Below, piece by piece: positions 1 through 47,004 of a stretch of DNA of 47,004 bases. The position numbers and the translations under genes are program-made. Under the pieces are notes generated by a model. The model made no database searches. It was not told the origin of the DNA and saw only the letters and a program-made list of their open reading frames with translations. The DNA comes from Deltaproteobacteria bacterium (GTDB taxonomy: Bacteria > Myxococcota_A > Polyangia > JAAYKL01): the NCBI GenBank assembly GCA_016935665.1, contig JAFGQN010000009.1:1-47004 (forward strand), read 5' to 3'. The stretch's first letter is position 1. Every line of letters begins with the position of its first letter.

Positions 1-1
1 A

Positions 2-130
2 ACGCAGGATAAAACGCAGGACAAGACACAGCTGAAGACCCAGGACAAAACCAAAGACGCTACTGCCACAAAAACGCAGGATAAAACACAGGACAAGACA
101 CAGCTGAAGACCCAGGACAAAACCAAAGAC
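2..130 (+). repeat. 72-nt in-frame tandem repeat
   Basis: The sequence starting at position 2 recurs at position 74 with a 72-nt period (24 codons) and only a few substitutions until about position 130. The repeat probably extends leftward beyond the window. It encodes the K-T-Q-D-rich unit of the partial protein. Confidence 0.85.
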
Positions 131-535
131 TCTGTCGCCTTGGCATCCCAGAAAAAAGCGGATGACGCTGCCGCTTCAAAAGCCCAGAAAAAGAATCAGG
201 ACAAAACAACGACCGAAGATGGGGACAAAAAACAAGCCAAAACGGCCAAAAAGTCTAAAAAGAGTTTTCAGGACAAAAATGGCGACGGCATTGATGACGC
301 CAGAACCCAATCGAAAAAAGAGAGTAAAAGCGTTTTGACCACTCAGAGTCAGAAAAAACAGTCCTCTCAGAGCAAAGAGACTGATGCGTCCCGTGCGAGC
401 AAAAAATCCCAGTCAAAGCGGGATGCCAGTAAATCCGGAAGCACCAGCGCAAGCGCAGCTCAGGGCGGCAGCAGCTCAGGACAAAAGAAGTCCGGCTCAT
501 CCGATTCAGGCAGCCGCAAGGGTTCACAGAAATAG
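2..535 (+). CDS. Lys/Gln/Asp-rich repeat protein, 5' end outside window
   Basis: The reading frame is open from the first complete codon at position 2 to a TAG at 533-535, so the N-terminus lies outside the window. The visible 177 residues are extremely hydrophilic. They begin with two copies of a 24-residue unit built from K-T-Q-D and continue as Lys/Ser/Gln-rich low-complexity sequence ending in a Ser/Gly/Lys tail. A single short motif, DKNGDGIDD, resembles the Asp-rich calcium-binding repeats of thrombospondin type 3 or dockerin-like modules. No enzyme domain is visible. The downstream neighbour is a lipoprotein, so a cell-surface or envelope role is possible, but the missing N-terminus hides any signal peptide. 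A charged nucleic-acid-binding protein is an alternative. Function unknown. Confidence 0.7.
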   Translation, partial: TQDKTQDKTQLKTQDKTKDATATKTQDKTQDKTQLKTQDKTKDSVALASQKKADDAAASKAQKKNQDKTTTEDGDKKQAKTAKKSKKSFQDKNGDGIDDARTQSKKESKSVLTTQSQKKQSSQSKETDASRASKKSQSKRDASKSGSTSASAAQGGSSSGQKKSGSSDSGSRKGSQK

Positions 536-560
536 GCACAATGAACCGAAAATCGAAAAC

Positions 561-590
561 CGTAAACCGTAAACCGTAAACCGTAAACCG
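561..590. repeat. 7-nt direct repeat, intergenic
   Basis: Four perfect head-to-tail copies of CGTAAAC plus a partial fifth lie between the stop of the first gene and the ribosome binding site of the next. Short tandem arrays like this can change length by slippage. No function is evident. Confidence 0.85.
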
Positions 591-613
591 TCAGCCAACC
601 AGGGAGGTGCCCC

Positions 614-1321
614 ATGAAGTTCCACAGACATATTATTCTTTTGACAGCAGTATTTGGCATTATGGCATTTGGGTGTTCCGATGATGTCAATTCCAGTGAG
701 GAGGCGCAGTCCAGCGACAACGTTGTCTTGTCAGACAGTGACTCCGCCACATCACTGGAAACCGATACACTGAACGCGGATTCCAGTCAGTTGGCGGATA
801 CGGCTTTGAACAACGATACAGATTCATCATTGCCGATGGACACCGGGATAGCGGGTGACACTGCCGTTGCGACAGATACGGGAACGAGTATTTCCCTAAG
901 CACCGATGATTCCACGGGAACCGACGTTGATACTATCGGTATCGATACCGGCACGGCTGTTGACTCTGCAACGGAAATCGATTCGGATTCTACGAACGAC
1001 GATACGGATACCACTGCCTGTCCCTACTCCTGTCGCGCACAAAACTGGTGTATCAACAACGGGGGCACAGTGTTTGAAGAGTTGGAATGCAGCGAATCAA
1101 CCCAGGTGTGCTGTGAACTCGAAGACGATTCCGACAGTGATACCGGAGATACCGATCAAGATACTGAGGATACTGCAAATACTGATGATACGGACTCGGC
1201 TACACACAACATTTGCAGCGTTGGATGCCATTCGGCGTCGTGGTGTCATACAAATTCAGCAACCATTTACGAAGACCAGACCTGCACTGGCAATCAAATC
1301 TGCTGCGCGATAGAGCCTTAA
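614..1321 (+). CDS. Lipoprotein with two six-cysteine domains
   Basis: This 235-residue protein starts at an ATG preceded by GGGAGGTG. Its type II signal peptide ends in the lipobox MAFGC, cleaved before Cys21. Residues 25 to about 135 form a Ser/Thr/Asp-rich spacer with Asp-Thr and Asp-Ser dipeptides. Two small domains follow, at about 136-170 and 200-233. Both have the spacing C-x3-C-x5-C-x12-C-x5-6-CC, and a second Asp/Thr linker separates them. The same cysteine pattern occurs in the GH11 xylanase lipoprotein at 3784. The protein is probably anchored in a membrane and displays disulfide-bonded modules on a flexible stalk. Carbohydrate binding is a guess from its neighbours; no enzyme domain is present. 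Confidence 0.85.
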   Translation: MKFHRHIILLTAVFGIMAFGCSDDVNSSEEAQSSDNVVLSDSDSATSLETDTLNADSSQLADTALNNDTDSSLPMDTGIAGDTAVATDTGTSISLSTDDSTGTDVDTIGIDTGTAVDSATEIDSDSTNDDTDTTACPYSCRAQNWCINNGGTVFEELECSESTQVCCELEDDSDSDTGDTDQDTEDTANTDDTDSATHNICSVGCHSASWCHTNSATIYEDQTCTGNQICCAIEP

Positions 1322-1407
1322 GAAAGTCTCTTCTTCTAAATCTGCCATCCTCTGTTTACTAATTCATTTTTTTACCGTTATAATACTGTTGGAGGATATT
1401 CGCTGAT

Positions 1408-3474
1408 TTGAAGATAAACCACATGCATATCCGTATTCCTGCCGTGGCCTGCATCAGAGCATTTACGCTGTTACAATCTCTGTTGATATTGACAATTTCG
1501 GGGTGTGGTTATCTGGATGTGGAGAACATCGAACGCGATTCAGAGGGAATCGAAGGGAGCATCGGCACCGAAAACAGCAATGACTCCACGGATTCGGAGT
1601 CCAACATCATACCGGATACCATTACAGCTTCCCCTTTGGATTCCGGCACCAATTTTGACACCGAAAGTAACACGGAAACCGAATCGAGTCCTTTTTCAGG
1701 CACCGAGGTGGACACAACCTCTGACTCAAACAGCAGCGCGGACACCGGTATCGATACAGTTACAGAGTCATTCACTGAAACAGACTCTGACTCGGGAACA
1801 ACTACCGGCACGGCAACAGAGCTGGACACCGGAACCGATTCCGACTCGACAACGAACTCGGATGCAGAAACGGATTCCAATGCAGCAACAGACTCCGATT
1901 CAGCAACAGTTACCGATTCAGCAACAGATTCCGATTCAGCAACTGATTCCGATTCAGTAACTGACTCCGATTCAGTAACTGACTCCGATTCAGTAACTGA
2001 CTCCGATTCAGTAACTGACTCCGATTCAGCAACTGATTCCGATTCAGCATCAGATTCCGATTCAGTAACTGACTCCGATTCAGCAACTGATTCCGATTCA
2101 GCGACAGACTCCGATTCAGCGACAGACTCCGATTCAGCGACAGACTCCGATACTGGAACTGATATCAGCTCCCCCAGCTGTATTCGTTACGTGGACATCA
2201 ACGCAGGTGCAGTGGTGGAAACCGGACTCAGCTGGGCCGAATCATTCAGCGATATTCAATCGGGAATAAATGCTGCAGCCAGTGAGATCCCCGTTTGCGA
2301 AGTGTGGGTGGCTTCTGGGAACTATATTCTATTTGGTGGCGTCACAGATGCGATTACCCTTGAACCCGATATTAAACTATACGGCGGCTTCGGTGGGCTG
2401 GACGTGGGGGAGACCATCCGGGAACAACGGGATCCTTCGCCATCGGTCAATCCCACGATTATTTCGGGAAACAATACCGCCTTTCACGTGGTTATTGGCA
2501 GTGCGGGTGCACGAGTGGATGGATTCACCATCGTGGGCGGTAACGCGGTGGGCACCAGCGGCGTGGAAGGCGTGGGTGCTGCCCTGCTGGTTGAATCAGG
2601 CCCCATGGTGGTGGACAATTGCCACTTTCAGGCAAACTATGCAATGGATGCCGGCGGGGCCATATACGTTGCGAATTCGGCACTGAGCGTTTTCAATTCC
2701 AGATTCACGAATAACATCGCAGGGGACGGATTCTCACTGGGCGCCGGCAGTGGTTTGGCAGCAATGAACAATGCCGTTGTTCAAATTGATAATGTTGAAT
2801 TTGACAGTAACGGGCACCCGGCCAACGCTTTGTATGGCGCCGCAGCATTCTTCTCCCAATCGGACAGCATCATCACCAATTCCGCTGTGACGAACAACGA
2901 CTCTGTCACTTATGGCGGAATGTATTTCTCCCAGGGCACTCACATTCTCTATAATGTCTTGTTCGAAGGCAACAGTTCCTCAATAGGCGGTGCGGCAGTC
3001 GCCGGAAGCAGCGCGACCATCGATGCCTCCAACCTGGTGGTCACCGACAACAGTTCATCCGGGGCTGATATTAATCTTGCCGATTGTACATTAACACTGA
3101 CAAACAGCACAATTTACGACTCAGGTGTCCCTTACAGTGACGACGCCACCACTGCCGCGGTGATCACCAACTGTATCATCTGGACACCGGCGGCATCGGC
3201 CATCAACTACGCAAATATCGCTCCAACTATCTCCTACAGCATCATTAAAGGCGGTGCGCCAGGCACCAACGTTTTTGATGTGGATCCGCTTTTCGTCGCT
3301 GCCCCCGGCAATGTCGAACTGCAGGTGGACTCCCCCGGCATCGACGCCGCAAACGGTGATGTGGCGCCTGACGCAGACTTCCTCGGCGCCCTCAGATATG
3401 ACTCAGCCGTGGGAAACACTGGAATTGGCTCGCCACCATACGTGGACATAGGCGCATACGAATACTGGCCCTGA
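1408..3474 (+). CDS. Lipoprotein with Ser-Asp stalk and parallel beta-helix domain
   Basis: A 688-residue protein. I place the start at TTG 1408, 11 nt after GGAGGA; the ATG at 1423 would be too far away. The signal peptide ends in the lipobox TISGC. Residues about 40-250 are an Asp/Ser/Thr stalk that turns into near-perfect DSDSAT/DSDSVT repeats. The C-terminal 440 residues look like a right-handed parallel beta-helix of the polymorphic-outer-membrane or choice-of-anchor-Q kind. They carry repeated GGA, N-N and F-x-N patterns (DGFTIVGGNA, AGGAIYVAN, FNSRFTNN) and end in SPGIDAAN...VDIGAYEY, the usual close of that family. Beta-helices of this type occur in adhesins and polysaccharide-active proteins. 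Catalytic residues cannot be assigned. The protein is likely surface exposed. Confidence 0.85.
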   Translation: MKINHMHIRIPAVACIRAFTLLQSLLILTISGCGYLDVENIERDSEGIEGSIGTENSNDSTDSESNIIPDTITASPLDSGTNFDTESNTETESSPFSGTEVDTTSDSNSSADTGIDTVTESFTETDSDSGTTTGTATELDTGTDSDSTTNSDAETDSNAATDSDSATVTDSATDSDSATDSDSVTDSDSVTDSDSVTDSDSVTDSDSATDSDSASDSDSVTDSDSATDSDSATDSDSATDSDSATDSDTGTDISSPSCIRYVDINAGAVVETGLSWAESFSDIQSGINAAASEIPVCEVWVASGNYILFGGVTDAITLEPDIKLYGGFGGLDVGETIREQRDPSPSVNPTIISGNNTAFHVVIGSAGARVDGFTIVGGNAVGTSGVEGVGAALLVESGPMVVDNCHFQANYAMDAGGAIYVANSALSVFNSRFTNNIAGDGFSLGAGSGLAAMNNAVVQIDNVEFDSNGHPANALYGAAAFFSQSDSIITNSAVTNNDSVTYGGMYFSQGTHILYNVLFEGNSSSIGGAAVAGSSATIDASNLVVTDNSSSGADINLADCTLTLTNSTIYDSGVPYSDDATTAAVITNCIIWTPAASAINYANIAPTISYSIIKGGAPGTNVFDVDPLFVAAPGNVELQVDSPGIDAANGDVAPDADFLGALRYDSAVGNTGIGSPPYVDIGAYEYWP
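1891..2153 (+). repeat. 18-nt coding satellite encoding the SD stalk
   Basis: About fourteen consecutive 18-nt units of the form GA(T/C)TCCGATTCAG(C/T)(A/G)AC(T/A) encode D-S-D-S-A/V-T. The units differ from one another by only a few bases, so the array is probably recent and its length may vary between strains. Confidence 0.9.
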
Positions 3475-3783
3475 TTTGCTCGCCCGGGCATACCCGGAAC
3501 GCCATTGAAAGCCACGGGGGAACCATATGAATCATATGTCACACCTGTTTTCAGTTATCGACTGATTCCGATATTGAGAGTGTATACCCAACAGCGTAAT
3601 TCGCAGGGTAGCGACACATCAATGCGCGCGTTTCTGTAAAATTGCTGTTTTTTTTCCCATCAGTGTGACAAAATGTACCTATAGACTGATGGAACGGTCA
3701 CACGCGCAAGATAAGTTCACAAAAAAAGAGCATCCTGGCCTCTGGGCGCCAGACTTTATAAAAAAATACTGAAAGGTGTAGTC
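3475..3783. other. Intergenic region with nested inverted repeats
   Basis: There is no plausible gene here. The stretch contains CATCAGT (3658-3664) complementary to ACTGATG (3685-3691). It also contains GTGTGAC (3663-3669) complementary to GTCACAC (3697-3703). The two pairings overlap and exclude each other. TGCGCG near 3624 can extend the second stem through CGCGCA after 3702. A T8 run lies inside. It probably serves as the leader and promoter region of the xylanase gene. Confidence 0.4.
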
Positions 3784-5073
3784 ATGACAAAAAATAATCT
3801 TTTCGTTGGATTCGCGTTACGTGCAAGGGGAGCACATGCCGCAGTATTTCGTTTCGCCATACCAGTCGTCGTTATCTGGTGCGCTGTACTTTTAATAACA
3901 GGTTGTGGAGACTCCGGTGCAGACGACAGAAGGTCGTGTACGGAAGGCAGTGTAAATTGCAATTGCATTGATGATGAATACTGTGACGATGGTCTTACAT
4001 GCAACTCGTCGGGCGTTTGCGAAGAAAGCTCGTCTGATGCGGACAGTGACGGGGACAGCGATGCAGATTCAGACACGGATGGCGACTCGGACACGGATGG
4101 GGATTCGGACACGGATGGGGATACCGACACGGATGGCGACTCTGATACAGACGGCGACTCTGACTCCGATGGCGACACCGACGCCGACAGTGATGGCGAT
4201 ACAACCTGCCCCAATACCTGTGTGGCAACGGGCGAATGTCGGGCTATCGGGACGCGGGTCGACGGATATACTTGTCCCGATGCAACACCCATATGCTGCG
4301 ACACTGGCGGAGATGGGGACACCGATTCAGACGGCGATACCGATTCGGACGGCGATACCGATTCAGACGGCGATACCGATTCGGACGGCGATACCGATTC
4401 GGACGGCGACGCCTGCTCGCATACCACCAAGCTGACCGGGGGACAAACCATCACCAACAACGGAATGGGCGATGCGGGAGGTGGGTTTCATTACGAACTG
4501 TGGCGAGATGGAAACAGCGGCGGAATGACTGTTTATAAAGTTGACGCGGCCTTCAGCGCCAACTGGAACAATTCCGGAGATTTCCTGGCCCGCGTTGGCC
4601 TGAAATGGAACGAAACTCAGACATATGACTATTACGGCACCATCACCGCCGACTACGCCTACACCAAGCAAGGCAACGGCGGACCATACAATTATATTGG
4701 CATCTACGGATGGTCCAACAATCCGCTGGTGGAATACTACATCGTGGATGACTGGTTCGCCAACAGTCCCCCCACTGGCGGCGGACAAATGAAAGGCTCT
4801 TTCGAAGTGGACGGCGGTACGTACAACATTTATCAGGCCCAACGCAACAATGCCCCATCCATCCACGGAACCGCAACATTCCCGCAGTTTTTCAGCGTGC
4901 GTCAGACCGCGCGTCAGTGTGGACGCATCTCTGTCACTGCACACTTTGACAAATGGGCGAGCCTGGGAATGCAGATGGGCAAGATGTACGAAGCCAAGTT
5001 ACTGGTTGAAGCGGGTGGTGGCACTGGAAGTATTGATTATACGTATGCCACCATGAGTGCCAGCGGCAAGTGA
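3784..5073 (+). CDS. GH11 endo-1,4-beta-xylanase lipoprotein
   Basis: A 429-residue lipoprotein predicted to hydrolyse internal beta-1,4 bonds of xylan at the cell surface. The start ATG follows AAAGGTG at 5 nt. The lipobox is LITGC, giving lipidation at about Cys41. After it come a Cys-rich knot (CTEGS...CNSSGVC), an Asp/Ser/Gly stalk, one C-x3-C-x5-C-x11-C-x6-CC domain, and a second DSDGDT stalk. A C-terminal GH11 jelly-roll begins at about residue 220. The nucleophile motif NPLVEYYIVD is intact. The second catalytic Glu lies in LLVEAGGGTGS, matching the TEGY segment of the family, and HFDKWASLGM matches the conserved HFxAWAS block. The C-terminal part is of usual GH11 length. Its neighbours include GH43 enzymes and an esterase, which fits an arabinoxylan-degrading set. 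Confidence 0.93.
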   Translation: MTKNNLFVGFALRARGAHAAVFRFAIPVVVIWCAVLLITGCGDSGADDRRSCTEGSVNCNCIDDEYCDDGLTCNSSGVCEESSSDADSDGDSDADSDTDGDSDTDGDSDTDGDTDTDGDSDTDGDSDSDGDTDADSDGDTTCPNTCVATGECRAIGTRVDGYTCPDATPICCDTGGDGDTDSDGDTDSDGDTDSDGDTDSDGDTDSDGDACSHTTKLTGGQTITNNGMGDAGGGFHYELWRDGNSGGMTVYKVDAAFSANWNNSGDFLARVGLKWNETQTYDYYGTITADYAYTKQGNGGPYNYIGIYGWSNNPLVEYYIVDDWFANSPPTGGGQMKGSFEVDGGTYNIYQAQRNNAPSIHGTATFPQFFSVRQTARQCGRISVTAHFDKWASLGMQMGKMYEAKLLVEAGGGTGSIDYTYATMSASGK

Positions 5074-5130
5074 TGCCTTCTTCCCAGCGGCCATAATCCA
5101 CCGACCGCCAACTTCATACAATCTTAAAAA

Positions 5131-5997
5131 TCAAAGATAGTTCCAATCACACATCCCATTGTCACAGACATAGCCGTCTGCAGCGGGGCAATCACAAGTT
5201 GTCACGATACCGCAACCTGCTGCACTCATCGCTTTTAGCAATGCGAAAAAGTCGGTCTTGTCCGCATTCATATTGGCGACCAGGTTCCGTGTACAGCCAC
5301 AACTGGTGCCTTTGACGGCCTCACATTCTGATGCGTCATTGCAGGCGGCTATCCTGTTCGCTTCCCTGACATACGCGACACGCCATTGCGAACACCCTTT
5401 TGCACAGGCGGATAAACACGCTGTTTCGTTTTCGAAAAATGCCACTCCGTTGGCGCCACATCCACTAACCAACTGACACGTACCGTCAACAACAGCCCAC
5501 CCCAGGACCATTTCGCACGGACCAAAATCCTCTCCCGCCAAATCGTCACATGTGGGTTCGGGCAGGGGCATCACATTGAAGGGCGCTGTATAGATGTCTT
5601 CCGTTCCTGTACAATTGGCTTTCGACAAAGGCAAGCCCTGTTTGCACCCTTTGGAAATCACGTAATGCAACCGCCATTCGCCCACTTCTGTGGGAGCGTT
5701 AAACTGAGTCGCAAGGTCGTTCCCCGATGTCAGTGGAATACCAATTCCTTCCTGAACACAGATAACATTTGGCCCGTAATCAATCCACTTTTCACCATCC
5801 CGCTTTTCAAAATTGAACCTTGAGCAACCGGGCAGAAACACGGTATCAAGGGTCTGGTTATAAATCGTTGTCATTCCCTCATCTGCCACAACATAGGCCA
5901 CTTTGTTGGTATCTGCGGTTACCTCGCACCCCTTTGCGCCAATGAGCATCACTCCTGCTATGATAGTGGCTGCCAATACACAAAACTGTTTTCTCAT
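5131..5997 (-). CDS. Cys-rich lipoprotein with Kunitz-like domain
   Basis: A 288-residue secreted protein. An ATG at 6012 is possible, but AGGAGG falls inside its first codons and is well placed for the ATG at 5997, so I start there. The signal peptide ends in GAKGC, a weak lipobox. Residues about 40-135 form an uncharacterised beta-rich domain with few cysteines. Then comes a segment with six cysteines ending GCGANGVAFFENETAC plus LSAC, closely resembling the second half of Kunitz/BPTI domains (GC-x-N-x-F-x-C-x3-C). The first cysteine spacings are 10 and 12 instead of the usual 8 and 15. The last 90 residues are another Cys-rich module (SCGCTRN, TTCDCP, CDNGMC). A protease-inhibitor or adhesive role is possible; neither is shown. 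Convergent with the xylanase gene. Confidence 0.82.
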   Translation of the reverse strand: MRKQFCVLAATIIAGVMLIGAKGCEVTADTNKVAYVVADEGMTTIYNQTLDTVFLPGCSRFNFEKRDGEKWIDYGPNVICVQEGIGIPLTSGNDLATQFNAPTEVGEWRLHYVISKGCKQGLPLSKANCTGTEDIYTAPFNVMPLPEPTCDDLAGEDFGPCEMVLGWAVVDGTCQLVSGCGANGVAFFENETACLSACAKGCSQWRVAYVREANRIAACNDASECEAVKGTSCGCTRNLVANMNADKTDFFALLKAMSAAGCGIVTTCDCPAADGYVCDNGMCDWNYL

Positions 5998-6139
5998 GAC
6001 TGTCCTCCTCATGTTGGTTGAGACTGCTTTTAATTACTGCACATTTTTTTGATGCCTTTACTGGTATCAGAGGAAGGCACTATTGTAAAGACATGACCGA
6101 ATAACAGCCAAACCACCGGAAAAGAATTGAAACAGGGCG

Positions 6140-7297
6140 TTACTGCTGCTGCCCGCCCAAATTCAACAATCCATATCCCTTGCAGGTATCACAGCAAATG
6201 TCGGTGCCACAGGCGCCGTATTCCAGAAAAGACAGTTGCTGCGCCCCCTGGCATTCAAGATTGAGGTCGAATTCGAGGGTATACCCATCGGGGCAGTTGC
6301 TGGGGAGATTATCAGTCGCAAGGGCTACCGTTACTCGCCGCCGGGAAAATGTGGCGGGCAATGGCGCATCCAGCAGTCGATGGGCGAAGCCGCCAATGGT
6401 GACAGTCCCGGTGGAAAGGTCGGCCGGATTCTGTTCAATGGTGATGAAAAGAGTTGTATCAACAGGCTGGTCGTTTGCCGTCACTCCACATGGGGAAAAT
6501 TCACCGGATGCCGCAACAGAATACGAACCGCTTATATCCTGTGGTAAATTGTCCGCACTGCAAAGGTTTTCCGGATTTGCCGGCATGGGATGCCCCCATC
6601 GCGCGACCCCAGTTGCCATCATGCAATTGTCACTGTCATCGTAATAATACAAATAACTGCCGGTGTTGACAGCTTCACAGCTTTGGTTTGTTTCGAAATA
6701 CTCCCACTGATTGCTGATGCACCCGGACGGACAATCCCCCCACCCCCGCCAAAACGCGAACGCAAATCCGCCATCCTCCTTCAGGAACGGATACACTGTT
6801 TTTGAGCCGCCATAAGTGCCATCTTTTGACGCATCGTAGATAGCTTTAATATCGGCGACATCCATATCTGTGGCAAATATCCTGTCAAGCACGGTGCCCA
6901 TGGTAAAACCATCACATACACCACTTCCGCCTGTATTGGGATCTGCAATGGCAACACCTGGCGGTGCCGCATTGAGGCCGAGGCAAACGAGATTTGTCAT
7001 CGAGTCGGAATCTGTGTTCAAATCAGTGTCATATCCGGCGCTGCCTGTATCGGCAACTATCGCTGTAGCTGAATCGTCAGGAGAAACGGTATCGGAATCC
7101 GCTTTCATGTGCGTATCGATTGTCACATCCACCTCAGTGGATGAAGCGGTATCACCTTTGTCGAAAGTGGAATCAAGTACCTCTTCGGCAGTTGCGTCAG
7201 TATTATCCATTGAAAGATCATCCAGCACGGAATCACATCCCACAGTTATAGGTATCAACCACAAAAATATTGCGAAACGCGCAGACATTAATGGCAT
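6140..7297 (-). CDS. Lipoprotein of unknown function
   Basis: A 385-residue protein with a type II signal peptide (lipobox PITVGC). An acidic Asp/Thr/Ser spacer runs to about residue 100, and a folded C-terminal region of about 280 residues contains scattered cysteines. Recognisable local features are a Trp/Cys segment (WRGWGDCPSGC) and a Cys-rich tail ending CGTDICCDTCKG. I do not recognise a named family. GGGAG lies 12 nt before the ATG at 7297; an in-frame ATG at 7288 is the alternative. The gene is transcribed away from the next ORF and in the same direction as the Kunitz-like lipoprotein, with a gap of about 140 nt. It shares the stalk-plus-Cys-module style of the region and is likely envelope-anchored. 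Confidence 0.8.
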   Translation of the reverse strand: MPLMSARFAIFLWLIPITVGCDSVLDDLSMDNTDATAEEVLDSTFDKGDTASSTEVDVTIDTHMKADSDTVSPDDSATAIVADTGSAGYDTDLNTDSDSMTNLVCLGLNAAPPGVAIADPNTGGSGVCDGFTMGTVLDRIFATDMDVADIKAIYDASKDGTYGGSKTVYPFLKEDGGFAFAFWRGWGDCPSGCISNQWEYFETNQSCEAVNTGSYLYYYDDSDNCMMATGVARWGHPMPANPENLCSADNLPQDISGSYSVAASGEFSPCGVTANDQPVDTTLFITIEQNPADLSTGTVTIGGFAHRLLDAPLPATFSRRRVTVALATDNLPSNCPDGYTLEFDLNLECQGAQQLSFLEYGACGTDICCDTCKGYGLLNLGGQQQ

Positions 7298-7496
7298 CTT
7301 TTTCTATTTCTCCCTTTATATGCGGATAAATCGCTTAATGTGTTTTTGACAATATCACAAAACGCTGCATTGGACCACTTCATGTCCTCCAACGAATTCA
7401 GCACACGCTTAAAACTGCTGTGCGTACCATGGAGAATCAATTCAGAAGATATGCGTAAAAGCTTTTTAACCGTCCTAAAAAGAGCGTTACACATTA

Positions 7497-8012
7497 TTGA
7501 CAGGCTGGAAAAAAACAAAAAGTGCAAATGTCGATATGCGGGACAAGTTTCCCACCGCGTCTTTTTACTGGATGGCGGGGTACGAAGCGACAAAAAAAAG
7601 CAACCACACGCTTACCGCCCCACTGCAGTGCGATGAACCGGATACCCCGAACGAATACACTTTCATTCATCGAGACTCATTTGGTGCCGTACTCCTGTAT
7701 GCGCTGCTGGCCGCCGGAAAAGCTCAGACAGAAGAAGAAGCCAACATGTTCTGGCAACTGGCCCTTAAATGGCGGCGGGACGCGGTAACAATTTATCAGC
7801 ACAAAAGTGATCCGCTCATTTCTGTTTTCTGGCAACTTCAATTGGCGATGCCGCGGGATACACAGACGATAGAAGCACAATTGAGAGTCAAATATCCCGG
7901 CGCATATGTCATCTTGCACGGCAAGACAATTGCTGTGTTTATGACAATGGACCCGACCGCCCTGCCCGGCTGGATTTCCACCTGGCAATGCCTGCCACAG
8001 CGTCCGGCCTGA
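7497..8012 (+). CDS. Hypothetical protein, possibly 3' part of a frameshifted gene
   Basis: An open frame of about 170 codons. Its composition (Trp, Tyr, Phe and charged residues spread along the length, a helical AAGKAQTEEEANMFWQLALKW segment) looks protein-like. It can start at TTG 7497 or ATG 7536, but neither has a Shine-Dalgarno sequence. The preceding 170 nt are open in a different frame (from GTG 7340) and also encode plausible helical sequence up to DRLEK. The two frames meet at an A7 run around 7509-7515, and loss of one A would join them into one protein of about 220 residues. It could therefore be a pseudogene, a sequencing error or a true short gene. No family recognised, no signal peptide seen. 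Confidence 0.45.
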   Translation: MTGWKKTKSANVDMRDKFPTASFYWMAGYEATKKSNHTLTAPLQCDEPDTPNEYTFIHRDSFGAVLLYALLAAGKAQTEEEANMFWQLALKWRRDAVTIYQHKSDPLISVFWQLQLAMPRDTQTIEAQLRVKYPGAYVILHGKTIAVFMTMDPTALPGWISTWQCLPQRPA

Positions 8013-8316
8013 CAGTACAAAACAAACAGACCGCATCATCGATGAATCTCCCCCGTCATGAGTAATGTTCCGTTAAAAAACTTCACCTGATTTGGAATCA
8101 GCAGGGTACTCGTCTTTAAAATACGCCGTTTGCAAGCGTGATTACAGCGGGTAACGGGTATCTGTCACAGACATGCGATGTGACGCAGACAAGATGAAGT
8201 TCCATTGGGTACGACCAGGAATGACTTGAAAATTTAGCCCAAAGAGGCCTGGATGGAAGACGTTAAGGGACGCCTTAACAAAAAAACGCGCTAATAAAAA
8301 AAAATTTGGAGTAGTT
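8013..8316. other. Intergenic region, no gene seen
   Basis: About 300 nt without a convincing reading frame. The minus-strand frame that crosses it mirrors the repeats of the downstream gene. The 3' end has an A-rich stretch followed by TTTGGAG, the ribosome binding site of the esterase gene. No clear terminator or promoter pair is visible. Confidence 0.4.
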
Positions 8317-9528
8317 ATGATACGAATATTTATTTTGCTCATGTGCATGGGCACCGTTTTTGCCTGCTCGAGTGGCGATAGCGTTGGAGACAAAAACGAC
8401 AGCACCGATTCCGATGTGAGTGGGGACGCAGATTCCGATGGGGACAGTGAAATGGATTCGGACGGTGATTCAGACACCGACGGCGACACGGATGCCGACG
8501 GTGATGGCGATTCGGATTCAGATGGCGACAGCGACATTGACGGTGACTCTGATGCCGATTCCGATTCAGACACAGATAGCGACGGTGATTCGGATGGGGA
8601 TAGCGACGCCGATACCGACAGTGATGGAGACAGTGACAGCAACAGCGATTCGGATGGGGATACCGAAGACGACACAGAGACCGAAGACGAAGGCCCTCCC
8701 ACGCGGCTCATTACTTTTGGCACGCTGGCCAATCCCAAAACCGTTGTGACGGATGCTAAAAAAATTGCAAAAGCCCAGACCGACCCCCAATCCGCCCAAT
8801 GGCAAAGCAAGGGAGATCAGCATCGCGAATATCAATTCGAAGCCGCGGGCAAAAGCATTCCCTACCGCATTGTGGTGCCCGCCAGCTGGGACGGTCAGTC
8901 AAAGCTGCCGCTTTTTATGTTCCTGCATGGCGGCGGCAGTGATGAAAACAACTATCTGGAACAGAATAATAAACAACTGATCAATCTGGCTTTGGAGCAC
9001 GGCTACCTGCTGGTTTCTCCCAATGGAGCGGACGGTGCCTATGGCAACTTCCTCAGATTGTCAGCCCCCTTTGGCAATGAGGCCGGCGCGGCGGAACTTA
9101 TGGCCCAGGTCACCAACGAGAGCGAACGCACTAATCAATTGAGTGAAATGGACGTCATTAACGTTCTCGAACTGGTTCTGGCCGAGTATCCGGTAAATCA
9201 AGACGCCATGTTCCTGGCGGGTCACTCCATGGGCAGCGGCGGCACCTGGTACATCGGCGGCAAGTATCCACAGTACTGGAAAGGAATCGCCCCACTGTCC
9301 GGACCGTTCGTTCAGGAACATGGATATCCGTGGGACGACCTAAAGGATATGGCTATCTTTGTGACCGAAGGCACTCAGACGCCATCACTGGAAGGCAGTC
9401 AACTTCTGGCTGCATGGTTGGCGGACAACGGATTCAATGCAAAATACAGGGAAGTGAACGCCGACCACGGTGGCATGATCCCCCTCGTACTCCCTGATAT
9501 TTTTGACTACTTTGATGAGCTGCAGTAG
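8317..9528 (+). CDS. Alpha/beta-hydrolase esterase lipoprotein (CE1/PHB-depolymerase-like)
   Basis: A 403-residue lipoprotein, ATG preceded by TTTGGAG. The signal peptide ends in the lipobox VFAC, lipidation at Cys17. Residues about 20-125 are a DSDGD/DTDGD stalk. The remainder is an alpha/beta hydrolase. It has an oxyanion-hole motif LHGGGS, the nucleophile elbow GHSMGSGG (catalytic Ser) and a late catalytic His in ADHGGM. The catalytic Asp is probably in the segment after VTEGTQ, but I cannot fix it by eye. The layout matches esterases of the polyhydroxybutyrate-depolymerase, feruloyl-esterase and acetyl-xylan-esterase group. Next to a GH11 xylanase and two GH43 enzymes, removal of feruloyl or acetyl groups from xylan is the most likely job. 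Probably first gene of a three-gene run. Confidence 0.88.
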
Positions 9529-9644
9529 CCACAGCGGCTCATACCGTCGTTTGCGTCGCCGGTTCACTCATTCCACCCGTTTGTGAAACTTCGCCCCCAC
9601 TTTGTTTATGCTGGTTTGAAAACGCTTAAAAGGATGTGGTGAGA

Positions 9645-10961
9645 ATGTTCAAATGGGTTAATTTCATAATGATAACAGCTGTTTTGGCGACAGCCTGCAG
9701 AGAATCTCAATCCTCCGATGCGTATAGCGATACGAGGGACGGGGACTCCGATGCCGACGGTGACAGTGATGCCGATGGTGATACTGACGCTGATGGCGAT
9801 AGTGACACCGATGGCGACACTGACACCGACGGTGACAGCGATTCAGATGGCGACACTGATACCGATGGTGATGCCGATGCCGACAGCGACGCGGACAGCG
9901 ATAGCGACACCGACGCGGACAGCGACAGCGACACCGACGCGGACAGCGATTCAGCATCCGGCGACGACACCGAAACGGATACAGAAACATCTTTAACCGT
10001 TGAATCCTTCGACGTGACCAATCCGCTGATCCTCGAACGGGCGGACCCCTGGATGTATCGACACACCGATGGATATTACTATTTCATCGCTACCGAACCC
10101 GCTTACAACCGCATTTACCTGCGGCGGGCCCAAACCGCACAGGGGCTTGCCGATGCAGCGGAAAAGGAAATTTGGGCCCGGCACCCCAGCGGAATTATGG
10201 GCGCCCACATCTGGGCACCGGAACTTCATTACATCGACAATGCATGGTACATCTACTTTGCTGCGGGAGCCACAAACGATGTATGGGCCATTCGCATTTA
10301 CGTGCTCGAAAACACATCTGACAATCCGCTTTTGGGCACATGGACTGAGAAAGGCCAGGTAAAGACCAACTGGGAGTCCTTCTCACTTGATGCCACCACT
10401 TTCGAACACAATGGCATTCGCTACCTGGTATTTGCCCAGGACGATCCCAATCAACCCAATTACAGCACCAATATTTTCATCGCCCGGATGAGCAATCCAT
10501 GGACTCTGGATGGACCGCAGGTCAGCATTTCCAAAGCGGATTTTGACTGGGAAAGAGTGACGTACGCGGTCAATGAAGGACCAGCGATCATCAAACGCAA
10601 CAGTCGCATTTTTATCAGCTACTCTGCCAGTGCCACCGACGCCAATTACGCCGTGGGGTTATTATGGGCGGATGAAAACGGGGATCTGATGGATGCGGCT
10701 TCCTGGAAAAAATCAGATGTCCCGGTTATGAAAAGCGGCAACGGTGTGTACGGGCCGGGGCACAGCATGTTCTCCATATCTCCTTTGGGAACTATTGATT
10801 TGCTCGTTTACCACGGGCGTGATTACAAAGATATTGTTGGCGAACCGTTAAACAATCCCGATCGACATATGCGGGTTCAAAAGCTCAACTGGAGCGATGA
10901 CGGCATGCCGGTATTGGGGCCACCGGTCGCCAACGGCACCATCACCATCAGCAACCAATAG
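9645..10961 (+). CDS. GH43-family glycosidase lipoprotein
   Basis: A 438-residue lipoprotein. Translation could begin at GTG 9636 or 9639, but ATG 9645 lies 11 nt after AAAAGGA and gives a compact signal peptide with lipobox VLATAC. An Asp/Ser/Gly/Thr stalk covers residues about 25-110. The rest is a five-bladed beta-propeller of glycoside hydrolase family 43. The catalytic base is probably Asp in [10 protein letters not shown], the pKa-modulating Asp lies in [11 protein letters not shown], and the general acid is Glu in [16 protein letters not shown] matches the His that holds the central ion in many members. Such enzymes release arabinose or xylose from arabinoxylan; the exact specificity cannot be read from sequence. 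It lies about 115 nt after the esterase gene and 27 nt before a second GH43 gene. Confidence 0.9.
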
Positions 10962-10988
10962 CGCCATTAGAGAAAGCCGGTGAGTTCA

Positions 10989-12224
10989 ATGAAAACGAAC
11001 ATTATACTCCTGCTGTTCATATCGGGAATCCACCTCGCCTGCGCAAACGGCAACAGCAGCGATACCTCAGGCAGCGAAACAGACAATGAACAAAATGACG
11101 CGGACAGTGACGGCGATTCCGATACCGACAGCGATTCCGACAGTGACGGGGACAGCGACAGCGGCGGCGACAGCGACGGCGATTCGGACACCGATGCCGA
11201 CAGTGACACTGACGGAGACACGGATACCGATGGTGATTCGGACAGTGACGGGGATGCGGATGCGGATACCCAAACGGATTCCGCATCAGAAAACGCCAAC
11301 GATACAGATGATGGAACCGACTCTGCATCAAACAGCGACAGCGCGGAAGAGACCGACAATGATACAGAACCCGTGGTGGCTGAAAACCCTGTGATTTCGG
11401 TATTAAACGAAGACAATGCCGATCCGGAAATCATGTATTACGATGGCATGTATTACATCTACCCCACCACTTGTCCCACCCGCGACTGGCTCTCCACATA
11501 TTTTAAAGTGTATTCATCTTTCGACATGGTCACCTGGGAAGACCGCGGCATTATTCTGGATTCCAAAAACATTTCATGGGGAAACCGCACCAAAGCCTGG
11601 GCTCCCACCATCCAGGAAAAAGATGGCGTGTTTTATTTTTACTTCTGCCTCAATCACAATATCGGGGTAGCCACATCCGCATCTCCCACCGGGCCATTTG
11701 TGGACGCGCTGGGACACCCATTGGTGGAAGGTCATATCGACCCGGACGTTTTCATCGACGATGACGGACAGGCCTATCTGTACTATGGTCAAACCACACC
11801 GCGCGTGCGCAAACTGGCCGCGGATATGATCTCTTTCGAGGGGAGCGAAGTGTTGCTGCCCACCGACAATTTCAGAGAAGGCGTTTACGTGTTCAAACGC
11901 GACGACCGCTACTACATGATGGGCTCCGAAAACGACGCCCGCGATGAAACGTACCAGGTCACCTACAGCATCGGCACTGGCCCCATGGGACCATTTGTAA
12001 AACAGCCAGGACTCTTTCTCTCTAAAAATGGTAACATGGTTGGCACCGGTCACAACTCCGTGATTCAGATACCCGGTACCGACAATTGGTTCACCGCATA
12101 CCACCGACACTTCATCCCGGGCGGCGGCGGCCAATACCGAGAAGTGTGCATTCAAAACATGACATTTAACGAAGATGGCGCCATCGCATCGGCTATTCCT
12201 GGCGAAACATTTGTGGCCCCCTGA
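10989..12224 (+). CDS. Second GH43-family glycosidase lipoprotein
   Basis: A 411-residue lipoprotein starting at ATG 10989, with GGTGAG 4 nt upstream; the in-frame GTG at 10980 is less likely. Lipobox HLAC, followed by a roughly 100-residue Asp/Ser/Gly/Thr stalk. The GH43 propeller begins near residue 125. Catalytic candidates are Asp in NADPEIMYYDG (base), Asp in HIDPDVFIDDDG (pKa modulator) and Glu in FREGVYVFK (acid). VGTGHNSV carries the usual ion-site His. The sequence differs clearly from the GH43 gene upstream, so the pair probably belongs to different subfamilies with complementary beta-xylosidase and arabinofuranosidase activities. Only 27 nt separate the two genes, so co-transcription is likely. 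Confidence 0.9.
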   Translation: MKTNIILLLFISGIHLACANGNSSDTSGSETDNEQNDADSDGDSDTDSDSDSDGDSDSGGDSDGDSDTDADSDTDGDTDTDGDSDSDGDADADTQTDSASENANDTDDGTDSASNSDSAEETDNDTEPVVAENPVISVLNEDNADPEIMYYDGMYYIYPTTCPTRDWLSTYFKVYSSFDMVTWEDRGIILDSKNISWGNRTKAWAPTIQEKDGVFYFYFCLNHNIGVATSASPTGPFVDALGHPLVEGHIDPDVFIDDDGQAYLYYGQTTPRVRKLAADMISFEGSEVLLPTDNFREGVYVFKRDDRYYMMGSENDARDETYQVTYSIGTGPMGPFVKQPGLFLSKNGNMVGTGHNSVIQIPGTDNWFTAYHRHFIPGGGGQYREVCIQNMTFNEDGAIASAIPGETFVAP

Positions 12225-12377
12225 ATAGGTCTCACGTTTCCATTGTTCTTTACCACAGCACCGCATCCAGCCCGCACCGCTTAGAGCGCAAGCCTGCCGG
12301 GGAATTGAAAAAAAATCGTTTTCTTTTTTTAGTATCAGCTTACCTGAGCGGTGTGGGATGGCGCCATCTCAATCATT

Positions 12378-14642
12378 TCAAAGTGTGGCACGCATTCCCG
12401 CCATAAACACCAGTCCCGGCATTGGGTAGCCGTACTCTTCCAACCAGTCCTGATTGAGCAGGTTATCCAAAGACACTTCCACCCGAACGTTCCTGCCGGT
12501 CTCCGTTTGTCGGATGACTGGGTAACTGGCATTGATGTCGAGTTTCCAAAAAGAATCCATTGGTTCCATACGACTGCCACCTGCGGCGGTTAAGTCACCG
12601 ATGATGGCATGGCGCAGTCCAACAAAACGCACTGTCAACTGCGCCTGTAATCCGTCCCGGTCGTCATAGCCAAATCCAAAATTGATTTTATGTTTGGGTA
12701 ACTCCACCAGCTCATCCGAAAGCGCAGTGCTGTTATCGAGCACGTCCCCGGTCTTTTTGGTCACCTGAAATGTATAATTGCCCCACGCGTATAAGTGATG
12801 GGGCAAATCATAAGTGCCTTCCAGCTCAAATCCGGCAAAGTGAACTTTGTCTATATTGTAGATAACCCGGCTCGGTCTATATCCAAAAATGGTTCGAATG
12901 TAATCGCTGACAGCATAGTAATACCCCCTGGCAACCACCATCGTTTTGTCGGCAAAGGCATGCTTCACTTCAACTTCAACCTGGTGCGCATTCTCTGCGC
13001 TCAAATCCTTTCGATGTTCTGGCTGGTACCCGCCAAACCACCAGTAATATTCCGGCAACCCCGGGAAACGCGAAGCATAACGATAACGCGCATTGATTTG
13101 GCCACCTGGCCAGGTGCGTACCGTTATTGCTCCACGTGGCCCCAATGCATTCTCTTTCACTACCTTGGTATCTTCGGTCGGCCCGTCCGCGCGCCACATA
13201 TCAAACCGCAATCCGAGTTCAAGAGTAAAACGCTGGTGAATCTTCCAGATGTCCTGCAGATATACACCGTGCAACATGGAAACAGTCGTCTTTCCGTCAG
13301 AGTCCTCTGGAATCGCCCCTGGCGAAAAGAACGTTTCATCCACATGTTTAACAAGAATATCGCCATAGCCCAGATAAGTTCCTCCACCACCGTATTCCAC
13401 AATATGTGAACCGGCAAAATCAAACATATTTCTTAAATCGAATTGCCATCCCCAATTGTGTTTCTCGGGCGCGGCTTCCCTGCTAAAAACAAGATGACGG
13501 CTGTCTTCAATGGCATAAAAGCGATCTTTACGACGCTGCTCCATCATCCAGCCTCTGATTTCCATGTCAAATGGCTCTGTTTTTCTGGTGAGAGCCACAT
13601 CAAAATGGCCGCGATGATCTCGAATATCGCTCCCATCGCCCCAATCCAGAGGCCCCCACTTCTGTGCGCCATGGTTTAAAAAATTTACCCCTGGTCCCCC
13701 GAGTCGCGCCTCTATTGAATCCGGCAATTGTGAATCATAGTAGGGACTGTCCGGCATGTTATACACAGGCATTCCTGACTGGCTGTATGAGTAACGACCG
13801 TTTGTGCTCAGCTTGAATTTCTTAGGCAGTAACAATGTCAGTCCGCCGCCTATGGATTCATTCTGGGCAAACCCGTTTCGCAAGTTGCCCTCGGTTTCAT
13901 AATGTCGTGCATAAACGTTGAATAACACAGGACCAATGCCAAAGGATTGCGAAAGCTGTGCGCTCCACGTGCCATCGCTGCCGCCCGTCATGCGTAAAAA
14001 ACCGTGAAAATCCGTTGACCCTTCACGAGTAATGATATTGAGAACACCGCCCAGATTGTTGCCGTATTTTGCGGGCGCAGCACCGCGATACAACACCAGA
14101 CGTTCAACATTTTCGAGTGACAGTGATGTCCAGTCAACATAATATCCACCACAAACGCCAGCGCCATTCAACTTGCGGCCGTTTAACAGAATGAGCAAAC
14201 GGCTTTCATCCATCCCTCTCAGTCTAATCCTGCTGTTCTGACTTCCGCCCGAATCCCGACGAACAAAATCCACGCCGGCAGAGTTTTCAAGGAGCCCATC
14301 GACCGACGAGGCGGACAGATTGCCTCGGACTTCAGCTTCATCAATAACGGTCTGTGCTGTTGATTTACTGTCTGCCTGAGCTCGCACGACAACTTCAAAT
14401 TCTTCAACAGGCTGCGGGCCGACTTCTGTTGGCACTGATTCGAGGGGGAATGGGGCTGTCAGCTCTTCATCAGTCGATTTGGGTACTGTTTGTAATTCAT
14501 TTTTTCTTCCAGAATCGATCGCTCTCTCATGTTGGATGTTTGCATTTGTTTGTTCTGTATCGGTGAAGGAATTTGCAGCGCCACCCGCGCAAAGCATAAA
14601 TAATGTGAAAAAAGCTGGAAATATTTTGTATCTAAATTTCAC
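12378..14642 (-). CDS. TonB-dependent outer-membrane receptor (BtuB/FecA-like)
   Basis: A complete TonB-dependent receptor of about 754 residues. An upstream ATG at 14669 is in frame, but AAGGAG lies 7 nt before the GTG at 14642, so I start there. A type I signal peptide is followed by a Ser/Glu/Thr-rich spacer of about 70 residues, then a possible TonB-box-like segment (EEFEVVVRA). The plug domain has SRIRLRGMDESRLLILLNG and LVLYRGAAPAKYGNNLGG...NIITREG. The rest is a 22-strand barrel ending with PGLVFMAGMRATL. It imports a substrate too large or scarce for porins, driven by TonB. It is divergent from an ABC importer operon at 14757 across a palindromic operator, so the two probably move the same ligand. 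A metal chelate, oxyanion complex or corrinoid is possible; specificity is not visible. Confidence 0.92.
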   Translation of the reverse strand: MKFRYKIFPAFFTLFMLCAGGAANSFTDTEQTNANIQHERAIDSGRKNELQTVPKSTDEELTAPFPLESVPTEVGPQPVEEFEVVVRAQADSKSTAQTVIDEAEVRGNLSASSVDGLLENSAGVDFVRRDSGGSQNSRIRLRGMDESRLLILLNGRKLNGAGVCGGYYVDWTSLSLENVERLVLYRGAAPAKYGNNLGGVLNIITREGSTDFHGFLRMTGGSDGTWSAQLSQSFGIGPVLFNVYARHYETEGNLRNGFAQNESIGGGLTLLLPKKFKLSTNGRYSYSQSGMPVYNMPDSPYYDSQLPDSIEARLGGPGVNFLNHGAQKWGPLDWGDGSDIRDHRGHFDVALTRKTEPFDMEIRGWMMEQRRKDRFYAIEDSRHLVFSREAAPEKHNWGWQFDLRNMFDFAGSHIVEYGGGGTYLGYGDILVKHVDETFFSPGAIPEDSDGKTTVSMLHGVYLQDIWKIHQRFTLELGLRFDMWRADGPTEDTKVVKENALGPRGAITVRTWPGGQINARYRYASRFPGLPEYYWWFGGYQPEHRKDLSAENAHQVEVEVKHAFADKTMVVARGYYYAVSDYIRTIFGYRPSRVIYNIDKVHFAGFELEGTYDLPHHLYAWGNYTFQVTKKTGDVLDNSTALSDELVELPKHKINFGFGYDDRDGLQAQLTVRFVGLRHAIIGDLTAAGGSRMEPMDSFWKLDINASYPVIRQTETGRNVRVEVSLDNLLNQDWLEEYGYPMPGLVFMAGMRATL

Positions 14643-14715
14643 AACAGGACTCCTTGATGTCACGTACATTTCAATCTTTGCTGAATAATTATTAGGCCTT
14701 CCCAGAATTTTATGG

Positions 14716-14740
14716 TATCACGATTTTTAAAATCGTAATA
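14716..14740. promoter_or_regulatory. Hyphenated palindrome, putative operator in divergent promoter
   Basis: Arms ACGATTT (14720-14726) and AAATCGT (14730-14736) are separated by TTA. After one mismatched base on each side, TAT (14716-14718) and ATA (14738-14740) extend the symmetry. It lies between the TonB receptor start (14642) and the binding-protein start (14757), and could bind one dimeric repressor controlling both. The regulator is not identified. A related CGATTTAAA/TTTAAATCG pair brackets the promoter at 18998. Confidence 0.6.
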
Positions 14741-14756
14741 TCCAGGATATTTACAA

Positions 14757-15974
14757 ATGTCAAACAATGAAAATCACTATTGCCAACAGGCCGGAAACAA
14801 AATGAAAAAGACGGCGATATGTCTATTCTTCACAGCATTTGCGCTGTATTCATGCCAAGCCCGGGAAAAAAAAAATGCCGAGGCCGACGAAACCGCTCTT
14901 AGCGAGAACGTCACTGTTGCAGACAAAATCACCATTACGGATTCCAGTGGCAGAAAGGTAACAGTTCCGCGCAATCCGAAGCATGTAATTTGCTCAGGGG
15001 CGGGTTGTTTGAGATATTTGACGTACCTGCAATGCAGCGACAATGTTGTTGCAGTCGACAGCATCGAAGTGGAATCGCGCTGGTACGAGTCCAGACCATA
15101 CCTACTTGCCAATCCGCAATACAAAAAAAAGCCGGTGTTTGGTCAATTTCGAGGTCAGGATAATCCTGAACTCATTGCCATGCTGAACCCGCAACCCCAG
15201 GTGATATTTAAAACGTACGCGGATATGGGATATAACGCGGACGACCTGGCCAATCGAACGGGTATACCCGTTGTTACATTGGCTTATGGAGACCTGACAA
15301 AAAAAAGAAATAAAATGTTCGAATCTCTAGAACTTATCGGGAAAATAATGGGAAAAGAGCAACGAGCGTCAGACGTTATCGCTTTTTTTAATCGGACGAT
15401 AACGGATCTCAATGAACGAACTGCTGAAGTTCCTATCGAAAAAAGGCCGACATGCTATGTTGGCGGTGTCGCTTTCAAAGGTGCCCAGGGAGTCAAATCC
15501 ACACAACCCGAGTATCCACCGTTCCTTTTTACCAACACTCCCAACGCTGTGACACTCGAAAACGAAAATATGTTTAAAAACGCTGTGGCGGTCATATCTC
15601 CTGAAAAACTGATAACGTGGAATCCAGATTACATTTTTATAGATCTTTCCACTTTGCACGCGGATGAAAAAATCAATGCGCTTTATCAGTTAAAAAATAA
15701 ATCGGAATACCGCACTCTAAATGCAGTTAAGAACGGCGCACTGTATGGCCTTCTTCCATACAACTATTATGCAACCAATTACGGATCGGTGCTCGCAAAC
15801 TGTTACTATACCGGAAAACTTCTCTATCCCGATCATTTCAAAGATATTTCCACACGAAAAAAAGCCAATGAAATATTCGAATTCCTTGTTGGCATGCCGG
15901 TTTTTGACGATTTGGCCAAACCTTTCAATTCATTCGCTTTTAATAAAATTAATTTGAATCATCTAAAAAAATGA
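14757..15974 (+). CDS. FecB/BtuF/MolA-type ABC substrate-binding lipoprotein
   Basis: A periplasmic binding protein of the Peripla_BP_2 class (COG0614). It captures the ligand brought in by the TonB receptor and hands it to the permease. AGGA at 9 nt supports ATG 14757. The ATG at 14802 gives a more normal type II signal peptide (MKKTAICLFF, lipobox ALYSC) and may be the true start. The N-lobe begins ITITDSSGRKVTVPRNPKHVICSG, the standard opening of this class. The rigid helix and C-lobe follow, with a distinctive NYYATNYGSVLANCYYTGKLLYP near the end. The gene overlaps the permease by ATGA. The close FmdE partners make molybdate, tungstate or another metal species a candidate ligand, by inference only. 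It is divergent from the receptor gene. Confidence 0.9.
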   Translation: MSNNENHYCQQAGNKMKKTAICLFFTAFALYSCQAREKKNAEADETALSENVTVADKITITDSSGRKVTVPRNPKHVICSGAGCLRYLTYLQCSDNVVAVDSIEVESRWYESRPYLLANPQYKKKPVFGQFRGQDNPELIAMLNPQPQVIFKTYADMGYNADDLANRTGIPVVTLAYGDLTKKRNKMFESLELIGKIMGKEQRASDVIAFFNRTITDLNERTAEVPIEKRPTCYVGGVAFKGAQGVKSTQPEYPPFLFTNTPNAVTLENENMFKNAVAVISPEKLITWNPDYIFIDLSTLHADEKINALYQLKNKSEYRTLNAVKNGALYGLLPYNYYATNYGSVLANCYYTGKLLYPDHFKDISTRKKANEIFEFLVGMPVFDDLAKPFNSFAFNKINLNHLKK

Positions 15975-17026
15975 ATCTGAACCAACGTTATAAAAAATAT
16001 CGACAGAAAAAGGTTTCGACAATTATTCTTCTGACGGGACTGATTATAGCATCCCTGATAGTCAGCCTGTCCATCGGTGCAGCCGAAATTTCACCCGTTG
16101 AAGTAATAAAAATACTTTTGGGACAATCAAACCAGTATAAATGGGAGATGATTGTTGTTAACATACGACTGCCGCAAGCCATTGCCGCGATTGTCGCGGG
16201 ATTTGGGCTCGCTATTGCCGGTGTAGCCATGCAGGCGATTTTAAATAATCCGCTGGGCGCCCCGTTTACGCTGGGCATAACACACGCAGCTGCCTTTGGC
16301 GCCGCTTTGTCTGTCGTACTGCTGGGGACGGGCACCGTTCAGAACAATTCGGGCGAAGCAGTAAAAATTGATAATCACTACCTCACAACTGTAGTCGCCT
16401 TCCTGTTTTGCGTCGCGGAAGCGGCCTTCATTCTGATGGTTGCTAAACTTAAAAAAACATCTCCGGAAGTAATGGTGCTGGCTGGAATCGCAATGGGATT
16501 TTTGTTTTTTGCTGGGACCATGTTTCTCCAATATTTAGCGGATGATATTCAACTGGCAGCAATGGTGTTCTGGACTTTTGGCGATTTGAGTCGTGCGGAT
16601 TGGAAGGAAGTTTTTATTATGACTGTTGCCACGGTTCCAGGCTTTATGTATTTCCAATACAACAGCTGGAACTATAACGTGCTTTCGTCCGGAGAAGAAG
16701 CGGCTAAAAGCATGGGGATACGAGTCGACTTGTTAAGAACCGGTGGGTTATTCATTTCGGTCGTCTTAACCGCTGTAATTATTTCGTTTTTAGGTATTAT
16801 TGGATTCGTGGGGCTGATTTGTCCACACATGATGAGACGAATCGTTGGAGATGACCATCGCTTTTTAGTTCCGGCATCTGCACTTTGCGGCGCCATTTTG
16901 TTGCTTTTGTCAGACACAATAGCGCGTGTTATTTTACTGCCGCATGTTTTGCCGGTGGCTGTACTTACTTCCTTTTTGGGGGCGCCTCTTTTTGTCTACC
17001 TCCTTGTAAAAGGATATCGGAGATGA
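15971..17026 (+). CDS. FecCD-family ABC transporter permease
   Basis: A 351-residue inner-membrane permease of the FecCD/BtuC type, which forms a homodimeric channel for the importer. Family motifs are present: RLPQAIAAIVAGFGLAIAGVAMQAILNNPLGAPFTLGI near the N-terminal third and FLGIIGFVGLICPHMMRRIVGDDHR in the last third, the loop that contacts the ATPase. About ten hydrophobic segments can be counted, as expected. It overlaps the binding-protein gene by four bases (ATGA) and the ATPase gene by four bases, so the three are translationally coupled. Length is normal for the family. Confidence 0.94.
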   Translation: MNLNQRYKKYRQKKVSTIILLTGLIIASLIVSLSIGAAEISPVEVIKILLGQSNQYKWEMIVVNIRLPQAIAAIVAGFGLAIAGVAMQAILNNPLGAPFTLGITHAAAFGAALSVVLLGTGTVQNNSGEAVKIDNHYLTTVVAFLFCVAEAAFILMVAKLKKTSPEVMVLAGIAMGFLFFAGTMFLQYLADDIQLAAMVFWTFGDLSRADWKEVFIMTVATVPGFMYFQYNSWNYNVLSSGEEAAKSMGIRVDLLRTGGLFISVVLTAVIISFLGIIGFVGLICPHMMRRIVGDDHRFLVPASALCGAILLLLSDTIARVILLPHVLPVAVLTSFLGAPLFVYLLVKGYRR

Positions 17027-17811
17027 AACTGATTATCGACAATTTGAGTTTCGCCTACAAAAGCAAAGATGTACTCAACGACATTTCATTCAGGGTTGAA
17101 AAAAGAGAACTGTTGTCCATATTAGGGCCGAATGGCGTTGGAAAAACAACTCTGCTCAGATGCATCAACAGAATTCTTAAAGCACAAAAAGGAACAGTAT
17201 TTGTTGGGAAAGACAATCTTTATAAAATGTCTACCTTTGAAATTGCACAAAATATCAGCTATGTGCCACAGCATTCCCGTTCGTCCAGGCTCACCGCGTA
17301 TGACGCAATTTTAATGGGACGAAGACCTTATATAAATTGGCGTGTGTCACAGCGAGACTACGACATTGTAGAAAAGATAATACGAAGACTCGATATGGGC
17401 TGCCTTGCCTTGCGGTATATAGATGAGATGTCTGGCGGAGAGCTTCAAAAGGTGAGCATTGCACGGGCATTGGTTCAGGGCCCAAGGGTTATTTTGATGG
17501 ACGAGCCCACGGCCAGCCTCGATATGCGAAATCAGATGGAAATACTGACACTGATACGAGAAATCGTTGAAAGAGACGATATCATCACGGTCATGAGTAT
17601 TCATGACATAAATACGGCGCTGCGTTTTTCAGAGAAACTATTGTTTGTAAAAGACGGCAAAATCCATTCCGCAATATCACCATCGCAAATAGAGGAAAAA
17701 ATAATAGAAGACGTATACGGTGTACGAGTGAAAATTCAGGAGATTAACAATTGTCCGGTGGTTTTCCCCCTTGAATCAATTATTAAGGAGAAATCAAATG
17801 GTGGAGATTAA
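17023..17811 (+). CDS. ABC transporter ATP-binding protein (FecE/BtuD-like)
   Basis: A 262-residue ATPase that powers the FecCD-type importer. I start it at ATG 17023, which overlaps the permease stop as ATGA; longer in-frame starts lie inside the permease gene. Walker A is GPNGVGKTT at about residue 35-43, the ABC signature is MSGGELQKVSIARAL, Walker B is VILMDEPTASLD, and the switch His is in SIHDINTAL. The following gene begins 14 nt before this one stops, with its ribosome binding site inside this coding region. This ties the ATPase to the TrmO-FmdE fusion. Confidence 0.94.
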   Translation: MKLIIDNLSFAYKSKDVLNDISFRVEKRELLSILGPNGVGKTTLLRCINRILKAQKGTVFVGKDNLYKMSTFEIAQNISYVPQHSRSSRLTAYDAILMGRRPYINWRVSQRDYDIVEKIIRRLDMGCLALRYIDEMSGGELQKVSIARALVQGPRVILMDEPTASLDMRNQMEILTLIREIVERDDIITVMSIHDINTALRFSEKLLFVKDGKIHSAISPSQIEEKIIEDVYGVRVKIQEINNCPVVFPLESIIKEKSNGGD

Positions 17812-18901
17812 AACAATTGGCGTGGTAAAGAACGAATTCAATGACCTTGCTGATCCGTTTGAGATGAAGAAATGCATCAGCAAAATTGAGATAGACAAAA
17901 TATATGCAGACGGTTTATATCGTTTGGATGAATGCGATGAAATTCAGATCATCTTCGATTTTCACAAATCGACGTCTTATAAGTTACGCCATGTCAATTA
18001 CTTCGGCGAAGACAAAGGTGTGTTTGCTGCATGTTCTCCTCACCGGCCCGGTTCCATCGGCGTGACCACCGTCAAACTTCTTAAAATTGAAGATTGCATC
18101 CTCACGGTTACCGGCCTGGATGCAATAAACGAAACACCGGTAGTGGACATAAAGCCCGCCTTTTTTTCATCCACTCCTTTGGAACGAAAGGCAGCGGATG
18201 TGGCGGAAATGAAAAAATTCCCCAGAAAAAAACTTCTTCCGTTAATCAAAAACAACGACACGGAAACGCTTCTTTTAGAAGCGGGTATTCTCCACGGTCA
18301 CTATTGTCCTGGATTGAGTATGGGCGTCGTTGCCGGTGCCGCTGGAATGCGCTATTGGCAGGAAACCAGCGATGGACTGGAAGATATTGTGGCGATAGTA
18401 GAAGTCAATAGTTGCATGGTGGATGGGATTCAATTTGTTACTGGATGCTCCATTGGCAATAATGGGCTTATCTACAAAGATTTTGGCAAGACCGCTGTCA
18501 CCATTGCCAAAAGAAGTACCAAAGAAGGCATTCGATTTTTACTTAAACCCGATTTTCATCAGAGTCTAAAAAAAGACAATCCTGCGTTTACGGAACTCTT
18601 CACTCAGGTCATAGTGAATCAGAACAGAGACCCGCAACTGGTTAAAAAATTCAAGGCAGCGTCTACAGAGGCGTCATTCCACTTGTTGAAATGGCCATTG
18701 GACAAGTTATTTGATCAGAAGCTTGTCACTGCAGACATCCCCGATTACGCGCCAATCAGGGATAGCCACATTTGCGAAAACTGCATGGAAAGTTACATGG
18801 ACATTAAGGCGGGAAATGAAAACCGCTGTCTGCCATGTTCAGGAAAAGCGCATCATCAACTGGACGGGCGTGGTATCTCTCTAATAAAACAAATTGTGTG
18901 A
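17798..18901 (+). CDS. TrmO/TsaA-like domain fused to FmdE domain and zinc finger
   Basis: A 367-residue protein. AAGGAG 7 nt upstream fixes the start at ATG 17798. Residues 1-120 match the TsaA/TrmO (UPF0066) beta-barrel, known for SAM-dependent methylation of t6A37 in tRNA. The segments IGVVKNEF, FDFHKS, FAACSPHRPGSIG and ETPVVDIKP parallel IGxVxSPF, FHRS, FATRSPxRPNPIG and GTPVLDIKP, though the RPNPIG core is changed to RPGSIG. Residues about 165-290 are an FmdE domain with HGHYCPGLSMG, whose His and Cys residues bind metal in known structures. The C-terminus is a treble-clef-type finger (CENC...CLPC), also known in FmdE proteins. As last gene of an ABC-importer operon, it may handle the imported metal or cofactor inside the cell. 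Combined function unknown. Confidence 0.85.
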   Translation: MVEIKTIGVVKNEFNDLADPFEMKKCISKIEIDKIYADGLYRLDECDEIQIIFDFHKSTSYKLRHVNYFGEDKGVFAACSPHRPGSIGVTTVKLLKIEDCILTVTGLDAINETPVVDIKPAFFSSTPLERKAADVAEMKKFPRKKLLPLIKNNDTETLLLEAGILHGHYCPGLSMGVVAGAAGMRYWQETSDGLEDIVAIVEVNSCMVDGIQFVTGCSIGNNGLIYKDFGKTAVTIAKRSTKEGIRFLLKPDFHQSLKKDNPAFTELFTQVIVNQNRDPQLVKKFKAASTEASFHLLKWPLDKLFDQKLVTADIPDYAPIRDSHICENCMESYMDIKAGNENRCLPCSGKAHHQLDGRGISLIKQIV

Positions 18902-18997
18902 ACAAATCGTTTCCACCTCGAAAAGACTCATTTAAATAGTTGCACTCATCTTTCTCACTGGCAGCGGCGATTTAAAAATGCAGCGACACGTTTTTTC

Positions 18998-19026
18998 TTG
19001 ACACTTTGAGGCGCAGAAACTACTCA
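18998..19026 (+). promoter_or_regulatory. Putative sigma-70 promoter with flanking inverted repeats
   Basis: A perfect -35 TTGACA (18998-19003) is followed after 17 nt by TACTCA (19021-19026), a plausible -10. CGATTTAAA (18968-18976) and TTTAAATCG (19049-19057) flank it as an inverted pair. The second resembles the right half of the palindrome at 14716. It would drive the exported FmdE-like gene at 19137. Confidence 0.5.
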
Positions 19027-19136
19027 ATCACCTCAGTAGCACAAATTATTTAAATCGTAGCACGCGCATTTCAGGGTACCATGTCCACCCTGGAGTGCAG
19101 CTGTTTGTTGACGACCTTCAAACAAGGAGAAAGCGT

Positions 19137-20258
19137 ATGCAAAATAAAACATGTCAAAACAAGACTTTAAATAACCTGCCTGTCGCACTGTTGTTGCTGG
19201 CGGTGTTTACGACGTTGGCACATCGAGTTGAGGCCAATGAGGATATGAATTATCAGTACTGGAAATTTGTTGGCGCTTCAGCTGCTGTTCAGGCCCTCCG
19301 CCATATGCATATTACGCGTCCACACAGCGGTGATTTCATTGTGCTCACCAATGCCGGTTATGCCGAAGTGCAGGGACGCACAACCCAGGGCGCCCTTGAT
19401 GGTCCTGGGCACACACTGGGCGTCAGTCGTGGTAATCATTCTCTGGTGGAAATCCACAGCAGTGCAACTGCGTCCCTATGGTTTGCTGTTTTTCATAAAG
19501 CAAGTGGTATATGCACTTTCCTGGAATTTGATCCGAATGCCCTAAAACGTATGCGCCGCATTGGGAACAACTTTCATTACCCGCTTTTTTCAACGATTGA
19601 AAAAACAACTGTTACAGCAGACGCCATTTTTGCCAATCCCGATGACGCTATTTCGGTGTTTAGCGGCAAGATATTTAATGGAAATGAGTTTCGAATTGTA
19701 ACCATTATCAACGGTATTCTGGCGGGCGTCCCCACTCCAGCCATTCGAGCCATGGAATTTCACGATCACTATTGCCCAGGGGTTACATCCGGTGTGTTCA
19801 TAACAGAATACCTGAAAAAATATTTGGTTGCACCGCCTGGCAGCAGCTACTTTGTGCAAAGCGTTCAGCCATGGTGCAAAGAGGATGCGCTGCTGGCCAT
19901 TCTGAATACAACTCCGGGCAAAAAATCATACCATCTCGTGTATTCAACTGATGAGGATATTGCACGATGGAAGGATGATGTACAGGATGCCGCCACCATC
20001 GTTTACTGGAAATCGCCAGATGCCGACGTATGGAGTGGTGTGGTACTGGGATTTGAATTTGGCGATACTGATTGTCCGATCTACGGCAACTCATTGTTGG
20101 ATAAACTGTGTTCAGATCTTTATTACCTGAAGAAATTGAATACCCCTGGTTTGTATGTACGAGAGGTGCACCGATTCACGCTGCCCAAAGGAACGAATCC
20201 CCAGGATTACGCTCGTCCAGGAGTCGACCCGATGGAACAACTTGGCCTGCTGAAGTAA
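19137..20258 (+). CDS. Exported FmdE-like protein
   Basis: A 373-residue protein. AAGGAG 8 nt upstream supports ATG 19137; an earlier in-frame start at 19095 lacks a site. A hydrophobic signal peptide (about residues 14-33, ending HRVEA) indicates export to the periplasm. The N-terminal 190 residues are of unknown fold. At about residue 205 the motif FHDHYCPGVTSGVFI appears, matching the HGHxCPGxxxG metal-binding motif of FmdE. WCKEDALLAILNTTPGK follows, resembling the second conserved FmdE block. No C-terminal zinc finger is visible. It follows the ABC-importer operon by about 235 nt and carries its own promoter candidate. A periplasmic metal or cofactor carrier is a reasonable inference; the name FmdE refers only to homology with a methanogen operon gene, not to formylmethanofuran chemistry. 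Confidence 0.8.
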   Translation: MQNKTCQNKTLNNLPVALLLLAVFTTLAHRVEANEDMNYQYWKFVGASAAVQALRHMHITRPHSGDFIVLTNAGYAEVQGRTTQGALDGPGHTLGVSRGNHSLVEIHSSATASLWFAVFHKASGICTFLEFDPNALKRMRRIGNNFHYPLFSTIEKTTVTADAIFANPDDAISVFSGKIFNGNEFRIVTIINGILAGVPTPAIRAMEFHDHYCPGVTSGVFITEYLKKYLVAPPGSSYFVQSVQPWCKEDALLAILNTTPGKKSYHLVYSTDEDIARWKDDVQDAATIVYWKSPDADVWSGVVLGFEFGDTDCPIYGNSLLDKLCSDLYYLKKLNTPGLYVREVHRFTLPKGTNPQDYARPGVDPMEQLGLLK

Positions 20259-20282
20259 CCCCTTGCATCCTGAGTCATCCCC

Positions 20283-20615
20283 TCAAGCCATGACATGATA
20301 AGAACTCATTTTCAGCACTTTGGATATTTGCCGCATAACTGCGCGAAGGCATTGTCGTACCAGTCTTTTGGAAAGCGCACCAGCAACAATTTCCTTGCCT
20401 TGCCGAAACAGAAAATGGGCGCGTTTTGCAGGTGTATTTGCCTTGAGCAAACGGTCGAATTTCAGTCGCTCTCTCTCCAAGCCTACGATTGTAAGTAGAA
20501 ACGCGGCCAGAGCAAAAGCAAACAGCAGCTGTTCCCCTCGCTTTTCATTTTTGATTTTGGTGTGTTTTAGGCCAAGACCGAATCGCCAGTCTTTAACTCG
20601 ACAGTGAAAAGTTCT
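20283..20615 (-). pseudogene. C-terminal fragment of IS4-like transposase
   Basis: The frame read from 20615 down to the TGA at 20283 encodes KDWRFGLGLKHTKIKN followed by a hydrophobic helix and FDRLLKANT...HFLFRQG. These are the characteristic C-terminal blocks of IS4-type DDE transposases. The catalytic part is absent and there is no start codon in place, so this is a remnant. It lies directly downstream of the DUF6788 gene on the same strand. Confidence 0.7.
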
Positions 20616-20626
20616 TCAATACCGAA

Positions 20627-20995
20627 TCAGGATGATGCTTTCTTTGAATTCTTCTTTTCGGCTTTCTTTCGCAGCTTTACGATCTCCACCGATAGCGCCA
20701 CCCATTCTTCGGTCAGGCTTTTGAAGGTCTGATAATTCTTCAACTGCTTTTTTGTTTCCGCCAGGGCGTCAATTTTTACAAACTGTGTCGTACTCTTTCC
20801 CTTGTGCGAATAGCTGACCTGGTAGTAGGGACCGTGTTTTTTTGGATTCTCAGGGTCTTTGCAGCGACAGGTTGGATTGCCACATATATTGTATTGTCTT
20901 GACAGGCTTCCCGGTCGCATTTCCCCCAAAGATGCAAGGTGTTTTTTAATGTCTTCAATTCGGGCAAGAAAACGCAAAATTTCTTTGTCATGCAT
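20627..20995 (-). CDS. DUF6788-type protein associated with insertion sequences
   Basis: A 122-residue basic protein. It contains the family core of an RPGSL segment followed by a CGNPTCRC zinc-knuckle-like motif, HGPYYQVSYSHKGK and a Lys-rich C-terminal coiled coil. Proteins of this family are common beside transposases, where they are thought to be IS accessory genes with unproved function. The frame is intact, but no good ribosome binding site precedes the ATG at 20995. An IS4-like transposase fragment follows directly. It is probably a stranded passenger of a decayed element. Confidence 0.7.
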   Translation of the reverse strand: MHDKEILRFLARIEDIKKHLASLGEMRPGSLSRQYNICGNPTCRCKDPENPKKHGPYYQVSYSHKGKSTTQFVKIDALAETKKQLKNYQTFKSLTEEWVALSVEIVKLRKKAEKKNSKKASS

Positions 20996-21102
20996 ACCGA
21001 CAGCATGCTGCTGCTATCGGCATTTGTCAAGGAGAAAATTGTGACACTGCCGTAAAAAGTCTTCACCAGGAGTCCTCTGACAATTCCAAGGCTGAATTCA
21101 TT

Positions 21103-22122
21103 ATGGGACATTCATTCCAGGCGGTCTCTTTACTCGTCGGTTCTTCAGTTGGACAGGTGTTTGCCGTGCCGCTGGTTTCCCGCATCTGCGAGGGTCTCAC
21201 CACGCATCGTTCACAAAAGCCCAAAACTCTGCTGGACAAACTCGTCGTTCTGTTTTTCGATGTCGTCCAGGCTGTGGATGTGCCTGCCATACTGGTTGCC
21301 GATGCCTATTATGCCCGCCAGAAAATCATTAGTCCTTTGCTGGCAGAGGGACATCACCTGGTCACCAGGGCCAGGTATAACGCGGTAGCATGGAAACCAG
21401 CAACCGCGTCGAAATTGAAGAAACCAGGTCGACCAAAACTCTATGGCGACAAGGTGGTTCTGCGAAATCTCTTCAAAGCTGGAAAGTCTTTTCCAACTGC
21501 TCAAAGCCCGGTGTATGGGGAAGAAAAAGTGACTATCAAATATTGTGTGGTTGACCTGCTGTGGCGCCCCGTGGGAAGGCATGTTCGATTTGTTCTCGCT
21601 AAACATCCCGGCAGGGGAAGAATCATTTTGATGTCCTCCTCTCTGGAGCTCGACGCCATAACCATCATCCGACTGTATGGTCTGCGTTTTAAAATCAAGG
21701 TGTCGTTCAAACAGGCTGTACACACTCTCGGTACATACGCATATCATTTCTGGATGAAGGATATGAAACCAATTAAACGGTGTTCGGGAAATCAAAACAT
21801 TGTCTACAAACCCGAAAAATACCGCAGAGCGGTTAGAGGAAAAATGGATGCATACCATCGATACGTGCAGCTCGGCTGTATCACGCAGGGGCTGCTGCAA
21901 CACCTCGCAATCAATTTTCGAAGCGACGTCTGGCGAAAATTTCACAGCTGGCTCAGAACCATGAGGAAGGACCTGATCCCATCGGAGATGGTCGTCGCAA
22001 TGGCAATGAAATCAGGCTATTCGAAGTTTCTCATGGATAGAAACACTGAGCATGTCTTAAAGATATTCATCCTTGATAGAACAAATTGTCGGAATCTATC
22101 GGTTTTTTCAATGACAGGATGA
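21103..22122 (+). pseudogene. N-terminally truncated DDE transposase, catalytic Glu replaced
   Basis: A 339-residue frame (also open upstream to about 21000) encoding the middle and C-terminal parts of a DDE transposase. The second catalytic Asp is visible in VADAYYARQ. At the expected Y-x2-R-x3-E position, the protein reads YGLRFKIKVSFKQ, so the catalytic Glu has become Lys. The first catalytic Asp region is missing, replaced by sequence that does not look like a transposase N-terminus. Conserved stretches such as YAYHFWMKDMKP and GNQ support the assignment. Truncation plus the changed Glu make it inactive. I cannot name the IS family with certainty. Confidence 0.75.
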
Positions 22123-22468
22123 ATGAGAATATTTTACTGTCGAGTCTTTTATATCTCGAAAGATTTCTTCGCACTCGAAACGTCCTCCGTAAGGGTTAAC
22201 AATATCCTTGCAATTGCAGGTGGTGATGCTTGTGGCAATGCACCACGCCTCTTTCATTTTGACGGCCTTGCATAATTTTATTTGAAGCAAGGCGCGCATG
22301 ATGAAATACACGAATACGGCCATTAGGCGCCACAGCGTTCAGTGCCTGTCCAGAATAGATTTCTGACTCGAAGTAATAGTTTTGTCTGAAACGAATGATT
22401 AAGTCGATGTCATGTAATCCCAGGAGATGGTCCAACAAAATTGTGCTGCCAAATCCGTGATCGGCCAT
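22108..22468 (-). pseudogene. Frameshifted IS4-like transposase remnant
   Basis: One frame (22468 downward) encodes MADHGFGSTILLDHLL and FDLIIRFR-like sequence, the second catalytic Asp block. A second frame (from about 22280 to 22108) encodes VKMKEAWCIATS and YGGRFECEEIFRDIKD, which contains the catalytic Glu of the YxxRFxxEExFRDxK motif. The two belong to one transposase interrupted by a frameshift, with the N-terminal third missing. It is unrelated in sequence to the neighbouring plus-strand remnant. Confidence 0.7.
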
Positions 22469-22962
22469 AATTTGATTATCGTCCAGCTACCAACTCCGAC
22501 ACAGGCGCGCTTTGCGTGTGCAACGGATTGGTGTCTGCGGCAGGATTGCCGCAATCCAGGGGTGAATATAGAGAACCGCCGCTGTTGACGTGTGGAGATG
22601 AGCATGCCGTGGCAGGCGCCCTCGTAACGCTCATCCCCAATTACACCGCTGAAGATGCCCTTGATTATATCCGCGGAAAACCGCAACTGCGCATGACGGC
22701 ATGAAAAAAGCGGTATCGCAAATACCGGTTCCTTCTGCAGATGTTTTGGGGTGTCAGCAGTGAACGTCTCTGCCCATGGACGCCATCAAAGGGAAAAAAA
22801 TCAATCGGAAATCTGAGTGACGAATCCAGAACAACAAATGATTCACCTGGCGGCCGGGCCATCGCCGTTCTGTGCAGCTTCTTTTTTTTTCATTTACCAA
22901 CTCCGAATCAATGCCGGAAAGGAACTTGCCAGTTCAGTACATTGTAGTTAGTTTGATTGACT
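22469..22962. other. Gene-free stretch between IS debris and fur-like gene
   Basis: Short overlapping frames exist on both strands, but none has a ribosome binding site or recognisable motif. A small stem, CGGTAT/ATACCG, lies near 22710. No clear Zur-like box was seen immediately before the Fur-family gene. It may be degenerated IS sequence. Confidence 0.4.
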
Positions 22963-23394
22963 ATGACGAACAAGAAATCTATTGCTCTCCTTCGAAAAAG
23001 AGGCTTAAAGGTCACCCGGCAGCGCACTCTGTTGCTAAATGCCATTTTAGAATCGGATCCGGTTTTTTCAACGACAGCGCTCGAAGAAAAAGTGAGCGGA
23101 CACATGGATGTCGTGACGATTTATCGAATTCTGGCGATCTTTTTACAACATAGCATTGTTCGAAAAGTTGTCTCAAACGATGTGACCCGTTTTTACGAGC
23201 TCACCCATGAGCGTAATCCGAACCATCCCCATTTCGTCTGCACCAAATGTAAACGCATTACCTGTCTGAAATCGATGAGGCGTCAGGATAATCTGCGACT
23301 CCAAAAATACGCGCTGGAAAACGAGGTGCAGGACATATCCATTCAATTCACCGGCATTTGCGCGGATTGCAAGAATTCAAAAACGACGACTTGA
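22963..23394 (+). CDS. Fur-family metal-responsive regulator
   Basis: A 143-residue Fur-superfamily repressor. It has an N-terminal winged helix (LKVTRQRTLLLNAIL, then VVTIYRILAIF, the recognition helix) and a C-terminal dimerisation domain. HPHFVCTKCKRITCL and a second CADC provide the structural Cys2-Cys2 zinc site. ATG 22963 is used; a TTG two codons upstream is possible and no strong ribosome binding site is seen. The gene sits 70 nt before a DksA paralog of the zinc-free type and heads the zinc island. It may therefore be a second Zur, or a Fur/PerR-type sensor. Another Fur-family gene lies at 29915. Which one reads the boxes near znuA is unknown. Confidence 0.88.
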   Translation: MTNKKSIALLRKRGLKVTRQRTLLLNAILESDPVFSTTALEEKVSGHMDVVTIYRILAIFLQHSIVRKVVSNDVTRFYELTHERNPNHPHFVCTKCKRITCLKSMRRQDNLRLQKYALENEVQDISIQFTGICADCKNSKTTT

Positions 23395-23427
23395 CATCCT
23401 GAACTCCCGCCTTACTTTTTGTCTTAC

Positions 23428-23444
23428 ATGCAAATTGATTGCAT
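23428..23444. promoter_or_regulatory. Inverted repeat before dksA-like gene, putative operator
   Basis: ATGCAA (23428-23433) and TTGCAT (23439-23444) form perfect 6-bp arms around ATTGA, 20 nt before the ATG at 23464. A TTGACA at 23391-23396 upstream could be a -35. The location suits a metal-dependent repressor site, but the arms do not match the longer boxes near znuA. Confidence 0.4.
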
Positions 23445-23463
23445 TTGGATTCAGGAGGGCACA

Positions 23464-23865
23464 ATGGCTGCAAAGAAAAATGGTCTAACCACCAAACAGG
23501 CATCCGAGCTTCAAAAGCAATTGCTGGCTCGGAAAGAAGCTCTGATGAATAGTATCAACACCCGCGCAGAGACCAGCACCAAAATAGCGCCCGATGAATT
23601 GATGGAAGAGTTCGATCAGGCCGCCGTGAGCCAGGATCAGGCCGTTACGTTGCGGGTGATGAACAAGGAGGTAAAGCTCCTCGAAGAAATCAATCACGCG
23701 CTTGCCAAGTTCGATGAGGGCGAATACGGACTCTGTGAAGGCACCGAGGAGCCCATTGGCTACCGCAGGTTAAATGCGGTTCCCTGGGCGCGGTACAGCA
23801 TCGAATACAAGGAGCAGCGGGAGCGGGATCAGATGCAACGCTCGGAACGGCTTCCAGGCCGTTAA
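23464..23865 (+). CDS. DksA/TraR-family protein without zinc finger (DksA2-like)
   Basis: A 133-residue protein, start at ATG 23464 after AGGAGGG. Residues about 10-75 form the long coiled coil with an acidic tip (DELMEEFDQA) that enters the RNA polymerase secondary channel. The C-terminal globular part (YGLCEGTEEPIGYRRLNAVPWARY) keeps the DksA frame but only one of the four zinc cysteines: C-x2-C and the later C-x2-C are lost. This resembles DksA2 of Pseudomonas, which works without zinc and is induced by zinc starvation. The genomic setting, between a Fur-family gene and a znu operon, supports the same role here. It would replace the zinc-dependent DksA in the stringent response. Substitution-based reading, not experimentally shown. 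Confidence 0.85.
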   Translation: MAAKKNGLTTKQASELQKQLLARKEALMNSINTRAETSTKIAPDELMEEFDQAAVSQDQAVTLRVMNKEVKLLEEINHALAKFDEGEYGLCEGTEEPIGYRRLNAVPWARYSIEYKEQRERDQMQRSERLPGR

Positions 23866-23979
23866 CGAGTGCAACTCGCCGCGACCAGGATTGGCGCACC
23901 GCTCCTTTGCCCGGGCCACCATCTCGTACAAAACATGAAGCAAACCTGACATCGGAATGAGGCCAGAATAGGGAGAGAT

Positions 23980-24429
23980 ATGAAAACACTGACTAACATG
24001 GAAACATACTTACGCGAGACTGCAGAGGGGATGAACAGCCTGCGCAAGATGGATAAACTCGAAATGTATCGCATGCTTGCCGAAATGGGGGACAATATGC
24101 CGCCACTGAACGAGGGAGAGCAAGTGGACAAAAATTTTGTTCGCGGATGCGCTTCGAATGTGTTGGTCGCTGCAGAGTGCGTTGACGGCGTCATGGTTTA
24201 TCGCGGGTCCAGCGAGTCGCATGTGGTGCGCGGATATCTCGCGGTACTTGTCGACGCGTTAAGCGGTCTTTCGCCGGATGACGTGGTGAGAGGGTCTCAC
24301 AGTGCGGTTGAAGCGTTCGCTCGTGATACGGACATCAAGGCCAGCCTGACCCCCAACCGGGCGAATGCATTTGGCAATATCTACAAGTTGATGGTGACGA
24401 AGGCGGCCAGTCTGACGGCGGCAACGTAG
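23980..24429 (+). CDS. SufE-like Fe-S cluster assembly protein
   Basis: A 149-residue protein with the SufE fold. It shows a helical N-terminus (RKMDKLEMYRMLAEMG), the motif DKNFVRGCASNVLVAAE holding the persulfide-accepting Cys, and SESHVVRGYLAVLVDALSGLSP. SufE proteins take sulfur from the SufS cysteine desulfurase and pass it to the SufB scaffold. The C-terminal tail (TPNRANAFGNIYKLMV) is also typical. GGGAG precedes the ATG. The gene follows the DksA2-like gene by 114 nt on the same strand and may be co-transcribed. No other suf genes are visible. Why it sits in a zinc island is unclear; it may serve as a stress-specific SufE. Confidence 0.87.
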   Translation: MKTLTNMETYLRETAEGMNSLRKMDKLEMYRMLAEMGDNMPPLNEGEQVDKNFVRGCASNVLVAAECVDGVMVYRGSSESHVVRGYLAVLVDALSGLSPDDVVRGSHSAVEAFARDTDIKASLTPNRANAFGNIYKLMVTKAASLTAAT

Positions 24430-24557
24430 CAGCCGCTGCGCAGTGCGGGACCGGCATCTTTGGCCACACGGATTGCGGCACTGGCTTGAAAAGGGAAATG
24501 TATTAAACCGGCCTTTTCAGAACACAATACTGACTTGCAACGGGATGAGGAATGCCA

Positions 24558-25316
24558 TCAAAAAAGGTAAGGCTGACCTGGTTCCTGGGTTCTTTTTATT
24601 GTGGACTCTTCCATGAGCATTGCGCGGTGACCGTCTTTTTTCAATACCCTGAAAGTGCCTTCCACCTCCACCCATGTGCCTTCCGAAAATTTTGGAAGGT
24701 CGTTTCCCTGCACCAGCACCAGACCGGGATACGCGTCGGCGACACAGCAGGTGACGATGAAACGAAAAACAACACGCGTGTCGTCGCCGAATTCCTTTTT
24801 TACCCATGCGTCGCTCTGATGCAGCATCCCCACCAGCTTCACGCGTTTTCCCTGGTAAACGCTGGGTGCGTCACCCAAATCGAGGATGTTGACCTTTTGG
24901 GCTTTCACCCGGCATTGCCTGTTTCGCCGCGGATTTTGCAGAGGGTTCAAAGATGTCTGGTCGTTCGTCTCGAATTCACCGTTTGGCGTCAACGACGCGA
25001 AACCGAGGGAACGTTTCTCAAACGCATACGAATCGAGTGACACGCCCCGCGCGTTATGCAGATAGAATAGGGGCAAAAGTAAAATCAACGCGGTTAGCAC
25101 CTGGCGAGGATTAAACTGGCGAGACCGCATTTCTCCGACACCAACCAGCAGGAAACCTCCGACAATGAATGTGCCAATCCCGAGGACATAGCCGAATTCG
25201 GGTCTCAGAAATGCCGTGTATCGATCGTTTATCAATAGTTCAGACAGTTCCTGGAACCAGGCGAAAAAAAGGAGCGGGCGCCACCAGATGGCGAGGAAGT
25301 TTGCAATGGTACTCAT
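24558..25316 (-). CDS. YcgQ-like protein (TIGR03943/COG3689), permease partner
   Basis: A 252-residue protein starting at ATG 25316, overlapping the permease stop as ATGA; longer frames run inside the permease. The N-terminal third has about three hydrophobic segments (LAIWWRPLLFFAWF; YVLGIGTFIVGGFLLVG; LTALILLLPLFYL). The C-terminal half is a soluble domain with YQGKRVKLVGMLHQ, FRFIVTCCVADAYPGLVLV and WVEVEGTFRV, the usual YcgQ blocks with a CC pair. COG3689 proteins are almost always encoded next to COG0701 permeases. The pair appears in zinc regulons of several bacteria, though its transport role is unproved. Last gene of the znu operon here. Confidence 0.85.
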   Translation of the reverse strand: MSTIANFLAIWWRPLLFFAWFQELSELLINDRYTAFLRPEFGYVLGIGTFIVGGFLLVGVGEMRSRQFNPRQVLTALILLLPLFYLHNARGVSLDSYAFEKRSLGFASLTPNGEFETNDQTSLNPLQNPRRNRQCRVKAQKVNILDLGDAPSVYQGKRVKLVGMLHQSDAWVKKEFGDDTRVVFRFIVTCCVADAYPGLVLVQGNDLPKFSEGTWVEVEGTFRVLKKDGHRAMLMEESTIKRTQEPGQPYLF

Positions 25317-26467
25317 TTCAGCTGTTCTCCGAAAAACGATATTCCCAACACCGCGACGAACACCGCAACAAGGATGAGTCCCGCCAGAGTGACGATGGCG
25401 CGCTTGCGAAATACGCCCTGGTACATGAGGAGCAATTTCAGGTCGAACATCGGCCCCACCAGCATGAACGCCATCTGTGCCTGAAACGGCATCAATCCGC
25501 GAAACGAAGCGGCGATAAAGGCGTCCGCCTCGGAACACAGGTTGAGCAGCACCGCCAGCAGCATCATCGCCAGGGACGGCAGCACCGGGTGTTCGGTGAT
25601 ATCCAGAAAAACCTTTCGATCAATGTAGGTTTGCGCCAGCGCTGCGATGAATGCGCCTATCACCAGGTAATGGCCCACCGAGACAAAGTCCTCCGCCGCG
25701 TGACGAAAGGCGGCGACGACCCGGGTTCGAAATGATGCGTTGGTGAAATCGAGTTCACACCCACAGTCGCACGCGTCACTTCGGGCAGTCTGATTCCCTT
25801 GAATGCATTCTTTGTCGGCTTCGTCAGAAACGTCTGCGTTACGTTTTTTTTCGAGGTCGAGTTCCCGTCCGGTGATAAATGCCACAGTGACGTTATCGAG
25901 AATGTCCTGGTGCAAGAGTTTTCTTTTGTCAAAAATCCGTCCCATAATAAAGGCCACGGTCACAGCGATGAGGTAACCGAGCCCCAGCCGCATCCCCGCC
26001 ACTTGCCAATCAAATTTGTATGCGAGCGCCGTCGAGACGCCCACGATGGGGTTGACGATGGGGCCGCCCAGCAGGTACGCAATCGCTGCGGAGGCTGGGA
26101 GTCCCTTGCCCAGCAGCCGCCGCACTACCGGTACCACTGCACATTCGCACACCGGAAAGAGAACCCCCATGCCGGCGGCGAAAATTATCGTTATTGTTCC
26201 TTTTTTGGGCAGAATGCGGGTCATGCGTTCGCGGCTGATGAATGTCTCGATGAGTCCGCCAACGAGCGCCCCAAAAAGCATCATCGGCATGGCCTCCAGC
26301 ATAATGCCCGCGAACACAACGGAAAGCGTCTGGATGGATGTGCTGTCTGGGGCGACCGCCAGAATGCCGTAGGCGAACACGACGAAAAGCACCAATAAAA
26401 TGAGGCCTGCCTGCCGCTGGGGGCTTCGTGCTTTTGTGCCGGGTGCAACGGTCGAGGTGTTCATCAT
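25313..26467 (-). CDS. COG0701/DUF318-family permease (YraQ/YcgR-like)
   Basis: An integral membrane protein of about 385 residues. ATG 26467 (or 26464) overlaps the end of znuB within ATGATGA. It has two halves of about four to five helices each, separated by a hydrophilic loop rich in charges and cysteines (CDCGCELDF). The first half has the family motif FPVCECAVVPVVRRLLGKGLPASAAIAYLLGGPIVNPIV. The second repeats the idea with LNLCSEADAFIAASF. The conserved cysteines suggest metal or thiol chemistry. It is coupled by four-base overlaps to znuB before it and to its YcgQ-like partner after it, so it is probably an accessory zinc-related transporter or export pathway. Substrate unproved. Confidence 0.87.
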   Translation of the reverse strand: MMNTSTVAPGTKARSPQRQAGLILLVLFVVFAYGILAVAPDSTSIQTLSVVFAGIMLEAMPMMLFGALVGGLIETFISRERMTRILPKKGTITIIFAAGMGVLFPVCECAVVPVVRRLLGKGLPASAAIAYLLGGPIVNPIVGVSTALAYKFDWQVAGMRLGLGYLIAVTVAFIMGRIFDKRKLLHQDILDNVTVAFITGRELDLEKKRNADVSDEADKECIQGNQTARSDACDCGCELDFTNASFRTRVVAAFRHAAEDFVSVGHYLVIGAFIAALAQTYIDRKVFLDITEHPVLPSLAMMLLAVLLNLCSEADAFIAASFRGLMPFQAQMAFMLVGPMFDLKLLLMYQGVFRKRAIVTLAGLILVAVFVAVLGISFFGEQLK

Positions 26468-27357
26468 ATTTTTTGTTCCGCTGCGTTCGAAGAACGATTT
26501 GTGATGGCACGCTGATGCAAACGCCGCCATACCTTCTTTCCAAAGAGGACAAGAAGGTACACGCCCCCTGCCAGCTGGATTACTGTTGCCCCGACCGGCA
26601 ATTCGGGACCGTAACTCAGAGCAATGCCTCCGATGGTGAACAGGACGCATAAACCAGCGGCAATAATCATGGCGCTCCATAGCCTGCCCGCGAACTGAAA
26701 TGCCGTTGCCGCCGGTAAAGTGAGAAGCGCGATAACCATTACAAGTCCCACAACCTGTGTCAGGATAACGACTGTGAGAGACGTTAACACCAGTAATGCC
26801 GTATGATACACATCCACACGGACACCACGAAGACGGGCGAGTTCAGGCAGGAAGCTAATCACCAGAAATTTGTCGTAAAAAAGAAACATCAGCGCGACCA
26901 CCACAGCGTCCAGCATGGCGATGTGCAGAAGGTCGGAGGCGCCCACCATGAGAATGTTACCAAACAGATAGCTCATCAGGTCTTCGGAGTAACCCGGTGT
27001 GGCGGTGATAAAACTGATACCTGTCGCCATGCCGATTGCCCAGACAGCGGAGAGAACCGTATCTTCCCGCTGCCGTCCCTTGAATGTGACAACCGAAATA
27101 ATAAGCGCTGCGACCACTGCCGCGAAAGTGGCGCCCAAAAACGGCGTCATCCATGTTACTCCCTGAACACGTTGCAGGTACCGCGCCGCGCCCATGCCAC
27201 CCAGGACACAATGGGCGATGGCGCCCGCCAGATACGTCATGCGCCGAACCACCACGAAGCTGCCAACGACGCCGCAGGCCACAGAAGCGAGCAGCCCGGC
27301 GAGTATCGCATATTGCAGAAACGCGTGATTGAAAAAATGTTCCCAAAATAGACTCAT
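26464..27357 (-). CDS. znuB: Zinc ABC transporter permease ZnuB
   Basis: A 297-residue permease of the ABC-3 family that forms the inner-membrane zinc channel. The frame opens with an amphipathic segment and then GVVGSFVVVRRMTYLAGAIAHCVLGG, the family signature around the first transmembrane helices. DTVLSAVWAIGMATGISF and VVGLVMVIALLTLPAATAFQF follow in the expected order. About eight to nine membrane helices are visible. It overlaps znuC by four bases (27354-27357) and the following permease by four bases. Assignment to zinc and not manganese rests on the His-rich binding protein and Zur-type box of the operon. Confidence 0.93.
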   Translation of the reverse strand: MSLFWEHFFNHAFLQYAILAGLLASVACGVVGSFVVVRRMTYLAGAIAHCVLGGMGAARYLQRVQGVTWMTPFLGATFAAVVAALIISVVTFKGRQREDTVLSAVWAIGMATGISFITATPGYSEDLMSYLFGNILMVGASDLLHIAMLDAVVVALMFLFYDKFLVISFLPELARLRGVRVDVYHTALLVLTSLTVVILTQVVGLVMVIALLTLPAATAFQFAGRLWSAMIIAAGLCVLFTIGGIALSYGPELPVGATVIQLAGGVYLLVLFGKKVWRRLHQRAITNRSSNAAEQKI

Positions 27358-28202
27358 GACCGATCCTCCCCCTTAACATCGTGGTGGGGCTCGCGCATGG
27401 CGTTGCTGGGGTCGAATATCTGGCAGTCAGCGCTGTGCTGCAGCATCGCCATGTCGCCGCGATAAAATGCATGAATACGGTCCTCCGTCATTTCGGTCAT
27501 GCGACACAGGGAGGCGACCCGGTTGACGCAAATCAAATGGGACGCATGACGCGTGACTACGTTCAGGTTGTGCGACACGACAACAATGGTCATCTGCCTG
27601 TTAAGTTCGTGCAGCAGCTCGTATATTTCATGTTCCACCTGCGTGTCCACATTCGCGGTCGGTTCGTCGAGCAGGAGTATTTCAGGATTGGCGACAAGGG
27701 CCTGTGCGATAAGCACCCGTTGCCGCTCGCCGCCGGAGAGGCTGGAGAAACTGCGGCGGGCGAGCTGTTGGAGTTGCACCTGTACAAGCGCCTTTTCGGC
27801 TTTGTCGCGATCAGTCCGGCGGTAGGGGCCAATCCAGTGCTTTTCAGCCCGGCCCATCAGTACCACGTCCAGCGCGCTCACGGGAAAATCCGAATCGAAC
27901 TGAATGTGCTGGGGGACATAGCCGATACGCCGACGGACACGTGCCGGCGCATCGCCAAACACGCGAACGCGTCCTCGCACCGGGCTAAGGAGTCCGAGTG
28001 TGAGTTTCACGAACGTGCTCTTGCCGGCACCGTTGGGACCGACCACGGCCGTAAGTGTTTGGCCTGGCACCGACAGGCTGATGTTGTGCAACACCTCCTC
28101 CCGGTTATAAGCGAAGCAGACATCTTCAAACTCAATGACAGGACGAGCGTTCGCAGATGGTTCCGGGGACAGTTCCGCTGCTGTTTCTGGCGTTCTGGTC
28201 AT
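27354..28202 (-). CDS. znuC: Zinc ABC transporter ATPase ZnuC
   Basis: A 282-residue ATPase energising zinc uptake. Walker A is VVGPNGAGKSTFVKL at about residue 55, the ABC signature is LSGGERQRVLIAQAL, Walker B is ILLLDEPTANVD, and the switch His is in VVVSHNLNVV. A family-typical C-terminal segment (HLICVNR) follows, then a somewhat longer tail with two Cys and several His (HSADC...EPHHDVKG). It overlaps znuA at 28199-28202 and znuB at 27354-27357 by ATGA, giving tight translational coupling. Confidence 0.94.
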   Translation of the reverse strand: MTRTPETAAELSPEPSANARPVIEFEDVCFAYNREEVLHNISLSVPGQTLTAVVGPNGAGKSTFVKLTLGLLSPVRGRVRVFGDAPARVRRRIGYVPQHIQFDSDFPVSALDVVLMGRAEKHWIGPYRRTDRDKAEKALVQVQLQQLARRSFSSLSGGERQRVLIAQALVANPEILLLDEPTANVDTQVEHEIYELLHELNRQMTIVVVSHNLNVVTRHASHLICVNRVASLCRMTEMTEDRIHAFYRGDMAMLQHSADCQIFDPSNAMREPHHDVKGEDRS

Positions 28203-29146
28203 TTTGACCCCTTCATTGCATCGCTCACCTTCGCGGCAGCGTTCTCAAGATTCGAAATAAGGTCGCGGGCGAGCGGATCGATGGCGACCACCTTGCCGCC
28301 AATGGATTCGGCGACCCGTTTTGCCAACCTCCGGCTGAATTGGGGCTGAACAAATATAATGTGTATGTCCTGCGCTCTCGCCGTCTCGACAATGCGGGCA
28401 AGCTGTTTCGAACTCGGGTCTTTTCCTTCGATTTCGATGGGTTCCTGCTTCAGTCCATAGGCATCCGCGAAATAGCCCCACGCCGGATGAAACACCATAA
28501 AGGCCTTTCCCTTAAATGGCGCGAACGTTTTTTTTAGTTTTGCATCCAACCCATCAAGCGCTTTAACAAAGGCAGCAAGGTTCTTCTCGTAGGCGGCTTT
28601 CCCTTTTGGATCGGCCTGAATGAGAGCGTCGGCGATAGTCCGGGCCTGAATTATAACAAAGCGAGGATTCAGCCAGATGTGCGGGTCAGCGCCGTCTTTG
28701 TCATGGGGATGCGCCGCTTGTTTATTCTCTTCGTTGTCTCCGGCGCCATGGCTATGGGAATTCATTTTTCTCAGGGAGACGCCCTCGCGGGTGTCCACCA
28801 CACGCAGGTTCTTCATGTTATTTTTAATTTTGGGCAACACAACCCTTTCAAAGGGGACGCCGATGCGGAAAAACAGATTCGCCTCCGACAACGCCGCCAT
28901 CTGGCGTGGAGAGGGTTCATATGTCGCCGGGCTACTGCCGGGTTTTACCAGCGCCTGCACCTCGACCCGGTCGCCGCCGATTCGCTTAACGAAATACTCC
29001 TGGGGCAAAATGCTGGTGAAGACCCTTAGCTTGTTGCTGGGCGTATTTGTTGAGGACACGTCCTTCAAAAAATACACCAGAACGAAAGAAGCAAGAAGAG
29101 TCACGGAAATTGAAATGATAATGACATAAAACTTAATTGTTTTCAT
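28199..29146 (-). CDS. znuA: Zinc-binding periplasmic protein ZnuA
   Basis: A 315-residue cluster A-I (TroA-like) binding protein. Start at ATG 29146, with AAGGA 9 nt upstream; longer in-frame starts cross the regulatory box. An uncleaved-anchor-like or signal segment (residues 5-28) leads to the mature protein. Metal-ligand segments are TYEPSPRQ (where many family members have His), then a His-rich charged loop between HSHGAG and HPHDKD followed by ADPHIWLNP, and VFHPAWGYFADAYG. The His loop is typical for zinc-specific members. The gene is first of the operon znuA-znuC-znuB-permease-ycgQ and is divergent from hisI across a Zur-type box at 29235. Confidence 0.93.
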   Translation of the reverse strand: MKTIKFYVIIISISVTLLASFVLVYFLKDVSSTNTPSNKLRVFTSILPQEYFVKRIGGDRVEVQALVKPGSSPATYEPSPRQMAALSEANLFFRIGVPFERVVLPKIKNNMKNLRVVDTREGVSLRKMNSHSHGAGDNEENKQAAHPHDKDGADPHIWLNPRFVIIQARTIADALIQADPKGKAAYEKNLAAFVKALDGLDAKLKKTFAPFKGKAFMVFHPAWGYFADAYGLKQEPIEIEGKDPSSKQLARIVETARAQDIHIIFVQPQFSRRLAKRVAESIGGKVVAIDPLARDLISNLENAAAKVSDAMKGSK

Positions 29147-29234
29147 TGGAGTATTCCTTGTATTTAGATTCCGGCATATGTAATCCGTAGTCCGACAAAG
29201 TTGCAAAATTTGGCTTAATACCAATAATTTTGCC

Positions 29235-29260
29235 ATTATTGATAGTGCATTATCAATAAT
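29235..29260. promoter_or_regulatory. Zur-type operator between znuA and hisI
   Basis: A perfect inverted repeat with arms ATTATTGATA (29235-29244) and TATCAATAAT (29251-29260) around GTGCAT. It is AT-rich, the size of Fur-family boxes, and lies 89 nt upstream of znuA and 75 nt upstream of hisI. A close copy sits at 29845, before the zur-like gene. Zinc-loaded Zur probably blocks both divergent promoters here. Confidence 0.82.
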
Positions 29261-29334
29261 CAGCTACAGTCAGGGGGTCAAGTAGAATCCTCTGGCCGCA
29301 ATGAAAGAACACAGCGTTGAAAGGGATATGGAAA

Positions 29335-29751
29335 TTGTCAAAAAAAGAACTTGAAGAAGGTTGTCAGCTGCAGCTGGATTATAAAAAACTGAACGCCATT
29401 GCTGAAAAAGGCCTGGATGTCTTACCGGTTGCCGTGCAGAACGTTGATACGAAAGAGGTTATCTTGATTGCCTATATAAACGAGGCGGCGTTGAATCATT
29501 CATTGCAGACCGGCAATGCCACTTTTTGGAGCACCTCAAGAAACGAACTATGGGAAAAGGGAAAAACCTCCGGGGAGACATTCGAGCTCATTGAAGCGTA
29601 TGTAAACTGCGAACAAAACTCGCTGGTTTTCAAGGTTCGCCCTCGCAGAGGTGATATTTGCCACACCAAAAATAAAGACGGTAAACCGCGAAACTGCTTT
29701 TACCGTCGTATCCAACCCTCCACCAAAACTCTGACAAACACCGACCCGTGA
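29335..29751 (+). CDS. hisI: Phosphoribosyl-AMP cyclohydrolase HisI (zinc-regulon paralog?)
   Basis: A 138-residue HisI, which opens the purine ring of phosphoribosyl-AMP in the third step of histidine synthesis. TTG 29335 is chosen because AAAGGGA lies about 9 nt before it; TTG 29317 is the alternative. Core blocks are VLPVAVQNVDTKEVILIAYIN, TGNATFWSTSRNELWEKG (the SRS-W-KGxTSG region) and the zinc ligands: Cys in YVNCEQNS, Cys in DICHTK and Cys in RNCFYRR. All three cysteines remain, so the enzyme should still bind zinc. hisI stands alone, away from other his genes and next to a Zur box. Duplicated hisI genes are known members of Zur regulons, so this may be a stress paralog. Confidence 0.9.
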   Translation: MSKKELEEGCQLQLDYKKLNAIAEKGLDVLPVAVQNVDTKEVILIAYINEAALNHSLQTGNATFWSTSRNELWEKGKTSGETFELIEAYVNCEQNSLVFKVRPRRGDICHTKNKDGKPRNCFYRRIQPSTKTLTNTDP

Positions 29752-29823
29752 ACGCAACCGCTGCAACTGCAACCACCTGCAGAATTTGCAATCGATATAC
29801 GCCCGGCCGATTCCCTTTTCCCC

Positions 29824-29870
29824 TTGACAACGAAAGACGGCACTCTTATTGATTACGCATTATCAGTATC
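29824..29870 (+). promoter_or_regulatory. Promoter of zur-like gene with overlapping Zur-type box
   Basis: TTGACA (29824-29829), a 17-nt spacer and TATTGA (29847-29852) form a sigma-70 promoter. Positions 29845-29870 match the znuA box in 19 of 26 bases by eye (TTATTGAT at 29846-29853, GCATTATCA at 29857-29865) and cover the -10 element. The layout predicts autorepression of the regulator and perhaps of the long operon behind it. Confidence 0.72.
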
Positions 29871-29914
29871 GCGTAAAGGATGCGATTCAATGTGAGGAGC
29901 AGGAGTTCGATTTT

Positions 29915-30301
29915 TTGCAGCGCAATACAAAACAGCGGGAGGTAATCGCCGCCTGCTTCTCCGATGAAGCGGGGCCGTTGTCAGTCTATCAGGTTCATGC
30001 GCTCGCCAGGGAGCAGTATCCGTCACTGGGTATTGCCACTGTATATCGCACAGTCAACGCTTTGGTCGAAGCCGGAATGCTTGTGCCGGTGGTCATTGGC
30101 GGAACGACACGTTACGGGTTGGCCCAAAAGTGCCACCATCCTCATTTCTACTGTAATAAATGCGATCATGCTTTTTGTTTAGAGAGTAATCCCGCAGTAA
30201 CCACGCGCCTTGCTCCCAAAGGATTCGTTGTTAGCGAATATAATTTAGTTGTTTCGGGGACATGTCCATCCTGTACATCTGAAAACAGAAGGAGGCACTG
30301 A
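29915..30301 (+). CDS. zur: Zur-like Fur-family zinc repressor
   Basis: A 128-residue Fur-superfamily protein. A longer frame begins inside the operator, so I use TTG 29915, 9 nt after AGGAG, giving the natural opening MQRNTKQREVIAAC. The winged helix contains GPLSVYQVHALA and the recognition helix GIATVYRTVNALV. CHHPHFYCNKCDHAFCLE and GTCPSC provide the Cys4 structural zinc. The regulatory site probably uses the CHHPH histidines. The position between hisI and a zinc-receptor operon, and its own Zur-like box, point to zinc sensing. The first gene of the downstream operon starts only 6 nt after its stop, so the repressor may be co-transcribed with the receptor system it controls. Confidence 0.88.
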   Translation: MQRNTKQREVIAACFSDEAGPLSVYQVHALAREQYPSLGIATVYRTVNALVEAGMLVPVVIGGTTRYGLAQKCHHPHFYCNKCDHAFCLESNPAVTTRLAPKGFVVSEYNLVVSGTCPSCTSENRRRH

Positions 30302-30306
30302 CGACG

Positions 30307-30747
30307 ATGGCCAGGGGTTGGATGCATATGAAAAGCGGCATATGGCAACGAGACCGTCAAAAGTCGCTCGCTGCTGCCCTTTCGTGTATGCTTCTTTTGG
30401 CGCAGGTTGTTGCCGCCCTGCATTTCGCACTCGTCCCACACACTATCGATGCGCAAACCGGTAAGGTGATTCGCTACAGCGAATCCAACGACCACCACTC
30501 GGAACACCGGTCGTCCCCACATTCCGGTGACCATACACCCGATGATGATGCCCCAGCGCACCAGGAGTGTCAGGTATACACGCTTCTTCTCACGGCGCAA
30601 ACTGTGACAGCGCCACCTTGTATGGCATTGTATGTGGCAATGGAAGGGAACACTGTCTTTTCTGTAAAAGATACGGATCCCTTCGCCCGCCAGCGGGTAT
30701 ACCTGATGTCGCCTGCACATTCACCACCTGACCTTCCATTCAGCTAG
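30307..30747 (+). CDS. Small exported His-rich protein, zinc operon
   Basis: A 146-residue protein with one N-terminal hydrophobic segment (LAAALSCMLLLAQVVAALHFALVP, about residues 20-43), which may be a signal peptide or anchor. It is followed by a His/Asp/Ser-rich stretch with HTID, DHHSEH, SSPHSGDH, DDDAPAHQEC. A second conserved-looking part ends in YLMSPAHSPPDLP, a close often seen in small proteins next to metal-related TonB receptors. GGAGG lies 11 nt before ATG 30307. The His cluster suggests metal buffering in the periplasm. No named family can be assigned with confidence. It sits between the zur-like gene and the TonB receptor gene. Confidence 0.72.
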   Translation: MARGWMHMKSGIWQRDRQKSLAAALSCMLLLAQVVAALHFALVPHTIDAQTGKVIRYSESNDHHSEHRSSPHSGDHTPDDDAPAHQECQVYTLLLTAQTVTAPPCMALYVAMEGNTVFSVKDTDPFARQRVYLMSPAHSPPDLPFS

Positions 30748-30865
30748 CTCAATAGAACTATTTGTTGGACCCAAATCTCTGGCGATCACGTGGTGCCTTT
30801 GTGTGCGCGACGTGATGCGTGAAAAAATGCGGCGCAGCAGTGTGGTGTGCCGTGGGAGTGTAACC

Positions 30866-33262
30866 GTGCACTGCGTGAAATGGGAAAATTTGAGATGGAC
30901 TGCGCTGCTGTTTTCGTTGCTGCTGAGTGTACCTGTGCGTGCGCAAATCGCGGATACCACGGAAGAGGAAAATCAGGCCACTGATATATCCGGGCAATCG
31001 GATACCGATCCACATGATGCAGAGAATGAGAATTCGGATACAGACAGTGGCGATGATGAACTGGATCTCACGCTTTCAGAAAGCAAAACGCCTCCGTCCA
31101 CGCCTTCGCTGCCAACCAAATCCACTGATTACCAACTACAGGACGCGACGGTAGTGGGGCAGCGTCGAAACGAGGCGACGGCCGCAGCCCATTACGAACT
31201 TGAAGTGGGGAAGCTGCGTATCATCCCGCGTAAGAATGTGGCGGACCAGCTGATGATGGCGCCCGGTGTACTGACTACCAGCCATGGCGGCGAGGGACAT
31301 GCCAACGAAACCTACATGCGCGGTTTCGCCTCCAAAGAGGGGCAGGACCTCGAGTTTCTTGTGGATGGCGTGCCTATTAACGAAGTGGGCAATCCCCATG
31401 GCCACGGATACACGGACCTGTACTTTATCCCTCCGGAAATGGTGCGAAGCGTTGGGATTACCGAAGGTGCGTTCGATCCGGAACAGGGGGACTTCGCCTT
31501 TGCCGGAACCGCCGAGTATCGTCTTGGAGTGGATGATCGCGGGGTTCAGGTGCAGCAGGGGATTGGCCGATGGAATACCCGGCGCACTGTGGTTCTTTAT
31601 GCGCCACCGGACGAAAAAACAGGCACGTTTGCCGGTTTTGAATATTTCACCAGCGATGGCTACGGTGAAAACCGAGCCGCTCAACGGGCGATGGCATTGG
31701 GGCGCTTCAGTGATGACTGGGGCAAACAAAACTTCAAATACAGTATCAGCATCTACGGTTACGCCACCCGTTATGATCAACCGGGAGTGGTGCGCCAGGA
31801 TGACTACGCTTCGGGCGACATCGGCTTTTTCGGGACCTATGACCCGAATCAGGGGGGGGAGAGCAACCGATTTTTGTTGGCACTAAACACTGAAGCCGGT
31901 CCCGAACACGCCTGCTTTAAGCAAGTGCTGTTTTTCGGCTATCGCACCATGCGACTTCGCACCAATTTCACTGGGTGGATTACCGATTCAACAGTGGACG
32001 ACAACGGAGAACCGCTCCTGGCTCAGCGGGGAGATGGCCTGGAGATGCGTTACAATGTTGTGATGGGCGGCTCCCGTGGCAGTTATACCCTCTCCCGAAC
32101 GCTATTTCAGCAAAGACAGGAACTCACCATCGGATATGCCGCCCGCTTTGACCACGGCGATGCGGCTCAGCTTCGCCTGCGCTCGATAACCGCTATTCCA
32201 TACCGGCAGGTTTTTAAAAACGAATTCACGGTGTTCAATCTTGCAGGCTGGTTGCGTACGCAGCTTCGTCCTTTTAAATGGCTTGCCCTGCGCGGCGGTG
32301 TGCGCATCGATACCTTCAGTTTCGGCGTGACTGATCACAACCAGCCCGAAGCGGACAGGGAGGGAAGCCGGATTCCAGACCAGACGAGCCAGAGCTTTGG
32401 TTTCGCACTCAATCCAAGGGTAACTTTGGATGTACGAATGTTAAAGGGGCTGCACGCCCTGGCCAGCTACGGACAGGGAACGCGCTCCACAGACGCGGCG
32501 GCTCTATCCGACAACGAAACTGCGCCGTTTGCAAAAGCGCAGGAGTTTGATACCGGAGTGGCTTATCGGTACGGAGCACAGGGGGCGCCCTTCATGCTGA
32601 ACACCCAGCTCAGCTATAGCCTGACCCAGGTGAACAAGGATCTTCTTTTCAGCGAAACCGAGGGGCGCAATGTACTGGTGGGCGCATCAACGCGACATTC
32701 CGTCCTTTTCAGCGGGCGGGCACACCTGTTCGACATGGTGGATGTGCTGGCCAACGTGGGATGGACCCAGGGGACGCTTGATGCAACCGGAGAATTGCTG
32801 CCGTACATTCCCAGGCTGGTCATCCGCCTGGAAGCGGCGGTGGCACATCAACTGGGAAACTGGTCTTTGGGCAAAGTACCGGTGGATGGGCGTTTCGGGG
32901 CGAGCTACACATTCGTTCCGGGAAGACCTCTGCCGCTCAATACTTTTGGCGATCCGTTTCATGTGGTGGGCGCCGGTGCGGATATTCGGCTATGGCACTT
33001 CTCCGTTGGCGTGGAGCTACGCAACCTGCTGAACAGAAAATATCGCCAGGCCGAATTTAACTATGCCAGCAACTTCGTTTCCCCCGACGCAGTCCCGTCC
33101 CGGGTTCCCGAACGACATTTTATTGCCGGTGAACCGTTTTACGCAATGGGCACCATCACCTGGCACATCGAAGACATGATTCGTGCCGCAAAACCCAACT
33201 CAAAAGATAACAACAATGATGAGGCTGCGAGCCTCACAAACAATCAAGGAAATGAGTTATGA
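30866..33262 (+). CDS. TonB-dependent receptor, probable zinc uptake (ZnuD-like)
   Basis: A receptor of 798 residues. Earlier in-frame starts exist (GTG 30803, ATG 30815), but GGGAG 7 nt before GTG 30866 and a good type I signal peptide ending VPVRA favour that start. An acidic Asp/Ser/Glu linker of about 60 residues precedes a TonB-box-like DATVVGQRR. The plug carries NVADQLMMAPGVLTTSHGGEGHANETYMRGF and GNPHGHGYTDLYFIPPEMVRSV, with His residues near the plug loops. The barrel contains typical aromatic beta-hairpins and closes with MGTITWHIED, followed by a short charged tail. The gene overlaps the next lipoprotein by ATGA. Its place behind the zur-like gene and near znuABC suggests zinc import; ligand specificity is inferred. 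Confidence 0.9.
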   Translation: MHCVKWENLRWTALLFSLLLSVPVRAQIADTTEEENQATDISGQSDTDPHDAENENSDTDSGDDELDLTLSESKTPPSTPSLPTKSTDYQLQDATVVGQRRNEATAAAHYELEVGKLRIIPRKNVADQLMMAPGVLTTSHGGEGHANETYMRGFASKEGQDLEFLVDGVPINEVGNPHGHGYTDLYFIPPEMVRSVGITEGAFDPEQGDFAFAGTAEYRLGVDDRGVQVQQGIGRWNTRRTVVLYAPPDEKTGTFAGFEYFTSDGYGENRAAQRAMALGRFSDDWGKQNFKYSISIYGYATRYDQPGVVRQDDYASGDIGFFGTYDPNQGGESNRFLLALNTEAGPEHACFKQVLFFGYRTMRLRTNFTGWITDSTVDDNGEPLLAQRGDGLEMRYNVVMGGSRGSYTLSRTLFQQRQELTIGYAARFDHGDAAQLRLRSITAIPYRQVFKNEFTVFNLAGWLRTQLRPFKWLALRGGVRIDTFSFGVTDHNQPEADREGSRIPDQTSQSFGFALNPRVTLDVRMLKGLHALASYGQGTRSTDAAALSDNETAPFAKAQEFDTGVAYRYGAQGAPFMLNTQLSYSLTQVNKDLLFSETEGRNVLVGASTRHSVLFSGRAHLFDMVDVLANVGWTQGTLDATGELLPYIPRLVIRLEAAVAHQLGNWSLGKVPVDGRFGASYTFVPGRPLPLNTFGDPFHVVGAGADIRLWHFSVGVELRNLLNRKYRQAEFNYASNFVSPDAVPSRVPERHFIAGEPFYAMGTITWHIEDMIRAAKPNSKDNNNDEAASLTNNQGNEL

Positions 33263-34329
33263 AAACCAGAATATTTTTACCCAAATTCAGCAAACCCCTG
33301 TTCCAGTGCATTGTAATGGCGGCGTTCATGGGCGCACTGATTGTTGCTCAGGGCTGCGAAGAAGATGATGACAAAACCGCGGCAGAATGCAGCGGACATG
33401 GTCACCTTCACGACGGTGTGTGCCATTGCGACAACGGCTACACCAACGGCCCGGTCAATCCAGCTGTTTGCCGTCCTGCACAGAAGCAATCGTTCGAATG
33501 TGTCGCAGTGCGTGATGGCTGGGAACAGTGCCTCGACAACAAAGTGCAATACTGTCACATCGTAGAAGGCATGGAACCCCATTTTCACTGGGGAGCCGAT
33601 TGCGCTGCCCTGGGTTACGCGTGTGTCGAGGTTTCTGAAAGTGAAGCAGCATGTTTGGACGAAAGCACCACTTGCACCGCCGGCACGTTCAAATGCGAAA
33701 ACAACACCGCCTATAACTGCGTGACCGATGAGGGTCACAGCCATTGGGCCATCGACCCTTGCGGCACCGCCAAACACTGTCATGAGGAAGCGGCTGAAGC
33801 ACACTGTGAAGAAGAAGAGCACAGCGGTGAGTGCGGGGGACACGGTCACCTCCACGACAATGCGTGCCACTGCGATGCCGGTTATGGTCACAACGGCGCC
33901 GACACCACCAGCTGCGTCATCAACCCCGAGAGCATCTGCACTCTGTTTGGCGGCACGCCTCACCAGCACAGCGTTGTGACTGCTTTTGCGGAATTCGAGA
34001 ACGCACACGCCGATCTTTATGAGCCAATTGAAGTGGCCCTCCCGGCAAATACGTCCAGCTACATCCACTTTCCCGTAACTCACAATGGTGAATACGTGAT
34101 TTTTGTGGACACCGCGGGTTCTGTGGAAGCAGTGATGCACCGCAATGAAACTGATGTAACAGGTCTTAGTGCCGCCGGGGCGAATGGCATGTGCTCTACC
34201 GAAATTCCGGAGCATTACCACTTGGAACTGGCGATGGACGGCGAAGCGGCGCCCGTTCCTTACGTTATTCGATTCAGTAACCAGTTGGCCACCGCCACAA
34301 CGATGCGGTTCATGGTGGTTGATAAATAA
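33259..34329 (+). CDS. His-rich EGF-like lipoprotein
   Basis: A 356-residue lipoprotein, ATG overlapping the receptor stop. Lipobox VAQGC. Two EGF-like units (CSGHGHLHDGVCHCDNGY at about residue 44 and CGGHGHLHDNACHCDAGY at about 192) carry extra histidines. A Cys-rich middle region is dotted with His (HFHWGADC, EGHSHW, KHCHEEAAEAHCEEEEHSGEC). The C-terminal 120 residues are a beta-sandwich-like domain with NTSSYIHFPVTHNGEYVIFVD and PEHYHLELA. The density of paired His and Cys/Glu suggests surface metal capture for the adjacent receptor. This is an inference from composition and position; no named zincophore family is recognised. A hairpin follows the gene at 34340. Confidence 0.85.
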   Translation: MKTRIFLPKFSKPLFQCIVMAAFMGALIVAQGCEEDDDKTAAECSGHGHLHDGVCHCDNGYTNGPVNPAVCRPAQKQSFECVAVRDGWEQCLDNKVQYCHIVEGMEPHFHWGADCAALGYACVEVSESEAACLDESTTCTAGTFKCENNTAYNCVTDEGHSHWAIDPCGTAKHCHEEAAEAHCEEEEHSGECGGHGHLHDNACHCDAGYGHNGADTTSCVINPESICTLFGGTPHQHSVVTAFAEFENAHADLYEPIEVALPANTSSYIHFPVTHNGEYVIFVDTAGSVEAVMHRNETDVTGLSAAGANGMCSTEIPEHYHLELAMDGEAAPVPYVIRFSNQLATATTMRFMVVDK

Positions 34330-34339
34330 AAAAACTGTT

Positions 34340-34383
34340 CGGAGAAGTGAGGCGCCTCAGGAACGGGTTGCCTCACTCCTCCG
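34340..34383 (+). terminator. Strong intra-operon hairpin without U-tract
   Basis: CGGAG-A-AGTGAGGC (34340-34353) pairs with GCCTCACT-C-CTCCG (34370-34383), interrupted by a single A:C mismatch, around a 16-nt loop. No T-run follows, so full termination is unlikely. It may attenuate or protect the mRNA between the receptor/lipoprotein pair and the genes behind it. Confidence 0.55.
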
Positions 34384-34404
34384 ACTGTATTCAAGAGGTC
34401 AGTG

Positions 34405-35256
34405 ATGAAGACACATCAACACAGTAAAATTCGTGGTGTCATTGCCGCAATGGTAGTGACGCTGGTTTTTATTTCACAGCCGTTCGTCGCCTGTGATGCG
34501 GAAACCGCCGGTGAGACGATCCGTTTTAGAACCGCCGTAATGGGGGCAACCAATGTGGGACAGGCCCCAACCAGCTTTACAACCGTAAAAGGATGGAACG
34601 TGATACTTTCCAGTGCCGACGCGGTTTTCGGACCGATATATTTTTATGGCGGAGAACCGATGGCGAAAGCCGCACCCAATCCACTCCTGCGAATTTTTGG
34701 GGGCGTTGCCATGGCGTGTCCCACCCATGCCCAATACGACTACGGAGCGGTGCTGGGGGAAGTGCTCGAACAGTACGTGGTGAATCTGCTGGCGGCAGTA
34801 CCTACGTCCACCGGCGAAGTCCAGGGCGAAGCGGGTACCTGTCACTCTGCCGAGCTGCATCTTCATCCCCCGGGCGATCAACAGTTGCCGGCGGGGAGTG
34901 CGCCTGCACAGTTTGCCAAACTCGGCGGTCACTCGATTGCAATATCGGGAACAGCAACCAAAGATGGCACTACCTTACCGTTTCGTGCCGCACTGGATAT
35001 ACCCGATGAAGGCGCCATGCGAATTGTGCAAAACATCGCCGCCAACGTAACGCTTGATAATTCTACCGTTGGCTCAGGCCGCATCGTGGTTCAGATTTTC
35101 CTGGATGCATGGTTTGGCCAGGTCGATTTTTCGACGCTCACTGAAACCGACGCAGACGGCAACTATCTGTTTTCTGAAGGCACACAGGCCCAAACCGCAT
35201 TGCTTCAGGCGATGCGCAACCGGTATTCGTACCAGGTGATTTGGAGGGCGCAATGA
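34405..35256 (+). CDS. Lipoprotein of unknown function in zinc/TonB operon
   Basis: A 283-residue protein starting at ATG 34405 after AGAGGT. The signal peptide ends in a lipobox-like PFVAC. The mature protein is beta-rich, with no repeats or stalk. It has a small His cluster (TCHSAELHLHPPGD at about residue 150) and Asp-rich DADGNYLFSEG near the end. The gene lies about 75 nt after the hairpin and overlaps the next lipoprotein by four bases. I do not recognise its family. Given the operon, it may help load metal onto the receptor or hold the machine at the outer membrane; neither is shown. Confidence 0.8.
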   Translation: MKTHQHSKIRGVIAAMVVTLVFISQPFVACDAETAGETIRFRTAVMGATNVGQAPTSFTTVKGWNVILSSADAVFGPIYFYGGEPMAKAAPNPLLRIFGGVAMACPTHAQYDYGAVLGEVLEQYVVNLLAAVPTSTGEVQGEAGTCHSAELHLHPPGDQQLPAGSAPAQFAKLGGHSIAISGTATKDGTTLPFRAALDIPDEGAMRIVQNIAANVTLDNSTVGSGRIVVQIFLDAWFGQVDFSTLTETDADGNYLFSEGTQAQTALLQAMRNRYSYQVIWRAQ

Positions 35257-36188
35257 CATCGCACGGCTTTTTTACGTATACGTTTGGCCTCACGCTGGGG
35301 CTGTTCACAATGCTTACCTCTGCCTGCGTCAGCGAAGATACCGCAGGCAAAGGCAGCCTGTCCCTCGACGTCAGCGGTGGCGCCGCGCTGCGCGAGGGAT
35401 TCCCCCACGCCGAAGGCACTGTGACCTACGCTTTTTCTGATGGATGGGAAGCCGATTTTGACAAATTCATTATTACGATAGGCAACGTTGTACTGACGGA
35501 ACAGGACGATGGTGCTGAAGTTGCGAGATGGGCGGGCCCAAAGGTGATGGACCTTGCCGCGGCAGCCACTGGGAGCGAGACACTAACCACTCTTGATGAC
35601 CTTCCGGCAAGACGACTCGATTTAGGCTTCAGCATTGTGCCCCCCACAAAATTGCCTGGCGGCTCAAATGCCGATACCGCAGACATTCAATTGATGATTC
35701 AAAACAGCTGGTCCGCGTTGATTGAGGGAACGGCTCGCCATCCGGCCACCGCACGGTCCATCCAGTTTCGGTTTGGTTTGCCGCTGAAGGTGCGATACTA
35801 CGAATGTCTAAACGGCAAAGACAAAACCCTGGGGATAGCTATCGAGGCGAACAAGACTATTGGCGCGTTTGTGTATCCCCACGCAATACATCTCTTTTGG
35901 GATACCCTTGCCACAGGTGATGAAGACATGCGTTTTGAGGCCTTCGCAGCGGTTGCGGGCGACGACATGGTGGTAACCGAAGAAGAGCTGAAGAATCAGG
36001 ACCTCACGAATCTGCTTGATGCGACCGGCGGTCCATTGGTGGATGACCAGGGGCGGTCGGTTTTGTACAACGACGGCGGCCTGCTTCCCCCCAGTGAATG
36101 GACACTATATCATTTTGTGCTTCGTCAGGCGCGAGAAAGCGTGCACTTTAACGGCATAGGCCTGTGCAAAGCGGAGAATCTGCCGTGA
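35253..36188 (+). CDS. Lipoprotein of unknown function, second of pair
   Basis: A 311-residue protein. GGAGGG precedes ATG 35253, which overlaps the previous stop as ATGA. The lipobox is LTSAC. The first half (FDKFIITIGNVVLTEQDDGAEVARWAG...VMDLAAAATGSETLTTLDDLPARRLDLGFSIVPP) resembles DUF4382-like secreted beta-sandwich proteins that have a metal-site-like strand order, but the match is loose. The second half has DMVVTEEELKNQDLTNLLD. No transmembrane segments after the signal peptide. The gene overlaps the DUF3450 gene by GTGA. It is probably an outer-membrane partner of the receptor or the TonB machine. Function unknown. Confidence 0.8.
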   Translation: MTSHGFFTYTFGLTLGLFTMLTSACVSEDTAGKGSLSLDVSGGAALREGFPHAEGTVTYAFSDGWEADFDKFIITIGNVVLTEQDDGAEVARWAGPKVMDLAAAATGSETLTTLDDLPARRLDLGFSIVPPTKLPGGSNADTADIQLMIQNSWSALIEGTARHPATARSIQFRFGLPLKVRYYECLNGKDKTLGIAIEANKTIGAFVYPHAIHLFWDTLATGDEDMRFEAFAAVAGDDMVVTEEELKNQDLTNLLDATGGPLVDDQGRSVLYNDGGLLPPSEWTLYHFVLRQARESVHFNGIGLCKAENLP

Positions 36189-37018
36189 ATGAATTGAAGG
36201 GGCCAGAGGGGCGAACGAGGCAATGGGAAAGCAGGTGGCGTTTCACACCGTACATCGCGGTTATCATTTTCTTTTCGTTCGTATCCTCTTCCGGCGAAGC
36301 AAAGAGGAGCGAATCAAAGACCGCCGTCATGGCTGAGAAACTGGCGGCGCTGCGCACGGAAATCAATGAACTTGATGCAGGGTTGCGCACCAGGCGGACC
36401 CTTGCGGCAACTGAATTGAGAAGCCTGCAAACACGCGCAAGCGAACTCAAACTTACTGAAGACGCCGAACGTATCCACGTTCAGGCGCTGGAGGTGGAGG
36501 TACGCGAGTTGGAAGCGTCCATCTCCAGCGGGGATGAACGGTCCGCATCACTTGAAAAAGCCGTTTTTCAGGCTACCTCGCGGTTGCAAAAGGTCACTTT
36601 GACCAGTTTGCCTTTCAAGCTGGAACAACGTCTTGACGCGCTGGCGCAGATTGACAGGGGGCTTAAAGACGGTACGATCGATGCAGCATCTGCCGCTGCC
36701 CAGATGTGGCGTTTTGTAGAGGATGAGCGGCGTCTGGCCACTACGGTGGCGCTGGATGACGAACGGATTGTGCTTACCGGTGATACGCGTCCCTCTTTGG
36801 TGCGCGTGGTGCGGGTGGGCACGGTGGCCATGTTTGTTTATGCTGGTGAAAACCGCTGGGGTCGCGTGGTGCGAGAGCCGAAGGGTGACTTTGAATACAC
36901 TGATATAAAAGACCGGGCGCAACGGGATGAAATCAAGCGGCTGTTTGATTCTGTAGAAAAGCAAATCCGTGAGGGACGTTATCGGTTGCCCTTGTTTTTG
37001 ACCGGGAAGGACCAATGA
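36185..37018 (+). CDS. DUF3450-like coiled-coil exported protein of TonB machine
   Basis: A 277-residue protein. GTG 36185 overlaps the previous stop and has GGAG upstream. One N-terminal hydrophobic segment (YIAVIIFFSFVSSSG) precedes a long heptad-rich coiled coil (about residues 45-140, LAALRTEINELDAGLR onward). A small folded C-terminal domain contains VRVVRVGTVAMFVYAGENRWGRV. This matches DUF3450 proteins, which open the TtpC/ExbB/ExbD/TonB clusters of several Gram-negative bacteria. It is thought to work in the periplasm as part of that energy-transducing complex. It overlaps the TtpC-like gene by ATGA. Confidence 0.82.
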   Translation: MNELKGPEGRTRQWESRWRFTPYIAVIIFFSFVSSSGEAKRSESKTAVMAEKLAALRTEINELDAGLRTRRTLAATELRSLQTRASELKLTEDAERIHVQALEVEVRELEASISSGDERSASLEKAVFQATSRLQKVTLTSLPFKLEQRLDALAQIDRGLKDGTIDAASAAAQMWRFVEDERRLATTVALDDERIVLTGDTRPSLVRVVRVGTVAMFVYAGENRWGRVVREPKGDFEYTDIKDRAQRDEIKRLFDSVEKQIREGRYRLPLFLTGKDQ

Positions 37019-38415
37019 GCGTGTGTGTTCTTTGCAGATTGTGGATGCTGATATTTTTCTGCGTGAGTGTGTTCTCATCGACGGTTGTGTTTGCGCAGGT
37101 GCCGTCATTTGAACAGGCGTATGCCCATGAACTTGAACAACTCCAGGCAACGCGAAACGCGCTTTTAAACTCTGCGGACCAGTTTGAGCAAAACCTGGCA
37201 CAGGAAAGGGCGAAGTTCGGGGGCGAAATCAGGCAATCCGAATCTGAACTGCTTGCTTTGAAAAAACGTCGCAGAGCGCTGGAAGCCAAACGGGACCGTC
37301 TGGCCGAGAGGCACATGGTTTTAAATGACAATGACGCCGCGTTGCACGCCCTGCCGGCCGGTTCCGGGGAATCGCTGCATTCAGTTACGTCCCCAGCCAG
37401 TGGTAAAGATGCCGCTTTGGCAGAAGATGACTTAGCGGCGTTTCTTTTGGCCGTCGACAAGGCCGTCGCCAAAGTTGATACGGGCAGCCGATTGCACGTG
37501 GCAGATGGGATGTTCTTCGATTTGCATGGCAAGCAGATAAACGGGAAGATTGTTCACATTGGAGACATCGCCGCCCTTGGTGTGTCATCCACAACAGGGG
37601 GTGTCCTGCTAAAAATACAAGGGGGCTATCGGTTGCTGGACGATGGACCCAAAGCACAGGCGAAACGAATGGCGGCAGGGGAAACGCCGGAATGGTTGGA
37701 CGTATTTCTGTTTTCGCCGGAGAGCACCGGTCACGATCCGAACAAAAATAATGGGTTCCAAGGAACGCTCAACAAAGGAGGACCGGTGGCATGGATCATT
37801 GCCGGGCTGGCGTTGATGGGACTGCTGCTGGTTGTGGAGCGAGTATGGACTCTGTCGCTGCAAACAAACTGGAGAACCAGCCGATTCAATTTTATCGCTC
37901 AGAAGCTGAAAACGGGTGACTTCACCGGCGCATCAACCGGCACCCGTGGCATGGGCGCAGTTGGCAGGGTGCTTCGCGTGCTCATCAAAGAACGCGAGTT
38001 GCCTCGGGAAGATGCAGAAAAACGCGTGAGCGAAATCATTCTCAAGAGCATGCCTGCGCTGGAGCGATCACTCACCATTTTGACGGTCATCACAGCGGTT
38101 GCGCCGTTGCTGGGCCTTCTTGGCACTGTCACCGGTATGATTTCCACGTTTGATGTGATCACGGAGTTTGGCACCGGCGACCCGAAGCTGCTTTCCGGGG
38201 GCATCTCCGAAGCGCTGATTACAACAAAGCTGGGACTGGCTGTAGCCGTTCCGTTTTTACTTGTTCGAAGCCTTATGACCCGCTGGTCCGACCGAATCAT
38301 CGAAAACATGCAAACGTATTCTCTGACCGCCCTCAACATCATGTCTGGACCAATAACGTCTGTCCAAATGGCTGTGCCGGCGTCTGGTCCCAAAGAGGAG
38401 TCCACTAATGAATGA
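37015..38415 (+). CDS. TtpC-like ExbB/MotA/TolQ proton channel with periplasmic extension
   Basis: A 466-residue protein. It begins with a signal peptide (to about VVFAQ), then a coiled coil (residues 35-105), then a small periplasmic domain similar in plan to the C-terminus of the DUF3450 protein ([33 protein letters not shown]). From about residue 255 it is an ExbB-type channel with three membrane helices ([69 protein letters not shown]). The GTVTGMI and [11 protein letters not shown] motifs of the MotA/TolQ/ExbB family are intact. Such extended ExbB proteins are called TtpC in vibrios. It overlaps a second, short ExbB gene. Confidence 0.9.
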
Positions 38416-38947
38416 TGGCGTTCTGCACAGGGTGTTCGACCAGCTTTCAACGCTTGTGGAAGCGGGTGGATTTGTGATGTGGCCCCTGCTTGCAGTCGGC
38501 ATTCTTTCGTGGACGTTGCTTTTGCTCAGGATTATGACGCTAATTGAGATTAAACAGGCCCCAAAAAAAGTGGACCTCGAATCCAAATTGGCGCATTCCT
38601 TCACCACCAACGCGTTGACATATCGCCTATGGCAGGACGCACTTCGCCGACATGGGGCGATAATTGACACCCTGGTTGCAGCGGCGCCGCTTCTTGGCCT
38701 GCTCGGCACGGTTTCCGGTATGATTGCCACGTTTGACGGGTTAACCACCATGACGCTTTTCAGTGAAAGCGGTGGCATCGCCGGTGGTATTTCCGAGGCG
38801 CTTACCACGACTCAGGCGGGGTTGCTGGTTGCCATTCCCGCTTTTTTTGCCAATCGGGTCATCGGCCGTAAAGCCGCCAAGCAGATCCAGCGGCTGGACG
38901 CCGCCCAAATTGCGACGCAAAAGTCGGTGCGGAGGGTTGCATCATGA
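38408..38947 (+). CDS. exbB: ExbB-like proton channel subunit
   Basis: A 179-residue three-helix protein of the ExbB/TolQ family, without extension. The first helix is [23 protein letters not shown]. The two later helices hold [18 protein letters not shown] and [21 protein letters not shown]. With ExbD it converts proton flow into motion of TonB. It overlaps the TtpC-like gene by 8 bases and the ExbD gene by ATGA. Confidence 0.93.
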
Positions 38948-39366
38948 ATGTCATTAACAACCTTGGCGAAATACGTCGTCGCCGCGACAGGGATGAGGGA
39001 ATTGACATCGCGCCCCTTATTGACGTGGTGTTTATCCTGCTCATCTTCTTCATGGTGTCGACGACTTTTGTGCGCAATCTGGAAATAGAAATTGAACGTC
39101 CGAGCGCCCAAAGCGCACAAGTGGCAGATACTCGTGCCATTCGTGTCACGTTGACCCGGGGTGGGCAGGTTATGGTGGAAGGGCAGGAGATAAGCGCCTG
39201 GATGGTGCAGGACAGAGTTCGCGCCATTGCACTGCAGCATCCCGAACGCCCGGTATTGGTCACGGCAGATGAAAACGCCCCAACGGGGAAACTGGTAAAT
39301 GTGGTGGATCAGTGCCGACTGGCCGGGGTCAAAAATGTGGGTGTCGATGTAATGAGGGAGGAGTAA
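38944..39366 (+). CDS. exbD: ExbD-like energy transducer
   Basis: A 140-residue ExbD/TolR protein. It has a short cytoplasmic N-terminus with Arg/Asp, and one transmembrane helix containing the essential Asp ([23 protein letters not shown]). A periplasmic peptidoglycan-side domain includes [15 protein letters not shown] and a late KNVGVDV. It completes the proton-driven complex with the two ExbB-type proteins. The TonB gene follows after 2 nt. Confidence 0.94.
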
Positions 39367-39368
39367 AT

Positions 39369-40010
39369 ATGGGCCGCTCCTTTATTCGTCTGGCAATCGC
39401 TGTTTCACTTGCGTTGTGCATCAATGGGGGACTCGCGGTGGCCATGGCGTACTGGTCCAATTTCGAAGCAGTGCCCCGTCGTCCCAAACAGGTAAAAGAA
39501 CCCGTCGAAATCCCATTTGTTAAACCCCCGCCGCCAAAGAAGAAGACAGAGACGCCACGCCGATCTTCCGCGAAGGCCCAGGTTGCCAAAGCCAATTTAC
39601 CGGCACTCAATCTCCCTTCGTCAATCGCCATCCCGGTATTCAGCACAGAAACAGCACAGCCGCCCCGGGTGGTGCATCCAAAGGAAACAGCGACGGTTTC
39701 CGCGCTGGGCGAAAACACGGTGCTGACAGAGGATATGGTGGATGAGCCGCCCCGGCCTGTGGCGAGTGCACCGCTCCGCTATCCGAAGTCCGCCGAGACA
39801 GACGGTATCGAAGGGGAAGTGGAAACCAGACTGCTGCTTTCCGCAGACGGCAAGGTGCTGCAAGTGAATATCCTCTCAGCCACACCACCGGGCGTGTTTG
39901 AGCAGCCGGCCAAAGAATCGCTTTTACAGTGGCGATTCGCGCCGGCGACTTTCCGAGGTCAAAAACTGAAGGCGTGGGTCAGACAACGCGTCGTGTTCAA
40001 ATTGCATTAG
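39369..40010 (+). CDS. tonB: TonB energy-transducing protein
   Basis: A 213-residue TonB. The start is ATG 39369 after GGAGGAG; an upstream in-frame ATG lies in exbD. A single N-terminal anchor helix (AIAVSLALCINGGLAVAMAYW) is followed by a Pro/Lys-rich rod (EIPFVKPPPPKKKTETPRR). The C-terminal TonB domain (RYPKSAETDGIEGEVETRLLLSADGKVLQV ... LQWRFAPATFRGQKLKAWVRQRVVFKL) touches receptor TonB boxes. It is at the end of the ExbB-ExbB-ExbD cassette. The same protein may also serve the receptor at 12378. Confidence 0.93.
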   Translation: MGRSFIRLAIAVSLALCINGGLAVAMAYWSNFEAVPRRPKQVKEPVEIPFVKPPPPKKKTETPRRSSAKAQVAKANLPALNLPSSIAIPVFSTETAQPPRVVHPKETATVSALGENTVLTEDMVDEPPRPVASAPLRYPKSAETDGIEGEVETRLLLSADGKVLQVNILSATPPGVFEQPAKESLLQWRFAPATFRGQKLKAWVRQRVVFKLH

Positions 40011-40058
40011 TGGAAAATGTATCGACGGAGCAAAAATAAAGTCACCGAGGACACCATC

Positions 40059-40196
40059 ATGAATCTCCCCGCGAACTTAAAATCAGCATTTGAGTCCTGC
40101 ATTGCTGCATCGGGCAACGAATTCCTAAAAGGACTTAAGGAACGTGTTCAATTCTGGCGACGAGGGAAAAGCCCCGCCGCTGTGTCTGGAGACTAA
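40059..40196 (+). CDS. 45-residue small protein in TonB operon
   Basis: An ATG at 40059 with GAGG 8 nt upstream opens a 45-codon frame ending in TAA at 40194-40196. The predicted product is amphipathic and basic (begins MNLPANLKSAFESCIAASG, later LKGLKERVQFWRRGKS), with no signal peptide or membrane helix. It fills the otherwise unused gap between tonB and the TPR gene. GGAG for the TPR gene lies at the very end of this frame, so translation may be coupled. No family recognised. Good spacing, ribosome binding site and placement argue that it is real, but shortness limits certainty. Confidence 0.5.
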   Translation: MNLPANLKSAFESCIAASGNEFLKGLKERVQFWRRGKSPAAVSGD

Positions 40197-40200
40197 GCTC

Positions 40201-41430
40201 ATGGGCGCAAGGCGCATTCCCGTTGCCGATATGCTGAGAGTGGCAGTTTTCGCATTTGCATGGAGCATGGTCCTTTCACCAGGCGAATCTATTGCCGGGC
40301 GAACACCCAACCGGCTGGGTGTTGAAGAAGAGGCCCCGCCGCCGCCGCCGTACATGGAACTCGCACAGCGAGCGCTGGTTGAAGGAGACCTCGATGCGGC
40401 GATTCGCGTTCTAAAGTCGGCGCAGACATGCTGGGCCGCGCGACAGGAGAAATGCGGATTCACAAAGGACGACTATGACTCCCTTGCGGGTGTGGTCTAC
40501 CTGGAGCGCGGTCAGACTGAAAAGGCGGCCAGGTCTCTTGAACGTGTTGTGCGCCGGCAACCCAATCGCACCATGGTTTGGTTTTACCTGGGACAGGCCC
40601 GGCTGCAGTTGTCCCAATATCGAAAGGCGGCAAACGCGCTCACCGAAGCTGCCTCGATTGGCAGTAAAATGCCACAATATCATGGAATGCTGGTGCGGGC
40701 ATGGAAAGGGACAAACGAAGACAAGAGAGCCAGAGTGGCCCTTGAAGAGGGGCTCCGGCAGTTTCCCGCCGACGCACCGCTGCTTTATGAGGGGACGACC
40801 CTCTACCTGTCAAGAGGCCTGTTCGTCGCGGCACGGGATTTGGCCAGACGGTATGCGCAGGCCCAAGGCGACAATCCATGCGCGGCGCTGTTCACGGTGG
40901 CCGAGAGTTATCGAAAAAAAGGCTGGTTGCGTGAGACCATCATTTCTCTCGAAGAGGCGACACTGCTTTGCGATGGCAGCAGCGACGCAGCCACGCGTTT
41001 GGCATATGCCTACGCGGAAAACGCACAACCCCTGCCAGCGGCGCGTCTGTTTGAACGATTGTCGTTAAAGGATGCCACCCTTCTGTCCGCTGCATCAGAA
41101 CAGTACCGGCTGGCGGGTCATTTTCTTGAGGCACAGTGTTTGGCCATGGGAATAGAGGACGATGCCAAAAGGCGAACACAACTCGCTGTTATTTCCCTTC
41201 AGACAGATTCTTTTGATACCGTTGTTCAAATTTTATTGCCTGATTTCAATTCTGGCGCGCTGGATGAACAGGGAACCTTTCGGCTGACCTATGCGGCGCT
41301 GCGCTCAGGGCATATTGACCTTGCCGAAAAAATGCTGATCAGGTTAAAAAACGACCAGAGAGAAGAATCTTTGGCGCAGTTGCGAGAAGCAATATCGCGC
41401 TGCAAAACCACGCCATGGGACTGCTGGTGA
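40201..41430 (+). CDS. Exported TPR-repeat protein of TonB operon
   Basis: A 409-residue protein starting at ATG 40201, with GGAG 9 nt upstream; a GTG at 40144 would overlap the small frame before it. A signal peptide (MLRVAVFAFAWSMVLSPGESIA) precedes helical tetratricopeptide repeats from about residue 50, for example VYLERGQTEKAARSLERVVRRQPNRTMVWFYLGQARLQLSQYRKAANAL. The final residues include paired Cys (SRCKTTPWDCW). TPR proteins close many TtpC/TonB clusters and likely assemble the complex in the periplasm. Convergent with metE. Confidence 0.87.
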   Translation: MGARRIPVADMLRVAVFAFAWSMVLSPGESIAGRTPNRLGVEEEAPPPPPYMELAQRALVEGDLDAAIRVLKSAQTCWAARQEKCGFTKDDYDSLAGVVYLERGQTEKAARSLERVVRRQPNRTMVWFYLGQARLQLSQYRKAANALTEAASIGSKMPQYHGMLVRAWKGTNEDKRARVALEEGLRQFPADAPLLYEGTTLYLSRGLFVAARDLARRYAQAQGDNPCAALFTVAESYRKKGWLRETIISLEEATLLCDGSSDAATRLAYAYAENAQPLPAARLFERLSLKDATLLSAASEQYRLAGHFLEAQCLAMGIEDDAKRRTQLAVISLQTDSFDTVVQILLPDFNSGALDEQGTFRLTYAALRSGHIDLAEKMLIRLKNDQREESLAQLREAISRCKTTPWDCW

Positions 41431-41482
41431 CATCCCATGAGGTACGTGCAGCAGCAGCGTGTATGCCGTCCCTCTATCCTGA

Positions 41483-43759
41483 CTATGCCGAACCATTTTC
41501 CTTTCGCACAATCCTGGCCGCTTCAACCAAATTTGCCAACGAAGGTCTCACTTCTTCCCATTTGCGGGTCTTCAAACCGCAGTCCGGATTTACCCACAGC
41601 CGCTCTTTAGGGATGTGTTTCAACGCCTTGCGCAGCAGCGTCACCATTTCATCAACAGATGGAATCCTTGGGCTGTGAATGTCGTATATGCCGGGGCCAA
41701 TTTCGTTGGGGTATTCGTAGGTATTGAACGCATCGAGCAACTCCATTTTACTGCGACTGGATTCAATGCTGATCACATCCGCATCCATTTTAGCGATGGC
41801 AGGCATTATGTGGTTGAATTCGCTGTAGCACATGTGCGTATGAATCTGTGTATCGTCTTTTACTCCAGACGTGGCGATACGGAAACATTCGGCCGCCCAG
41901 TGCAGGTAATCCTCCCGGTCCCTTTTTTTGACAGGCATTCCTTCACTGAGTGCCGCTTCATCTATCTGGATGATCCCAATCCCCGCTTTTTCCAGCTCTA
42001 CGACTTCGTCCCTTATTGCGAACGCTATTTGTCGGCACACTTCTTTACGCGGAATATCATCTCTAACAAAACTCCAACACATTATCGTGACAGGACCAGT
42101 GAGCATTCCTTTTACGGGCTTTTCTGTTAATGAATTGGCAAACCTCGTCCACTCCACCGTCATTGACAGGGGTCTGGAGACATCTCCGTAGATAATTGGC
42201 GGCTTCACACAGCGACTGCCATAGCTTTGTACCCACCCATTTCGCGTAAAACAAAATCCATTTAATTGCTCTCCGAAATACTCCACCATGTCATTTCGCT
42301 CCGGCTCGCCGTGTACCAGTACGTCAAGCCCAAGCACTTCCTGTTCACGTATTACACTGGATATTTCATCGCGCATGGCGTCTCGATATGCATTTTCGTT
42401 AATCGATCCTTTTTTGAACTGTCGTCGGACACTGCGAATGGCGGACGTTTGTGGAAATGATCCAATTGTGGTTGTGGGAAGAAGTCCCAGCGAATGCGCT
42501 TTATTCTGCACCTTGCATCGAACAGCGTACGGGTTATTTCGGCATATTTGAGTATCGCTGATATGGGCAGTTTTCTCTCTCACTGACGTGTCCCAGGTTC
42601 GTTGATCGTTTTGTCGGGATATCGTTGCGTCACGCCACTCCCGCAGTTGCGATTCAATGTCGTTTTCAGCCATTGCGGATTCCAGCAATGATATTTCGTC
42701 CAGTTTTTGAACCGCAAATGCCAGCCAGCTTTTCAGTGTCGCGTCCAAAAGTGTTTCAGCTGCAAGGTCTACCGGGCTGTGCTTCAGGGAGCAGCTGGAT
42801 CCAATCATCATTCTGTCTTTTCCAATGGCCGACTCCACTTTTTTCAAGGTTTGCAATGCACTATCCAGGTCTGTTCGCCAAATATTACGGCCGTTAACGA
42901 CTCCCGCGCTCAACATCGCGGATTTTGGAAATCGATCGAACAACCCGTCGATGTCCCACTCTCCGGCCACCAGATCAATGTGGATGCCCTGACAACCCGA
43001 CCCCAGCAGCAGCGCTAGATTGTCATCAACCACATCAAAATAGGTAGCGAGCAGTATTTTCGCTGGCGCCGCAGATGCTCGGATGCTTTCGTACACATCG
43101 AGAAACCGATTTAATGCTGTTTCACCCAATTCCTGGCACAAGATGGGTTCGTCAATTTGAATCCAGTCGACTTTGGGGCCGATCTGTTTCAGAACGTCAA
43201 TGTACACATCCACAATGGCATCCAGACTGTCCCATACATCAACACCCTCTGCGCTCTTGGCGAGCGACAAATATGTGAATGGTCCAACCAGCACTGGTTT
43301 AGGTGAAAAACTATTGGCCAAAGCAAGGTCTACTTCCGAAATCAGCTTTTTCAAACATAGTTTGGGGGTGAAGCCTTTTTCAATTTCCGGAACGATGTAG
43401 TGGTAGTTTGTATTAAACCACTTGGTCATTTCCATTGCGGGAATATTCTTCTTTTCGTTTCCCCTGGCCATGTCAAAGTACTGCGGTATTTCAGAGGCTT
43501 CATTCCATGTGCCAAATCGATGTGGTATTGCGCCCAGCATCATGGATGTATCCAGAACATGGTCGTAAAGGGCGAAATCGCCGCAGCTGACGTAGGTCAT
43601 ACCAGCGTTTTTTTGTGCGCGCCAATTGAATAGGCGGAGTTGGTCTGACCGGTGATTCAATTCCCTTTCATCGATTTTTTCATTCCAGTATGCTTCGAGC
43701 ATTTTTTTGTATTCTCTGTTTTTTCCAATTACTGGAAATCCGAGTACATGAGTAATCAT
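41483..43759 (-). CDS. metE: Cobalamin-independent methionine synthase MetE
   Basis: A 758-residue MetE, transferring the methyl group of methyltetrahydrofolate polyglutamate to homocysteine without B12. The N-terminal barrel starts with THVLGFPVIGKNREYK. The C-terminal catalytic barrel begins near PTTTIGSFPQTSAIR. Zinc ligands are His and Cys in HTHMCYSEF, Glu in VISIESSRS and Cys in VNPDCGLKTR, all intact. Length matches the family. It follows the acetolactate-synthase-like gene by 25 nt and is therefore likely under the cobalamin riboswitch at 45523, as is common for metE: made only when B12 is scarce. It is also a zinc enzyme next to a zinc island, though no Zur-type box was seen here. 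Confidence 0.95.
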   Translation of the reverse strand: MITHVLGFPVIGKNREYKKMLEAYWNEKIDERELNHRSDQLRLFNWRAQKNAGMTYVSCGDFALYDHVLDTSMMLGAIPHRFGTWNEASEIPQYFDMARGNEKKNIPAMEMTKWFNTNYHYIVPEIEKGFTPKLCLKKLISEVDLALANSFSPKPVLVGPFTYLSLAKSAEGVDVWDSLDAIVDVYIDVLKQIGPKVDWIQIDEPILCQELGETALNRFLDVYESIRASAAPAKILLATYFDVVDDNLALLLGSGCQGIHIDLVAGEWDIDGLFDRFPKSAMLSAGVVNGRNIWRTDLDSALQTLKKVESAIGKDRMMIGSSCSLKHSPVDLAAETLLDATLKSWLAFAVQKLDEISLLESAMAENDIESQLREWRDATISRQNDQRTWDTSVREKTAHISDTQICRNNPYAVRCKVQNKAHSLGLLPTTTIGSFPQTSAIRSVRRQFKKGSINENAYRDAMRDEISSVIREQEVLGLDVLVHGEPERNDMVEYFGEQLNGFCFTRNGWVQSYGSRCVKPPIIYGDVSRPLSMTVEWTRFANSLTEKPVKGMLTGPVTIMCWSFVRDDIPRKEVCRQIAFAIRDEVVELEKAGIGIIQIDEAALSEGMPVKKRDREDYLHWAAECFRIATSGVKDDTQIHTHMCYSEFNHIMPAIAKMDADVISIESSRSKMELLDAFNTYEYPNEIGPGIYDIHSPRIPSVDEMVTLLRKALKHIPKERLWVNPDCGLKTRKWEEVRPSLANLVEAARIVRKENGSA

Positions 43760-43784
43760 TATGCATTCTCCTCTGTGGTGTTGA

Positions 43785-45377
43785 TTACAAACCCAACAAA
43801 TTAACCTGAAGCAGTGCAGGTGCTTCGCAGTTTGTCAAAGAAGCCAGTTGTGCACTGATTTCGTCTTCGTGGTTGATGATCCAGGCGGCCATTCCCATTC
43901 TTTTAAAAAAATCCACCCAGCTGATTCGCGTTTCGTATTCCTTCAGATAGCAGCTCAAATCAGAATCGAACGAATTGTTGAACACGATGATTTTCAACAT
44001 CACATTCTCTCTTCTCACAGTAACCAGTTCGGGCAGGGATCGGGAAAACTCCGTGGTGTCGCATATTACAATACAGTTGTTTTCCGGTTTTGCGATAGCA
44101 GCGCCGATGGCAGCCGACAATGCGAATTCCGCACACCCGTTTCCTGTAGCGGAAATCACAGTTTTAAACGAATTGCTGGAAAGATATTCCATTGCACCAC
44201 TGATTTTGTAAATAGACGCCGAAACAAAAAGAACGGGATTGCAAAAAACATTCTGTATCATTTGCAATAGCCGGAGAGCCTGATGTGATGAAGCATCGAA
44301 TGATGCCCGATTATTGCTCTGCGAATGAATTTCCTGAATCCATTGAGAGAAATCGTGAAAAGTATATGATTCAACCTGCAGTGCTTCAATGACGGGCAGA
44401 ACATCGCTGACGATTGGCAGATCAACAGGAATTTTTTTTCCAATTTCCGCCGGATCAATATCAACATGCGCCACTTTGGCGTGCGGAAGCAATTTGTGCT
44501 GACCACCAACAGTAGGTTCGCTGAACCGCGCGCCCAAAACGATAAGCAGGTCGCACCTGTAGAATGCATATCCCGCTTTTGTTGCAGTGACATTTTTATT
44601 CCTGAATTCAAGTATCCCGGCAGAAAGACGTTCGTTTCGAATACCCAAATGTGGTGCGCGAAGCGTCCAAACAATTGGAATTCCACTCTTCTCAACAAGA
44701 GATGCCAGCGCTTGCGCCGCTTTCAATTCACACACTCCCCCTCCCGCAAGAATCAGGGGTCTTTGTGAGTTGGCAATCAGTTTGCCCAGCTTTTCTATTG
44801 TTTTTTGTTTAGCCACATGTCGACTGCGATACGCTGGGATGGACGGTTTACTCCTGTAGTTAAATTCCGATGAATCCAGGAGGACGTTTTTGGTGATGTC
44901 CACCAGTACCGGGCCTTTTCTGCCTGAGCTTGCCAAATGAAATGCCCGTCCCAACGCTTCCGGAAGCCCATCTATGTCGTTTACAAAAATCACCTCTTTG
45001 GCGATGGGCATTATCATTCCCGAAATATTCACTTCCTGAAACGCATCGGTGCCGACAAGATGCTGACCAACCTGACCGGTAATAATAACCATTGGAGTGG
45101 AATCCGCTGCTGCTGTGGCTATACCAGTTACAGTATTGGATGCGCCAGGGCCCGAGGTAACCAGGACCACACCGGGCTTGCCACTGATGCGCGCGTAGCC
45201 GTCAGCGGCATGCACGCCGCTCTGTTCGTGTCTTGGCTGGACAAGCCGTATGCCTTTGCCGTGAAGATACAGTTCATCGTAAATGGGGAGGATGGCTGCA
45301 CCGGGAAAACAAAAGAGGGTGTCCACCTTTTCCGCCCGCAGCGCTTCGACGACCATTCTTGCGCCGTTCAATCTCAT
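43785..45377 (-). CDS. Acetolactate-synthase-like ThDP-family protein, altered cofactor motif
   Basis: A 530-residue relative of the large subunit of acetolactate synthase. ATG 45377 has AGGA 8 nt upstream; two ATGs slightly upstream are less suitable. The N-terminal domain is highly typical (LNGARMVVEALRAEKVDTLFCFPG, QPRHEQSGVHAADGYAR with the catalytic Glu, VLVTSGPGASN), as is the middle domain (ILAGGGV). The C-terminal ThDP domain is eroded. Where GDGSFxMNxQEL stands in the family this protein has CDTTEFSRSLPEL, and the preceding GLGxMGFGLPAAIGA block reads GNGCAEFALSAAIGA. The final NN is kept. Total length is about 30 residues shorter than usual. It may be a specialised or inactive paralog. 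It is co-transcribed with metE behind a B12 riboswitch. Confidence 0.82.
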   Translation of the reverse strand: MRLNGARMVVEALRAEKVDTLFCFPGAAILPIYDELYLHGKGIRLVQPRHEQSGVHAADGYARISGKPGVVLVTSGPGASNTVTGIATAAADSTPMVIITGQVGQHLVGTDAFQEVNISGMIMPIAKEVIFVNDIDGLPEALGRAFHLASSGRKGPVLVDITKNVLLDSSEFNYRSKPSIPAYRSRHVAKQKTIEKLGKLIANSQRPLILAGGGVCELKAAQALASLVEKSGIPIVWTLRAPHLGIRNERLSAGILEFRNKNVTATKAGYAFYRCDLLIVLGARFSEPTVGGQHKLLPHAKVAHVDIDPAEIGKKIPVDLPIVSDVLPVIEALQVESYTFHDFSQWIQEIHSQSNNRASFDASSHQALRLLQMIQNVFCNPVLFVSASIYKISGAMEYLSSNSFKTVISATGNGCAEFALSAAIGAAIAKPENNCIVICDTTEFSRSLPELVTVRRENVMLKIIVFNNSFDSDLSCYLKEYETRISWVDFFKRMGMAAWIINHEDEISAQLASLTNCEAPALLQVNLLGL

Positions 45378-45434
45378 AAGAGACATCCTTTCCGGCATAC
45401 CTGCCAGTGGAACAGCACAATTGACTTCGCGAGA

Positions 45435-45460
45435 AAAGGAGCGAAACAGTACGCTCCTTT
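45435..45460 (-). terminator. Terminator-like hairpin of the cobalamin riboswitch leader
   Basis: On the minus strand AAAGGAGCG (45460-45452) pairs with CGCTCCTTT (45443-45435) around an 8-nt loop, followed by T-rich sequence. It lies between the riboswitch core and the start codon at 45377, the expected place for an expression platform that ends transcription when B12 is bound. Confidence 0.65.
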
Positions 45461-45522
45461 AAATAAAAGAGGGATCTGTTGATTACCAACACTGTCCAAA
45501 TCGCGAGACAATCTGTGCCGTG

Positions 45523-45696
45523 TCATTCCGGGGCGTCTCCTGGCTTCTGACTGGGAGAGTCGATTCCTTCCCACAACGTTCAAAGGGATTTGGGCTGAAA
45601 CAGCACCAAATCAGTTGCAGTGAAATCGACCGGGAAATGTCAGTTACAGTGGCGCGTCCGCGACGGATTTTCACCGTCTTCCGTTTCCCGGAATGA
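45523..45696 (-). promoter_or_regulatory. Cobalamin riboswitch upstream of ALS-like gene and metE
   Basis: Read on the minus strand, the region contains the hallmarks of the B12 riboswitch in order: GGTGAAAATCCGTC, GCGGACGCGCCACTGTAACTG (B12-box-like middle part, compare CCCGCxACTGT), then CAGTCAGAAGCCAGGAGAC. Outer P1 arms TCATTCC (rc of 45690-45696) and GGAATGA (rc of 45523-45529) pair perfectly. Position, order and stem agree. It controls the downstream pair including metE, repressing it when adenosylcobalamin is plentiful. Confidence 0.87.
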
Positions 45697-45747
45697 AGTT
45701 ACAAATGGTTTATATTGAAATTGAGAGTTAAAGTGCAAGAAAAAAAA

Positions 45748-46665
45748 CTACATCGCCGTTTTGCGCATCCAGGTTTCCATTTCATTAAATGATCGAAGAA
45801 CAAACACGCCTTCAATGGCGGTCAACGATGCGTTGCCACCGACAGCGACGTCGATGGATTGATTTCGAAGTTCACCAAGCATTTGCAACTCTCCTTCGGA
45901 TTTGGGGACATCACTGGCTGGGCAAAGCGCCACAAGTATTTTTTTGACTCCATGAGCTTTCGCCACTTCCGCAATCTCAGAAACCGGGGTGTTCCCTCCT
46001 AAAAACAACACCCCAAGTTCGACGGTTACCGCAAGCGTGGCCGCCATGTGCAATGCCAGCAGATTGTAGTCATTTGAAAGACAGGTGAGTACAATGTCTT
46101 TTGTGCCGATTGTGTTTGACATGGACATCCAGCGAGAACACAGGAAAGACTGAATCTGCTCAATAGCGTAATGTTTCAACGCAATGGAGTCCATGTATGT
46201 GGCATATAATGGTTCTGAATTTTTCAAAAACTGCATTGCCCAACCGTACACAAATTTTCTGGCGCCACCTTGCATCCATTCACGTGTTAGCAGTATTTCG
46301 ACTTCACGCCCGTCCATGCGTCTGATGGCTTCGAAAAGCTGCATCAACTCCATAGGGGCGCTGTTAATCAGTAATGCCTGAGTTTCAGATGCTTTTTGAC
46401 GCCGCTGCTTTGAGTCCATTTTTTTTAGCAGCGCCTGCAGTTCCTCCAAAGATGTCTTCAACACCAGCGACGGCTTGTACCCGGACGCCACCGCAAGACG
46501 CACCAGCTTCAGTTTCTCGACCAACGCCAGAGAATAGCGCCGATGCCCGGAGGGCAGCCTGTCAGCAACAGGCGCCCCGTATCGGTGCTCCCAGTTCCGA
46601 ATCGTCGCCACCGGAATATGTGTTAATCTTGAAAGCTCTCCGATACTCAGCAGATTGTCTTCCAT
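45748..46665 (-). CDS. MerR-type regulator with B12-binding-like domain (CarH/LitR-like)
   Basis: A 305-residue transcription factor. AGGTGG 9 nt upstream fixes ATG 46665. Residues 1-75 are a MerR winged helix (LSIGELSRLTHIPVATIRNWEHRYG, then LPSGHRRYS). A helical bundle follows at about 90-190, and a Rossmann-like B12-binding domain at about 190-290 (IVLTCLSNDYNLLALHMAATLAVTVELGVLFLGGNTPVSEIAEVAKAHGVKKILVAL). CarH-type proteins sense adenosylcobalamin, often with light. In their E-x-H-x-x-G motif the His binds cobalt; here the aligned stretch reads DYNLLA, so the ligand His is Asn. The bundle Glu-His pair reads Lys-His (IALKHYA). It may bind B12 in another way or not at all. A second cobalamin riboswitch lies upstream. 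Confidence 0.87.
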   Translation of the reverse strand: MEDNLLSIGELSRLTHIPVATIRNWEHRYGAPVADRLPSGHRRYSLALVEKLKLVRLAVASGYKPSLVLKTSLEELQALLKKMDSKQRRQKASETQALLINSAPMELMQLFEAIRRMDGREVEILLTREWMQGGARKFVYGWAMQFLKNSEPLYATYMDSIALKHYAIEQIQSFLCSRWMSMSNTIGTKDIVLTCLSNDYNLLALHMAATLAVTVELGVLFLGGNTPVSEIAEVAKAHGVKKILVALCPASDVPKSEGELQMLGELRNQSIDVAVGGNASLTAIEGVFVLRSFNEMETWMRKTAM

Positions 46666-46814
46666 CGCGTGGTCCCACCTGTAGCAGCTACTTGCCTGTT
46701 TCAACAGGACAGATCGTGTTGAAGATGCATCCGCATTGCTTCCAGCAGGGATACTGGAGTAAATTCAGATCACTTCCCGCGAAGCGTCCGCATTGTGATT
46801 GACCAAACACTGTT

Positions 46815-47004
46815 TGGCGCCGGCAGGTCTTCGGACTCAGAAGCGTGTTGCCAAACCGTAGTTTCTTTGGCAATTACCTACTTCCCACTGCTTCCCGGTT
46901 TCCCAGTGCAATCGTGCGGGGTTCGTTCTCCAATACCGCTGCGGGGCAGTTCCGGATTCAAACCGGATTCCCTATTATCCGCGAAACCCATTTCCGCGGA
47001 ACCG
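46815..47004 (-). promoter_or_regulatory. Second cobalamin riboswitch, upstream of MerR-type regulator
   Basis: On the minus strand the region shows ATAGGGAATCCGG, a GAATCCGGAACTGCCCCGCAGCGG segment, CACTGGGAAACCGGGAAGCAGTG, then GAGTCCGAAGACCTGCCGG. These are classical btuB-type B12 riboswitch elements in the right order. The 5' end may lie beyond 47004. It precedes the regulator start (46665) by about 150 nt. Confidence 0.85.

Follow-up and report, generated by a model that had tools for sequence, protein, structure and literature searches.

What is carried into the cell by a gene group that encodes a TonB-dependent receptor, an ABC importer and two FmdE proteins, one on either side of the inner membrane? 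We addressed this question in a 47,004-nucleotide stretch of contig JAFGQN010000009.1 (GCA_016935665.1, Deltaproteobacteria bacterium), referred to below as the window, using profile searches and a list of open reading frames, which confirmed gene content and coordinates and found all genes of the preliminary description in place (Table 1). The receptor is divergent from an operon that combines a Peripla_BP_2 binding protein, a FecCD permease and an ABC ATPase and thus encodes a FecBCD-type ABC metal-chelate importer. The four plus-strand genes at 14757-18901 overlap by 4, 4 and 14 bases, and the exported FmdE gene starts about 235 bases past the last of them. In the list, the ATPase open reading frame opens at 16885 (we preferred a start at 17023), and that of the exported FmdE protein has an alternative opening at 19095. 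The 8.16 Mb genome has no FmdE genes beyond these two, and further FmdE loci from the same phylum showed no second copy of the operon.

Table 1. Features of the receptor, importer and FmdE locus (positions in the window)
Feature	Position	Strand	Evidence or remark
TonB-dependent outer-membrane receptor, 763 aa	12378-14669	-	Pfam Plug 2.4e-16, barrel 4.6e-30
Divergent promoter region, 87 bases	14670-14756		25-base near-perfect palindrome inside
Type III periplasmic binding (lipo)protein, TM0189 (2ETV) group	14757-15974	+	PF01497 1.7e-15
FecCD-family ABC permease, single	15971-17026	+	PF01032 E=1.4e-84
ABC ATPase	17023-17811	+	PF00005 6.6e-30
Cytosolic TrmO-FmdE-zinc-finger fusion, 367 aa	17798-18901	+	PF01980 (TrmO_N) 4.2e-23, PF02663 (FmdE) 3.1e-33
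Intergenic region with two half-sites CGATTTWAAW	18902-19136		motif match
Exported tandem FmdE protein, about 373 aa	19137-20258	+	FmdE 9.1e-12; likely start 19137

The divergent promoter holds an inverted repeat at 14716-14740 (TATCACGATTTT-T-AAAATCGTAATA), a 25-base near-perfect palindrome that is a possible operator. One further exact match and two one-mismatch matches were found elsewhere in the genome, all within coding sequence, so that no regulon could be drawn. The half-site repeated ahead of the exported FmdE gene is also present in the divergent promoter, and 4 of its 4 matches in the 47 kb window fall in this locus (0.66 expected, for a motif picked after the fact).

To our knowledge, proteins of the FmdE family have long lacked a demonstrated biochemical role. 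The preliminary description limited any proven role to methanogens and in doing so overlooked the work of Axelrod et al. 2010 (PMC2954224), who reported that most FmdE genes adjoin metal-ion transporters, found a mixed Zn/Ni site in one FmdE structure and already listed an FmdE-UPF0066 fusion as an architecture. Both window proteins belong to this family (PF02663; 2GLZ, 2GVI, 3D00) by their core domain and four metal ligands, and the locus shares with it the FHGHxC plus second Cys site, the cytosolic zinc-finger tail, the transporter neighbours and the UPF0066 fusion. In the cytosolic protein FmdE is fused to a TrmO/TsaA (UPF0066) domain, and a CxxC...CxxC zinc finger forms the C-terminal end; HxHxC and the second Cys were invariant in all 32 aligned cytosolic FmdE proteins, as were the zinc-finger Cys in that alignment wherever the finger exists. 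The fusion stays below the cut-off of the TrmO tRNA methyltransferase model (TIGR00104, 81.3 vs 93.25 bits), which the stand-alone TrmO of a related Desulfobacterota locus (L075) passes with 115.5 bits.

The exported protein consists of two FmdE domains in tandem, each half matching the FmdE profile, with the C-terminal core matched over only 61 of 133 profile positions (45.6 bits vs a cut-off of 22.9). Its predicted metal ligands H209, H211, C213 and C247 were invariant in 21 of 21 exported homologues. A structure model built from three sequences had FmdE 2glz as its best fold match; it was of moderate confidence (pLDDT 62) and was therefore used solely for this match. Compared with the family described in PMC2954224, the exported member differs in its tandem form, its ligand-less first domain, its signal sequence and its tie to TonB receptors, and both the tandem periplasmic protein and its receptor linkage appear to be new to the literature. 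A plasmid search found no exported FmdE on plasmids.

We then surveyed related loci by tblastn. The exported FmdE gene immediately adjoins a TonB receptor gene in 14 of 23 further genomes, spanning unrelated anaerobes as well as cable bacteria (by a rough estimate, 0.05 would be expected in 13 genomes), and the adjoining receptors come from three unrelated families including that of the window. Full-length relatives of the window receptor (32-35% over 673-723 aa) comprise three that directly adjoin exported FmdE (L076, L078, L090) and receptor A of L075. A Desulfobacterota cluster (G445; L075/L149) contains relatives of every window part at 32-48% identity (permease 41%, ATPase 42%). All on one strand, it carries FecCD, ATPase, binding protein, receptor A, flavin reductase, FmdE, CooC, receptor B, exported FmdE and TrmO; here TrmO is not fused to FmdE but has a gene of its own. 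A further difference from the family described in PMC2954224 is TrmO as a partner gene in a cluster other than the window's, with a remnant in a second. Flavin reductases recur in related clusters. Because the cluster is conserved in another phylum and receptor adjacency is found in 14/23 further genomes, a chance grouping is excluded. The survey thus removes the objection, raised in the preliminary description, that FmdE genes and transporter might not be associated elsewhere; its picture of a complete path from outside to cytoplasm, in which the inner membrane has a putative metal protein on either side, gains support from this recurrence and from the four ligands that both FmdE proteins keep.

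The binding protein matches TM0189 of Thermotoga maritima (2ETV) over its full length and falls in the same subfamily (E=3.3e-79 alone, 5e-137 with a four-member profile), compared with a moderate profile match of 2.3e-19 to MolA (3psa, HI1472), so that it is not closest to MolA as in a MolABC system. The MolA match and the FmdE name would suit import of molybdate or tungstate, which we regard as very improbable: YiuA-type proteins too are better matches than MolA, an oxyanion is not expected at a two-His two-Cys site, and no molybdenum genes were noted in related clusters. Import of a corrinoid or another cobalt tetrapyrrole would agree with the BtuB-like receptor plug, with the good scores of permease and ATPase against BtuC and corrinoid ATPase models, and with neighbours of exported FmdE such as a cobalt/corrin-type tetrapyrrole methylase (L078, L089, L095) and a cob(I)alamin adenosyltransferase-like gene (L083). 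We consider it improbable, as all B12 models (BtuB, BtuC, corrinoid ATPase) stay far below their cut-offs, BtuF is absent among the solved relatives listed for the binding protein, and the operon has no cobalamin riboswitch, although the window has two, only at 45513-47004. An Rfam search of the related loci for nickel or cobalamin riboswitches yielded only one cobalamin riboswitch, in the G445 cluster (L075), where it precedes a different receptor. The same search detected two c-di-GMP riboswitches in L094. With no sign of haem, these three groups of candidate ligands are disfavoured, which narrows the earlier list.

Context instead favours a nickel (or nickel/cobalt) chelate. CooC (best PDB match 3kje, 2.8e-17) adjoins exported FmdE or sits within three genes of it in L075, L076 and L087; tandem nicotianamine-synthase genes adjoin exported FmdE and the receptor in L074, and in Electrothrix gigas they follow a CbiM/NikM-CbiQ-ATPase importer. 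Electrothrix aarhusensis carries a NikA/Opp importer, a type proposed for nickel in cable bacteria (PMC11247825), together with FmdE, exported FmdE and a receptor, and NikA/Opp genes are also found with cytosolic FmdE in L123 and L138. In the window genome itself there are genes for three [NiFe]-hydrogenase large subunits and for a HypB that contains a long His-rich stretch. The window has no gene that names the metal, and its genome lacks both CO dehydrogenase and nicotianamine synthase, so that the strongest markers for nickel are those of other genomes and an opine/nicotianamine metallophore system is not indicated by a synthase-type gene in this one; such a gene was present in 3 of 19 other genomes searched, all chosen for carrying exported FmdE. 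Nicotianamine-type ligands bind Fe, Zn, Co and Cu too. The window genome also has another, ECF-type Ni/Co importer, so the FmdE-linked system is not the sole candidate. On balance, we read the locus as a TonB- and ATP-driven importer of a transition metal in chelated form. The metal is most probably nickel (or nickel/cobalt), bound to a small metallophore of the amino-acid type or to another organic ligand; we give this reading a probability of roughly 0.5. The label of unknown substrate used in the preliminary description formally still applies, the nickel specificity being drawn from context.

The same observations bear on two other metals. Transporters of the FecCD/FhuD type are mostly carriers of ferric chelates, and the solved protein most closely related to the binding protein carries an iron(III) label, which comes from annotation only; an iron-siderophore complex might therefore be imported, with the FmdE proteins and, elsewhere, the recurrent flavin reductases helping to strip the iron. 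We judge this unlikely given the repeated CooC, NikA/Opp and nicotianamine-synthase neighbours and the Zn/Ni seen in a two-His two-Cys FmdE site (PMC2954224). Zinc chelates would be the cargo if the system were part of the zinc-uptake island that lies 3 kb downstream (22957-33262), which holds a Fur-family gene, ZnuABC-like genes, TIGR03943/SO_0444-like genes and a second TonB receptor. Opine zincophores are made with nicotianamine-synthase-like enzymes, which would fit such a cargo, as would the ability of FmdE sites to hold Zn (PMC2954224), but an IS-like element separates the two groups and zinc-uptake genes are not recurrent neighbours in the homologous loci examined, making this a rather poor prospect.

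For a nickel (or nickel/cobalt) chelate, the receptor would take the metal complex into the periplasm, where the TM0189-type binding protein would hand it to the FecCD permease, expected to be a homodimer, and the ATPase. The exported tandem protein would bind metal through its His-His-Cys-Cys site and either buffer it or exchange it with the chelate, a direction of transfer that we infer; the TrmO-FmdE-zinc-finger protein, as its cytosolic equivalent, may accept the metal, process the ligand through a role of its TrmO domain, or both, and cytosolic metal could then supply [NiFe]-hydrogenase maturation. More tentatively, exported tandem FmdE proteins may represent a new class of metallochaperone for nickel (or nickel/cobalt) in the periplasm. 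They would receive the metal from a metallophore imported through TonB and cooperate with several kinds of ABC importer, while TrmO-FmdE would accept the metal in the cytosol.

Two described nickel systems are comparable. Those of Helicobacter (NiuBDE of H. pylori; CeuE/FecDE and the NikH receptor of H. mustelae; PMC5140060) likewise pair, by description, a FecBCD-type ABC importer with a TonB receptor, with nickel proposed or shown, but no FmdE part is described there. The proposed nickel importer of cable bacteria (Nik/Opp/Dpp operon with adjacent TonB receptor; PMC11247825) resembles the window in uniting receptor, ABC importer, cytosolic FmdE and exported FmdE in one locus (L039/L094), whereas the window's ABC importer is of FecBCD type; the text of PMC11247825 makes no mention of FmdE, TrmO or nicotianamine.

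From the conserved link of exported tandem FmdE to TonB receptors, CooC, nicotianamine synthase and ABC importers of nickel type, a specific, testable role follows for these proteins, the hand-over of metal from a chelate. This role is relevant to cable bacteria, in which the current-carrying fibres contain nickel and the route of nickel across the outer membrane was described as unresolved (PMC11247825). If the metallochaperone reading is true, FmdE would gain a transport function outside methanogenesis, with a bearing on the nickel supply of the conductive fibres of cable bacteria.

A domain search of the window recovered every gene of the preliminary description at its position and with the expected domains. 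The overlaps between the binding protein and permease (4 bases), permease and ATPase (4 bases) and ATPase and TrmO-FmdE genes (14 bases) indicate a single translationally coupled operon. About 235 bases after the operon, past a stretch without a clear terminator, the exported FmdE gene begins. The TonB receptor gene is transcribed divergently, separated from the operon by 87 bases that contain a 25-base near-perfect palindrome. All four CGATTTWAAW matches of the window fall in this locus, and all but one lie in its two intergenic regions; this motif, picked after the fact, is a possible shared operator. The window genome (8.16 Mb, 249 contigs) yielded no FmdE genes besides the two described here.

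Positions of features in the window and in loci of other contigs (L-numbers)
Feature	Position	Strand	Remarks
Secreted proteins	614-12224		Long low-complexity Asp/Ser/Gly/Thr linkers, varied domains, one GH43; such linkers also elsewhere in the window genome
TonB receptor	12378-14669	-	
Importer operon	14757-18901	+	Binding protein, FecCD permease, ATPase, TrmO-FmdE
CGATTTWAAW	14726, 16236, 18968, 19048		
Exported FmdE	19137-20258	+	
IS-like element remnants	20627-22122		DUF6788 protein, DDE transposase
Probable zinc-uptake island	22957-33262		Fur-family regulator, TIGR03943 protein, SO_0444-like permease, ZnuCBA-like ABC genes, second TonB receptor, then His-rich protein gene
ExbB-like and TonB genes	37015-40010		Possible energy source for both window receptors
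Cobalamin riboswitches	45513-45707, 46805-47004	-	Beside methionine-synthase-like and MerR-type regulator genes
HypB, window genome	L145:10582-11724		
Nicotianamine-synthase pair and importer, E. gigas	L104:5609-9621		
Tetrapyrrole methylases near exported FmdE	L040:1281-3014, L078:14881-15732, L089:15166-16137		Two or more seem to carry signal sequences; two near an amino-acid permease

The exported protein starts with a hydrophobic signal sequence, and Pfam matches FmdE in its C-terminal part only. Using profile-profile comparison, both its N-terminal half (probability 97%, E=7.6e-11) and its C-terminal half (probability 97%, E=2.2e-10) were FmdE-like, making it a tandem FmdE that plausibly corresponds, in one chain, to the FmdE dimer seen in crystals. 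The HxHxC motif is absent from the first half; H209, H211, C213 and C247 are invariant among 21 sequences (22-45% identity to the window protein). The equivalent residues of Desulfitobacterium FmdE (2GLZ) hold mixed Zn/Ni (PMC2954224), and this structure alone was a significant fold match for the exported protein, modelled with moderate confidence. The cytosolic protein comprises a TrmO/TsaA (UPF0066) domain, an FmdE core and a CxxC...CxxC zinc finger. An alignment of 32 family members showed no variation in its four core metal ligands or in the first zinc-finger pair; the second pair is kept in 31 of them, with one gap. The TrmO part falls short of the curated score threshold of the tRNA enzyme, so it should not be taken for granted that it methylates tRNA.

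Electrothrix aarhusensis (48% identity) and E. gigas, both cable bacteria, were the only genomes in which a scan of the genome collection detected close relatives of the exported protein. We retrieved further homologues by profile search in 395 genomes of the cable bacteria's phylum and read 23 loci in 23 genomes. A TonB receptor lay directly beside exported FmdE in 14 loci and within about three genes in 2 more; 3 of the remaining loci sit on short contigs. The genomes counted hold only 2 to 25 receptors each, and chance would give about 0.05 adjacent cases in 13 genomes, assuming one gene per kilobase, a rough estimate since the receptor count favoured genomes with clusters. These receptors fall into three groups that show no strong similarity to one another. 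One group includes the window receptor, whose full-length relatives (32-35% over ~700 residues) are receptor A of L075 and the receptors immediately next to exported FmdE in L076, L078 and L090.

No other locus makes the case as strongly as that of the Desulfobacterota genome G445 (L075/L149), which encodes on one strand, in order, a FecCD permease (41% identity to the window protein), ATPase (42%), binding protein (38%), receptor A (32% over 716 residues), flavin reductase, FmdE (34%), CooC, receptor B, exported FmdE (48%) and TrmO, so that every window component occurs together in another phylum. TrmO and FmdE are two separate genes there and fused in the window, and the Electrothrix cluster also contains a TrmO-like remnant. 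That the two are fused in one genome and close together in others points to a functional link between them. A flavin-reductase-like protein, 46-70% identical to that of E. gigas, recurs beside FmdE genes and receptors (L075, L076, L089, L090, L095, L123, L136).

CooC is the nickel-loading ATPase of CO dehydrogenase. A homologue, with CooC itself as best PDB match, is the direct neighbour of exported FmdE or its receptor in L075 and L076; in L087 it is three genes distant. In L074, two tandem nicotianamine-synthase genes (PDB match, thermonicotianamine synthase) come after exported FmdE and its receptor; such a pair also occurs in genome G353 and, in E. gigas, immediately behind a CbiM/NikM-CbiQ-ATPase importer. 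One E. aarhusensis locus combines exported FmdE, receptor, cytosolic FmdE and a NikA/Opp-type importer, and, away from exported-FmdE loci, relatives of the cytosolic FmdE are found next to NikA/Opp genes (L123, L138) and TonB receptors. Cable bacteria have been described as carrying a putative Nik/Opp/Dpp nickel importer immediately preceded by a TonB receptor (PMC11247825), in a text that mentions neither FmdE, TrmO or nicotianamine nor the E. gigas pair after its importer. The CooC, nicotianamine-synthase and NikA associations point to nickel.

The window genome needs nickel, as it encodes three [NiFe]-hydrogenase large subunits and a HypB whose His-rich N-terminal region (>100 residues) suggests nickel storage. 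It has a CbiM/NikM-type importer; NiCoT permease, CO dehydrogenase and nicotianamine synthase were not found in it. A metallophore, if used, would be foreign or of another type.

Import of a corrinoid would fit poorly with the operon, which has no cobalamin riboswitch, though two lie ~25 kb downstream, and with G445, where the cobalamin riboswitch precedes a different receptor. As to molybdate or tungstate, the binding protein matches MolA far more weakly than TM0189, a Thermotoga maritima protein (2ETV) of its own subfamily; an iron chelate could be proposed from the iron label on that structure, which comes from annotation only. A zinc chelate could likewise be proposed from the probable zinc-uptake island 3 kb downstream, past the IS-like element.

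Gene linkage and ligand conservation are observed directly, and we infer which metal and chelate are involved, which way the exchange runs and what TrmO does. The receptor would take up a metal chelate, which the binding protein would capture and FecCD/ATPase pump inward, with exported FmdE buffering or exchanging metal in the periplasm and TrmO-FmdE doing so in the cytosol. Axelrod et al. (2010, PMC2954224) already reported that most FmdE genes adjoin metal-ion transporters and listed an FmdE-UPF0066 fusion; no paper naming both FmdE and TonB-dependent receptors turned up in a literature search of limited range. The tandem architecture of exported FmdE, its conserved link to receptors of three groups, and the associations with CooC, nicotianamine synthase and NikA are new.
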